Part shown: piece after piece, positions 1 through 64,000 of the stretch
Numbering within the stretch: position 1 is the stretch's first letter
Layout of the letters: each line of letters opens with the position of its first letter
Source of the DNA: Angiostrongylus vasorum
Lineage: Eukaryota > Nematoda > Chromadorea > Rhabditida > Metastrongylidae
Direction: 5' to 3'
Assembly: GCA_018806985.1 (NCBI GenBank)
Contig: JADANN010000222.1
Span: 1,130,001 to 1,194,000 of the forward strand
Length of the DNA stretch: 64,000 bases
Made by a program: the position numbers and the translations under genes
The notes under the pieces: model-generated
The model's database searches: none
What the model was told of the DNA's origin: nothing
Seen by the model: only the letters and a program-made list of their open reading frames with translations

Positions 1-369
1 TTCTCATTCAATTATTTTAAACAGAGTTTTGGTCTACCCATTAGCGAGGGCACACCATTTTTGCGGTTTGCCCCAGGCAATACATGCGAGCAGTTCTTCG
101 TCATTTGCGGACTTACTGGTTTTCTCACATTGAAAACAATTTTTCAATAGCTAAGCTTATTGTGGACGTGTGAACATGACAGGATTTCAGAAGAGACCGC
201 TCTATGTTCTATGGGTACAAACAATATGCATGCTACCATTTCTAGACTATTTAACCAAGATGAAATTGGTAATAGTTATACTTGGCTCTTGTTTAGACAT
301 CGTCACTTTGTTTTCTTCAGAGCCGCGTTAATCCAAGTCGGTGGTGCCCAAGTTCGACATTTATACATG
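1..369. other. No recognised feature (probably gta-1 intron)
   Basis: No exon, RNA gene or known repeat was recognised. Because gta-1 runs leftwards off the window, this is most likely intronic. Confidence 0.4.
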
Positions 370-765
370 CATGCCAACATTTACTACTCCTTCGAAATCT
401 GTCACATCTTCGAGAACCAGGAGAATATACATCGATAGCCAAACATAGATGGGCCGGTCACATAATGAGATGAACAGACGACAGATGGACGAAAAGAACA
501 GTAGAGTGGACTCCAAGAGGATGCAAACGTCCCCCAGGACGACCACCTACACGTTGGGCGGACGTGTTCGTAAACAAAGTTAATCAGCTGTACCCGCAGC
601 TGCAGTTGTTTTACAGATCACGGTACGAGACTCGCAAGCGATAGCATGCTCGAACAAGACCACCACCATGGACTACGATTGCGAGAAAAAGGAACGAATG
701 GCATATGTGCTGGGGTCCGCACCGCCCGTGAAGAAGGACCGTCCAAGTATCAAAGTAAGTAAATA
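370..765 (+). mobile_element. RTE-type non-LTR retrotransposon, 3' end fragment
   Basis: Frame-broken translation gives the C-terminal region typical of RTE endonuclease/reverse transcriptase proteins: RWAGHIM, then a stretch close to WTPRGCKRPPGRPPTRWAD, then a W-T-x-A-R-x-R-N-E-W like end. The fragment stops at CCAAGTATCAAAGTAAGTAA, almost the same as the end of the RTE copy at 33.0 kb. It lacks the endonuclease and polymerase domains, so it is a 5'-truncated dead copy. It lies in a gta-1 intron, antisense to the gene. Confidence 0.8.
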
Positions 766-1314
766 TGATAGGTATGCTAGTATTTACTATATGTTACTGT
801 GTTTCATCATGTAAATACATTGCTATCAGCATTCAGAAGCATTTTGCAGCTTATGCTGAGTCTGTTTCGGTGTTTTTTATGCTCGCACTTTCCGTACAAT
901 AACCTCAGCGATTAAAATAAAATAATAGTTAATTAATAATCAAACCAGTAGTCAATGAACTTTTTTAAAAAAGTGTTCTTTGTGAACCATTAGATGTAGA
1001 GCATGGTTTTCTGGTTCTGGTCTCACCTATCCTACACTGATTGATCTGCATTCGATTATGAAGATTACACTATCCATACAGTCGCGAACGGGTGAAACAG
1101 AAAATCACGTCGAACTTGTCATTTACTTCAACTACCTTCAATTATTATGAATATTTAATCATCAACATCAACCTGAGGATTACCCGGTTTAGAACCATTA
1201 GCATTCGTGTAGATACTGCTTCGTGTGTTAAAGATACCATAATCTATCAGAGTAATAAAAAGAACTTGGCAAATATAAACCGATATACGAAAAGCGTGAA
1301 AAAAGTACGTTTAC
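766..1314. other. Intron sequence, nothing recognised
   Basis: AT-rich sequence between the RTE fragment and gta-1 exon 9. No motif or repeat family was recognised. Confidence 0.4.
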
Positions 1315-4300
1315 CTTTTTCTTCCATTCATCGATCTTTTCCTGAACATCTTGTAGACATTCCTTGTCTTGAGCATCGTTATATGCTTGATTACTTGCTA
1401 ACGGATACTTATAACGTGGAAACTTGGCGATAGGCCAGTCAAAAGCAGGAATATCTACCTGTAAACACCCATTTCTGTGATTGAATCACATAGTAAAGGC
1501 CAATATGATATTGTACTGACAATGTACTCGACAAAACTTTCAAACAACGTTTATTTGTTTAGAAAAATGTTCCATAAATATATTAGTCACAAACGAGAGG
1601 CCGTTATACAGTACTTTTTACTTCCGTACAAAAAACGCCCACAACACAACGGTAACTGACGTTGCGGTAGTATAGCCCTCTCCAGAGCTTAAAAAGGTAT
1701 ATTGATATGCAATTCATTACGCCAAATGCTTCAATAACACATACAGAAAGATGAAAATCTATACGGTAATCACATGATCGACAGCTTCTCAAAAACCCCA
1801 CTGTTTCTATGTGCCTTCTACTGAAGAAGAAGAGGTGATAAGAAGAAATGCACGTTAACACAGTGGGTTTTCCGAGAAGCTAATAATCATGTGATTACTA
1901 TATAGATTTCCATCTTTTTATTGAAGCATTTGGCGTAATAAATTGCATATCAATATATTCTTCCAGGCTCTAAGGAAGGCGATACTGCTCAATTGTCAGC
2001 TACTGTTGGACTGTGTGCGTTTTTGTACGGAAGTAAACGTTTGCTATATAACAACCTCGCGATTGCTGAACAAGAAAATGACGCATTTATAACCCAGTGC
2101 CGAGGTTAATAGAAAGCCGACCCTGCGAATTTATGCTAGTCACAGATATCCATTATCAGGAACATCGAGCTAGAGTACATTAAGCACTCACTGAACTTAC
2201 AAAGTATTTTTGAAAAAGTCCTCTATTCTAATTGAACTTGCTTTCTGAACTGTTGTGTCGAAAAGGAGAACCTCAATCTATACTGTCACTTTGTTTCGAC
2301 TTTTAACTGCTGCCCATTCCTTTTTCATGGCAGGATATAGGTGAAATACAATCACAAGGATGCTGAGACATGAGCAAAACTCGGAACCTCAGGTGCGCTT
2401 CGAACCCGTGATTTCTCTTACCGCGGACCACGTATTACTTACTTCACCAACCGAGTACCTTGCTTTTACCTTTTTTCTTGGCCAGTTTTTTCACCCTGAC
2501 GTTTATCCTGACGGTGATACCAACAATCACGCATCACCCGGAATGATTGAAGAGGGAGAGCACAAATCGGCGGTGAACCCAGTTAAGCCGAAGCTGCACT
2601 CCTGTTGATGGATGATTGCTGATAGCACCGCTTGAGTAAAGAAACTGGCACAAGGAAAGGCACAGCAAGGGAATCGCCGGTTCGTAGCGCGTCCGAGGTC
2701 ACGATCTTGCTCATATATCAGCAACCTCATACATTGCCACTGTAAAGTGTCTATGCAACACAAACATTTAACGTTAACGTTTACGAAGAGCACTGATGTT
2801 CAGAAATCAAACTAGTGGACGAAAAAAAAAGGATGAATAGGGCAGAAAAAGTACTTATAAAAGATTTGACAGAGTGCTACATATTTTATTGGTCGTTTTA
2901 CACTGCCCTTGTTAGTGACTTAGCTGTAACATTAACAGGATAAAGGATAAAGCTCTCGGCCTTGATCAACCGCTGAGGGATGCGCCATGCATTCGACTTC
3001 ATTAAGTATTGTTGAAGGTGACTGAATGCATATCTGGCCTTTACAACGACTCGCGGTGGCCTACCGATGTAACGAGCCAGTGATGCCACCTTCCCAGACA
3101 AGTCTGGCACCAATTTGCCGACCCCGGACGGATGGAATGCTTGGTGGGCCATTGGCGCGGGGATCGATTCCACGTGTATGTTGCAGTGGCGCCTCCAACC
3201 ACTGCGCTACACGTGCCCTCCTGTAACATTAATTTGACTAATTTGCTTACCTGGGTAATAGTAAGATTCCGTTCCTTACATACTATGAATTTAGCCTAAT
3301 AATCGTTTCTACTTGACTGCAAAACCGATGCCACTGTTTTCTTTTTTTCCTTCAACAGATCATAGTTTGACATTAAATTTCTACAAAGCTATGCAATACA
3401 TGCATTAGATCACTCTTCTAGATGATACAAAAAAATATAATAGATGGGCAAAAAAGGTAAGAAACATGAGGCTACTTGGCCGGTTACGACGTTTAGCTAG
3501 GAAAACTTTAGCTCTCGCGTCAACTGTTCTACCTGGATATTTAACAAACGTCCATCTTTGATAATCGTTTCGGCGAAATCATCGAATTTTTAGAAAATGA
3601 ATTTCATCAAGTTGTATTATCACACACTATTATTATATGAGGAACATGGATAAAAAATTTTCTCATCACTCTAGTCAAGTAGAACACTGGTAATATATTG
3701 GCAAGGGGAGAAAAGAATTATAAACCTTGTGTATGGCTTTACTTCGCGTTACTGACAACATGCAAAGAGATCTCCCGTGAAAAGCACCCTGAAAAAGTCA
3801 TGAAAATTTCCATCCTGAATTCAGTCTTTTCTACTGAGTTGTAAAGAAACACCTGAAAACCAAGTACGGAAAGTCTTGGTGTGCCAGGTTGTTTCTGAAA
3901 CATGGAACTAGTGAGCGCTGCCTCATCGGGTGGATTTCCTCCACGACGATTTGTCATATACCTGAATTAATGGATTTCCAGTAATTGGAAAAATTTGAAC
4001 AGAATTCTGGAAGCCGTGAAAGTCTGATATATCAAAGCCATTGATGCGAATTCTCATTCTGCTACCCGTCAGCCTCACTTAAAATGTTTTTCTATTTTAG
4101 TGTTAGGACAAATCTATTATAAACCGCTAGAAAGCGAGTGGTCTCGAACTTCGAAGCCCAGCATCACCTTGAGAGCAGGGCAACGAAGCGGAGAAGGGGT
4201 CCGAAATTTCCACTAAGTAGCTAAGGCAAATCAACTGCTAAGGATCATTGTTATGCTCGCAACAACATCGTCGTAGGTGGCATTTAGTGATGGCAAGAAC

Positions 4301-7300
4301 ATACCTATAATGGTTTCCGAAGAACTACTAAAAAAAATCTTGCCTCACCAGCAAATTCACATTCAAATGGGATTTGTGCTGTAGCCCGCATCATTATTCG
4401 TCGGCAGTCAAAGAAGGGCCATTGAAGTGTTCAAGTAACTTTTTTCTAAGTAGTGAATTCGTATGACATGTCACCGCTCAGTCACAACCAGTCAAAGAGT
4501 TAATATACTCTTATAATAAAATATAGCCAATGGATGAACTAGAACAGATGTAGATATCAAGAGTTAATGGTCACACGAAAGCGAAACCGAAATAATGAAT
4601 GCACTCACCAAATGAAAGCCGTTTTTATTGCGTTTTCATTAGCAGATGTCCCACACAGCATCGTTTGCACCGCCTAGAAAATAGATTCGTTGAATAATCA
4701 CAATGGCAGTGGTTATCAACAGCTCTTCGTGCCATGAGAATCATCATCGGAGCTCTTTATTGCACGTTTTATAGGAATATTATGCGTTAGTCTTGGTCAC
4801 ACACTACTTTTTCTTTCACCAGAGTTCCATGGTCACATTTTCTAGAACTTCTTTTGTTAAATAAACGCCAAGTTCAACAGATCCTACGTTCCTGCGTCCT
4901 GTGCAAAATCTCCCACACACCCTACTGTGCAGAATAATAATTGTTTCTGTCTTCGTTACCCACTAAATGTAGGCAGTGGATAGTTTTTTTGCTCACATTC
5001 ACCTTTTCCTTGTTCTCTTTCGGCTTTACTCTTTTAAGGGACACCAGAACCATCAGAATTTTCACATAGACCTTACTATTGTTTTTTTTTAAATGAGAAA
5101 CAAAGCTAAAAAATGATGGGTTATTCCTACAGCTCTGTTGTAGGGCTAAGTTCACTCGTGGATGACTAACTTATTGCGCCCTTCCATTTTAGACAAGCGT
5201 CTTTTTTTGAGTCTACATCGAAACGTCTCCGACATGCTCCATAATCAACTGATTTTGACGAAATGGATGTGCAGGACAAAGTCCAAATCCATCAAATACA
5301 CCCATGCACATAACGATTAAAGGCACATAGAGAAATAAGCCTATAAGTTTCCGCTATGGCAGAACCCCACGAAAGCCAATTTGGAACCGTTTGCTTCATA
5401 ATACAACAACCACGTGCTCATTTTGGTCCGTAATCAGCTAATTAGAGAGATTACACGTGGCTTTAAGCTCACAAAAATCTGCAACTTGCCGCCGTGCATA
5501 ATTGATAATGGTCATCAGGCACAGTTTTCTCGAAAGTAACAAACCGGTCAAATGGAATGTGGTACTGGTACGTGAAGTCATTCATAATGATGACGGCTAA
5601 TCAACTATAAGGTATCAAGTTGGTCGCCATATACGAAAGATTTTGGAATAGGAAATCATAGGCGACAATTGTATATGTAGAAAGAATACCCTCAACAAAA
5701 AAGTGTCAAAGCAAAAAAAAGCTCTCGGCGTTGATCAATCCCTAAGGGATGCGTCATGCATTCGACTTCATTAAGTATCGTTGGAGGTGATTGAATGCAT
5801 ATCTGGCCTTTACAATGACTCGCGGTGGCCTATCGATGTATCGAGCCAGTGCTGCTAGCCTCCCAGACAAGTCTGGTACCAATTTGCCGAGCCCGGAGAG
5901 ATGGAAGGCTTGGTGGGCCATTGGCGCGGGGATCAATTCCACGTGTGTGTCGCAGTGGCGCCTAGAACCACTGCGCCACACGCGCCCTTAAAAAGTGTCA
6001 GTTACTGCAAATAAGGAAAATTTCCCATGTCACGACTGCTAAATAATCTAAAAAGTAGCCGAATAAGAATTAACCTGAAGTCCTTTTGGTGCAATTGATG
6101 TTAACGCTTTTGCAAGAGCATCTGGGAAATCACGACGCGGAAACGAACCCAGTGCCGGCCGTGACACTAGTGACGTCTGAAACTTATTAAACTTGATTTT
6201 AAAAAGTTTTGGTCACAAATAGTTTTTTTCTGTCTTCTTCATTTATTTAACATCAAATTCAGACAATGACTTCTACTTAGTCACTTGTAATCGCTGTCAC
6301 GTTTGTTAGTCATTTCTATTACACTCATATTTACGTAAACCGTGAAGTTCAAAAACAACCAATAATACGGAAAACAAAGAATAGAAAAGAGAAGAGGGAA
6401 ACAGAACTTTTAATAATGTTACCTTTTTATTCATTGCCTATTACAATTTATCACGGCAGGGTATTATGTGTGGTACAACCACAATGGTGCTGGGATATTT
6501 GCAAAACTCCGGACCGTAGGTGCCTGCGGTAGGGAACAGCGACCTATTGTCCTTTCCGGGGTCTAACGCGTTCATCATCACACCAAGCATGTCCTTCGTT
6601 TCGCTTTCCTGTCAGCTAGATTTCTTTCTATCAGCGCCATCAGCCATCACTCGTCAATGCGATTGATCTGGGAAGCCCAAATCGGCAATGAACCCTGTTA
6701 AGCTGAGGTTGTAGTCGAAGCTACAATGTTAACTTTTCATTTACTGCCTATTACAATTTTACAGAAAAGGGAACACAACAGAAAGGCGAAATGAAGGACA
6801 CGCATGGTATGATGGTGAATGCGTTAGCCCCCGGAAAGGGTAATAGCGCATTCGTTCCCCACTGCAGACACCTGCGGTCCGGAGTTCTGCAAATATCTCA
6901 GAACTTTAACAGATAATATGTGCCAGCTGGTGAAACGCCGACTACTGCAAGATGCACTGCCGTCAAAAATGTAGATCATATTGGATGGCCGCAAGAGCTA
7001 AACAACCGTCCTGTATAAAAGGACACCGCAGAGTGTGGAAACTTTACTCGATCAGTGTTCCACTTCACACGAACACCGTCATCGCGAGGACGACCATCTG
7101 TGGACCCAACCGTTCAGATCAATCCGGCTGTGAAACATAGCGAAGGCGCCAACACATTAGTCGAATAAATCTTTTTTACCAACCTCGTGTCAGCTTAATA
7201 GTCGAATGTATTGAATAGTTTTTCCAAGGTTTAATAAAAGCCGTTTTAAGAAGCTATATGGTTACTTTTTACGTAATGAACTGGTTTAGGTTGTAAGATG

Positions 7301-10300
7301 TAAAGAAGTAACCACTAACTATGAACGCTATTAGACTGGTAGCCGCTGAACAAGGCGATTCCAACCGAAATGTCAGCTTTTTGTGAATAGACTACAATAA
7401 CAACCTCGTGTGTGCTTATTGAAAAAAAGTTAGTGGATAAACGTTATCTTTTCGTATCCTACACTTATTATTACTAAACAATGTGTTCCAAAGTATTTAG
7501 TACCTGTATTATGGAACGAATTTCCTATTTCTCATGGGGGGAATGGAGTTTCGAGAAATCTGCTCCAAATTTTAGAGATCCTCTCATCGATGGATTATTG
7601 CCACTTCGTAAGTTTTCATAAAAGGGCTATGTGAGTTCGCATAGAAATCTGCTACAGGATTTTAGGAATGCCTCAAAAACTTATTAATCCATCAATGAAA
7701 GTGCGACCAACATTTGTGCGGGAATAATTTTGCCTTTCAACTATCGCAAAAAATAACACATTTTTACTTTATACTGACTTGTTTAATTGATATAAGAGCA
7801 ATAACAATGTTTCAAAACGGACTTTCCTTTAACCTCAGTATTACCAATCAATATTCATTCTTTCTTTGATGAGCTTAGACGAGGTTGATAAACAGTTTTA
7901 TTCGATTAACGTTTCGACGTCTTCGCCTTCACCAGAATCGACGATCCAAATCGATAGTCCACCGTTCTTCTTTGTCTCGATGTGGCGTCTTCGCCCTCGT
8001 ATCCAGTTGTCTTCCTCAGAAAGAATGCATATTGATTAGTAATACCGAGGTTAAAGGGAAGTCGGTTTTGAAATATTGTTATTGCTCTTTGCTAGCTGAT
8101 AATGATACCGACTTCTGCAGGATTGATTGTCGGGGGAAAAACAAGTTGCTATCACCGGAAAATCACAGCTATCAACCATAAGCAACCTGCGTAAAAGGGC
8201 ATAATCGAGTGAGAAAGCCTCATTCGAGAGATGGTCCGCTGAAGAAGACACAACTCGATATGAAGGCGAAAACGCTACATCGAGACAAAGAAGAACGGTG
8301 GACTATCAACTCGAATCGTTGGCTCTGATGAAAACGAAGATCTCGAAAGGTTAGCCGAATAAAACTGCTTATCAACTTCGTGTAGGCTCTTCAAAGAAAG
8401 CATACATATTAATATAAGAGCCATCGATAACTGCAGACTTTTTTGATAACAAGATGGAGCTCTTCTAAATCTATTAAAATAAAATTCTAATCTTCTGCAA
8501 ACCACAGAAGGAATCTTTCTCTCCAGTTAATTTTTTCTTGAAGCTGGTATACCCGAATATAAAGCTCTTAAAACAGCGAAAACTCGTCCGACGGATGGAA
8601 AGTGTTAACGAGTGCGTCGTTACGAAGTGGGCGCCTTACTGCGATTGTGTCAGATCTATTAAAAAATGATTTGTTACGCCACATTAAAGTCTAACTTAAA
8701 AAATGCAAAATAAAAAAGAACTCTGAACTGCGTATATATGATCATAAACCTCTCAAATTATAATCTTTAGATGGAGTAAAGTATCTTCGACGACTTTGTC
8801 AAATCCTCAAGTATTCTGGTTATCACAGAATTGCCAACATCTGTGCTTCAAGTACCTTTAGAAGTCTAATTAGCTTTGCTCATATTACAAATTTCCTCTT
8901 CTTTTGTTTAAGCTTCTGTTCTATCAGTGCTTAAAATTTTTGGTAGTTAGAATTTCTTTTTCACTTCTTTCCGTAATGCTGGACGCTAGTCTGTTTTTTT
9001 TTCTTGCTTTATTCATCAATCAAAACGTATTTGTTCAGTAAGACAATACCCACAGTAGTACGTATTGTGGTGTTGCGTATTGAGATTAAAGAAGAACTTA
9101 CGATAAATTCGGGGTTGCTGGCCGCATTCACCAGATCAGGATGATTGTAGCCGAGTGGAAGCGACGAAATTTGCGTGTAGACATCCAGGAAGGTGTTTCC
9201 TTAAGAAAAAAAAGTGCTCTATCCTATGCTTTTATAAGCTAACAGAAACTGCCAAGTTTGTTTCCATGTTTTCCATGGATTTGATGTTCATTTAATTCAA
9301 TAAGAAAAATCCACTCCGTAAATGGATGAAAATTGTTAACATGTAGGAGCTAGTGACCCTATGGGATATGAACACATTTCATATTCGCTTAATCCAAACG
9401 TTTAACAATAAGTTATCTGGCAATTGCATGAAAAGTTCAGGATGATCCGGATTTGTGATTTATGAATCGAAAATCCACGTGCATTCTAATTTATTATTAG
9501 TACCATTACATTACTATTACAAAATCGAATAGGCACGAAAGCATCTGTCTGTATCATCTCCCTAAAAGTGTGTTATTCTTCGAGTCACTACAGCCGAGCC
9601 ATCCATAATAGGCAGCTCAGAGAAACAATGGAAGCTTTAGTGGCACTCGCCTCTTCACTTCATGACTAACGGGGTTTCAGGTGATACAGGTGGTATAGGT
9701 AAAGTAGTAATATAAACGGCTACAATAAATATGTTCGAAGTGGAATATTCTGCACTTACCATCTGCATCAACCATGTAGTTTCCAAAGGACTTCTCGTAG
9801 TCGACGAACAGTCGTACGGATGTGGTTTGCAGAAATGAAAGACTGGTCGAATTCAAAGTTAAGATGGGGAGAATTTTCTTTTTGATCTGAGAACCAATGT
9901 AATAATTGCATTATCTGATGTATTTTCTTTATATGAACAGTCGTTTGTTACTGAAGATGATCAATCTTTTTTTCTTTTCATTTATAACTCCAACAGTGAC
10001 TGTATGTAAAGGAATTTATTTTTTCGAAACAGTATTTTCCAGTCATGTTGATCTTCTTCAGGTGTTCTCCACCGTTACTATCCATTAAAAGAGAGCATGA
10101 CCTTCTTCCAGTGTTGTTATCACATATCGCCTTCCAACTAATCATTTCAGAAAAACAACCTCTCTACGGTGCTTTCGATAGATATTGATTTCATTTCAGT
10201 GTTTTTAAATGTATTGGTTTTCTTCCAGTATTTTCTATACATCCCAAATCTTTTCACCTTTTTCGAGATTAGAAACCAACTACTTCGCCAGCACTGAAAG

Positions 10301-13300
10301 AAAACGCTATTCTAAAGTGCAGGGAAAAGAGCAAGACGAGCGGAAATCGTAGAGAGCACGATGTGAGTGACGAAAAAGCAGCACCATTTTTCAGAGAGTT
10401 CGAGTTCAATTTGATTTTTTGTGTACACTAGACACTAGAACCTCCCAACGGTTTACCGCTTCATCGTGGCTGGAAGGTGTTCCTGAGTGTCGGACTGCGA
10501 TGTACAGCCGGGGGGATTCATCCTCCCAGCAGGGTCTCCCAAACTGAGAAGGAGTCCGGCGTTTTCATCAGGAAGCCTAGCTAAGAGTAAACCAATACCA
10601 GGATCCACCACCGTCCTGGTAACAAAGTCGCATGGTGGCAAATCTCCCTCTGATCCACAAGGGCTGCGACTGCCCGTGGTGGTGAAGACCTGGGGGCAGA
10701 CTTTGGCCAGGCTGTCCTCGGGATTCCAGGGAACCACAATGGCTTAACCAGCAAATCTCTGAAAAACGGTGATTATGCTCGAGCCTGCACAACTAGTGAG
10801 GACGGGCCGTTCAAGTATCAAGTATCAAGTAAGACACTAGAAGGAAAAACACGAGACGTTCCCGGCTGACCTGTTGGCCTATTGGTTTTTTTTTTTTTTT
10901 TTACTTAAAACATCAATGTGATAGGAATACTGAGAGGAAGGAACGTACATAGCGCATTCATTATAGGTGCCTTACAACACTGATATGGTAATTGGTTTGG
11001 TCGCACTTTCCGAGCAAATCGGAATCTCCATCAATCACGAGTTGATAAATTGGTTCCAGACTTGTTTTAGAGAGCAAAAACATTGAATTGGTACATCGGC
11101 AAGCTCTGAACGTCATTCTATAGGGCAAATATGCATTTAGTCATCCCTTAATGATGCTTAACGGAGTCGAATGCAAGGCGTATCCCTAAGGAGTTGATGA
11201 TCTTCGAACGCATTTATCCTTTGTGCTTTTGCAGAGGAAAAAAATAAGATTCAGAGAATAACTACGATGGTGCATTTGAGAGCACTTGATGAAGCCAGCT
11301 CACCGCTATTCAGCCATTATTGTTTTCCGTACTCATGGCACGTGTTGAAGAAAAACACACTCACTGGCATTTCTACAGAATAAGCTAAAAGCATAGCAAC
11401 TCCATAATTAAGTAAACGTCCCCGATTCTTTCCAGTCCTCCAAATCCTCATCATTTGTCTCGTTTACACCGGGGAAGGAAACATGCTCACCCGGTAAAAC
11501 TAGTGAATTGGAATTCCCAGGATTTCTGCAATTCATAGTTTACACATAGTATCGCTTCCTTATTTTTTTGAGGCAGATGACGACTGATTCAAAAAGTATT
11601 GCATAAACCGACTAAAGGGATACTGACGGGGTAATCCCTTGATTTGAAAATAGCTGCTCACGCAGCTCATTTCAGAGAAAATCCACGGTAAGACATCATT
11701 ATAGTCCAGTAATACATTCGAAAGAATAATCTCATTTTTGAGAACAGCTTAGAAAGTTGTTAAGTGTCTTTTTGCCTGAGCAGAAAACAAAACGAAACAA
11801 AATCAGAGCAGGTTCGCTTTCTATTCATTTACGGACGGAACAAATTCTCTCATAATCAATCACAGCGAATCATTACAGTCGTGTAACCCCACTAGCCAGT
11901 GTGTACGGTGATCGTCTGTGGTGGTAGTAGCGGCGGTTATCATTGTTGAGACAAACAGAAGCCTTTGTGTAAAGTCATTAAGCTGGCGGAAATCGTGTCA
12001 AGAAATCTAAGTAAAGGCTAGTCTTTCTTTTTCCCCATCGAAAAGCGGACAATTGACTATAGTTTGGGTAATGTTAGTTGTAATCACAAAGCTATAAAGC
12101 ATAGAAAGCACAGAAAACAGCATCTTGAAACAAATTCAAGATCTATAGAAAACAGTGGTACCCATCAAAATGCTAAGCGAGAATATTAAACATCAATGTG
12201 TGAAGCACGATGTTCTTCCAAAATCAGAAGGAATAGTACAAATCTTCTTATATGGGCATATTTCTGTGACACAATTCAAATACCTTCTCATTTATGAACT
12301 AACAATGTATGAGTAAAGTCATACGGACCAGGAAGGCCTTATAGTCGAACAGGATGTATCCATCTACACATGCTTAGTAAATTTTACAAAGAAAAAATAT
12401 TTCCAGTCCTTCTACTCATCAATATAACTTTCCTTAACGCTAGTGACTACTTATGGTGAAGACCAGAGCGAGAGCAAGCTAGCACCGCTACCTAGGAATT
12501 TGAGGACAAAACAACCTTCATCCAATATCCGAAAAGTCAATAATGGCAAAAGCCCACGGATACTCGGGGAGCACGCTAAGCGCACAAGCGATGCCGACCA
12601 TTTTTATGCACTGCAGTTGCGGGACATCAAGGTGAATAAAGGAGAGTATGAAGGTGGATACTGGAAGCGGCATGACATACTAAGAAAGACCAACTAGGCA
12701 AAGTAAAAGTAATAACTTTCCTAGGTCACAGATATCCCACACACCATGTGTCCATATATTTGACTTTATACAAGTGTAACAATAAAGAAACACGAAACGA
12801 ACATGCAATGGATCCATTCTCTGTTTAAGAGCCATGGATGCAGGTCCTGGCACTTTAGATTTCACTGACGGCCCAGCAGGTTCTTGTGACGCAATAGCGG
12901 CTACATTTCGTACTAAAATTCGCCATGAAACACTTCTCGTAGAAATAGAAATTAATAGGAGAAAATATCTTTATGACTCGTCTCGGAATAAATTTTAAAT
13001 TTATAAATCTTGGAATCTCACTGGATGATAAAACAAGGACATTTTAACAATTGCCGTCTAAGCGTCTTCCTTGTAGAAAGAGTAGTTTCATTCGGATACA
13101 CTAGAAATTTAAGCGCAAGAACGCTCAGGAGATCTCCACCTAGACGTCTTCCTTGCAAAGGAACAATTTCAGTGCGATGCTTAGGAGAATTCTGGAAGAC
13201 CTGCAGTTTTATTGATTTAGTTTGATCTACGACATTAGAGGAGTCATCAGAAGGGTTGCGAGAACAGAAATGAACTATTATGACTACAGCATGTTGAACT

Positions 13301-14096
13301 AAATTAGATCATTTAGTAGGGATAAGGAGGTGATTTGTGTTGCAAAGTCAAGAAAGAGCATTTCATTTGAGAACTGAAATAAGGTGAAGCACAAAAAACT
13401 TCAAGTTCCCAGATGTTTTTGAGAAATGCAACTCTTACTGCTTCAAAATTGTCAAGAAAAACGATGATAAGGAAGAGCATAAAAGGATAAAGCTAAAGCT
13501 CTCGGCGTTGATCAATCCATGAGGGATGGGCCATGCATTCGACTTCATCAAGAATCGTTTGGAGGTGACTGAATGCGGATCTAGCCTTAACAATGACTCG
13601 CAGTGGCATACCGATGTATCGAACCAGTGCTGCTATCCTCCCAGACAAGTCTGGTATTAATTTGCCGACCGCGGAGGGATGGAGGGATTGCTGAGCCATG
13701 GGCGCGGGAATCGACTCCACGTGTGTGTTGCAGGGCGCCTCCAACCATTGCGCCACACGCGCCCTTAGGGATCCGTGAGTATTCCCATCTCGCAGCGTCG
13801 TTATAATGTCTGGTCACGGAAAACAAAGGAAGACCATATGATTTCTAAATGACAACGATTGATCAAGCTGCCCTATCGACTCGCTCTTTATCAAAACATA
13901 GTCGATATTCTATCGCTTGTTGACGTTTCACAATGCACTCAATGGTACAACTTCTTAAGAAAAAACACCATAGGCGATTGATTGTATGTAGTGCAAAGAA
14001 CTGAAAAAAGGACCATACTATTACAAACAATGAAATCAATGAAATGTACTGACCAGAAATTGTGAACGACGTCTGACGTGCGACGCGACAAAACAT
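1315..14096 (-). CDS. gta-1: 4-aminobutyrate (GABA) transaminase, mitochondrial; nine 5' exons, 3' end outside window
   Basis: PLP-dependent class-III aminotransferase that converts GABA and 2-oxoglutarate to succinic semialdehyde and glutamate in the mitochondrial matrix. Exons (minus strand): 14054-14096, 12803-12912, 9760-9829, 9102-9199, 6075-6176, 4609-4673, 3853-3961, 3726-3788, 1315-1458; 804 nt, 268 codons, all phases joining. It begins [14 protein letters not shown], a basic, hydroxylated, acid-free presequence. Then come [64 protein letters not shown] (PLP phosphate-binding loop), GAFHGRS and [19 protein letters not shown]. The catalytic lysine lies beyond the left edge. Relative to the human enzyme as I recall it, GAFHGRTMG is GAFHGRSLC and THSKAIHK is TRSKAIHK. 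The intron between exons 2 and 3 needs a TG acceptor. The start was chosen for the presequence and because the ATG is kept in the duplicate at 33.8 kb. The frame stays open upstream to 14,366, so a longer protein is possible. Confidence 0.93.
1654..1689 (-). ncRNA. Hammerhead-like 36-nt unit, decayed
   Basis: Read on the minus strand: AGCU / CUGGAGA / stem II / GCAAC / GUC / AGUU. Stem I pairs with one G-U. A6 is G and GAAAC is GCAAC, so it is probably inactive. Confidence 0.5.
1966..2001 (+). ncRNA. Hammerhead-like 36-nt unit, decayed
   Basis: GGCU / CUAAGGA / AGGCGAUACUGCU / CAAUU / GUC / AGCU. Stem I still pairs, but G5 and the GAAA box are lost. It is the outward-facing partner of the unit at 1654-1689. 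Confidence 0.5.
2310..2740 (-). repeat. SINE family B, diverged copy
   Basis: Shares the family-B string of blocks: 'TTTTTCATGGCAGG-ATA', '..CACAAGGATGCTGAGA', 'AAAACTCGGAACC', then an 'ATGAACCCAGTTAAGC-GA' block near the end. The copy is decayed and has extra tail sequence. It is intronic to gta-1. Confidence 0.6.
2941..3220 (-). repeat. SINE family A (tRNA-derived), copy 1
   Basis: Read on the minus strand it starts GGGCACGTGTAGCGCAGTGG (an A-box like TRGCNNAGTGG), followed by GTGGAATCGATCCCC (a B-box like GGTTCGANTCC). The body contains GGTACCAGACTTGTCT-like sequence and the element ends in AAAGGATAAAG. About 280 bp. It is inserted in a gta-1 intron in the gene's own orientation. Confidence 0.85.
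3221..5712. other. gta-1 exons 6-8 and introns, no further element
   Basis: Apart from exons at 3726-3788, 3853-3961 and 4609-4673, nothing was recognised. The sequence is AT-rich intron. Confidence 0.4.
5713..5989 (-). repeat. SINE family A, copy 2
   Basis: Nearly full-length and close to copy 1. The tRNA-like head is at the right end (read on the minus strand GGGCGCGTGTGGCGCAGTGG) and the tail on the left is CTCGGCGTTGATCAATCCCT-like. It lies immediately upstream (in window coordinates) of gta-1 exon 5 and is not part of the CDS. Confidence 0.87.
6425..6915. repeat. Inverted pair of SINE family B copies
   Basis: A minus-oriented copy (about 6425-6745) abuts a plus-oriented copy (about 6750-6915). 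Shared landmarks are 'CTCCGGACCGTAGGTG' on one side and 'CACCTGCGGTCCGGAG' on the other, plus 'GGCAATGAACCCTGTTAAGC'. The tRNA-like part reads GGTGAATGCGTTAGC ... CGTTCGTTCCCC in plus orientation. Transcripts could fold into a long hairpin. Confidence 0.75.
6930..7200 (+). repeat. Hammerhead-bearing repeat, single decayed unit
   Basis: Matches the block at 26.95-27.2 kb: 'CGAGGACGACCATCTGTGGAC' here, 'CGAGAACGACCACCTGTGGAC' there. Both continue into a hammerhead-like core and 'CCGAATAAA / CCGAACAAA'. The core at about 7126-7162 is a base longer than the standard 36 nt and has lost CUGANGA and GAAA. Confidence 0.55.
7904..7939 (-). ncRNA. Hammerhead-like unit, near-intact
   Basis: Minus strand: stem I GAUU, core CUGGUGA (A6 to G), A, stem II GGCG-AAGA-CGUC, GAAAC, GUU, stem I' AAUC. 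Stem I is fully paired with bases different from the common GGCU/AGCC, that is, compensatory change. Confidence 0.6.
8321..8356 (+). ncRNA. Hammerhead-like unit with canonical CUGAUGA
   Basis: Stem I GGCU, core CUGAUGA (textbook), weak stem II (AAACGAAGAUCUC), GAAAG, GUU, stem I' AGCC. The weak stem II makes activity doubtful. Confidence 0.55.
8421..10440. other. gta-1 exons 3-4 and introns
   Basis: Contains exons 9102-9199 and 9760-9829. The rest is AT-rich intron with no recognised repeat. Confidence 0.4.
10441..10832 (+). repeat. Short interspersed repeat family C, full-length
   Basis: Starts CCTCCCAACGGTTTACCGC and ends GGGCCGTTCAAGTATCAAGTATCAAGTAAG, about 390 bp, here as copies of a TCAAGTA tail. 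No tRNA A/B boxes were recognised. Other copies are at 43.9 (-), 48.8 (+), 50.1 (-), 52.2 (+), 53.3 (-) and, diverged, 27.3 kb (+). The tail resembles the RTE 3' ends in this window. Confidence 0.8.
11040..11225 (+). repeat. SINE family A relic
   Basis: 'TTGGTTCCAGACTTGTTTTA', a 'GAATTGGTACATCGGCAAGC' block and 'CGAATGCAAGGCGTATCCC' follow family A in plus orientation. The tRNA head is no longer recognisable. Confidence 0.5.
11226..12802. other. gta-1 intron, nothing firm
   Basis: A block near 11,985-12,050 ('CGTGTCAAGAAATCTAAGTA' and following) recurs near 25,180 ('CGTGTCAAGAGATCTAATTA'), so an old repeat is present. No gene was recognised. Confidence 0.35.
13481..13767 (-). repeat. SINE family A, copy in the gta-1 first intron
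   Basis: Full-length family A with its tRNA-like head at the right (minus strand GGGCGCGTGTGGCGCAATGG) and AAAGGATAAAG tail at the left. It is absent from the duplicated locus at 33.1-34.2 kb, so it inserted after that duplication or was lost there. Confidence 0.85.
13823..13985. repeat. Direct repeat flanking gta-1 exon 1, left copy
   Basis: Very similar to 14,316-14,475: both contain GGAAGA(C/G)CATATGATTT, CAAGCTGCCCTATCGA and TCGATATTCTATCGCTTGTT. It lies just downstream of exon 1, within intron 1. The duplicate locus at 33.7-33.83 kb has only one diverged copy. Confidence 0.8.
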
Positions 14097-14290
14097 CAGT
14101 GTAGAGGATGAGAATGGCCAGCACAGACGGGATCGCTGGGTAGCAGGCGTGGGGCAACCGGCCCAGTTTCCCGCCCACAACACGACAACGCGACGACGAT
14201 CGGGTCGGTCGATCAGCTGGCGGCACCATTCTGCCCACCCGTGCACTCGGTATTTCTCTCTGATCTTTGAGTAAACAAACAAAAGAAGCT
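14097..14290 (-). promoter_or_regulatory. GC-rich gta-1 5' flank / probable promoter region
   Basis: A GC-rich island upstream of the chosen ATG, with CACGACAACGCGACGACGAT and GGTCGATCAGCTGGCGGC blocks, in an otherwise AT-rich region. A diverged copy sits at 33,840-34,010 in the duplicated locus. No TATA box or SL acceptor was identified; promoter function is inferred from position only. Confidence 0.4.
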
Positions 14291-14315
14291 TCCTGAACAG
14301 TGTCTCTACGTGTTT

Positions 14316-14475
14316 TAGAAAACAAAGGAAGAGCATATGATTTTTTAAATGACAGCGATCGGTCAAGCTGCCCTATCGATCTGCTCTTTATCAAAACATA
14401 GTCGATATTCTATCGCTTGTTGACGTTTCACAATGCATCAATGGTACTTTTTAAGGAAAACACCATAGACGATCG
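14316..14475. repeat. Direct repeat flanking gta-1 exon 1, right copy
   Basis: Partner of 13,823-13,985. The pair brackets about 330 bp that carry exon 1 and the GC-rich flank. Confidence 0.8.
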
Positions 14476-14564
14476 ATTTAATCTTTAATCTTTTAATCTC
14501 GGCGTAATAATCAATATCTTCTTGACTTGTTAAGCCAACACGAGGTTAATAAAAATGAGTATTC

Positions 14565-14600
14565 GGGTAACGTTTCGACATCTTCGTCTTCCTCAAAGCT
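14565..14600 (-). ncRNA. Hammerhead-like unit, stem I decayed
   Basis: Minus strand: AGCU, UUGAGGA (C3 to U), A, GACG-AAGA-UGUC, GAAAC, GUU, ACCC. Stem II and GAAAC are kept; stem I no longer pairs. Confidence 0.5.
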
Positions 14601-15039
14601 GTTAATTCCGGTCGATGGTTCACAGTTGTTCGCCTTTTCGATTTGGCGTCTTCGTCGTCGTACCGAGGCAGATCATCTTCGTCAGGGTACCGTTCGAATG
14701 AGGCAACCTCGCCTGGCACTGTTCTTTTATCCAGGACGGTTGTTGTTGATATGATTGCCTGGTGATGACGACTTGTTCTCAATGGATAATCCATCTTTTT
14801 TTTACTTTGTAAAATCTGGTGGATAATAGGATATAAGCAGTGGATAGTCCACCGCTAGATCCCTACATTTATAGTTCGAAGATTTCAGTAAGTTACGATG
14901 TTCGGCGAAGATATTCAACAAAGTTCTTCAGAATGGTCGTGAACACAGCTAAATTACAGCTGCTTCTGATTGCTGAACTCATAGAGTGCATTTGTTTTCT
15001 AGTCATAAACTAACACGAGGCCGATGAAAAACTTCGTTC

Positions 15040-15075
15040 AGCTAACGCTTTGGCGCCTTCACTCTCTTCAGAGCC
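15040..15075 (-). ncRNA. Hammerhead-like unit
   Basis: Minus strand: GGCU, CUGAAGA (fits CUGANGA), stem II GAGUGAAGGCGCC, AAAGC, GUU, AGCU. The core box is good; the GAAA box has changed to AAAG. Confidence 0.5.
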
Positions 15076-15389
15076 AGATAGATCCGTGCCGATCGTCCAC
15101 GGTAGTTCCTTCTTCTTCTGTGATTCTTTGTGATTGCATAGAGTTGAATCTAGTGAAGCAATTCCCGAATGAATTGACCTCACTCGGCAATGCTCTTTTG
15201 TGCGGGACGGTTGTTGATGCAGATTGTCCGTCGATAATTTGCTTTTCTCTGGATAACCCATCCTGCTCCACTCGGTGTCATTATCAGTTAGCACAAAGCA
15301 TAAAAGATTTTCACAAACCGACTTTTCTTTATCCGTGGCAAGACCAATTTCATAGATAAGGTAGCACGAGGTTGATAAAAACGCTGCTC

Positions 15390-15425
15390 GGCCTACGTCA
15401 CAGCGCGTTCGCCTTCCTCACAGCC
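15390..15425 (-). ncRNA. Hammerhead-like unit, decayed
   Basis: Minus strand: GGCU, GUGAGGA (C3 to G), GGCGAACGCGCU, GUGAC in place of GAAAC, GUA, GGCC. Kept as the third member of the tandem array. Confidence 0.4.
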
Positions 15426-15440
15426 TGATTGATTCACGTC

Positions 15441-16389
15441 GTAGAGTATAAATCCTCTAATTCCGACCGAATTCTCGCTCTGTATACGAAATTCTCATTG
15501 TACTAGGATGTTAAAGGGTGTAAAGTTTCTCAAATGATAAAGTGCAGTTACAAGCGCAGATGTAAATTCTACTTACAGAATCCGTTTGACTTCTAAACCG
15601 TTTACTCATTGCGATTTTGTAAAAATCGTGTTTCATTGTAGTGAAAGTTTCGTGTCGCTACAATTTTTGCAAACAGATGACCTGATCAAGATCAATTTAT
15701 CGATTACCAACATCTCAAGAGTTAAGTGCGAAAGCCGATAAAATGTTAAACAAAAAGGAATCCACATTTTGCTTTACGACGATTACGACACTTTCTCTTA
15801 CGTTTTGATCTAAAGAGCACAGCTTCGTGGATTTTGTTCACGTGAAGAGTCTTGTCCTAGACACATTCAAAATGAGTTGCCCATATGCCGAATCAAACAA
15901 ACAGATGGTTCTTCTCATATTGCCAAAATTACATCTTTTTCGAGTTTTTTCGAATTTAGAACGTAGCTACTGTTATCGGTTAGAAAGCTCACTGTTCCAT
16001 GTTTAAGTCATTTCAGAGTGAAAAGTCGGTTTTGCTGTACTCTTAATCGACTGTGAAGAAGAGGAAGGAGAAGTTGCCGAAGTTGAGGACACTGCGTGAT
16101 TACAAACCCACAAACGTATTCATGAATTCTGTCGATGCTAGAAAATCTTCCATTTCAATGATATATTGCAGATTAGTCAGGTTTTGTTTCCTTCGAAGAT
16201 CGTAGTAGTCGTACACATGTTGTCACTACAGCCTCCATGCTTTTGAATTGTAAACAATTTTCTAACCTTAGGACTCCTAGGTAGGTAGTCGCCTGATGCT
16301 GTAGTAAATGGACCGAACGGAACGACGACCCTTATACATTGTTCATACAATGTGGTATCGTGATAACGTGTCTATCACGTTTGCAGTGT
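15441..16389. other. Nothing recognised
   Basis: AT-rich sequence with no ORF of interest, no splice-consistent exon and no repeat matched to another part of the window. Confidence 0.4.
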
Positions 16390-17000
16390 TGAAAACATGG
16401 TGGAAATAAGGATAGTATATAGGTCGGATCTACAAGGGAGTTAGTTCCGCAGACCCCCATCCAATCCCTACCGACGGATGCAGACGTCTCTAGAAAACAT
16501 GTTTCATCGATTGTCCTAAGCTTCGTTGACTACGAGACAGCACTTGACAGTATTGAAACTAAAACTATCATACTTTCTATAACTGACTAAGGCTCAGGTT
16601 CGTGATATGTAAAAAGCTTGCTGACTGCAAACACAGGACACAGTAACCACCAGAACATGAACTGACGCAGACCACATCAAACCGGTTTTCGTGGTTGCGA
16701 AGAATATCCCATCTTCGAGACCGGGCTCAAGAAACGAACATGCTTGGGCTGGTCATACATATAATCAGGACAGACAGAGAACAGCAGATAAGTAAAAACT
16801 GCACAGTTATACAGATCCTGGAGGACTAAAGAGGGCTTAGAAGATGACAATAAAAAAAATGGCGTGATGTGTTTTTTCAGACAAGCTAACCAGCTATCCA
16901 GTGCTGCAATCGATTTCCATATCCACAAGCCACAGTCAAAGTCAAATAGAAATACTACCATCTCCCTATCGCGATTGTACGAAACGAAGTGAATGGGAAA
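16390..17000 (+). mobile_element. RTE reverse transcriptase relic
   Basis: Frame-broken translation retains LSFVDYETALDSIETK (RT motif around the first catalytic aspartate, usually DYEKAFDS) and WAGH/ILED-like C-terminal pieces ('GGGCTGGTCATACATATAAT' matches the WAGHI region). Heavily decayed. Confidence 0.6.
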
Positions 17001-17679
17001 GAATTCGGACTATTAGCTAATGTGAAAACGACTGGTGTGTGTGTTTACATAGGATAAATACAGTGAATTTTAAAGCCAAATAGTTGGTGAAGTGGAGTAG
17101 TTTCTAGATTTTGTGAAAGAGGAAACTAGTGAAGTAAACGACACCAGTTAACAGGATAAATCGAAAGATGTGACAATAGAAACAACGCTATTTGTGGAAA
17201 TAGAGAAAAAGGAGCATGGATCTCGAGAGTGAGATAGTTTAAAGGACTGTATTCTATTCCTCTCAGAGCATGGTCATTTTCTAGGACTACATCACATATC
17301 ATTTCAAGTCATAGATTTCGTTGGAAATTTTTGCCCGGTTTTTTATTTTGTCAAGGATTCGATCTTTTCTTCTTGTTGTATTTTGTCAAGCAGTGCGACT
17401 ACGTTTTTTTCTGAAGCAACAGTGATTCCTCATTAGCGTTAATCCTAGATGAATATTCCTACCAATACGTAAAAGCTACTCTATAAGTGAAGGACTCTGA
17501 TGAGAAGTAAACCATCTCTTCACATCAAAATTCAAAACACCAAGGAATTTCTTCGCACCGTCTAGGCGACAACCCATTCAAAGAAATGACACCATATTTT
17601 AGCAAAATATAATACTAATGTTCATCGGTTGATAGTGATCAGTCCAATTAAGAAAACTGCACTGAATGGTAATGCTCAT
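17001..17679. other. Nothing recognised
   Basis: AT-rich and no recognised gene or repeat. Confidence 0.4.
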
Positions 17680-17960
17680 GGTGCGTGTAGCGTAGTAATT
17701 AGAAGTGCTCTGCGATACACACGTGGTCGTTGACGATCCTGGGTGGCGCCCTAGCCAAGCCCTCAATATTTCCGTAGTCGGCAAAATAGTACCAGACTTG
17801 TCTGGGAGGGTAAAGCACTAACTTGATGCATCGGTAAACCAACGCAGGCCTATAGGTCAGATATGCATCCGATCACCTTTAACCATGCTGATGAAGTCAA
17901 ATGCATCGCGCTTTCCTTAGGGATTGATCTGCGCCGAAAGCTTTGTCTTTTATTCTTTGT
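17680..17960 (+). repeat. SINE family A, decayed plus-strand copy
   Basis: tRNA-like head GTGCGTGTAGCGTAGTAATT, then ACACACGTGGTCG, ACCAGACTTGTCTGGGAGG and a tail CTTTGTCTTTTATTCTTTG. Moderately diverged. Confidence 0.75.
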
Positions 17961-18454
17961 GGTAGCACACGTCTACACAGAAAAATGGGTATTACAAGAA
18001 AATTTGGGAAAATTAAGAGAAGAGATCTGATCTAACCAGCACATCGGATGATGCAGTTTCCACAGCCAACTACCGTACTCGCAAAGAGAAGACTTCAACA
18101 AGAAAGCCGCTGTTAAAAAATAGCGCATAGAATTTGCGGACTCCAGAAGACTGATCTGCGGACTCTTGATGACTAGAGTTTTACGTGAAGTAATATGTAT
18201 ACAAATATTCCTTTACCAGAATTACGAGGTGCCAATCGTTTCATTTCGGGGAAAGAGATAAGTATGGGTTGTGCAATGTGTATCTGAAGTTGGAGAATTT
18301 AAAACGTCACATTAATTTTGTTGTAATGTAATCCTACACCATTTGCGAGAGGAAACAAAAGACCAACTGATGTAACCGCTTTAGTTAAAAATGCATATCT
18401 TCGTGGAAATTGAATGCAAACCTTCTAAAGATTTTTTTCCGCACGTCTCGTCAC
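17961..18454. other. Nothing recognised
   Basis: No gene or repeat recognised. Confidence 0.35.
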
Positions 18455-18770
18455 CACATCTTCTGTGTGGATACAAGCACGTCTTGAATTCGATTTGTTT
18501 CTGTTGTACTCATGTTCCACATCCTCGCATCATTTTCGAACACTGCGCTACGGCCGATGCTCGACGATTTCTTCTTCTTTATGAATGTCGTGGAATGCTG
18601 ATTGAGTCGATTCTCCTTGCAATCTTAAAGATTCACACATGAAGTTCACAGGGACAATGAAGGACAGCGTTGAAGAAGGGCTCGAACCAGCACTTTCGTT
18701 TCTGATAGACTGTATCATTAACCACTGCAGTGCCCCAACGCCTCCGTATAAACTCGGCAACGCCTGCAGA
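18455..18770 (-). repeat. SINE family D (tRNA-derived)
   Basis: Minus strand has an A-box-like TGCAGTGGTTAATG and a B-box-like GTGCTGGTTCGAGCCC near 18,675-18,735, followed by a body containing ATTCAGCATTCCACGACATT. Other copies are at 24.5 (-), 34.7 (-), 41.0 (+), 59.7 (-) and 60.2 kb (+). Confidence 0.65.
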
Positions 18771-18965
18771 TATGTGGATAAACATCTCAGTGGAAGAAAA
18801 GAGCTAACGAGTTAATTACATTCCCTTGGGCACACGAAGGGCAAATAATATTTTTCTTCTAATAAAGGCATCGAAATCTGTCGTTCTCTTCTTTCCAGCA
18901 ATTGCGAGGTTGTTATTCAGCAAACGTTTACTTCCTTACACATAGAACACATGCAACACAACGGT

Positions 18966-19001
18966 AGCTGACGTTTCCACAGAATTGCCTTCTTCAGAGC
19001 T
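18966..19001 (-). ncRNA. Hammerhead-like unit at PLE end
   Basis: Minus strand: AGCU, CUGAAGA (fits), GGCAAUUCUGUG (stem II poor), GAAAC, GUC, AGCU. Core boxes intact, stem I perfectly paired, stem II decayed. Confidence 0.6.
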
Positions 19002-19450
19002 GGAACGGTACACCTATATGTAAGTTGCTAGGTCAAACGCTTCCACAACGCAAACAAAAAAGATAAAAATCTGAACAATAATTACACGATCACCGGCTTC
19101 TAGAAAAACCCACCGTTTTTTTACATGCCTTGCACCCAGGAAGAACAGCCGCTCAGAGTCGCATATGGTCGATGACTGCACCACTCCACATCAAAAATCA
19201 CTTCTGATATACGGGGTAGATCACGTGCTATTGAGGGCACTCTTCCCCACTATTCATTCTCGGATTCTTGGCATTTGCCCAAAAAGCCTCTAGAAGTTTG
19301 CGCGCTGGTGTTTTGGGATCCCGTGCGAGGATAGCGACTTTCATATCAAAATCGTCTCCGCTATGCTTTTGTATCTTATGCGTGCCTACTGGGACACTAT
19401 GCCTTGCTTTTCGTTTGCTATCTAGATGTCCTTTTATACGGAAACATAAA

Positions 19451-19507
19451 AGTCTGCCCGTCTGGCCAATATATTCAAAAAAGTCTGCCCGTCTGGCCAA
19501 TATATTC
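19451..19507. repeat. 31-bp tandem duplication inside the GIY-YIG coding region
   Basis: The 26-bp word beginning AGTCTGCCCGTCTGGCC occurs at 19,451 and again at 19,482. A 31-bp shift breaks the minus-strand nuclease frame at EYIGQTGRL. Confidence 0.85.
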
Positions 19508-20689
19508 ATCTCCGCAATTACTACAAGAGATCAGGTATATTGTACCTGAACTCATGCAATCACCGTCCCTGCCGTAAGAGCAAATTACGCAATTTGTTTT
19601 TTTCGCATAGACGGTCATGCGAGGCGGTTGCGAACTAATTGGCGACGAAGAGTGTCGGATGGTATTTCTACTATCGCAACCGATTCCTCCAGGCCTGCCC
19701 TTCTTAAGCATCGTTTAATAGCTACGCTTACTTCATCGCTAATAAAGGACAACATAAATGCAACTTTCTTTCGGCCAAATATTTCGTTTTAGCGCGTCGC
19801 TCTCCTTCTGAACTTATCTCGTGCGGTTACTATTTCGTAGCCATTGCAGATGGCTATTTGCCGAGTCAAGTCGCGCGATTCTTCCTTTAGTTCCTTGGTT
19901 GTGCACACAGAGGTGGCTGTTCGAAACATGTTTCTCACAAGCGCCCTCTTTGTGTGTGAAGGGTGGGAAGAAAGGAAATGAACTAGGATACTTTTGCTGC
20001 TTGGTTTTCGGTACCATTTTGCCATGTAAGCGCTACTTGATAGTTCGTGACCGCCTGTACGACCGTCTGTGTGAAGCAGCGGGTTGCGTAGTTTGCCCTT
20101 GCGGCGGGGACGGTGATTGCATGAGTTCGGGTACGACGTACCTGATTTCTTGTAGTATTTGCGGAGATGAATACATTGGCGAAACGGGCAGACTTTTTTG
20201 TTTCCGTATAAAAGGACATCTAGATAGCAAACGAAAAGCAAGGCAAAGTGTCCCAGTAGGCACGCATAGGATACAAAAGCATAGCGGAGACGATTTTGAT
20301 ATGAAAGCCGCAATCCTCGCACGGGATCCCAAAACACCAGCGCGCAAACTTCTCGAGGCTTTTTGGATGAATGCTAAAAAACCCCTACAATGAACAGCAG
20401 GCAGGAATGCCTCGAGATCACACGTGATCTCACCCCCATTCGTTCGCATCGATCGTTGATGTGGTGAGGTGCAGTCGTCAACCGTATGCGACCCCGAGCG
20501 GCTGTTCTTCCTCGCCGGAAGACAGGTAAAAATGGTGGGTTTTTCGAGAAGCCGGTGATCGAAGTTTTACTTAGTGTAAACAGATTGATAATCACGGATG
20601 CTCTCGATGGTTAAGGAAAGCATTGTGATAGCTATTCCCCAAGTAGTTCCCATCCTTTATACTATCATGTACCTACCATATTAACTTTG

Positions 20690-21420
20690 CTTACTGCTGG
20701 TCACATTTATGCTTCCCTTGCACTCTTTGTATCGTTTTCACATAAACACCCTGTATAAGCCTTTGTACCAGTTCCATGCGCACTTTCTGTATGAGCCTTT
20801 GTACATGCTATTCCATCGCCTCACATGAACTTTCCGTGTAATTGTTTGTGTTGCTTTCAGATGAACTTTCCGTACGCAGCTGCGCGCTTTCATAGGTAAT
20901 TTCTGTATAAGCTATTGTATAGTCATCGCGAACCTTCTTTGTAAGCAGCTTCATCATATTGTACTAGGTGAAGTCCTCCAAGAATCAACTCTAGTTTGCT
21001 GGGTAGACTCGCTCATTGTAAACAGAATGTTAGGAAAATTGCGAGTCATCCCAGTTAGAGTTTCGGTAGGTTTCGTCCCGCTTTTTGCTCAGTCTCACCT
21101 AGATCGCTCACCTAGTACTCGTTACCCTTCTGGATGTCGTCAAATTGTTTATACTGTATTGTTATTATTGCTATAAACAGTTATAACCGAAGGTTGGGAT
21201 TGTGCTCTGTGGCTACGACTAAAGTCCCGCGTGGAGAACTCCTATAAAGTCGAGCATTCTACTTCGAGCTAGTAATTGTTCGGTGCCGAAGACTGACTCG
21301 AAGATATACATTCCACTGACCAATTAATACAAGTATTGTAGGCGAGTTGTTACGAATGAAATTTCTCGTTGCTTTTAATTGACTATCAGCTACTGCGAAA
21401 AATACTGTAGCGCGATGTGA
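20690..21420 (+). repeat. Left arm of a large inverted repeat
   Basis: Matches the reverse complement of about 25,480-26,140. Shared words include GCTTTCAGATGAACTTT, GTATAAGCTATTGTATAG (GTGTAAGCTATTGAATAG in the other arm), GTCGAGCATTCTACTTC and GACTGACTCGAA. Part of it (21,120-21,340) has a third, direct copy at 35,640-35,885. No coding sequence was seen. Confidence 0.7.
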
Positions 21421-21879
21421 CCGTTGTATAAACCCGTCGACCACATATGGACCTTCGTCTACATCTGCGCTAACAAGCACTCTTACAACTATCATCTCCT
21501 TTCTTGATCGTTTTATATCAGTATGTTACATCATCATCAATTTATCACAAGGTCCATGAAGGTGATTCACATTTTATCCACCCTGGGACAAACATAGGCT
21601 ACAAGAACGCGCGTTTCCTCTTCTTGCCGGATTTGTAAACGCTCCGATATACTCGGCACGTATCCTAGTGAGTTGTACTCGTCCAACAATAAACGCCGCA
21701 CAGAACGAAATGCTTCGCAAAGGATTCCATATTCGTATAATTTCAATCAAGTAGAATCGACATGAACACAACGAAAATACATGTAAGATTTCCCTTTCCT
21801 CACCTCTCTTACTACTTGTCGAATAGAAGTTTTGGAGCGTGGCCCCATGATTTTTCTTTACATTACTCTTCTTTCGTTT
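21421..21879. repeat. Repeat shared with 41.40-41.54 kb
   Basis: 'TAAACGCCGCACAGAACG' near 21,690 matches 'TAAACGCTGCACACAACG' near 41,445, both followed by similar 'TCAATCAAGTAGAATC / CAATAAAATCAACTTC' sequence. Class unknown. Confidence 0.4.
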
Positions 21880-24430
21880 ACGATTAAAAAGATGTGGATC
21901 AATACCAGCTTTGACAATATTCGTCGTTTACGCGCCGACACCAAACTATGACGAGGAAGAAGTCGAAGCGTTCTATATGTACTTGGAGAAGTTCTACAAG
22001 GAAGACCATACATTCTTCAAGGTCATCGTTGGAGATTTCAACGCCAAGACTAGACCAAGAAGAACGTCTGAAGAACGTCACATTGGGACCCACAGATTAG
22101 AATGGAACGAACAGGGTGAGCGGCTGTCTGAGGTTATCATGGCGACCAAGACAATCCATGGTAACTCACAATTCCAGAAGCCCCACCCTTAGCGCTGGAC
22201 GTGGGAGTCTCCCAATGGAGAGTACCATAACGAAATAGACCATATCATAGTAAATAGAAGGTTTTGCCTAACCGAAATCGCTGTTGTTTCATAATTCTAC
22301 ACGAGATCAGACCACCGTCTCCTTCGTGCAAGATTCCATTTCTCGCGCAAAGGAGAAAAAATCAGCTAAATTCAAAAACTGAAGTCCCAGAACCACCATA
22401 AAGTGGAACCTACTCAATTCATTAGTGGGCTGTTGGGAAGATGCCGTTGTCGATAACATCGACGAAGAATACGATCGGCTCATTCGATATCTTCATGTTA
22501 GTGCTGTGAAAGCTGAGAGTTTGGAAGTCACCAAAAGGCGTTTGTCTCCACAGAGCTGATACCCCAGCGCGGAATCGCACGAGCTGCAGGCAACCTCGAA
22601 CTAACGTCCGAACTTTTAAAACAATGCAGACCGGCGATAAAAGAAGATCTTAAAGAGAGAAGAGCAGCAGTAATGGTCGAAGCTGCAGAGGGTGGGAAAA
22701 GCATTCGCAAAGCCCACCGAAGCTTCGCCAGTTACAAGACCAAGATGACTCCGAAGCCCAGACAGAACACTAACAGCGTCCAGAAAGACAATGGAGAAAA
22801 CCATTCACGAATACTACTCAGACTACTTAGATCTCTTCGATAGCCACGTGTACCTTCCATCATATGAAGTAAAGAGGATGGATATGTAGTAGCACCAGTT
22901 CTCCCTTCCGAAATCTGACATGCCATTACGTCGGTGAAAAAATCGGACAGCACCAGGTTCGGACAGGATAAGATCAGAACACCTGAAGAATCTTCCGCCA
23001 GTCCTCGCAAACACACTGGCTCGGCTCTCCACACGTTACCTGTCTTAATGCAAGGTCCCTACTCAGTGGAAGACCAGCAAGACCGTATTATAGTATTATG
23101 TTAAAGAACGGTGACCTACACGATATCGGCAACTATCGCCCAATCTGCTTGCTGTCTGTCGTCTACAAACTTTTCACTCGAGTCATCTTAAACAGGATTG
23201 ACAGAACACTGGACGAAGGACGGCCGTGTCAGCAAGCAGGGGTTTCGAAAAGGATTTAGCACGGTGGATGGACCACATCCACACGATAAAAAGACTCATT
23301 AAAGTATTGCGAGAGTACAAAAGACTGCTCTGTCTTAATTTCCTCTATTTACAGAAGGCCTTTGATTCAACTCGGATAGAAGCAGTCATGGAAACCCTTG
23401 ATAGTCAAGGGAGTCCCCTACTAAGTATATAAAGATTCTTCGTGAGCTGTACAAAAATTTCACAATCAAGATATCAGCTTTCTACAACGATATTATCATT
23501 GATGTCAAAAGAGGGGTTAGGTAAGATGACATCATCTCGCCAAAATTATTTACCGCCACCCTCCAGAACATCGTGCGAACACTGGAATGGGATAATGTGG
23601 GAGTGAAAATCGATGGTCGGCAGTTACATCACCTTCGCTTTGCTGATGACATCGTCCTTATAACACCAAACATTAGCTAGGCGGAACGTATGCTTGCCGA
23701 TTTTGATAAAGCCTGTGGAAAGACTGGTCTTCGACTAAATCTCACAAAAACGATGTTCATGAGGAAGAACGAATATTTCCGAATACTCCAGTTATGTCTA
23801 TCTAGGTCGGGAAATCAACATGATGAACGACTTAGCCCCAGAGTCGAGCAGGGGAAACGAGCGGCTTGGGGAACTTTCAAGAGCATCGAGGATGTACTGA
23901 AGAGAACAAGGAGCACCCAACTCCGTGCCCACCTTTTCGACTCAACGGTACTTCCTGCCCTAACGTATGCGTCAGAAACCTGGTCGCTGCCTAACCAGGA
24001 TGAAAGATCACTCAGCATTATCGAACGCGCACTCGAAAGTACGATGCTAGAAGTGTCCCATTTCACACAAGTAAGGGAAGGAATCCGAAGCTCCGACCTG
24101 CGTCAACGATTAAAAATCAAAGATGCCGTTCTATACAACAAATAGTCGAAGATAAGATGGGCCGGACACGTAATGCGTATGAATGACAACCCATGGACAA
24201 GAGCCGTTAGTGACTGGATTCCTCGGGATGTCAAACGTACTGCAGGAAGACCACCGACACGTTGGTCAGAGTTCTTCACGAAGAGCCTAGAAGAAAGACA
24301 TGATGCTCAACGAGTTCCTAGAGCGAGCAGAATCCATTGGGCCACTCTTGCACGTGATAGCGAAAAATGGAAGATTTACTGGCGCCCGCTCCAGTCGCTC
24401 GACGATCAACGGGACTACACGTGATACATG
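21880..24430 (+). mobile_element. RTE non-LTR retrotransposon, near full-length but dead
   Basis: Apurinic endonuclease pieces [27 protein letters not shown] and the S-D-H-R-L-L-R-A motif are followed by reverse transcriptase blocks IDRTL, GFRKGFSTVD, DDIISPKLFTATLQ, LRFADDIVLI (catalytic F-A-D-D intact) and GLRLNLTKTMFM. The C-terminal region includes RWAGHVMRMNDNPWTRA and GRPPTRWSEF. Several stops and frameshifts interrupt it. It lies inside the 20.7/26.1-kb inverted repeat. Very close to the copy at 42-43.8 kb. Confidence 0.93.
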
Positions 24431-24464
24431 TGGTACCCCTCTTTCACATCTATGGTGTGGATTC

Positions 24465-24800
24465 TAGCAGTTCTCGGATTCGACTGTTTTCCTGGCATCT
24501 ACCATCCTGAAAGGTCTTCCAACTTTTACGTCGCTTCGGCTGTTGCTTGAGGATTTTCCTTTCATAATGAATGGCGTTGAATTCTGGTAGAGTTGTTTCT
24601 CTTTGAAGTCCTGAGATAGTTGGGATGGAGCGTTCCTACTTGGATTGCAGAGAGTACACTTCTCCCTAGACAAATACGCTCCCAATTTTCCAAACACTAA
24701 GGGATGAGAGTCTTGGTGAGCCCGGGTTGGGATCAAACGAGCACCATGTTCGTGATGATCGGCACCACTGCCACTGTGCTACCCACCCGTTGCCTTAGAT
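24465..24800 (-). repeat. SINE family D
   Basis: Head on the minus strand at about 24,720-24,800: A-box region TAGCACAGTGGCAGTGGTGC and a B-box-like TCGTTTGATCCCAACC. Body block GGATTGCAGAGAG and 'TTGGGATGGAGCGTTCC' match the copy at 59.8 kb. Confidence 0.75.
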
Positions 24801-24999
24801 TAGTTACTTTCTTTTCGGTTTTGAATGAGAACGCAACCATGTGCTTGATCTTTCCACAAATGGATTTACCAAGAATTGTGCTACCAGACCAGGAATTCGA
24901 ACTGCTGATATTGGGTGACGTTGCAGCGGGCGAAATTCTCGATGCACACTGCAAATTCGACATCTAGAATAGTGTAGTATCAACTGTCAACCCCCTAGG

Positions 25000-25085
25000 G
25001 ATAAGAGTTGTGACTTGCATGGGCGTGGGATCGAACCATTGACCCTCTGTGAAACTCTAATCACTGCGCTGGAGGGTGCTCATTG
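25000..25085 (-). repeat. tRNA-like SINE head
   Basis: Minus strand: CCAGCGCAGTGATTAGAGTT (A-box-like) and ATGGTTCGATCCCACGCCC (B-box). No anticodon arm fold or intact acceptor stem could be drawn, so it is a SINE head and not a tRNA gene. Confidence 0.55.
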
Positions 25086-25479
25086 CAAGCACATGTGCAA
25101 GAAAATCTCTTCAAACCATAATCGACGTAGTGGCATCGTTATTTGTTATCGCCGACAAGATTCGTGAATAAACGGATGGAAACCGTGTCAAGAGATCTAA
25201 TTATAGGCCGGCCTTTCTCCTACAAAAAACTATTTTGGATGATGTTACCAGTAATCGACGGGCTATAAAGTGATGAAAAAATAGTAGCTACACTAACTTT
25301 TAAGTATGAATATTAGGACAAACAATTATCAAAAGTAGGAACTTTTCCCAAAATTTGAAAGATTTAGCAACGATTTCTTCATTTTGCCTTTTCTTCTGTA
25401 AAACAGTTCACTCACTCACTCATTTATGATCCAAAAAATGTCATACCAACGACTAAGGGCTCACCATTGAGAAGGTTTC
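25086..25479. other. Nothing firm
   Basis: Carries only the short block near 25,180 shared with 12.0 kb. Confidence 0.3.
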
Positions 25480-26140
25480 AACTTGTTACTCTTTCTTGAA
25501 CCAAATTTGGCAGACTGTATAATCTTACGCCAAAATTCAAAATATTCGTAGCCATTGATCTCACCAATAGAAATTTCTTTAACATCATTAACATCACTGC
25601 ATTGGTTGGTCAGTAGAATATGTTATAGGTATTCGAGTCAGTCGTAGGCACCGAATAAATCATTAGCTTGAAGTGTAATGCTCGACATTGTGCGAATTTG
25701 CCATGAGGGAGCGGGACTCTTTGACGTTGCCACAAAATAGAATCTTAAGTTTGGGTTATAAGAGTTTCCATCAATAAAAAACAATACAATATTAACGGTG
25801 TGACGATATCCAGAAAGGTAAAGGAAATAAGCGTAGGGCTTACTACTATGATTGAGACTGTAAGAGCACTAGTTGAGCGAACCAGCCGTGATAACTAATT
25901 GTGCTCCTCATATTTCTTCTGTAACGGACAAAGTTTTGACTGAGAAAAACAAAGATAATGCTCAAAGAGAGATTCGAGAATGTTTTTCAGTCAGGACAAC
26001 TTGATAGATCTGCTTTCACAGGAAGTTCATGAAGGCTATTCAATAGCTTACACAAAGTACTTTGAAAGCAATGCAGTTGCTCTCATAAAAAGTTCATCTG
26101 AAAGCGACACAAAGGCTTACAGAGGAACTTAATTGGAATG
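25480..26140 (-). repeat. Right arm of the large inverted repeat
   Basis: Reverse-complement partner of 20,690-21,420 (see there). Arms have diverged, with many substitutions and small gaps. Confidence 0.7.
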
Positions 26141-26747
26141 GCAGATATAGGAAAGCACAGGCAACTGACAACTGCTCATCCAATACCCAAACTATTGGAA
26201 AAAAAAGAGAGTTCTTATAAAGATGCTACAGAAGCCCTTTTCAGCCCGTTGCAAAAAAGGTGCATGAGATTGCTGCCAGGAAGCAATTTGAAGAGAGTGC
26301 AAAGGTAAATATGGCTAGCGGTAAACACATAGTTAATATAGGGAAACATACGGTAATTTAGAAGAAAGGAACTATTTGGAGAATATTTCGAAAGCTGTAA
26401 GCTTGTCAAAGAAAGAATACATATTTGGAGAATGCTTCAAAAAGTGACATTCCTCTAGCCTTGGCATAACTAGTTGTGCCGAGATTAAAAGGAAAGCCGG
26501 CTTTTTGAAGTACTATTATGCTTTGTGCTAGCTGATAATGACACCAACTTCTGTGGGATGGATTGTCCAGCAGAAGAAAGTCATCAACGGACAATCATAC
26601 CAGCAACAATCGTTTTGTACAAAAGAGCATCGCCTGATGAGGTTGCTTTCTTCAGGCGACGCTCCACTGAAGAAGATCCGACTTGACGTGAAGACGAAGA
26701 CACCAGGTCAGTAGTAAAAAGAACTATGGGCAGCGACTTGGATCATC

Positions 26748-26783
26748 AGTTCTGACGAAGACGAAGGCGTCAAAACGCCAAAT
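26748..26783 (+). ncRNA. Hammerhead-like unit
   Basis: AGUU, CUGACGA (fits CUGANGA), A, GACG-AAGG-CGUC (good stem II), AAAAC, GCC, AAAU. G12 is lost and GUH is GCC, so probably inactive. Confidence 0.5.
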
Positions 26784-27141
26784 AAGGTTAACAAAGCTCA
26801 ATCATACGGAAAAATTATTCCACAAATACGTATTCTTTCATTGGTGAGCTAAAACGAAGTTGATAAAATAGCTCATCTCCAATTTGGTGCCTCCAATTTG
26901 GCGGGCAATGCGTTTTGTAGCAGTAAGTACTTCATTTGCAAGAAATTCTCCAATTTGGTGGGCAGTTGGAGACCACATGGCATGGCAGGAATCGCGATCG
27001 GCCCGTCCTCCACAAAAGGCACTGCCAAGTGAACTTTCCGATTCGAGCGATACTCCTAGTCTACTATATTCGAAACGATGCGAAAACGAACACCCATATC
27101 GCGAGAACGACCACCTGTGGACCATCGACTCGGATCAACGC

Positions 27142-27177
27142 CGCTCTAAGAAATGAGAAGGCGCCGAAACGTTAGCC
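27142..27177 (+). ncRNA. Hammerhead-like unit, core decayed
   Basis: CGCU, CUAAGAA, AUGAGAAGGCGCC, GAAAC, GUU, AGCC. The 3' boxes are intact; the CUGANGA box is not. Confidence 0.45.
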
Positions 27178-27289
27178 GAACAAAAGCTTTTGTACCAGCC
27201 TCCTGTCAGGTTATTCATGAACAAATTTATTGAATTTTATTGCCGGGGTTTAACAAAAGTTCTTTTTTAAGATATTATTTGAGAAATAT

Positions 27290-27570
27290 TTACTATTTCG
27301 ACGTTCTTGCCTTAACGGTTTGCCGCCTCGTAGGCTGGGGGGGATGAAGTGGGGATTCCTGGGTGTCCGACTTGATACACTGAAGAGTTTATTCGCAGGT
27401 TTTCCAAGTCGACAAAAAGGCCGACCCTTCCATCGCCAAGCCCAGCTAAGAGTAAACCAAGACCAGGAATCACCGCCGTGCTGAAATGAAATTAGTTGAA
27501 AAGTGGACAATCTTCCTCTGATCCATAAGAGCCGGTGACTGCTTGTGGAAGTAAGCACCCCGTGGAAATA
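27290..27570 (+). repeat. Family C repeat, diverged copy
   Basis: AACGGTTTGCCGCCTCGTAG, CCTGGGTGTCCGACTTG, CCCAGCTAAGAGTAAACCAA and TCCTCTGATCCATAAGAGCC follow family C order. Its tail is replaced by the Penelope-like element that starts at about 27,572. Confidence 0.7.
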
Positions 27571-27717
27571 AATCAAAAGACCGACTTTCTATAGACTTTG
27601 GCATAGATAGTTGATATATTTATTTATACGATCTTATAAACTGATCTTCTTTAGCTGATGCGATGTTGGCACAATTCTTCGTTGTCGTTGTCGTTGTTGT
27701 TGGTGTTGTTGGTCCAT

Positions 27718-27753
27718 GGCTGACGTTTCGACGACTTCGCCTTCCTCAGAGCC
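27718..27753 (-). ncRNA. Hammerhead-like unit, best match in window
   Basis: Minus strand: stem I GGCU, CUGAGGA (fits CUGANGA), A, stem II GGCG-AAGU-CGUC, GAAAC, GUC, stem I' AGCC. Beyond a small internal loop stem I continues as UCC/GGA. The only departure from a textbook core is one extra A before stem II, and stem III is only the self-complementary ACGU, implying dimer action. Confidence 0.65.
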
Positions 27754-30650
27754 TGGACGTACTTTATACAAGAATACTTCAATTATTTGGTGGAAAAAAA
27801 GGCCAAAGTACTATTGAAGATCAAACTTTAGATAGACGCCGTATTGAGCACAAAGGCTACTCACCGTGATGTTAAGAGTGGGACTGGCCCACGCGTTGTT
27901 CACGTGAGGTCACGAGCGAGACACACCCAGGGGTCAAAATATCATTTTGAAACAAGGCGCTAAGTCACGTATGATAGTGAGGCATTCGTCTTTCCGGTTC
28001 ATCTTTGGATTTTTGAAATTTATCCAAAATGCTTCAAGAGTTCTGTGCGTTGATGTTTTTTTAGTTCCTGCGCTAGGGATCCGGACATTCACTTCAAAAT
28101 CATCGCCATTGTGCTTTTGTGCCCTATGCGTACCTAGGAGGAGTGTCATGACGAATTTTAACTTTCCCTATCCAGATGCTCTTCTACACGGACACAAAGT
28201 GGTCTACCCGTTTCCCCCAATATATTCCTCACTGCATGCGCTTACATGAGATCAAGTATATTATACCTGAACTCATGCAATCCCCTGTCTCTTAAGTTAG
28301 GACAGATCACACAGTTTTCTGAGGTGCACAAACGATCTTAGAGACGGTTGCGAACTAAGTGACAGCGTAGGGTATTGGGTGGGATGTCAATAATCGTTAT
28401 ATAATTTTCAAGACCACTTTTTCTTAAGCATCTCTTAATGGCGTAACTTATTTCATTCGATATGAAGGGTAGCTTAAAAGGGATCTTACTTACGTCCGAA
28501 ACATTATTTTCGGGGAATCACCTAAGTTTCTTTGTTTTTGTCTAACCCGAGTGGCTTTCTACTTCGTAGCCATTGGAAATGGCTATTATTCGTGCCAGGT
28601 CTTAGCGATTCCTTCCTTTTCCTCTTCTCCCTGTGCACACATTTTTAGCCGTACGGTCCATGTTTTTGATAAGTGCTTTTTTTCATACGTTAAGGATGAG
28701 AGGAGAGGTAGTGAACTTTTATATTTTTACTACTTGGCTGACTATACGATTTTGTTATATAGCCACCCACTTTCTGAGAACTTCATTTGGATGTTTAAGA
28801 ATGGAAGCTAGTTCTCGGTTAGTTTTTCCCTTTTAAATTTTATATACTGTGACGTTTTAACAATTCAAAAGCACTCATCCATCTGTTCTTGTGCGGAACA
28901 GACGATGAAGCAGTCGTCTATGTATCGACAGCAGAGTAAGAGTCGGCGATCGAGAACTGGAGCTTCCACCTTAGACATGAAAGCGATGGCAAGGCTTGGT
29001 GCTAAACGCTGTCCCATGGCCAACCCTCTAATTTGTGCAAAATATTTTTCCAGACCACCTAAAGATTGAACAACTAAGACACTGTTTTAAGAGAGTCATT
29101 AGTTACGCAATCAACAAACCGTACATTTTTTATTTTCTTTTCGTGCTCTACCAGCAGCTCGAGAATGGCTTGCATTGCGGAGTCATTCGACACGTTGGTA
29201 TAAAGTGAAGTAACATCGAATGACTCCATTACATGCGTGCAGTTTGGTTGCGCGCACCGTAGGTGGTCTAGAAATATTTTGGTGTTGTGTAAATGGGTTG
29301 GAATGAATTTTAGCAACTGGGTCAGGATAAGGTTTAGGAACCACGCTATTCTATCCGTTGGCCCGCCTATGCAACTGATGATAGGTCTAACTTTAAATGA
29401 TGATGGGTTCGTTGATGTAATATCATCAGATGAAGTAAGCTTATGTTCTCGACCACCGACCCTTACTCTACTGTCGATACATAAACGACTGCTTCATCAT
29501 CTGTTCCACACAAGAACAGGTGGATGAGTTGCTTTGAATTGTTAAACCGACAGTCAGAGTATATAAAATTTACATGAGAAAAAACCAACCGAAAGACTGG
29601 CTTCCATTCTTAAACATCCAAATAAAGGTCTTAGAAAGTGGCTATAAAACAAAATGGTATTGTAAGCCAAGTAGTAAGAACATACTAGTTCACTACCTCT
29701 CCTCTCATCCTTCACACATGAAAAAAAGCACTTATCAAAAACATGTACCGTACGGCTAAAAATGAGTGCACAGGAGAAGACGAAAGGAAGGGAATCGCAG
29801 AAACCTGGCACGAAAAATTGCCATTTTCCAGTGGCTTGGACGTAGAACCCACTCGGGCTAGACAAAAACGTAGGGTAGTTCCCCAAAATAATGTTTCGGA
29901 CGTAAGTAAGATCCCTTTTAAGCTATCCCTTCATATCAAATGAAAGTAAGTTACGCCATTAAGAGATGCTTAAGAAAAAAGTGGTCTTGAAAATTATATA
30001 ACGATTATTGACATCCCACACAATACCCTACGCCGTCAGTTAGTTCGCAACCGTCTCTATGATCGTTTGTGCAGCTCAGAAAACTGTATGATCTGTCCTA
30101 ACGGAAGAGACGGGGATTGCATGAGTTCAGGTATAATATACTTGATCTCATGTAACGCATGCAGTGAGGAATATATTGGGGGAACGGGTAGACCACTTTG
30201 TGTCCGCATAAAAGAACATCTAGATGGGAAAGTTAAAATTCGTCAAAACACTACTCTAGGTACGCATAGGGCACAAAAAGCACAAAGGCGATGATTTTGA
30301 AGTGACTGTACGGGTCCTAGCGCAGGAGTCGAAAACATCAACGCGCAAAACTCTTGAAGCGTTTTTGGATAAATTTCAAAAATCCAAAGATGAACCGGAA
30401 AGACGAATGCCTCACTATCACACATGACCTGGCGCCCTATTTCAAAATGATATTTTGACTCTGGGGTGTGTCGTGCTCGCAACCCCACGTGAACAACGCG
30501 TGGGTCAGTCCCACTCGTAACATCACGGTGAGTAGCCTTTCAATTTGACCGTAGCATCCTAACCCACCATCTATTTAAAACTTTGATCTTCATTAATACT
30601 TTAGCCTTTTCCACATAATAATTGAAGTGTTCTAATATAAAATACGTCCA

Positions 30651-30686
30651 GGTTCTGAGAAAGGCGAAATCGCCGAAACGTCAGCC
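30651..30686 (+). ncRNA. Hammerhead-like unit at opposite PLE end
   Basis: Stem I GGUU pairs AGCC with a U-G wobble; CUGAGAA (G8 to A, expected to abolish activity); stem II GGCG-AAAU-CGCC; GAAAC; GUC. It faces away from the unit at 27,718. Confidence 0.6.
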
Positions 30687-30799
30687 ATCGACCAACAACA
30701 CCAACAACAACGACAACGACAACGAAGACCTATACCAACCTCGCATCAGCTAAAGAAGATCTGTTTATAAGATCATATAATAAATATATCACCCGTAGG

Positions 30800-33056
30800 A
30801 AGCTTCGAGTTGGCTGACATCGGTGCTCCAGAAAACCACAATAATCAACGGCGAAAATCCAGCCTCAGTAGTCTGTAAAATGCTTTTTCTCTCCTACCAC
30901 AGTGCGCATCTGGACAAACGGTCAGAGACTATCAAATCTTGGGTGGCACAGCTCGTCAATGGAAACTGGAAAAACGAACGCGTTTGTGATAGGTCGCGCA
31001 AATTTGCTCAACAAGAATATCGAGAAAATAGTGCCTCTTTTACATCTCAGTGTACTTGGATTCTATACTGCATCTCATCGCCATGTTTTCGCTACGAAGA
31101 TTCGATTTAGCTGTACGCTGACAAAGAACTATCGTCATCAAGGAAAAAGAAAACATGTTGGGTATGACTAGGATGTTTTCAACAAAACTTTCTCCTCATA
31201 TGATTGGTCCACAAATGATCCACATTTTTGGCAGATAAACGAAGACCCTACCAAGGACTACATGCTGCTTGTCGAAGAACTTAAAACTTGCATCGAGCTC
31301 TCCTCAGTTCTTCAATCAAGAAATTCAGATCACATCTGAATTGCTCAAAAGACAAGGACTACAGCTTGAACCCACTGCAACACACTTAACATCGTCGATA
31401 ACGAATGCCAGCTGTAGAGGATTTTTGCAGGATTTACATCGGCAAGGGTAGAAACGGTTTTTAGGAAGGAGCTCAAAAAACGATCTAGTCTGAAGAAGTG
31501 CCGACGAGATTCATGCGAGTGTAATGTTCCGCTATCCGCCCCGATGAACTAAGACGAGACTAGGTAATCACTTTTATTTACTTCGCATTTATTTTCATGG
31601 CACGTCATGATTTGAAATATAACCGTAATGATTGATGTTGAGAGTAGGGATCGAACACACTCTTACCCTTTCCCTAGGGGCTAACGGGACGGTCACGAAA
31701 TCTTCCATGACATGAAGCTGAAAATGGAAAAATTCTATGCAACCTTCCATTCCACATTTGTCGTCTAAAATCCCGAAATCATCGCTAGTGAAAAACCGTC
31801 TGGGACTCCACCCTCTGGAGTTCGAGTTACGATAGAAACTATGAAGAGGGGCACAGATCCATGACCCAATAAGGCCATCGCGGGATTCTCCCAATCAGGT
31901 GACCACAAACCACATGTACTTCTTGTAAGCTGTTTGGCTTCTTACCTTAAGAAAGAGAATATTCCAGACCAGTGGAAAATGTCTCGCACAGTGATCATAC
32001 TCAAGAAGTGTGACCGGAGAAGTCTTCGTAACTAGTATCCAGTATGCTTGTTAAGTGTACTCTACAAGCTGTTTACGAAGATAACACTGTCGCGTATATC
32101 ACGAACATTAGGTAAGACACAACTACTTGAAGAAGCTGGACTTCGACGGAGAATTTTGCTGCATTGACCATTTGCAAGCCGTGTCAAGGATCAGAATTTT
32201 CTCCGGAATTTTACCTGCCTTTGCCCATGACTTTCGTCGACTACGAAAAAAGCGTGCGCTTGACAACGTCGAAACGAGTGCAAACTTTAAAAACTCTATC
32301 TAACTCTTATGGAAACTGCATCACTAAAATACACCTTTTTTATCGACTCCCTCGCATAACCATCGGAAAAAGGGGTTCGAGGGTTCGACAAGGAGACACA
32401 ATATCGCCAAGGATGTTTACTGCCGGATTGCAGCGGACAACGAGGTCACGCCATTTGGACGAAAATGACGTACTTATGGTAGACAATTCCTATAAAATCT
32501 TCGTTTGATAACATCGTCATCTTCTGGAGAAATACCAACAAAGCAGAGACGATGTTGTACATAAATAATACGAAAACCCAGTTCTTGAAGAACCTACCAC
32601 TCTTGAGCGAACAAAGCGCTTGAACGATTTCTCCTTAAACTTGACCGGCTCTAACAACATCTAATCAGAATGTGCCTATCAGATCCTCGAAACCTATCCT
32701 ATCATCGGGATCGAAGACAACACACATCGACACGAAGCACAGATGTGCCGTTCACGTAGTCAGAAGAACAGATGGCAGATGAACGAAAGGGACAGAAGAG
32801 TGGACTTCACGTGGATGGAAACGTCCTTTTGGATGACCATCTACGCAATGGCCAGACCTATTCGTAACTCAAGTCAATCAGCTGTACTTGCAGTTGCAGA
32901 TGTTTTACCGATCACGGTAAAGACTTGTACATGCCACCATGCTCAAATCAAACCACCACCATGGACCACTATCGGATAACAAAGGACGGAGCGAACGAAG
33001 TGCTGAGGCCCACAAAACTCGTGAAGACTGGCAGCCCAAGTATCCAAGTAATTAGC
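30800..33056 (+). mobile_element. RTE non-LTR retrotransposon, second subfamily, dead
   Basis: RT pieces FVDYEKSVRLTT, TIGKRGSRVRQGDTISPRMF and AGLQ are readable. The F-A-D-D catalytic box is lost (sequence reads roughly R-F-D-N). The C-terminal region resembles the 370-765 fragment, with the same end (CCCAAGTATCCAAGTAATT). Many stops. It is more diverged than the copies at 22 and 42 kb and belongs to the same subfamily as the 0.4-0.77 kb fragment. Confidence 0.85.
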
Positions 33057-33135
33057 CAGAATACAAGACATCCCATTTGCACATATCCTCACGTTCGTTT
33101 ATGTAAAGCATTAAGGACAACGAAGGACAAAAGAA

Positions 33136-34180
33136 ACATGTAATGGATACATCTTCTGTTTAAGAGCCAAGGTTGCTGTCCTCAGCACGTTAGATTTCAA
33201 TGAAGGCTATCCGGTTTTTGCGAGACCGCATCGGCTAGGTTTTGTGCTGAAATTTCCTATTAACCAGTAAAATTGTCAACGTTAAGAAATCACGATGCAT
33301 AAGGAAAGAATGTACCATCTTTATGACTCATACCAGAAGAAATGCTATGATTTTCACCATATGATAAAAAAGAAAGTTCTAAAGATTCCTATCCAAAATT
33401 TTTCTTACAAAAATAATAGTCTCAATCAGATGCACAGGGAGATTTCTGGTAGGTTCTTTGTTTCGTTGATTTTCTTAGATTTGTGGCATCATTGAAATCA
33501 TGGAAATGTTGGCAAGAAATATGTGAACTGCTATGTTTGTAACATATTGAAGTAAATGAATTCTTTCCATAAGAGCAAAGAGACAATTTGAGTTGAAGAG
33601 TTAACAAGGAACGTTTCGCTGAAGAGCTGAAATAACGTAGAGCATGAAAACACCTAAGGTTGTAAGTGTTTTTTGAGGAAGCAAGCTTTCATTTGGTTCA
33701 ACGTTGCCTAGAATAATGACGATGAGAAAGTTCACTTAGTTCATTCTTGGAGTGGCAACGACTGATCGTGCGGCTCCACTCTGTCGTTTTTATGAGAACA
33801 TGGTCCATATTTAACATATAACAAGATAAAACATCATCTATGATGATGAAAATGGCCTGTCCAGAAGGGATCACATGCGGACGAAACGATGGAAAACGTC
33901 TGGGCGAGTACATCTGTACGCCACTAAAGTGGCGGCAAACGGTCTGCGGCATCATGCTCACCGCTCTGGCGCGCGGTGTTTTCAGTCTTCGAATAAACAA
34001 ACAACACAGCCTTCTCAAGCACCGACTTTAGATTTGTAGTTCTAAGATCTCAACAAAGTATGGTCTTCGGCAATCATATGCAACGAAGTGCTTCGAAGTG
34101 TTCGTGAGCACAACGAAATTACTGCACCTTCTGAGTTGCTAAACCCATAGAGTATACGTATTTGTGCTCTTACGAATCTG
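33136..34180 (-). pseudogene. Duplicated 5' end of gta-1 (exons 1-2 and promoter), decayed
   Basis: Colinear with 12.8-15.0 kb. The exon-2 copy (about 33,136-33,245) keeps TTTAAGAGCCA, GTTAGATTTCA and a CATG end but is frame-broken. The exon-1 copy near 33,835 reads ATG TTT TAT then reaches a stop at codon 8. The GC-rich flank (33,840-34,010) and the 34,020-34,175 upstream block match 14.04-14.29 and 14.88-15.0 kb. It has no family A SINE and only one copy of the 160-bp direct repeat. No later gta-1 exons were found beside it. Confidence 0.75.
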
Positions 34181-34189
34181 TGTTATCGA

Positions 34190-34450
34190 GTTGTTGTCAG
34201 GTTGGCATCAGTTGTTCTTGATGCTTCTGCTGTTGTGGTTCGATGACCGATATTTCTGCGACTTTGCCTTCCTCAGAGCTTGGACGCATTTTATGTAGTG
34301 ATTTCCATAATTCGACAAACTTCTAAAGTACTAGTGATGATTTAATGTACCAACGAACCTTGTTTACAAACCACTCACCGTGCTGTTACGTGTGAGACCG
34401 CCTTTGTGTTGTTCACGTCGGATGACAGTGAGAACCACCCAGGTTAAAAA
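34190..34450 (-). repeat. Penelope-like terminal fragment
   Basis: Matches 27,655-27,930: shared TTTTATGTAG/TTTATACAAG region, 'ACTCACCGTGCTGTTACG' and 'GTGTTGTTCACGTCGG'. Contains the unit at 34,245. Directly abuts the gta-1 pseudogene. Confidence 0.6.
34245..34280 (-). ncRNA. Hammerhead-like unit, decayed
   Basis: Minus strand: AGCU, CUGAGGA (intact), GGCAAAGUCGCA, GAAAU, AUC, GGUC. Stem I and the GUH triplet are lost. Confidence 0.45.
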
Positions 34451-34689
34451 AACCAGTGAAAAAAATATGAAGTTCTTCGAATTTTTTTAAACTGCGATTC
34501 CGTAATTAGTCAATCATTGCTCGCTCTGCTAGGGTAAGCACCAATCTCGAGAAGAAAGTTGGCACGAAAAACAAAGAATGTTTTGTCTATGCTTGAATTC
34601 AGCATTAGGTTCGTCTTTAGGTTTTTTGACGATATTTCATAATGCTCAACAAGAATGTCGGAAGATATTCCACACTTTTTCTTTACACG

Positions 34690-34880
34690 AACAGGAACCA
34701 CATGTTCTATGGATCTCAACATTTTTCATTCATTCGCTACGTTGTCTTGAACCCATCATCCATGAATGTCTTCACATAATCGACATACCTTTGGCAAGCA
34801 CTTGAGGGTCTTGCCGTCTTCATGAACGTCGTTGAATGCTGGTCGTCCTGAATCTCCATGAAATGGGTAATTCTACTAGA
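34690..34880 (-). repeat. SINE family D fragment
   Basis: 'CATGAACGTCGTTGAATGCTGG' type block and 'GGGTAATTCTACTAGAGCG' match family D body sequence at 18.6 and 24.6 kb; the tRNA-like head is missing. Confidence 0.5.
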
Positions 34881-35269
34881 GCGCTCCCTGGTTTTCCTGC
34901 AAGCAGTCATCGGCTTCTGTTAAACGGAATGAGGTTTTCCCTCAATGTACCACATTTCATGGATCTTGCAGGGATGACAGGAGGTTGCACGATGTGTACG
35001 CCGCGTTGTAGAACCAGCGACTATGTGTGCATTATAAAGTGCCATATCCAACCACTGCTGCTCCATCGCCTTGATATTTTACCTAAGAAGGTCGAACTGG
35101 TTTCGACGGTACCCTCTACATCAGATAGTTCAGAGTTGTTCGTGTTCTCGATGTAACGTCTTCGTAGAGCATCGAGCTGGGTCTTCCTTAGTGGAACACC
35201 TCTCGGATTAGCCATACTCATTCGGCGACGTCCTTGTATACAGGATGGTTCTTATCGATAGCAGTGATT

Positions 35270-35640
35270 GCCGGTGATATAACTTCAACGATACTGAGAT
35301 ATTTGCAAAACTCCGGACCGCAGGTGTCTGCAGTGGGGAACGAACGCGCTATTGTCCTTTCCGGAGAGTAACGCGTTCACCACCACACCATGCGTTCGTT
35401 CGTTTTGCCAGTCTCTCAGGTAGTTCTATCGATCTCTGATCAGCAATCACCCGTCAGCGGGATTGATCTGGGGAGCTCAAATCGGCAATGAACCCAGTTA
35501 AGCTGAGACTTTGGTTATAATCACAATCTTATTTTTATTTACTGCCTACTGTTTTTAAAAATGGCAGGGTATATTGCGAAAATATAACTTCAATGATGCT
35601 GAGATTGTGATTATAACTAAAAGCCTCAGCTTAAGTGCTC
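35270..35640 (-). repeat. SINE family B with adjoining inverted fragment
   Basis: AAAACTCCGGACCGCAGGTG, CGCGCTATTGTCCTTTCCGG and GGCAATGAACCCAGTTAAGC identify family B on the minus strand; 35,560-35,640 repeats part of it in both orientations. Confidence 0.75.
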
Positions 35641-35885
35641 CCGTGCCTCGTTCATGCGCTTCCCTCGTATCCGTCCACCTGATTGGATATCATCATATTC
35701 TTACTAATGTATTGTTATTACTGCTATAAACTGTTATAACCCAAACTCGAGGTTGTCCACAGCAGTTACGGCGTGGCGAACTCATGCAAAGTCGAGCATT
35801 CCACCTACAGTAGGCGAATAGAGAACAAATCCGACCAACTACTACTCTACATTCCACTTGCCAACTAGCACACTAAATGAAAATA
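35640..35885 (+). repeat. Third copy of the 20.7/26.1-kb repeat
   Basis: 'TTACTGCTATAAACTGTTATAACC' region and 'AAGTCGAGCATTCCACCT' match 21,150-21,270 and onward to ACATTCCACTTGCCAACTAG. Confidence 0.65.
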
Positions 35886-35891
35886 CAACGG

Positions 35892-36101
35892 TAAGGAGTC
35901 AAAAGACCGACTTTCTATAAACCTCGGCATAGATAGTTGATACATCTATTTATGTGATCTTATAAACTGGTCTTCTTTAGATGATGCGAGGTTGGTATAG
36001 GTCTTCGTTGTCGTTGTTGTTGTTGATGTTGTTGGTGGATGGCTGACGTTTCGGCGATTTCGCCTTTCTCAGAGCCGTGATGTTACGAGTGTAAGGAGTC
36101 A
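35892..36101 (-). mobile_element. 188-bp Penelope terminal insertion with 11-bp target-site duplication
   Basis: GTAAGGAGTCA occurs at 35,892-35,902 and again at 36,091-36,101. The 188 bp between them match the Penelope end at 27,576-27,760 (GACCGACTTTCTATA... to ...TGATGTTACGAGT) and hold one hammerhead-like unit. The perfect duplication marks a clean insertion of an isolated terminal block, about 190 bp past the mspn-1 stop codon. Confidence 0.8.
36041..36076 (-). ncRNA. Hammerhead-like unit downstream of mspn-1
   Basis: Minus strand: GGCU, CUGAGAA (G8 to A), A, GGCG-AAAU-CGCC, GAAAC, GUC, AGCC. All stems pair, but G8 is mutated. It is in the sense orientation of mspn-1, 215 nt past its stop and beyond a possible AATAAA at 36,120-36,125. 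Confidence 0.6.
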
Positions 36102-36119
36102 GATTTAGGAATACTACAA

Positions 36120-36125
36120 TTTATT
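36120..36125 (-). terminator. Possible mspn-1 polyadenylation signal
   Basis: AATAAA on the minus strand, about 165 nt past the stop codon. Short and common in AT-rich DNA, so only suggestive. Confidence 0.35.
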
Positions 36126-36290
36126 GGAAGACACATGAATAACAGTCAGCTACCAGCTATAATTAGCCAAATATCCACAACGACACAATATATTACTTTA
36201 AGACCAGGAAATCAAAAGCTATAAATTTCCTAAGCGGCATCTACAAATTGCCTACTCTGATCAACGAAACAATTTAGGCTTTAAGATTCA

Positions 36291-39200
36291 TTAGTCCAGA
36301 CTATACTCGGTCATCTGTTGAGATACCCTGGAGTACTTCTTCAATGCAAAATCCAAATCTTCTGCTTCAATTGGTTGTCTGTTTTTCAAGCTTCCCCCAT
36401 GTTCTAATGTTGCTTTCGCTCGTGACAGCACTGCAAGACGACATACCTGCAACAGTAATAGTAAAAAAAGAGATAAAGCTCTTGGCGTTGATCAATCCGT
36501 GGAAATGCACCATGCATTCGACTTCACTGATCATCGTTGGAGGTGAATGAATACATATCTGGCCTTTACAATGACTAGCGGTGGCCTACCGATGTATCGA
36601 GCCACTGCTGCTATCCTCTCAGACACGTCTGGTACCAATCTGCTGACCCCCGAGCGATGGAGAGCTTGGTGAGCACTGGGTTCGGCGATCGATCTCATGT
36701 GTTTGCATTGCGTTTCCCACCACTGCGCCACATGCGCCCCTTGTAATCGTACTGCACAAAGAGCTGGATATTTTGGTGGCCTCTCTTAACGATGAATCGC
36801 CCATTAGCACAGTTCTCCATCGCTTCTTCCACTCGCGGTACCATAAACACGTTCATACACATTATAAGTAGACGCCAAAGAGGATAATCACATTGTCTCC
36901 GTATCCACTCTACTGATTTTTACGTTGCTTTATCGTTGACTATTCTCAATGAATGACCGGCTAACAATGCCCCACTTTTGATGTGTATTTTTCCCATGGA
37001 TCGTTCGTTCTGTTCCTCCCATCCAGTCTATTCAATTACCCATTTGACAGAAGAACAGCATTTTCGTAAGGCAGTTGTGGTGGCAAACGGTCAGTTTCTA
37101 GATAGCAGAGCTTCACTTCTCGGTCCACGAGCGGTAACTGGCACCACTTCGACGCTGTTGCACGCTGTAGACAAAAGCAAAAGACATGTTGATCCCGCGA
37201 GAATTAACGGCTTTCACAGCGCTTGACGTCGTAAACAGGAGCGTCTATCGCGTGGGAATACAGACGCTGAGCTAGTCCCGGTTACAAAACCTATTTTTTC
37301 TCCTGAGGTAGCCTTTCTGGAATGTTCTCGCTTGACCACCACAGGCTTTTCCTGGTCGTTGTGAATGGAGTGGATATTACCGTATTACGGCTAACGTAAA
37401 CTGAATAAACTATATGAACTAGTAGAAACAGAAGATGAAATAAATCACTACGACATATACAGCTATAAATCTAACTTCTTTAAGATCAGATCCCGATAGT
37501 CCATTCGCCATTAACGCAATCTTTTTCAGGTCGACAGATTCAGAAACGGTCTCGTTACGTAGAATAACCTTCAAAAGAGAAGATTTATAAATGTAACAAC
37601 ATTACTGCTTGAAGATAACCTAAAAAAGAGGTGTAGATTTAGAAGTAGAATTGTTTGAGTGCCTTAAGAATTTCTTCTCTTTGCTGTTCATTGGGAACTG
37701 GTATAGCAAATCGAGCAGACATTCGACGTAGAATCGCAGGATCTACATCTTGAGGTCGATTTGTGGCACCCATGACAATTATCTAAAAACGGTATTGTGT
37801 TTAAAAACACCTATCGATGCAGTTAAAAACAAACTAAGGAGGAGCAAAACATGGTACAAATTCTAAAGATTGGCATTTGCGTCATACTGTTGAGCAAGGA
37901 GGATACACCGACTAGGTGCAGTCAGGCTTATCAACAAAGATATCATTTTTAAAGAATGGCGCGATATTTAGAAACGTTTTCTCAGCAAAAAAATGTAGGA
38001 AGAAGTGACCTTGTCATTGGTGGAGGCAAAACCATCCCATAATGTCATAAACTGTGCTTTCATCATTGCAGTAGCTTCATGGTCATAAGATTGGCGATCG
38101 CGAAGAAAAGAGTCTAAATTACCATTACGAGTTATCCTCATGCTGTTAACTGCTTAAGTCACTAAAGTACATAGTCCTTCTCACCAGTGAGCAGACGAAT
38201 ACTTATTAAAGACACAAACAAACCGATTTCATCAATGAAAATAATGGTAGGTTGGAACTTTTGAGCTACTGAAAACACTGCCGCTGCTAGTTTTTGCGAT
38301 TCACCGTACCACTTATCTGTGAGACTGGACACTTGTAAATTGATGAATCTGAAATGGCCCAATTGAAAGCAATACCAAGATTGGGATTTGAAAAGCTGTT
38401 GCCCACCTAAGACTTGGACGAAAATGTTAGTTATAAGGGGCAAAACAGACCGTACAAGAACATTCTTTGAAATTGTAAACAAAACTGCAAAACAAACAGG
38501 CTTGGTAACAATGAGCTCATATGGAGGGATAAAAGAAACAGTGCTATATTGTCCAATGCGCCTAACACAACTCTTTTCGGTAACTTTTCAAGACTGTAAG
38601 TCATCTGATCGGAAGTTATTAGAACAAGGAGCAGCTTTTCTTTGAAACAAGCAACCAAAAGGGTGTCGTATCTTACACACGTAAGGAAGGCTAGCAGGGT
38701 AGTTAGCAACGTAGACATAGATTTCTTACGCCATGGTATAGTGAATGCGTGGAAGACATATGGTGATCCCGCGGAACTAATTCTGCTAGAACTTGTCTAA
38801 TGAAGTTTCATCACAAATCACAGAATGTTTGAAAGACAGCTTTGCTCAAACCACACCCGGTGCAACATCTGCGGTAAGTGAGTAGAGACAAATTTGGTAC
38901 AAAATGTGCCACTAAAATCCCCGCATGACAAAAAGAACAATGGAGAATAATATGCATTAAAATCAATGCTTGCGAATATGTTGTAGTTACCTGCAACCAG
39001 CAGCGCGGGCTACTGCTTTTGCTACCAATGTTTTGCCACATCCAGGTGGACCGTAAAGAAGAATTCCTCAAATAGTAATGTGATTGACATTGAGTACTTT
39101 TGCCCGAAATTCGGTTTGAACTAAGGAGCATTTCTCACACCTGTGTACCGTAAGTGCCTACAAATTATAAGAATTCCATGAAATGTTGCACGAAGAAACG

Positions 39201-40446
39201 TCACCGGAAAGCACAGCGAACCTTTTGGTGGACTGAGCAGTGGACAATCTGCTTCATTAGCTATTTGCAGAGGCAGGATGATTCGATCTTTCAAATCTGC
39301 GATGAGTTCATCACATCCTCCTATAATCAATAGTTACGATATGACTAGAACAAAAGAATGTGATAGAACTGAAAAATGAAACTCAACCGTAGCGGTACGA
39401 AAGCCTAACTGATGCTAGTTACCCCAAAGTTAGTGAAGAGCAAAAGCAAAGAGAAGAATGTTTTCCTACATGAAAACCACAATGATGGTGGGATATGAAC
39501 AAAACTCGGAATCCCAGGTGGGCTCCTAAACCTATGTTACCTTTCTCGGGGGTTCATGTGTTAACCACCACCCCAACGAAAGCCCTTACTTTCCCTTTCT
39601 TTCAGTCAGACTTTTTGCTTCTGCGGTGCTATGAGCAATCATCCGTCAAAACTGCCGGTTCAGCTTAACTGGGCTCACATCCGTCTTATGTGCCCCATTC
39701 TCCGATCATGCTCGATGATGAATGATTTCTAACTGTAGTGTTAGTGTGAAAAACTGGCTCACTGATGGGCAAAGCATAGGTCTTGTTTTGTGTGGTAAAC
39801 AGCACGTGAGTCCTGGAATTGGTTATCGCGGTTTGAAAGCCCAACCGAAGCCCCGAGCTTTGGCCAAATCTCAACATTACTGTGGCTGTATTTCACACAA
39901 TACCTTGCCATAAAAAAGAATGGGTGGTAAGTTAAAAATTTAAGCATTGTTTCCCTACATAGACCAAAAAGGGAAGGGTCCATACAAAATTTCGCATGAA
40001 GAAGAATTATTTTGTTTCAACAAGATTACTTAACAACTACAAAGTAAAACGTGTTAAGTTCAAATGTAAAAAGTGAAGCATGAACATATAGAATGTAGCC
40101 TAAGTGAGTCAGACTAACCAATGTCACTCCATTCAGCACCAGAATCTTCCCCGCCGACAAACTGCGTTGCGATTCGCAATTCGTGTTCATTTAGCACAAG
40201 CTTCTCACGAATCCCTAATTCTCGGAAAAGTTGCTCTACCTAAAGCAGTATTGGCTTAAAAGTCTGGTATAGAGATGCAAGAAAATGGGTATCGCAACGG
40301 GGGGCTCTTACTCGCTTCCGGTTCTCCTCACGAGACGCATGGTGTGGATCAAGAAGTTTCACCATATAACGAACAGTTAGGAAGGATATAGCTGCAGCTG
40401 CAGCGAGTCGAACGCATAACGCGATCACCTCCGTTCGGTCTGACAT
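36291..40446 (-). CDS. mspn-1: ATAD1/Msp1-like AAA ATPase (outer mitochondrial membrane), complete
   Basis: Extracts mislocalised tail-anchored proteins from the outer mitochondrial membrane as an ATP-driven hexamer (family knowledge). Exons: 40312-40446, 40119-40239, 39222-39320, 38991-39066, 38224-38348, 38010-38113, 37663-37782, 37476-37568, 36291-36446; 1,029 nt, 342 residues (human about 361), all phases joining. N-terminal membrane helix [19 protein letters not shown] (about 7-25), Walker [21 protein letters not shown] pore region, Walker [39 protein letters not shown] (sensor 1 and arginine finger), lid [14 protein letters not shown], end QQMTEYSLD. The seventh intron (37,569-37,662) begins GC, not GT. 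Reading on without splicing gives a stop after LKALKQFYF and loses the lid, so the GC-AG splice is preferred. Introns hold SINEs. It lies downstream of rack-1 on the same strand. Confidence 0.95.
36463..36742 (-). repeat. SINE family A in mspn-1 intron 8
   Basis: Minus-strand tRNA-like head GGCGCATGTGGCGCAGTGG, tail AGATAAAGCTCTTGGCG. Same orientation as the host gene. Confidence 0.8.
36890..37475. other. mspn-1 intron 8 remainder
   Basis: Nothing recognised. The ORF at 36,978-37,226 has no matching motif. Confidence 0.35.
39440..39915. repeat. Inverted pair of SINE family B copies in mspn-1 intron 2
   Basis: Left part (39,465-39,640) runs ACAATGATGGTGGGATATGA, AAAACTCGGAATCC, TTCTCGGGGGTTCATG; the right part (39,660-39,915) has TTAACTGGGCTCACATC and 'CTCAACATTACTGTGGCTGT ATTTCACACAATACC' in the opposite sense. 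A hairpin in the pre-mRNA is likely. Confidence 0.65.
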
Positions 40447-40994
40447 ATAACTGAAGTGAAATACAAAACGAACTGTAATTTTTCAAACATTACATAGCAC
40501 CTAAACGAGCTGTCGTATTTCTAGATATCAATCAAACGACAGGAAGAAACCATAACAGGGAATAAACACGAATTGCAAGGAAACTAAATTGCCTTAACAT
40601 CACAGGAAGTTAGCACACCGGTTCCAAAGCGCTATTTCGTTATCGCTACTTCGATATTCGTTATCACTCATGTCTGCCAACCCACACTCTCCACGTCGAC
40701 GTAATGGTTTCACTTCATGGAATCGGAATGGTAACCTTAGATGGTCCTTAATGGTTAGGAGAAACACTGTAATCATGTACTGAGAAAAGTACTGAATCAT
40801 GGTGTTGGCGTTGTACAAACTTGTCTTCCAAACTAAAAGCTTTTCTGCCATGTGACCAAGTAAATTCTTCTACATCTACCCTCTCCACAAATCGTCCCAA
40901 GTGATGATTCTAACAGACCACCGTCAACATACAACAACTTCAATGAACGTAATTTAAATTTCACGCATCCATGAAATAAACACAAGTTGCGACA
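40447..40994. other. 5' flank of mspn-1
   Basis: A minus-strand ORF (40,600-40,851, 83 residues) has no recognisable motif. Otherwise empty. Confidence 0.35.
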
Positions 40995-41400
40995 GTGCGC
41001 TTTAGTCATCTTTTAAACAGATTCATAAGTTCTCAGATAGATCTAGAATGTAAGTCTGCTTGCGGAGTTGATGGTGCTGGTTCGATCCCGCTTCGGGATC
41101 ATCAAGCCTCTCATCGCTCCGGAGTCAGGAAATTAATACCGGACTTGTCAGGGAAAAGATCACTCTCTGCAATCTAATTGGGAACGCTAGTGCCCGGCTA
41201 TCTCAGCACTCCAGTGAGAATCGACTCGACCAGCGTTCAACATTTATGATGAAATGAAAATCCTGAAGCAGCTGCCTAAGCCATAAGTAAAGTTGTAAGA
41301 CCTTTGTGGACAATGGATGCGAGGAAACGAATCGAATGTGAGCAGTGCTGGGATCTGCACAACAGACGTGAAGATGGGTCGTATAAGATAAAAATTAAAA
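40995..41400 (+). repeat. SINE family D
   Basis: tRNA-like TTGCGGAGTTGATGGTGC and GGTTCGATCCCGCTTCGGG (B-box), then body CTCGACCAGCGTTCAACATT and GTGAGCAGTGCTGGGATCTG as in the 60.2-kb copy. Confidence 0.7.
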
Positions 41401-41629
41401 AAAACATTCGGAACGCATCTTACCGCGTTGCGTTCCTCCAAGTATAAACGCTGCACACAACGGAATACCCTCTGAAGGACTCTACATTCACAGTTCCAAT
41501 AAAATCAACTTCGTGTCGAGTAAAGTAAAGTATCATTAGATGCGAGATTCTACTCCGCTGGCCTCTCTAGATAATGCTCCGATAGAATCTTTGCAAGGCA
41601 GCTCAGGTGATTAACAAACATTATTAATT

Positions 41630-43775
41630 TCAATGGAGGTCCCCCATATGAGGGATCTCGAGCCAGTTAGTCGCGATGCTACATGGCGCGTCCCCAGGTG
41701 GCGGATAGGGGGGTTAATCGCCGATCAAAAGCGACCGTATGTTTCCCTGAGAAACAGGTGGATCAAGGGGATGGACTCCGTGCTTCTGCTGCGCCGATTG
41801 TTCACATACTTTCTGTGTTTAGGAGGCAGATTAATGCATGCGTATGTGCGTGCATTCTCGCTTATACGGAGTGTATTCTACGAATGAATTCGGTTAAAAG
41901 CTTGCAATCAAGTGACAGGGAAATATGTGGGAGGCGGTTAGGAGTCGCCTTCAACAAATAAGCTCCATGACCACTCTGAGGGAGACTGGCAAGCTAACCG
42001 GGAGTATACCCAGCCCCCCACGTTCAGAGCCCAGCAAACTATAAGTGGGTATCAAGCTAAAAGCAGTAAAAGAAACGGGCCTCATTCTCCTGACCACAAG
42101 AGCACCCGACTCGAAAGCGTTGGTTAAGCCGACTATGCAAAGGCTGCTAAAACCTCAGCGGCTTTCTAAGCTGCCTAAATCGCAACGAACTAAGGTGACG
42201 ATCTGTACCTACATTGCATGCATACTTGCATCCAATCCCCCGATACAAGAGTTGACTATGCAAGGATGAAGGATAAGGTACGACGTCATCGGCCTGGCCG
42301 AGACAAGGCGACGCCACCCATTCAACCCCGTCGATGACACTAGAGAAGAACTGTTCCTCGGAACATGCCACAGTAGAGGAGTCGGCGGTGTCCGCCTTCT
42401 CGTCAACACGAGTTTTTCCATGTACATTGATTCATTCGAACAACTAACATCTCGAATCGGACGTTTACGATTGAAAAGATGTCGATCAATACCGGCTTTG
42501 GCAATCTTCGTCGTTTACGCACCGACATCAAACTATGACGAAAAAGTCGAAGCGTTCTATATGGACTTGGAGAAGTTCTACAGAGAAGACCATGATATCG
42601 GCAACTGTCGCCCAATCTGCTTGCTGTCTGTCGTCTACAAACTTTTCACTCGAGTCATCCTAAACAGGATTGACAGAACACTGGACGCAGAGCAGCCATG
42701 TGAGCAAGCAGGGTTTCGAAAAGGATTTAGTACGATGGACCACATCCACACGATAACAAGACTCACTGAAATATTGCGAGAGTACAAAAAGACCGCTCTG
42801 TCTCACTTCCATCGATTTAAAGAAGGCCTTTGACTCAACTGAGGTAGAAGCACTCATGGAAGCCTTTGATAGTCAGGGATTCCCTATTGAGTACATAAAG
42901 ATTCTTCGTGAGCTGTACAAAAATTTCACAACCAAGATATCAGCTTTCTACAACGATATTATCATTGATGTCAAAAGAGGGGTTAGGTAAGGTGACACCA
43001 TCTCGCCAAAATTATTTACCGCCACCCCTCCAGAACGTCGTGCGAACACTGGAATGGGATAATATGGGAGTGAAAATCGATGGCCGGCAGTTGCACCACC
43101 TTCGTTTTGCTGATGACATCGTCCTTATAACATCAAACATTAGCCAAGCGGAACGTATGCTTGTCGACTTTGATAAAGCCTATGGAAAGATTGGTCTTCG
43201 ACTAAACCTCACAAAAACGATGTTCATGAGGAACGGATTGGTTTCGTATGCCCCATTCACGCTCAACGGAACGAATATCTCTGAATGATCCAGCTATACC
43301 TATCTAGACCGCGAAATCAACATGATGAACAACTTAGCTCCAGAGTTGAGCAGAAGGAAACGAGTGACGTGAGGAGCTCCCAAGACCATCGAGGATGTAG
43401 TGAGGAAAACAAAGAACATCCGACTCCATGCTCACCTTCTCGACTCAACGATACTTCTTGCCTTTTCGTGTGCGTCAGAAACCTGATCGTTGAGTTTGCG
43501 AGATAAAGGATCACTGAGCGTTACTGAAAGCGGAGTTGGAACGGACAAGAGCCGTTAGTGACTGGATTCCTCGGGATGTCAAACGCACTACAGAAAGCCC
43601 ACCGACCCGATGGTCAGAATTCTTCACAAAAGCCTAGAAGAAAGATATCATGTTCGACGTGTCCCTAGAGTGAGCAAAACCCACCGGGATACTCTTGCTC
43701 GCGGCAGGGGAAAAGTGGAAGATTTACGCCCACTCGAGTCATTCGACGATCAACGGGACTACAGGTGATACAGCT
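41630..43775 (+). mobile_element. RTE non-LTR retrotransposon with internal deletion
   Basis: 5' leader (41,630-42,200, CCCCAGGTGGCGGATAGGGG). The endonuclease start is DVIGLAETRRRHPFNP, GVGGVRLLVNT, FVVYAPTSNYDEKVEAFYMD. At about 42,592 it jumps from KFYREDH straight to IGNCRPICLLSVVYKLFTRV of the reverse transcriptase, deleting about 1.1 kb relative to the 22-24 kb copy. The RT continues with GFRKGFSTMDHIHTITRL and RFADDIVLITSN (catalytic box intact). Later frames break and a second gap removes much of the C-terminal region. Confidence 0.92.
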
Positions 43776-43779
43776 GATT

Positions 43780-43898
43780 AATTTCAGTACCTGCGGCGCG
43801 GATCAAACTTTGTCGTTACTCTTTCCGGGGGCTTACGTGTTCACAACTACACCATGCGTTTACTTCGTTCCGCTTCTCTTCAGTCGTGTTCTACAGGC
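43780..43898 (-). repeat. SINE family B fragment
   Basis: 'TACTCTTTCCGGGGGCTTACG' and 'ACACCATGCGTTTACTTCG' match the central part of family B. Confidence 0.55.
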
Positions 43899-44300
43899 GC
43901 TATCTTACTTGATACTTGATAGTTGAACGGCCCGTCCTCACTACTTGTGCGTGCGAGCCCCAGCACAATCACCATTTTTCGGATATTTGCTGCTTAAGCC
44001 ATTGTGGTTCCCCTGTAATCCCGAGGACAGCCTGGCCAGCGTCTGTCCCAGGTCGTCACCACGACAGGCGGTCGCAGCCTTTGTGGATCAGAGGAAGATT
44101 TGCCATCATGCGACTGATTCGATGCCAGGAGAGTGGTGGAGCCTGGTATTGGTTTACTCTTAGCTAGGCTTCCTGATGAAAATCCAGACTCCTTCTCAAC
44201 CTGGGAGACCTTGCCGGGGAGACGAATCCCGCGCTATACACCGCAGTCCGACGCCCAGGAACATTTCCCAGCCACGATGAGGCGGTAAACCGTTGGGAGG
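43899..44300 (-). repeat. Family C repeat, full-length minus-strand copy
   Basis: Begins (plus-strand left) TTACTTGATACTTGATAGTT, the reverse complement of the TCAAGTA tail, and ends GGTAAACCGTTGGGAGG, the family start. About 400 bp. Confidence 0.8.
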
Positions 44301-45097
44301 ATAGACGCTATCAGTATTTATTAATCTCATAACAACCATATTGGATAGCGTACTCGACATTCGAACACCTTCCTTGTGTCTAAAAGAGTCTCGCAACGAT
44401 ATATTCACAATTTACTCAACCGTAGAGTTCGGTAAAACCTCAGCGTTTGTTCAACATTGACGTACGAAATCCATGCAGTGAAGCAGTTCTTTGCAACGAG
44501 TTCCATGGATACTACGCTCGTGCCCCTCACACAACTTTCCACTGCACCCGACCTATGCTAAACATTTTATCGGAACTCTACACGTCACGCTAGACTAGTC
44601 TCGCCCAAGGGTTTTCTAATAACAGTTTCCTATATCTCGAAAACTGTTCATGTCAACACCCATAATAAATCGATTCTTGGGTACATGATTTGAAATGTTT
44701 GATCGTGTTTCCTAGAACATAATTCCAGTAAAGCATGTGTTACCGTCCTATGTAAAGTGACGGTACTACGGAAGTACTTAGAGGACTGGAAAAGCACATA
44801 TTCCTAGTCAATGATGGTAGATCTGGACGCTATGTATAGTATCCTTCATAATAAATAGAGGATAAAGACCTCGCCGTTGATCAATCCCTGAGGGATGAAC
44901 CATGCCTGCGACTTCATTCACTTCTTCATCCATTCACTTCATAATACCATCCCATTTCTACCACTACATCCCTCCGAATCCACAATCTAGCAATGCCCCC
45001 TACCAGTGCACATTTACTAACTATTCCGTAAAGTCTCTTACGAATGTAGGAGGAAGAAAAATTAGCAAGGATCTGAGCTTGAACGGGAATATAATTT
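44301..45097. repeat. rack-1 / RTE intergenic region with SINE A tail fragment
   Basis: 44,861-44,920 (GATAAAGACCTCGCCGTTGA to GACTTCATTCACTTC) is the tail of family A without its head. The rest holds nothing recognised. Confidence 0.5.
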
Positions 45098-45103
45098 TTT
45101 ATT
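45098..45103 (-). terminator. Possible rack-1 polyadenylation signal
   Basis: AATAAA on the minus strand about 106 nt beyond the rack-1 stop codon, a plausible 3' UTR length for a nematode gene. Confidence 0.45.
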
Positions 45104-45208
45104 AACGAAAACAAATAGGTACATCGAAATGGGAGAGCCCATAAAAAACATGGCCTTCAATACCAACAAATTTATCATTAGCAGTAAAGAGCAACAATAA
45201 CAATTAAT

Positions 45209-48117
45209 TCAGTTTGTACGCACGGACACCTGCCACACACGTATGACATTATCGGTGTATCCAGCATACAGAGTCTGCCCATCTTGAGACCAAGCCAGTG
45301 AGACACACTGTGGAGCGGTCGTGCTCTTTCCTGTGATCTCGGGCTTCAGTTCTTCAATCTCACGCTTGTCTTCCAGATCCCAAATCTTGATGACCGGACC
45401 AACGGCAGCACAAAGCCAGTATCGGTTTGGTGAGAAGGCCATAGCGTGGATAACATCGTTACCATTGAGAGTATATAGGTGCTTGCCCTCGTTCAGATCC
45501 CAGAGCATAGCCTGTCCGTCCTTGCCACCGGACGCACACAGTGATCCATCAGGAGAAACTGTCACAGTACTAACATAACCGGTATGTCCTATGTGATTGG
45601 TCTTCAGGCGACAGTTTCCAAGATTCCACACCTTTACGATCTTATCCCAACCAGCTGAAACAATCACAGGATCACGAAGTGATGGCGAGAACCTGACAGT
45701 GGACACCCAGTCAGTGTGACAATCCTCCTAAAAAGATTCAAACTATTTGAAGTCCATGCTGAACGAACTGCACATCATCTGACAACAAGGAAAGCCGATG
45801 TAGGAAAATACATAAACGAACTGTAATGGTATATTTGCACTGAGCTAGAGTGTTCCACAGTTTGATGGTGCGATCCCTCGAACCGGACACGATCTGGCGG
45901 TTATCACCAGAAAAAGCAACGGAAAGGACATCTTTCGTATGGGAAGAAAACTGGCGAGTAGATTGACCACTGAAACCAGTCATAAATAGCTCTCGAAACA
46001 TCACTGTATATTACTTTATAGGGAACAATTTAAGTGCATAAACAACTCAAACCCAAAGAATCAATAGATTTACTATGCCATCTAATTTTAGAGCATCTAG
46101 TTGGTTAATAAAATAAATTACTTGTAAAAGAAACTTTTTTCTATCGCTCTAGGACTACACAGAATTTCCTTGTCAATTTCTTGTCCCTTCCTGAGCTTGC
46201 TTGCAGAAAAAGTTTCAAAAAACTGGTGCAGAAGTTGAGATTTTCACAAATTTTAAAACCGTAGCATCCGAGAACTTCAGTGCCACACTAGCGAACACAG
46301 TCATATCTGTATGTCGTTATCAATGACATGAGTTATAACGAATTTCACTTAATTTGCTAGGTGATCGCTGATGGCAATGATAATAGAAAACGGTGATGGA
46401 CAGGAGAAACAAAGGATCCGTACGGTGTGCTGGTGAAAGCGTTACTCCCCGGAAAGGACAATAGCGCGTTCGTTCCCCACCGCAGACACCTGCGGTCTGG
46501 AGTTTTGCAAACAACTCAGCATCATTGTGGTTGTATTTCACATAATACCCTGCAGCAAAGAAAAAAGTTAAAATTGTGTCTTTTACTTCAACTAACACAA
46601 TTCGTGTGAGCTAGATGTCTTTAAAGTTGGAAGTCACGACTACTTTTGCTATGGTCATTTCATATCGGACGATATGCCATATGCCCTCTTCCCTATAAGT
46701 TGAAATCGATCTTCGAAATCGAAAAAAATTCACCAAATTAAAATCCACCGAAAAAATCGAAGTTCAAAAACAGAGAAAGAGAAAAAAAAGGAAATGAAAT
46801 AGGTGAAACTTCGCAAAAAAAATAAGAGAAGGAACCTTGGCTCCAAATCAATATCAAAAAAGTCAATTTGCCCTTCACATTTCAACACTACACAATTCCA
46901 TCCACGCATTAAAAACAAAGAAGTACAAGTATGAAAACACCGGTCAAACCGACCTTCCCCCCTAAAAAGAAAGTTTTTCATTATCACTGAAGCTTACCAA
47001 TGAAGTAAGGTACATTGCTCCTCACTAAGCTTCTTGTATTTTATCCATCACTTATATCCTTCCTACGTCTATAACAGAATCAAAACCTAGTCCGGAGCAG
47101 GACTGTCCACTGTCACTCTTCCATATACTGTTCCAAGACGAAGCACTTTACATTTCCAAAAACATATGAGCAAAACTCCACGGCAGAAATTCACTCTTAC
47201 GGTATTTCCTTCAAGACTTCTATGTGGAACAGGACAGCCCTAATGCCAAATAAAGGACTTTTCAATGTTGTAGGACTACCTTACTCCTACACATTTGATT
47301 ACTCGACTACTGGTTAAAACAGTGTACTTCACCACTACCAAAAATAACATTAACTTTTTTTATAAGCTAGACCAAAAAAGCCTGGTTTTTTTTCTGCCTT
47401 CTTCTCGCTCCATCTATCAATTCCACAATTTTTCAATGGAACTGTTTAAAAATAGCAAGATGTTTTGTAAGTCATCAATTGTAGAGAATGGCTTTTCTGG
47501 TGTATGTTATCACTTAGCTAGAGAATGAATATATATAGTCCGGTAAAGGAAAATATGGAGTGCATTAAACTTAAAATGAAGAGCATAGTGTCCACACTCT
47601 CCCCTGTTCATAGACATCTTTAAATCGAGCATAAGTGCCATTTATTAAAACAACCAAGCCCTTGAACCATACAGTTATAACGGACGCGCGCAACGTGGTC
47701 CCAATGTGTACTTATACTTCAACAGTCTCTATTCAACTGATCCGCAATTTCATATGGATTCCTAAGAATTCCACGTACATGGTGGATGATATCTCCTCCG
47801 ATAGCGTTTAGAACAACTTACGTTGTGAGATCCCACAGACGAAGAGTCTTGTCCCACGAGCCGGAAAGAGCGAACTGGCCATCCGAGGAGATAGCGACGT
47901 CAGAGACGAAATGATTGTGTCCCGTCAGCGCTTTGACAGGGCGACCAATAGCGTCGATATCGATGACAAAGTTGTCTACGTCCCAAAGGATGATTGTGCG
48001 ATCTCTAGATGATGAAATTACGGTGTTCTTGTCGTTGCGAGTGAAAGTAGCGATCTGAGTGACCCATCCATTATGGCCCTCAAGGGTGCCTTTCAGCTGC
48101 ATTTGCTCGACCACCAT
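45209..48117 (-). CDS. rack-1: RACK1, ribosome-associated WD40 scaffold, complete
   Basis: Seven-bladed WD40 propeller of the 40S ribosomal subunit that also docks protein kinase C (family knowledge). Exons 47822-48117, 45822-45969, 45209-45727; 963 nt, 320 residues (family usually 313-325). Landmarks: [61 protein letters not shown] across the first junction, [151 protein letters not shown]. Every blade is present. The start is the ATG that opens [10 protein letters not shown]. Splice sites are canonical. Intron 1 (45,970-47,821) carries a family B SINE. First of three same-strand genes. Confidence 0.97.
46330..46560 (+). repeat. SINE family B in rack-1 intron 1
   Basis: GGTGAAAGCGTTACTCCCC (A-box region), GCGCGTTCGTTCCCCACC (B-box region), CACCTGCGGTCTGGAGTTTT and CAGCATCATTGTGGTTGTAT. 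Antisense to rack-1. Confidence 0.78.
46561..47821. other. rack-1 intron 1 remainder
   Basis: AT-rich, purine-rich stretch near 46,710-46,850, no recognised element. Confidence 0.35.
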
Positions 48118-48798
48118 ATTGACCCTGCTGGATACAGCCTTAACAAATACTTCTTTATTTCTTGACCAACAGTAAAATGTAATAGAAGCGCTGAATTTCT
48201 CGATGAGTACTTGGCGGATTTAGGAAGTATGGTATTCTTGACATGTTAACTTCCAGCCGACAAAGGAAAAATCCGTCCTATGACATAAAAAGCCAGCAAT
48301 CGGACATTTCAGAGAGGCAGTAGAGAACAATGCATTCCACAGAAATACAACCATCCAAGAAAGAATGCCCTAATTGCTTAGAAAAAGTGTCGAAGTACTG
48401 AGCAGGTTCCTAAATTGAGGGAAATCTGCGACGGGTAAAGTATACCACGCAGGACCCAACCGCTCAATATCCCACTCGCCCTTTAAGACTGAATTGTCGC
48501 TAAGAAATCCTTTCTAGTTTTTTACATATTGGCGTTAACTAGTAGGATTTTTCAAATGTCGTCTATAGTTTCATGCATTGTAGTGGACTCTTATTTGTTT
48601 TCTTACAGATATAACTCCTATGTTGCATGAAAATTTCATTTAATGGTTCTGTCTTTCAAAGATTGTAAAGTTTTGCAGGCTGTAAATAGATTAAAAAACG
48701 AATTGATTGCTTGTTTATGAAGTATCTAGTTGGATATTGTATGATCTTTTCACTGTTTTCCTCTTTATTCGTTGATACAAGTACTATTCTGTACTGGT
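48118..48798. other. rack-1 5' flank
   Basis: No promoter motif or repeat was identified. A possible trans-splice acceptor (CTGTATCCAG on the minus strand, just upstream of the ATG) is only suggestive. Confidence 0.3.
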
Positions 48799-49174
48799 CC
48801 TCCCAACGGTTTACCGCCTCATCGTGGCTGGGAGGTGTTCCTGGGTGTCGGACTGCGATGTACAGCGGGGGACTCATCCCTTGGCAGGGTCTCCCAAGCT
48901 GAGGAGTCCGGCGTTTCCATCAGGAAGTCTACCTAAGAGTAAACCAATACCAGGATCGACCACCGCCCTGGTATCAAAGTCGCATGGTGGCAAATCTCCC
49001 TCTGATGCACAAGGGCTGCGAGTGTCTGGTCGTGGTGACGAGCAGACTTTGGCCAGGCTGTCCTCGGGATTCCAGGGAACCACAATGGCTTAACCAGCAA
49101 ATCTCCGGAAAAATGGTGATTATGCTGGGGGCGCACAACTAGTGAGGACGTGCCGTTCAAGTGTTCAAGTAAGT
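48799..49174 (+). repeat. Family C repeat, full-length
   Basis: TCCTCCCAACGGTTTACCGC to GCCGTTCAAGTGTTCAAGTAAG. Closely similar to the 10.4-kb copy with small deletions. Confidence 0.8.
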
Positions 49175-49574
49175 ATTCTGTTCTGGTATTGGTCGGTCTC
49201 GAACTGCTGACCTTCTGTGTGTTAGAAACACTAATGTCGGTCGCACTATTCTGTATGGTTGAGCTTTTGCCTTTCTCGTTATTCTGCTGCCTTATTTCAT
49301 ACTGTTTTAACCCTAGTAACTGCCTTTACCTCACTGATTCGAACCACGGAATAGCCGTTTGTATTTTCGCTAACTTGATTTGATAGACAGATTTATGCAG
49401 TAAAGTGCCTATCTGACGTGGTGGTTTCTTAACTACATCATTATCCTCGCGTTCTAAGAGCAGATGCTCTAAACTGTTTTGAAAACTATGAAGTTACTAA
49501 TCTGTGGTCTTCAGATTGACCGGTAACTTTAACTAACACTTCATTGAATTTGGTCGAACACTTGATCGAAACAG
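49175..49574. other. Nothing firm
   Basis: A tRNA-like relic may lie at 49,190-49,240 (GGTCGGTCTCGAACTGCTGA, the reverse of a B-box). Otherwise empty. Confidence 0.3.
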
Positions 49575-49700
49575 CCTAAGTGAAGGACCCACATGGTATG
49601 GAGGTGAACGCGTTAACCCACGAAAAGGGTAATAGCGCGTTCGTTCCCACCGCAGACACTTGCGGTCTGGAGTTTTGCAAACATCTCAGCATCTTTATCC
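49575..49700 (+). repeat. SINE family B fragment
   Basis: AAGGACCCACATGGTATGGA, GCGCGTTCGTTCCCACCGC and TGCGGTCTGGAGTTTTGC match family B in plus orientation. Confidence 0.7.
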
Positions 49701-50104
49701 TTGATCGAATTGTTTGGCAGTACACATCAGTTTATCTCCATGGGTGTTATGGTAACATCCGGAATTACATAGTATGATAAAGTTGTGGTATCGTCCACAG
49801 TATTCGTTTGACCATTTATTGTAGTGTTATTAAATTTAGCTAGAGAAGCGTCCAAACTAAATTTACTAGATGGTTGTCAGCGCGAACCTTATGAATGCCT
49901 TACTGACCTCGTTAGACAAACAAAGAATCTTTGGAATTTGACGTAATCGAACAGCGACAGTAAACGGCGTCTTTCTACCTTTACTTTCTCCCTGAGCAAT
50001 TTCTCCTTTAAGAATATTCAAATTGTCTGCTTTTGCTGGATTATACTACGCTGTTGGGCCAATTTTTAAAATAAGAGGTATGTTCTCTTTGTCTATGCCT
50101 GTAT
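49701..50104. other. Nothing recognised
   Basis: No gene or repeat recognised. Confidence 0.35.
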
Positions 50105-50485
50105 ACGTAGATGTCCCGTCTTCACTGATTGTGCGGGCCCCAGCATAACTTGCATCGTTTCGGAGTTTTATTGGCTTAGCCATTGTGGTTCCCAGGTCTC
50201 GAGATCAGCCTAGCCAAAGTCTTCCTCATGTCGTCACCACCACAGGCAGTCGCCGTCCTTGTGGATCTGAGTGAGATTTCCCACCATGCGACTAGTTTGA
50301 AAAACAGAACGGTGGAGGATCCTACTATGGGTTTACTCTTAGCTGGGCTTCCTGTTTTAAGCGCCGGACTCCTTCTCAGCTTGGGAGACTGCTGGGGGGA
50401 GGAGGATGAATCCCCGAGCTGTACGTGGCAACCCAACACCCAGGAACACCTCACAGCCACGATGAGACGGTAAACCGTTTGGAGG
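50105..50485 (-). repeat. Family C repeat, minus-strand copy
   Basis: CTTAGCCATTGTGGTTCCC, GGGTTTACTCTTAGCTGGGC and GACGGTAAACCGTTTGGAGG-like end (ACGATGAGACGGTAAACCG) identify it. The TCAAGTA tail is missing at its left end. Confidence 0.78.
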
Positions 50486-50509
50486 CCCCTGCATCTATAG
50501 TGTCAGGAG

Positions 50510-50700
50510 TTTCGCTAGTGTTTAACTTTTTACTTACTGCGTATTATTATTATTTTCACGCGACATGATGTGAGATACAACCACTATGAGGCTGAGGTGT
50601 TCACAAAACTATCGATTTGATCTGGGCTGGGCGGAGGTTTTCCAAAAATCTCAGCTTCATAGTGCTCGTATTTCCCTAATGTGTTCATCATTTGTAAGTG
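50510..50700. repeat. SINE family B relic, self-inverted
   Basis: 'GATACAACCACTATGAGGCTGAGG' type left half is mirrored by 'TCTCAGCTTCATAGTGCTCGTATT' on the right. Diverged. Confidence 0.5.
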
Positions 50701-50799
50701 GATGGAAAGCATAAATTTAGAAATATTTAGTTAATTAATCCAAAATATCGACCGAAGGTTGACTTTTGATGGGCAAGCTGTTTTTGTTTGTGTAAGCGT

Positions 50800-51003
50800 T
50801 CAGTGACGTGACGGAGCGCTGCTAATCCGCGTGTTTCGCACTATCGATTGAACGTTGTTGGTCCGTGTGACCAGCCCAAGACGCAAGGCCACTACCGCCA
50901 CGAACTCGGCGTCCAGTTCGACCTCAAAAACTCGATTGACCAGGGCCGGTTCGTGATTAACGTAAGGTGCTGCTATCAGTACAGCTTGCAAAGTATCGTA
51001 TAA
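50800..51003 (-). CDS. Unrecognised GC-rich short ORF
   Basis: I do not recognise this. A 63-residue minus-strand ORF (QAVLIAAPYVNHEPALVNRV, then FEVELDAEFVAVVALRLGL) stands out because the DNA is GC-rich and the protein looks soluble and alternating, unlike the surrounding AT-rich junk. No splice-supported neighbours were found. It may be a fragment of a transposon or a chance ORF. Confidence 0.2.
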   Translation of the reverse strand, partial: LYDTLQAVLIAAPYVNHEPALVNRVFEVELDAEFVAVVALRLGLVTRTNNVQSIVRNTRISSAPSRH

Positions 51004-51154
51004 CTTTTTTCGTTTTAATATTTGTAATTTTAGCTACTTTCGGTCGTGTCTGTTAATTCTTCGCGCGAATGCAGTTGCATTTCTTGTATGTGTTCTGTTG
51101 AAATTGCGCCGTATTAGTCTCAACACTTGACTCTCTTTTAAAACTATCTTGCTA

Positions 51155-51420
51155 AGTGCAGTGATGCTGAAATATTTACAAAACTTAGAGCTCAACCTAG
51201 ATTCGAACTCGTCATTATCCTTTCCAGAGGAACTCACATGTTACTCACTGCACCACTGACGAGCTTTGTTTTGCCTCAACGTCTTTTAGCCTAACAGTGC
51301 CATTAGCAGTCACCCGTCAGTGGGATTGTTCTGCGGAGCGCAAATTGGCATAGAACCGAGTTAAGCTGAAACTGTAGTCGAAATCACAATGTTTAACGTC
51401 ATATTTATTGCCTATTACTA
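51155..51420 (-). repeat. SINE family B, diverged
   Basis: 'GTGATGCTGAAATATTTACAAAACTTAGAGC' region, 'CATTATCCTTTCCAGAGG', 'AGTCACCCGTCAGTGGGATTG' and 'AACCGAGTTAAGCTGA' follow family B order. Confidence 0.65.
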
Positions 51421-52179
51421 GTATCTTGCTAGCTACTTTGTCTTCGTTCACGCCCAATCTTTCCTTCAATTAATGAGGACGATTTAGAAATTTTTTCCAA
51501 TCTGGAGTTCGTATTTACCATTTTGGTGTTCTATGAAATTTAATGACTGACCTAAAACTTATGAACTGATCCTTTTATTTTTTTAATTCCAACTTTTCTC
51601 TCTGAATTTAGTAGTTTGGTGTTGTGAATACGTGGCTGAGACCAGTATCCCAACGAAAACTTGAGTGTTTCGTTTTCAGTGAACGATACGAAACAGGTTA
51701 TCCATTTACTAAGAAACAAAAGGGGTATAGGATGGGCAATGGTATTGTTCCGTTGTTGGAAACGTTGTCAAAAGTGCAGACTATTGGGAAATGTGTAGTT
51801 CCGGTTTTTTTCCTTTGAAAGTGGATAACGGTTAATGTTCATTGGACTGGATTTCTTCAGAGTTATGGGAACTTTCATAAAGGATTCATCTTGCACCCTA
51901 ACACATCCTCGAATACCCATAAGTTTGAAGAATCTTGTATGTCCTCGATTTAGAGCATTTGTTGGAAGACGCGGAAATAGCGGAGGGGAACTCGGTCATT
52001 AACCATTTTTTGAATTTCAATATTTTCAAGAAGTCTTTGTTTTTCAGCAACGGTTTTTTACCGGCAATTTGTGACTTAGATTTAGCCGCCTTACAACCCT
52101 TCAATTTTACTTTATCATTTTTAGTTTAATTTCTCGTGATCCCAGGGAGAACTTAGTGAAACACCTCTAATTTTTGTGA
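51421..52179. other. Nothing recognised
   Basis: AT-rich, no gene or repeat recognised. Confidence 0.35.
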
Positions 52180-52490
52180 TTCGTCCCCTGGCAGGGCTCC
52201 TAAGCTGAGAAGGAGTCAGGCGTTTCCATCAGGAAGCCTAGCTAAGAGTAAACCAATACCAGGACCCACCGCTGTCTTGGTATGAAATTTGCATGGTGGT
52301 AAATCTCCTTCTGATCCACAAGGCCTGCGACTGTCTGGTCGTGGTGACGAGCAGACTTTGGCCAGGCTGTCCTCGGGATTCCAGGGAACTACAATGGCTT
52401 AACCAGGAAATCTCCGAAAAATGGAGATTATGCTGGGCCCGCACAACCAGTGAGGACGGGCCATTCAAGTGTCAAGTGTTAAGTGATAAA
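52180..52490 (+). repeat. Family C repeat, 5'-truncated
   Basis: Starts inside the family (CCCTGGCAGGGCTCCTAAGC) and ends GGGCCATTCAAGTGTCAAGTG, keeping the tail, as expected for target-primed reverse transcription. Confidence 0.78.
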
Positions 52491-53335
52491 TACACGCTAC
52501 GTGCCTAGGTAAAGTGATTTCTTACAATTCTACTTTTGTTTCGAAGTTCGCGTCACAGAATCTTCACAGATAGCACATTCCTTAAGACATCTCACTTCTT
52601 GGAAATACGTTTCTGAAGTACAAGTTTTTGAAAAAGCTCTGTATTACGGCATAGATTTCCGGTTTAAGAATAAGATTTTAATATATGGCAGTTGTCATTT
52701 ATCGTTGGCATTCTACGATTGCAGTGAAACGGTACGGTCGATTACCGAGCATATCCGGTTCTTTCTTCTCTGCTCTAGTCGTATTCATGTCGTTGTAAGT
52801 GTTCGTCTTTATAAGTTGGCAGATTTATAGTTTGTTTTTGCTTTATCGCTTGCTGTGGCACTTCTACTACCACGATATTCAAAGTGGAAGCTTCGAGAAG
52901 CACTTTGTAGTGCAAAATGTTTAGCATATGACGTACAAGTGTTATCTAGCAAGAGATGGAAGAGAATTATTATCTATGGATTTCATTTTCTTTGTTTAAA
53001 ACTGCCTACTGTTTTAGTTTTTCAATTCGAAAGGCCTGTGTTAACTATCTAAAGCTCTAACATTTCTTGAAACTTTACGCATTGAGTGAAATGGTACCGA
53101 ATTTGGTTGTAGTTTCATTCATTACTGCATAGCAGAGAGAAAGTGCTTTAGAGAAGTTTTTATTTCCTCATAAGCTTAAAAGAATTTCGTTGTAATGGAA
53201 GGTGTTTTCTGTTCCAATGAAGCGGTTCCGAATCATTTTCTCTTGTTTGGTTTTTCCATTAGTGTGAGTCTTGCTGTTATTGTCTGCTACGTGAGTTTAT
53301 CTCGTACATTTTAGGTTGTTCGGAAAACAGTTTAG
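52491..53335. other. Nothing recognised
   Basis: AT-rich with no recognised gene or repeat. Confidence 0.35.
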
Positions 53336-53490
53336 CTTATTACTTGATACTTGATACTTGAACTGCCCGTCCTCACGAGTTGTGCGGGCCCCAGCATAAT
53401 CACCAGTTTTCGGAGATTTGCTGGTTAAGCCATTGTGGTTCCCTGGAATCCCGGGGGCAGCCTGGCCTAAGTCTGCCCCAGTTTAGGTTA
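53336..53490 (-). repeat. Family C repeat, tail-proximal fragment
   Basis: TTACTTGATACTTGATACTTG followed by TGCCCGTCCTCACGAGTTGT and GGTTAAGCCATTGTGGTTCC: the 3' end of family C on the minus strand, 5'-truncated. Confidence 0.75.
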
Positions 53491-54824
53491 TTAGCCTCTC
53501 AAATACACGTAACTCAAACAATCGTTGGTATCACATTAATCTCATAAACCGTCAGTTCATTCAGGCAGTCTCCGTTAAGTCTCCGTTTGTCTCAAATGCG
53601 CTTCGAAACTACTGAGTGGGGCTTTGTTTACTCAAAGAACACGAGCGGCATCATGCTTGATACGTGGGCCATTTCTTACAGTTGTTTAGGCGAATGTACC
53701 AACGAGTTGCTTGCAGATTTCTTCTATAGAATATGCTTACCCTTAGCTGGTGCGGCCTAGATGTCGAAGATTTGCCCGATGAGATGAAATCTGGTCATCA
53801 CATTCTTTTGCACTATAGTCGTGAGGAATGTGTTCGGCTCTTGCCATGGATCAGTTTTGGTCCCAGTCGAGTAGCTAAACAGTTTCCCAGACTTCCCAGT
53901 TCTTGATGCAGTTTGTTCATTCATGACACTACTTCCAAGCTACAATTATTTCGTCTGAGTTTGGGAATTTGTAATAGGTTATTTTTCAGTATCAGTACCA
54001 AAAAGTCATCACTTTTGGGTACAGTGTTGATTTCCTGAGACATTTCGCTTGTTCACCATTGTTCACCTCATGTTGTCTGTCGGCTGTTGTACAAAGTCCA
54101 TTTTTAGTCTCTCATTTCGACCGAGAAGTGGAGGATTGTCTTGGCTGCGTAAATGAAGCGCAGAAACGACCGTTGCGACGTTCTGTTTGCTTGTCATCGT
54201 TCAATTTAGACAGAAGTCATTTGTCTAGCTTCTTGACTTTCCATTTCGGTTGAAGAATTCAGAAAACATCGTTATACTTATGCGTTATACTTATGTAATA
54301 CTTGTTAGACTGAATTCTTGGTAAAGACTCTGGCCGGCATACTTCTTGATGCTGCGTTGGTTGACGTCTTTAAATGGTAACCATTGTTATTACCGTTTAT
54401 CCCTCCTCCCCTCCTCTCTTCATTCGTCTCTTCTTCATGGTCAAATCACCTATCACTACTACGGCACTTTTGAAAGCGAGATCTTACAGTTAAGCAGCTT
54501 CAGCTCCATGTTTGACTTATTGCTAAAAAATTGCTCGAGTTTTTGTCCTTTGTCAGTTGTATTAAAATAAAGTAGGCGGAACGCAATATGACATTAAAAC
54601 AAGGGCGCAGCATAAAGAAGTATGAAGTAAGAAGTACGAAACCTGCTTTTTAATATGCTGTGTAGTACAAACACAGAGATTTCCGGCTTTGTTTACACAG
54701 AGAACGTTAGCGTTTAAACGTTTAAAACGGACACTACTTTTTCAACAGCTTGCTTTTCTGTTTATAGACGTAGAATGACTATTTACAATAGTTACCCACT
54801 ACACTACTATGTTTGTTCTGCTAA
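53491..54824. other. pxf-1 upstream region, one small ORF
   Basis: An ORF at 53,733-53,906 (plus, 57 residues, starting MLTLSWCGLDVEDLPDEMKS) has soluble, acidic, coding-like composition but no recognised domain and no obvious splice partner. The rest is unannotated. Confidence 0.25.
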
Positions 54825-55050
54825 CCTTTTTGTTTACTGCCTTTTACAATTTTTCACGACAGGGTATTATGTGTGATACAATCACAGTGATGCTGAGATA
54901 TTTGCAAAATTCTGGATCGCAGGTGTCTGCGGTGGGGGAACGAACGCGCTTCTACCCTTTCCGGGGGCTAACGCGTTCACCATCTGCGACACATGCAGTC
55001 CGAAGTTTGGCAATTATCTCAGCATCATTGTGGTTGTATGTTCGTTATTT
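54825..55050 (-). repeat. SINE family B
   Basis: CACGACAGGGTATTATGTG, CACAGTGATGCTGAGATATT, GATCGCAGGTGTCTGCGGTG and CCGGGGGCTAACGCGTTCACC are family B landmarks. Confidence 0.75.
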
Positions 55051-55481
55051 CGTTATGTGCACCTTTGTATGCTTCTTTTTCAGTATTTGGATATTTTTTT
55101 CTTTCCATAATGTGTTGATTTTTACATTGTATTGATGTCGGTTTTAATTATTAAACTTAGGAACACAATTCAACCACAAACTAAAAACACTGTTCACGAC
55201 GGGAGGGCCATTTCATAGTCGGCTTCCCTAGTGGAATTCACCATCTGGCATCACTGTTTGTACTTTGATATAATTTCGGCTTTTCCAAATGTTTTCATTA
55301 ATTTTGTGAACAGACGATTCTGTTGGCTCAGTGGCATATAGTTTATTCATTAAAACGGGTAGGGCCACCCACATTCATAGGAGTCGTTTTTCAGTGTTTT
55401 ATAACTGGCAGGCTCTTGAATCTGTTACTTTTCGCATTGTAAATATTACTTCTTGCGGCAAGCAGTCAGACTACTTAGATC

Positions 55482-58400
55482 ATGGATCCCATAAATGATG
55501 CCAGATTTTATGAGTCGTTGATTAAACCTCCACGACAACGTACCCAGGATGTGAGTGTAGCATATTTTTGGGCCAACATCGTCGTTTTTTTTCTACTTTT
55601 TTTTCTTCGAGGTACTTTTTTTAAACAGATTTCTTCTATTTTCAATATTTTAGGATATTCGTAATATCTATGATCAGTTGCGATTGCTTGATATGTTCTC
55701 AAATCTTTATAGTGGTCCGTTGAAGGCTATCTGTGCTAACGCACGATACGAGCGGCACAGTGGGCATCACATACTCTATAGGTACTCTAGTTTGAACTTT
55801 TCCGTCTCATAAATGCCACTTCTCTCGAGGTATTCAAGAACTACTGTGTAGTTGAGATTGTTCTTAGGAAAAGGCTTTGAGAAAGTGAAATTGCTCATTT
55901 ATGATAATTAGTTCTTTACAGAGAAGGGCAGGTGGCAACATGTTGGTATATTCTTTTATCGGGATCTGTTCTAATTGAAAACAACATATGTCTTCCATAT
56001 GGGTGGTAGGTGCTTCTATATTTGTTTTCTGTTTTTAAGTTCCATTATTTTTCTGTCTTGTCGAATGGGTAGTGCTTCAAGCAAAACTCCCATTTGTTTC
56101 TGTTAAAATTAGTCACTAGTTCGTCATATCGATCATTTGAATAACATCCTAAGGTCATCGAATAATACGCTAGCGGTCAGTATCGAAATGTGTCCGACCT
56201 AGTTCTTATCCCTTAACAGTCCTTTTCGTTATTATCTGTTGTTTAGATCTATTGTGCGAAACGAATATGCGAAACCCAAGATTAACTTCTGGCTTTTGAT
56301 TCCTCACTGAGGAAATAAAAATTATGATATAATTGCCGAAGAATCGCCCTTCTTATATTTACAAACAGCTACCTACTGTTTCTTGGCATAGTTCGTCGTT
56401 TTTTTCCTTTACAAAAAGCCTCTGGTGTTTAGAATGTGTTTTGTTTGTTCCACTCACCTCAAATTTTGTGCAGACAAAATTACAGACGTCGTTTTCTTTG
56501 TTCCTTTTCCTTGTGAACATTAAAAACCTCTAACATTAAATAACACAATATTTAACCATTGAGATAATATCTATTAGTGATGTTAACATAGTTCATGGCG
56601 TACGATGTATTACTCGTAATCCCTTTAATAATCCAATTAATCGGGTAGGTATCAATAAAGCTTCCGGTACTCCCTTATCTGCACCATAACTGCTCACTGA
56701 GTTATGCTCATTGTAGGAGCTCGAAAAAGACTACATGTTTTCCAAGAACCTAACTACAGGTATTGTTTCAAGCTGTCTAGTAAGCAGCTGACTATAAAGG
56801 ATAAACGATAAAGCTGTCGCTGTTGATCAATCTCTTAGAGATGTGCCATGCATTCGACTCCACCAAACATCTTTAGAGGTGACGGATTGCATATCTGTTC
56901 TTTAGCGTGAATCGCGGTGGCCTATCAGTGTATGGAGCCAGTGCTGCTAACCTCCCAGACAAGTCTGGTACCAATTTGCCTATTCCGGAGGGATGAAAAG
57001 CTTGGTGAGCCTGGGTCGCGAGGTGCTTATGACCACTGCGCTACACCCAGGGCTAAGGGATGCGCCATGCATTCGACTTCATCAAACATCGTTGGAAGTG
57101 ATTGAATGCATATCTGTTCTTTATCATGAATCGCGGTTTCCTACCAATGTATGGAGCCAGTGCTGCTGTCCTCCCAGAGAAGCTTGGTACCAATTTGTTG
57201 ACCCCGGAGGGATGGAAGGCTTTGTGAGCCTGGGGCGCGGAGATCAACCCCATGTATATTGCAAGCCACCTCCGACCACTGCGCTACACGCGCCCTTTAC
57301 GCATTGTGTACGCTTATATACTACGTTGCACGACAATTAATGTACGATTTCAACCTGTATTTCCAAACTTGCATATCTCGGCTAAGAACAAACTTTATTA
57401 GCGGAAATGATGAAAACTGTTAGTGTTCTCTTTTTTTTTCAAATGAAAAAACTGTACAAGTTGAAATATTTGCGAAACTCGGACCGGAGGTGTCTGTGGT
57501 AGAGATCGAATTCCTTTATTACGCTTTCCGGGGGGCTAACGTGTGACGGGTCCGACGCTTGTTGTCCGGAGTTGCAAATATCTCGGCATCGTTGCAGTTA
57601 TATTTCTTATCATACATTGCCATGAAAATGAATAGGTCGTAGTTAAAAATTGACTACATTGTGAGCTATACCGGTTACCTTAAATTCCAGACATCCGGGG
57701 GCAATGCGGTCGTTGAAGTCGGGTTCAACCTTGAACTAATTTTTGAGGCATTTCTCGCGCAAAACTGTCGCGATGCTTGAAGAAGGATAATCAGTAAACG
57801 AGAGATCTGACGAGTATGCTAGATGAGGCAGAATTTTCTAGTCCGGCTCGTTTAACCTTTGCGGGGTGTCTGGTACGACGTGTGGTAACTCGTTATGGTG
57901 GAGAAGGATTGGTCAATTTTTTTTTGGCGAACATTATGCGCGATCGCTGACTTTTTCTGGTGCATTTTATCAACTTGCTATACGTACTTCTCAATTATGA
58001 TTGTTTCACACGGATTCAGAATGCTGCGGTGGATCATGCCAGCTGTGTATGATCAAGTGGTCGACATGTTCTTTTTTTTGGTTCATTTTCGACTTTAGGG
58101 AGTGCTGCAGAGCTTTATCGTCTTTCAACCAGTGAGTCGGTGGTCGTTGGTTAGAGGATCCATTTATCGTCGCATGTCGCAATACGCTCGAGAAACGAGT
58201 CGTTCCAGTTGCGAGAAGAAGCGCCGACGATGCTTAACGGCGTCTTCTTTGATTGTCATTGTCCTCGCACAGCACCCATTGTCAGGCGTTTTTGACTTTA
58301 GAATTTTCCTTCGATGAGCTGAAACAGTTGAATTGCTTGCACCGATTTCTTCTGCAAGTTTTGAAACAGTTGTGCGCGTATTTGCTGCCGCCGAACTCTT

Positions 58401-60060
58401 TGATTCATCGTTGTGGATAGCAAAAGGACGTCTACGACCTTCCTTATCTGCTGCGTCGAATTCGCAATGCCAAAATCTTTGAAACTAGCATTGCGTTAGT
58501 CAATAGTTCCTTGGCCCCATACCTCATCGCTGTTTCGAGCCGTTTGCGCTGCCCGAGTTTGAATTCGTGGAATTTGCCAATTTTTCCTGTTTCGGCATCC
58601 AAATTTCTAATCTATGGGATTTGCCAAAGACACATTTTGTATTCTGATTCAGTCATACTTAGCGAATTTATATAAAAGAAAGTGTTATATAGTGGAACAG
58701 CGTGTGGCGCAGTGGTAGGAGGCGCTCTGCAACACACACGTGGAATCGATCCCCGCGCCCATGGCCCACCAAGCCTTCCATCTCTCCGGGTTCGACAACT
58801 TGGTACCAGACTTGTCTAGGGAGGATAGCAGAACTGGCTCGATACACCGGTTGGCCACCGCGAGTCATTGTAAAGGCCAGATGTGCATTCAATCACACCC
58901 AACTATGCTTCATGAAGTCAAATGCATGGCGCATCCCTCAGGGGATTGATCAACGCTGAGAGCTTTATCCTTTATCCTTTATATGAATAAATGTATATAA
59001 AAGCTAAGTGATAAAGTGCTCGACGTTGATCAATCCCTGAGGGATGCACCATGCATGCGACTTCATTAAGTATCGTTAGACGTGATTGAATGCACATCTA
59101 GCCTTTACAATGACTCGCGGTGGCCTACCAGTGTATCGAGCCAGTGCTGCTATCCTCCCAGACAAGTCTGGTACCAATTTGTCGACTCCGGAGGATGGAA
59201 GGCTTGGTGGATCATGGGCGCGGAGATCGACTCCACGTGTGTGTCGCAGTGGCGCCTCCAACCAGTGCGTCACATGCGCCTTGTATTCGTTCACATATAT
59301 GTAATACTTCTGTACAATACAAGTGTATTATAAATTCTTACACGTATGTACTGTATATATCAAGTCTTATATACACCATATATATTTTTTGTATTATTGT
59401 ATTTTATGAGTTGTATCATTGTATATAACGACAATATTATAAAATATATATATATGCAATATGTAAGTATAAAATAAAATGGTATATGTAATAATATGTA
59501 AATACAACATTTAATAATGCGTCAGTAATGTAGTAATGAATAATGATATGAAATCAGAAAATAAGCAATAGTAATAATATGTGTAGCGTACAATTATTTT
59601 GAGCTTTATATATATGTGTATATATGTACATATGTGTATATATATCTGTATATATACATATATGTATAAATGTATTTTATTTTTTTCTTGTATGATCTAT
59701 CTTCACGTCCACCGTGTAGATCCAAGCACTTTTACGTGTGGCTTCAGTTGCTGTTTGAGGATTTTTATTTCATCTGGAATGTTGTAAAATGCTGGTCAAG
59801 CAATTCTCTCTGGAGTCGCGAGATAGCAGTGCTGGAGCGTTCCCATTTGGATTGCAGAGAGCGATTTTTTTTTCTCAGACAGGGGTCCGGTACCAATTCC
59901 CCGACCCCGGAGGGATGAGAGAGTTGGTTGACCCGGAGCGGAATCGAACAAGCACCAAGCTCGTGATGACTGACATCACTACCACTGTGTTATCCGCCCT
60001 TTTGTAAATAAATGTATTATGTATTTACTATAAATATAGTCGTAGTCATTCATGCTTATA

Positions 60061-60138
<78 letters not shown>

Positions 60139-60476
60139 AAAAGTGAAACAGTCAATCAGAAGCCAAGGTCTGGTTCAATCCCCTCCTAACACTCGTCCAG
60201 TGCACGTGGGAGTGCCTTAACACGGATGTCCGAGATTGCAAAAATAATCCACTCGACCAGCATTCTATGATTTGCATTTAAAAAAAAACTGTGGAATCCG
60301 TAAGCAGTAGCCGAAACAACACGCGAAATGTTCGAACAGCATTGTTGACGACGAATGCGAGGCAAACGAATCCAATGCAAGAAGTGCTGGAATCCGCGCA
60401 GTACGTGTGATGACGGGTCATGTAAAAAATTGTGTTTGTGCACGTACATATGTGTGTGCTTGTATGTACATTATAC

Positions 60477-60532
<56 letters not shown>

Positions 60533-61050
60533 TTATATATATTAGCGCGGGGAAGTGTCATCTAGTCGTTTTTTGAAACAAATTATTCAGAGATTGATGT
60601 GTAATCGTTTTGTCGAAGTATCATCTGTGAATTCTATCGCTGATGTCTCTCATCGCGGGTACAACATAAATGCGATCGTGATTCCATCATCGCCAACAGT
60701 ATAGTGCACATTTCTTCCTCTATACGCAGTTTTCTTCTTACCTCTCACTAACCTTCATCATTATTTCTTATTTCCGCTATGTACCTGGTTTCGGCAGCTG
60801 CCATTTACATGCTGTTACTTCGGTTGAAATATATGGAGTCACATGATTTCAATACTACAAAATTCTATGTCATTTACTACAAACAGTTTATCTTTAGTAT
60901 AGAATGAAATTTGTGAACTGTTATAATGTATAATGAGGTCCATTCTTTTTATTATTCAAACTGACCTTTTGCAGTTTTGGAAAGCGAAATGGGATGAGTT
61001 GTCGTCGCACTCAAGATTGTATGGTGTTACAAGAATCGGAGATGATTGTG
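55482..61050 (+). CDS. pxf-1: PDZ-GEF / RapGEF2-family guanine nucleotide exchange factor, first four exons
   Basis: Activates Rap-type small GTPases at cell junctions (family knowledge). Exons 55482-55550, 55654-55781, 55922-56005, 60975-61050, joining in phase; 357 nt, 119 residues. Start MDPINDARFYESLIKPPRQR, then ICANARYERHSGHHILYR, EGQVATCWYILLSGSVLIEN, NICLPYG, CFGKR, CMVLQESEMIV. This is the N-terminal cyclic-nucleotide-binding-like domain; human RapGEF2/6 has YERHEANEVLYYP, GTCWYILLSGSVFI and EPSEMIVVDY. The first ATG in the exon was taken as start; an upstream 5' exon cannot be excluded. The later RasGEF-N, PDZ, RA and RasGEF domains lie beyond the right edge. Intron 3 is 5 kb and packed with SINEs, a mariner relic and AT microsatellites. 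Confidence 0.92.
56795..57051 (-). repeat. SINE family A, first of two in tandem (pxf-1 intron 3)
   Basis: Tail AAAGGATAAACGATAAAGCTG, body GACAAGTCTGGTACCAATTTG, truncated head. Antisense to pxf-1. Confidence 0.78.
57055..57298 (-). repeat. SINE family A, second of two in tandem
   Basis: Starts in the body (AAGGGATGCGCCATGCATTC) and ends in the tRNA-like head (GCGCTACACGCGCCCTTT, read in reverse). It joins the previous copy without spacer. Confidence 0.78.
57450..57625 (-). repeat. SINE family B, diverged
   Basis: 'AAATATTTGCGAAACTCGGACC', 'GCTTTCCGGGGGGCTAACG' and 'CTCGGCATCGTTGCAGTTAT' identify family B. Confidence 0.65.
57660..58570 (-). pseudogene. Mariner-family transposase relic
   Basis: Frame-broken minus-strand translation follows a mariner transposase in order: EFDAADKEGRRRPF and TRTTVSKLAEEIGASNSTVS (helix-turn-helix, 58,300-58,460), FLERIATCDDKWIL (around the first catalytic aspartate, family TCDEKW), then HWLKDDKALQHS, KSKMNQKKEH, and SFFKHRDSFAREM (family YHFFKHLDNFL). 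Multiple stops and frameshifts, so inactive. Terminal inverted repeats were not located. Sits in pxf-1 intron 3, antisense. Confidence 0.75.
58699..58984 (+). repeat. SINE family A, plus-strand member of inverted pair
   Basis: Head GCGTGTGGCGCAGTGGTAGG, ACGTGGAATCGATCCCCGCG (B-box region), tail CTTTATCCTTTATCCTTTA. Well preserved. Confidence 0.88.
59001..59284 (-). repeat. SINE family A, minus-strand member of inverted pair
   Basis: Tail at left (AAGCTAAGTGATAAAGTGCT), head at right ending GCGTCACATGCGCCTTG. Separated from the plus-strand copy by fewer than 20 bp. Confidence 0.87.
59285..59690. repeat. AT-rich low-complexity tract
   Basis: Runs of TATATA, GTATAT and ATGTAT words without gene content. 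Confidence 0.7.
59700..60005 (-). repeat. SINE family D
   Basis: Head on minus strand: GGGCGGATAACACAGTGGTAG (A-box) and CTTGTTCGATTCCGCTCCGG (B-box). Body has GGATTGCAGAGAG and GCTGGAGCGTTCCC. About 310 bp. Confidence 0.8.
60065..60136. repeat. (TA)36 microsatellite
   Basis: Uninterrupted TA dinucleotide array of 72 bp between two inverted family D copies. Confidence 0.97.
60150..60420 (+). repeat. SINE family D, plus-strand copy
   Basis: GGTCTGGTTCAATCCCCTCC (B-box) then CCACTCGACCAGCATTC, CGAATCCAATGCAAGAAGTG and GTACGTGTGATGACGGGTCA. Partial head. Confidence 0.72.
60482..60543. repeat. (AT)n microsatellite
   Basis: TATATA array of about 60 bp with one G and one T interruption, 60 bp past the family D copy. 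Confidence 0.95.
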
Positions 61051-61080
61051 GTTAGTATTTATTCTAATGTCAAATCAGTG

Positions 61081-61114
61081 TCAAAGAGGGAGAGGGATAG
61101 GGAGAGAGAGAGAG
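61081..61114. repeat. Short GA-rich microsatellite
   Basis: AGAGGGAGAGGGATAGGGAG followed by AGAGAGAGAG, about 30 bp past the exon 4 donor of pxf-1. Confidence 0.8.
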
Positions 61115-64000
61115 ACTTCTTTAATTCTTCTATGAAAAAGTTCAAACTTGACAATTCTTTTTTCGAGTTAAGTTATCTACAACATTTTCAGTAGTTTTGT
61201 GAGAAACTTGATGCAATTTCTTTTTGTCTCATTCTATTTTTTTGGTTCAAATATTCGTCTCGATATGAGTCGTAATGATTATATGAATCATATCTATGCA
61301 CTTTGACGAGTAAGAGTCACATGTGATTCATCTCTTTTTCAACTTACTTTTTCCGGATATAGTTTTTTTTCTTCTCTTTTGTACTGTGCTTCTAGTATTC
61401 AGTTAATGGCTTCCACATCGTAATTGCTAGACCAAACATTACTCGAGAAAGGCCGTTCTTTGCACTTCGTAATTTAGAAAAAGAAACCGTTTTTGAACCC
61501 TTTACGGAGTTCACTTGTATGATTGTGACCAAGCAGTCTGCGATTGTTGCCATTAAGGATCCTACTAATACACTTCTATTGCACAAATACAAGTAGATGA
61601 GTGCTGCGATGATACCTTGTTCTATTTTATGCAGAGCGAATAACAAATAATAATTGTTACTGGCGTCTATGACCTGAAAATTGTTTCGACCTGCGTGAGT
61701 TACATATAGCTTCTTCTCGCGAGCTTTCTTAGCGGTGAACAACTGCTTTGTACCAACTTCCTTATGCTGTAGAATTACTATGAGATATTTTCAGGTCTCT
61801 AATCCTTCTACAGTTTTAAGCTTGTGTATGCATCAAACTTTTTTTGCACCGACTTGTACAACAACTCAAGCATTTTCTTCATAGCAGCAAAACTTTCCTT
61901 TTTAATCATTTCCCTTCTCTTTTTTTATTTACTTTTTTTTTCAAAGTCTTTCCTTCTTTTTTAAAATGGAAGAACTGGGAAATACTATACAAGAATTTGA
62001 AATTTCATACATCAATACTAATTATTGAGAAAAGTACATGCTAACATTCAAAACATTGCCATCTGTATTGCCAATGTTAGTAATTTTTAATGGAGTCAAA
62101 GTTGTACCGGAGGGTAGGTGCTTGCTGCCTGTCGACGTTTCAATTCATTTTTGTTTACTCACTTTTTTCACTTTTTACCAACGCCAGTCCAATTATCCTC
62201 TTTTTTCGGTGTGATTTACGATTGCAAAACCTGTGCTTTTGTTTAGGAGCACCTGTAAATGTTTATAGTGCTGTTCAAAGCGGACTTTCGAGAGTAAAAT
62301 TCAATAAGGGTCACCAAACAATCTACATTTGACTTACCACCTTAACAGTAAAATAAGGTGAGAAACTACAAGCGAAAAAGAAAATCACGAAAGGCTCCCT
62401 TCTATCTAGCATGTGCAGTGAATCACTGATATTTGTATATTGTTTATATATTAAATCAAACAAGCCACGAATGCATAATGACTGTATAATCCCACATTTT
62501 CTTATCGTTCTGCGATCTATTGGAACTTGTTTGGCGATGACAGTGGCACGATTTCGACAGTAATTCGTTAAGACTCTCTGCATGAGAACTGGTTGCTAAA
62601 ATAGGGTAATAGAAAGTAGAAACTGGAGACAAAGCGGAAACAACTATGAATCACGTAGATGGGCTAACTCAGCTACAAATCGCTATAGCTGTCTCTGTAG
62701 TGAACAATACCATAAATCATGGTTGGGGTACCACGCTAACTCTAGTTTACGTTTGCGCTGTTAATAGGGACTTCTACACAACCAGAACGATTTCTAGTGG
62801 TATTGAGACCACTCAATCTTTGCTATCATTGAAGACAATTTATTTTCTACAGTAGGTTGCTTAGTTCAGCTTTATGCATTAATTTTCCATAAATGTAAAT
62901 TTTACGTCATTTTCCATTGCATAGATTTAACTAACTCTATATAATTAGTAACATCTCATCATTTTTGTATGATGTGTTCCGTTTTCATTTGAGGGTACTT
63001 TACTGTAGTACCCGGCCTATAGGGTACCAAATTCAAGCTTATGTGGTGTTTAAGACGTTCGCCTTCCCTCTGTTAATTAAAATATGAGAATTATGTCAGT
63101 CCTCGTTGTAAAGTAGAATCTTTCTGACAAGTTCCTTCTTGATTGCCTGACTAAGCATCCACTGACTGCGCGCAAACGAACCAATGCAATTTTCTCCAGT
63201 GTCCGAGCGTCCCCTTCTTGTCACATTTATGTGAGGACATAGCACGAGCATTCGGCCACTGAGGCACTCTACTCCTCATAGGTGTTTAACCTATAACCTA
63301 ACCTCATAGGTGGCGCGCGCAAAGAAGCCAAAAATCCTTTCTTCTGCTCGAATTCCATTACTACTAAAAGCTATCTATCAGCGCCACTAGATATTTTTGC
63401 TCTTCGTAGTTTTTTCGTGGCTTTTTTTTTCATTTACTTGATGTAGAGTTTTCTTAAACGACTGTTTTACGTTGTTTGCTGATTATTTTTAAGCACGTTG
63501 AATAATAAACTGGTTACAGTTTTCTTTGCAGTTTGTGTTCAATCTTTATGAACCGTAAATCCAGGCACCATAGGTTTCACATTTCATGTTCTTTTTATCA
63601 TTTCTTGTTAACATTACTTTTGTGTCGTAATAAATCGTCGTCACATGATTAGAACTCATCCATTTCTCCAAGTAGTTTGGCTCCGTGGAACCAGCGGCGC
63701 ATTAGCTATGCAAAATACCGAATTGAATAGCAAGATAATTGTTTGTTGTTCATCCTAACATCTGTGTAAGGACAGCTCGCCATGGTTGGTTACTTGAACA
63801 TGCCTCTTACATACCAGTTTTATCCTCGTCGAAAATCCGTTGTTAGTTAGAGTGCTATGCGGGGGTTTTATTTCACTGTGAATGATGAAATAATAGTGAG
63901 TTTATTTATGAAAGAGGATGAGGTCAATATATCTGTCGCGTAAAGAAATCCCAGTAACCAACGGTTTGTACTTGAGGCGAACTCTGCAGTCAGCTTCCAT
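61115..64000. other. Probable pxf-1 intron, nothing recognised
   Basis: The expected next pxf-1 coding piece (VDY... followed by an arginine-rich SHRQSRR-like region) was not found, so this is most likely intron 4. A minus-strand ORF at 61,392-61,742 (116 residues, begins MFTAKKAREKKLYVTH) and a plus-strand ORF at 62,090-62,332 have no recognised motif. A short near-duplicate, ACTCCTCATAGGTGTTTAAC and AACCTCATAGGTGGCG, occurs near 63,275-63,315. Confidence 0.35.

Follow-up and report, generated by a model that had tools for sequence, protein, structure and literature searches.

The question raised by positions 27718-27753 of this stretch of the Angiostrongylus vasorum genome is what kind of element a 36-nt segment found there, and again elsewhere on both strands, might be, what carries it, and what it does for its carrier. 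The stretch that was analysed is 64 kb long and is called the window below. Our answer, given with high confidence, is that each such segment is a minimal, type-I-like hammerhead motif and that most are borne by Penelope-like elements (PLEs); cleavage after GUH, between two copies, would be their putative activity.

A segment built on a single plan, and alignable without gaps, stands at all 14 window positions that an earlier note had listed, although the same note had counted "at least 13"; the plan and the positions hold, and only the number needed correction. The motif opens with a 4-bp stem I and CUGANGA; then come the extra A, a 4-bp stem II capped by four loop nucleotides, and GAAACGUH. 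In hammerhead numbering, the core corresponds to C3 U4 G5 A6 N7 G8 A9, to G12 A13 A14, to the pair A15.1-U16.1, and to H17. At least one core site is altered in 10 of the 14 window copies, in keeping with the previous description of many copies as core-mutated, and the core is intact in the other four (8321+, 18966-, 27718-, and 34245-). Among these four, 27718- alone forms all 8 of the stem I and stem II pairs, so it was rightly singled out as the cleanest copy. The motifs and the elements around them are collected in Table 1.

Table 1. Hammerhead-like motifs and Penelope-like features in the window, in order of position.
Feature	Positions	Strand	Remarks
Extra decayed copy, likely	284..324	-	covariance model E 0.0019; absent from the earlier list
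Motif, family C	1654..1689	-	A6>G and A13>C; inverted partner is 1966+
Motif, family C	1966..2001	+	three core changes; inverted partner is 1654-
Extra copy, doubtful	7126..7162	+	covariance model E 0.069; within 7069-7251, which matches 27086-27272
Motif, family B	7904..7939	-	A6>G; inverted partner is 8321+
Motif, family B	8321..8356	+	core intact; stem II 2/4 pairs
Motif, family B	14565..14600	-	C3>U
Motif, family B	15040..15075	-	G12>A and A15.1>G
Motif, without family	15390..15425	-	C3>G, A13>U, A14>G
Motif, family C	18966..19001	-	core intact; stem II 3/4 pairs; Penelope coding remnant 230 nt upstream
Open frame of 193 aa, GIY-YIG-like, Penelope-like element	19812..20390	+	sequence likeness
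Motif, outside the families by flank sorting	26748..26783	+	G12>A, U16.1>C; family-B-like over the motif
Motif, outside the families by flank sorting	27142..27177	+	G5>A, G8>A; family-B-like over the motif
Penelope-like remnant with the 27718 motif on its 3' side	27612..28965	-	self-BLAST, translations
Motif, family A	27718..27753	-	core intact; 8/8 stem pairs; predicted cut after GUC
RT-like fragment, open for 139 aa	29074..29493	-	likeness by eye to the RT frame of locus L039
Second Penelope-like copy, head-to-head with 27612-28965	29437..30791	+	87% identity
Motif, family A	30651..30686	+	G8>A; belongs to Penelope-like copy 29437..30791
Motif, family A	34245..34280	-	core intact; AUAU replaces ACGU; stem I 3/4, stem II 2/4 pairs
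Motif, family A	36041..36076	-	G8>A

The Rfam models do not report the window copies. Over the 64-kb window, Rfam gave zero families at the gathering score, and none of its hammerhead families appeared up to E 10, either over the window or over 27680-27790. A custom covariance model was built from the 14 window copies, so that their own E values of at most 1.3e-6 hold by construction; in an unfiltered search of the window it returned 23 matches up to E 5, consisting of the 14 known copies, the matches at 284-324- and 7126-7162+, and seven at E ≥ 0.59. A sub-threshold Rfam match resembling the microRNA MIR9555, at 1751-1913, was rejected, as it coincides with the inverted repeat that separates motif 1654- from motif 1966+. 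Decayed motifs on the same strand stand 350-475 nt apart in two groups (14565-, 15040-, and 15390-; 26748+ and 27142+), and old tandem pseudo-LTRs (pLTRs) or nested insertions could be their source.

Genome-wide abundance was determined by counting exact patterns, each with a reversed-pattern control, in the 280-Mb assembly. The pattern CTGANGAA-N12-GAAACGT, which spans the core up to U16.1 and leaves H17 free, occurs at 8417 places (4202 forward and 4215 reverse), compared with 7 for its reversed control, and this count is a real test because the pattern was not built from the window copies. When stem II is specified as GNCG/CGNC, the core pattern is found 2362 times against 0 in the control. 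Without the extra A before stem II the core is found only 182 times (14 in the control) as opposed to 8417 times with it, and the extra A is the rule in the A. vasorum genome. It had previously been listed as a departure from the hammerhead; both this A and the lack of a stem III loop are the usual form in this genome. The covariance model also gave 8 matches at E ≤ 0.1, all but one of which reached E ≤ 1e-4, in six 10-kb stretches, which were the first 6 of 60 random draws from 19 contigs (47 of 280 Mb) already known to bear copies. The copies with a perfect core number more than 8000 and belong to three families or more, so that this one nematode genome holds a large natural mutant series.

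These families emerged when 72 copies were sorted by their flanks, with 34 in family A, 12 in family B, 14 in family C, and 12 left unplaced. The majority strings of the three families are 75-86% identical inside the motif as compared with 17-38% in the ungapped flanks. Within the motif their differences are confined to N7, H17, the loop together with the stem II pair next to it, one other stem II pair, and the outer pair of stem I, all of them positions at which a hammerhead tolerates change. An earlier description of the architecture as hammerhead-like is upheld by the excess of core matches over the reversed control, by the co-variation of the stems described below, and by the sharing of the motif among three families.

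Covariation was assessed in an alignment of 77 copies (55 distinct rows) fitted to the model structure, with 500 shuffles for comparison. In this alignment, where part of the signal is shared descent and 20 loci had been picked for likeness to the 27718 copy, 91.4% of stem cells pair compared with 87.5% after shuffling, and 28 cells carry a double change compared with 10.8, neither value being reached by any of the 500 shuffles. Two weaker measures point the same way: 6 pairs show a double change against 3.6 expected from shuffling (reached by 17 of 500), and there are 15 further pair types against 11.7 (reached by 7 of 500). When the stem partners are slid out of register, pairing falls to 16-56%. 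The stem changes amount to few evolutionary events, largely between families, as at pair 14-23, which switches from G-C in families A and C to A-U in family B. The earlier note had claimed that stems I and II vary in pairs and had staked its reading on covariation among genome-wide copies; the excess of double changes agrees with it on both counts.

What carries the motif is clearest for families A and C. In the 600 nt that precede the motif, 22 of 34 family-A copies, 6 of 14 family-C copies, and 4 of 12 unplaced copies have Penelope coding on the sense strand, and antisense-only coding adds 4, 1, and 2 copies, respectively. Within the window such coding precedes 3 of the 14 copies (27718-, 30651+, and 18966-), and none was found in the 600 nt upstream of 34245- and 36041-. 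In the element at 27612-28965, remnants of GIY-YIG coding on the same strand as the 27718 motif, interrupted by stops, break off 184 nt before it. Families A and C are Penelope-like elements, and the link to Penelope that the earlier note had mentioned holds for them. For family B, several copies of which are in the window, a Penelope host is at most possible: RT/GIY-YIG coding was found within 600 nt upstream in none of its 12 copies. Pfam gave no match for the RT-like fragment at 29074..29493 taken alone, and no match at E 0.01 for the 193-aa frame at 19812..20390, which had 20122 first-look candidates genome-wide, 150 of them scored.

One locus holds a family-C tandem array (L039), with sense-strand motifs at 1856, 4890, and 7921, spaced by 3034 and 3031 nt. 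Each 3.03-kb unit has one motif, the matching stretches are 98.8-99.5% identical, and the element sequence runs on past the motif. Its 463-aa frame joins a reverse transcriptase (RVT_1, E 9e-10) and a GIY-YIG domain (E 1.3e-4, at its cut-off) in one reading frame; terminon-type telomeric PLEs are endonuclease-deficient and attached to telomeric repeats, and the GIY-YIG domain places L039 outside that type. Tandem copies that make pseudo-LTRs are present in this array, in family C only. The protein has 234 homologues at E ≤ 0.001; among the 120 matches listed, those with names are mainly strongylid RT/GIY-YIG proteins from Ancylostoma, Haemonchus, and Necator. The best-scoring homologue listed is 76% identical over the whole query, and the highest identities among the named matches listed are to Angiostrongylus proteins (80-91% over 25-56% of the query). 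These relatives by themselves point to a strongylid nematode, probably close to Angiostrongylus. Homology to two related proteins (P0001 and P0010) sets in some 460-470 nt past the motif, and two others (P0004 and P0013) are colinear with the L039 product only further in. Beyond the last unit of the array, at about 8100-8800 of the L039 reverse complement, there is a long microsatellite of TACA type.

Family B is harder to place. The in-register likeness among its copies reaches no farther than about 300 nt on the upstream side of the motif and about 95 nt on the downstream side (130 nt in one pair), and its 3' stretch resembles, by eye, the tail of families A and C. It may be a relative of Penelope that is truncated, decayed, or non-autonomous. 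Several of its copies also have, again by eye, a CTGANGAAGA-like stretch about 85 nt upstream of the motif, examples of carriers being window motifs 14565-, 8321+, and 26748+ and motifs at 887 in L015, 3866 in L024, and 395 in L028; this stretch could represent another ribozyme-like or structural element in degenerate form.

The arrangement of neighbouring copies resembles that of Penelope insertions described elsewhere (see below). In two positional lists of 100 places each, 16 of the 17 motif neighbours within 1 kb are divergent, 1 is on the same strand, and 0 are convergent. Among the wider covariance-model matches only 12 of 26 neighbours are divergent (6 same-strand, 8 convergent), so the rule is established for clean copies alone. 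Head-to-head motif pairs recur at 1590-2065, 7794-8413, and 27612-30791 of the window and in loci L010-L030. Seven of 14 pairs examined, all of family A, were taken for a test of insertion structure: a tail is present on exactly one side in 7 of 7, and direct repeats of 9-13 bp, taken as target site duplications, flank 5 of 7. Among 42 cross-locus controls, 3 have a repeat of 9 bp or more. The pairs left out were those without arms (L015 and window 1654/1966), one with an arm pair only outside the motifs (L030), one whose arm ends in a microsatellite (L010), two with arms that stop short of the tail (L012 and L020), and the family-B pair at window 7904/8321. In L010 the 3' flank enters a long (AAC)n microsatellite from 5085, perhaps an expansion of the AAC-rich stretch in the pLTR itself.

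How such a motif would fold into an active form is a separate matter. Stem III is no more than a short segment that is self-complementary; of the 14 window copies, nine have ACGU at this position and one has AUAU. Genome-wide there are 6434 copies with ACGT, 408 with ATGT, and 568 with AYAT; ATAT accounts for 8 of the 100 AYAT places listed, which gives about 45 ATAT copies (95% interval 20-86) against 33 expected. These counts show no covariation excess in stem III, whose variants behave as independent changes. Energies from the nearest-neighbour model, which is blind to tertiary contacts, do not favour dimers: for family A the dimeric hammerhead comes to -20.5 kcal/mol, an alternative duplex to -30.3, and two monomers to 2 x -11.1, and in all 4 strings the dimeric hammerhead is less favourable than both other states. 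The dimer energies are also unremarkable compared with 200 shuffles. The suggestion that the ribozymes are "probably dimeric" by virtue of ACGU therefore finds neither a covariation excess nor an energetic preference on its side.

From the sequence we infer self-cleavage, dimerisation, and a role for the motif along the following lines. Two sense motifs would meet in a tandem or multimeric transcript, or in one flanked by pLTRs, and their self-complementary ACGU segments would pair to make a shared stem III. Each paired motif could then cut the other after GUH, and multimeric transcripts would thereby fall into units that end in a 5'-OH and a cyclic phosphate. Cleavage might depend on binding of the element's protein, for which there is a reported precedent in Anolis.

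If cut RNA served as the template for insertion, complete copies would begin at the base after the cut, and this footprint can be sought in the genome. At the places that match a 19-nt family-C string across the cut, the C before the cut is kept at 2010 and replaced by another base at 37 (37/2047), while in the control the next base is changed at 45 (45/2055). Family C thus has no excess of 5' ends at the predicted cut site, in a test that leaves room for cut-site starts of up to about 2%, because 5' truncation is common among Penelope insertions. Those copies that were inspected together with their flanks also continue beyond the motif, and inserted copies appear to stem from RNA that was uncut at the downstream site. 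The family-C footprint agrees with passages of a study of Anolis, where the substrate used in vitro is mainly RNA that has not been processed (PMC11167929). A tentative extension, which we put forward as possible and hardly more, is that the Penelope hammerhead in this genome does not define the ends of the inserted RNA and that its core is kept for another step, with family B perhaps non-autonomous besides. If this were true, the other step could be the freeing of translatable or protein-bound units from tandem transcripts, or binding, and the role of PLE hammerheads would become testable from genome footprints.

The same observations bear on how far cleavage matters at all. The hammerhead fold could be kept mainly for protein binding or template recognition of Penelope RNA, with cleavage weak or incidental, and we regard this as a genuine though minority possibility: the missing pile-up of 5' ends at the family-C cut site (37/2047 against 45/2055) and the extension past the motif of copies inspected with their flanks count in its favour, and ribozyme-dead mutants still insert in vitro according to passages of PMC11167929. 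However, G8, G12, and GUH are alike in the majority strings of all three families, and a binding site has no obvious need for an exact hammerhead core. Rather improbable, in our estimate, is that family B, possibly along with other short copies, consists of hammerhead elements that are non-autonomous, either retrozyme-like or Penelope-derived and SINE-like, and are moved by the Penelope machinery. The lack of Penelope coding within 600 nt upstream of all 12 family-B copies would fit this, as would the short span of their in-register likeness given above and the decayed same-strand window copies 350-475 nt apart, and the mobilisation of retrozymes by PLEs has been proposed in passages of PMC7761336. 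Yet family-B copies are old and truncated, so that the absence of coding may be decay, and their tail-like stretch resembles, by eye, the tails of A and C; no stem III loop was seen, and the one tandem of retrozyme size that was found in the window (219 bp, 56840-57239) is without the motif.

Two further readings deny the motif an RNA function of its own. Conservation as coding DNA, as in Anolis where the ORF begins in stem II, draws on the fact that one frame is open across the motif in family-A and family-C copies, but the protein homology of the tandem element sets in some 460-470 nt past the motif (P0001 and P0010), the family-B majority string has a stop in the same frame at the second codon after the motif, and the paired switch at 14-23 alters second codon positions. 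This reading is very improbable, and we reject it. Least credible of all is a chance resemblance within an ordinary repeat: related copies of one repeat family can mimic structure, but here the motif is common to three families with dissimilar flanks, and the reversed controls gave 0, 7, and 14 against 2362, 8417, and 182. The reading of the 36-nt repeats as minimal hammerheads carried mostly by Penelope-like elements is accordingly the one we retain for the comparisons below.

The window also contains repeats and genes other than the motif-bearing elements. A family of repeats of about 270 bp, possibly MITE-like, is found on both strands at 2917-3226, 5718-5990, 13478-13767, 17680-17958, 36440-36750, 56793-57298, and 58700-59290; the part at 58700-59277 is an 86% palindrome, and at 56840-57239 a 219-bp unit is repeated in tandem 1.8 times. 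A second family, up to about 400 bp long and with copies 75-92% identical, lies at 10441-10834, 43903-44301, 48796-49171, 50111-50488, 52178-52489, and 53337-53481. LINE-like endonuclease/RT fragments at 21851-24428 and 42270-43772 are mutually 84-90% identical and match Exo_endo_phos_2 and RVT_1 below the curated cut-offs. The clearest host gene among the ORFs examined in the window is the WD40 region at 45212-48219 on the minus strand, whose coding stretch at 47821-48219 matches RACK1 in solved structures.

The structural class to which these motifs belong has been in print since 2014-2017, and the structural claim made here is not new. Minimal hammerhead motifs of Penelope-like elements were reportedly the subject of Cervera & de la Pena in 2014, and the title of Lunse, Weinberg & Breaker (2017), as cited, states that such variants cleave as dimers. 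In a literature search, no study of nematode PLEs could be recognised by title among the matches listed. Passages of two publications describe PLEs that carry minimal type I hammerheads without helix III (PMC6155905, PMC7761336); in those of the second, a review, these ribozymes may cleave through dimers, are dispersed by the thousands in animal genomes, and have a role that is called a mystery (PMC7761336). Further passages on this class are found in PMC8490949. As far as such passages go, the published minimal PLE hammerheads resemble the A. vasorum motifs in being type I, in having no stem III loop, in residing in PLE pseudo-LTRs, and in being dispersed by the thousands, and they are said to cut as dimers. 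In the motifs described here stems I and II have 4 bp each and are accompanied by the extra A; no difference from the published motifs emerges from those passages. Footprints in a genome can address the role of such PLE ribozymes.

Among related systems, the metazoan retrozymes offer a parallel for what family B may be, a type I hammerhead in a mobile, non-autonomous element. As described in passages of PMC7761336, retrozymes are repeats of 150-300 bp that in most cases have tertiary contacts and a helix III of little stability, features not shown by the copies here; same-strand motif neighbours within 3.5 kb are 513-3026 nt apart in the two positional lists. The Penelope elements of Adineta vaga, in the passages of PMC3846280 that bear on them, share with those of A. 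vasorum the inverted head-to-head pLTRs, the partial tandems, and the one-sided tail, and their target site duplications of 8-10 bp compare with the 9-13 bp repeats that flank family-A pairs here. Adineta vaga has few Penelope copies, whereas there are thousands here, and the word "hammerhead" is absent from that text (PMC3846280). A similar architecture is seen in the PAc hammerhead of the Poseidon element of Anolis, which, according to passages of PMC11167929, also consists of stems I and II only, also lies in the pLTR of an element with RT and GIY-YIG domains, and is cleaved with the assistance of protein. The PAc ORF begins in stem II (PMC11167929), whereas in A. vasorum the protein homology begins about 460 nt downstream of the motif.
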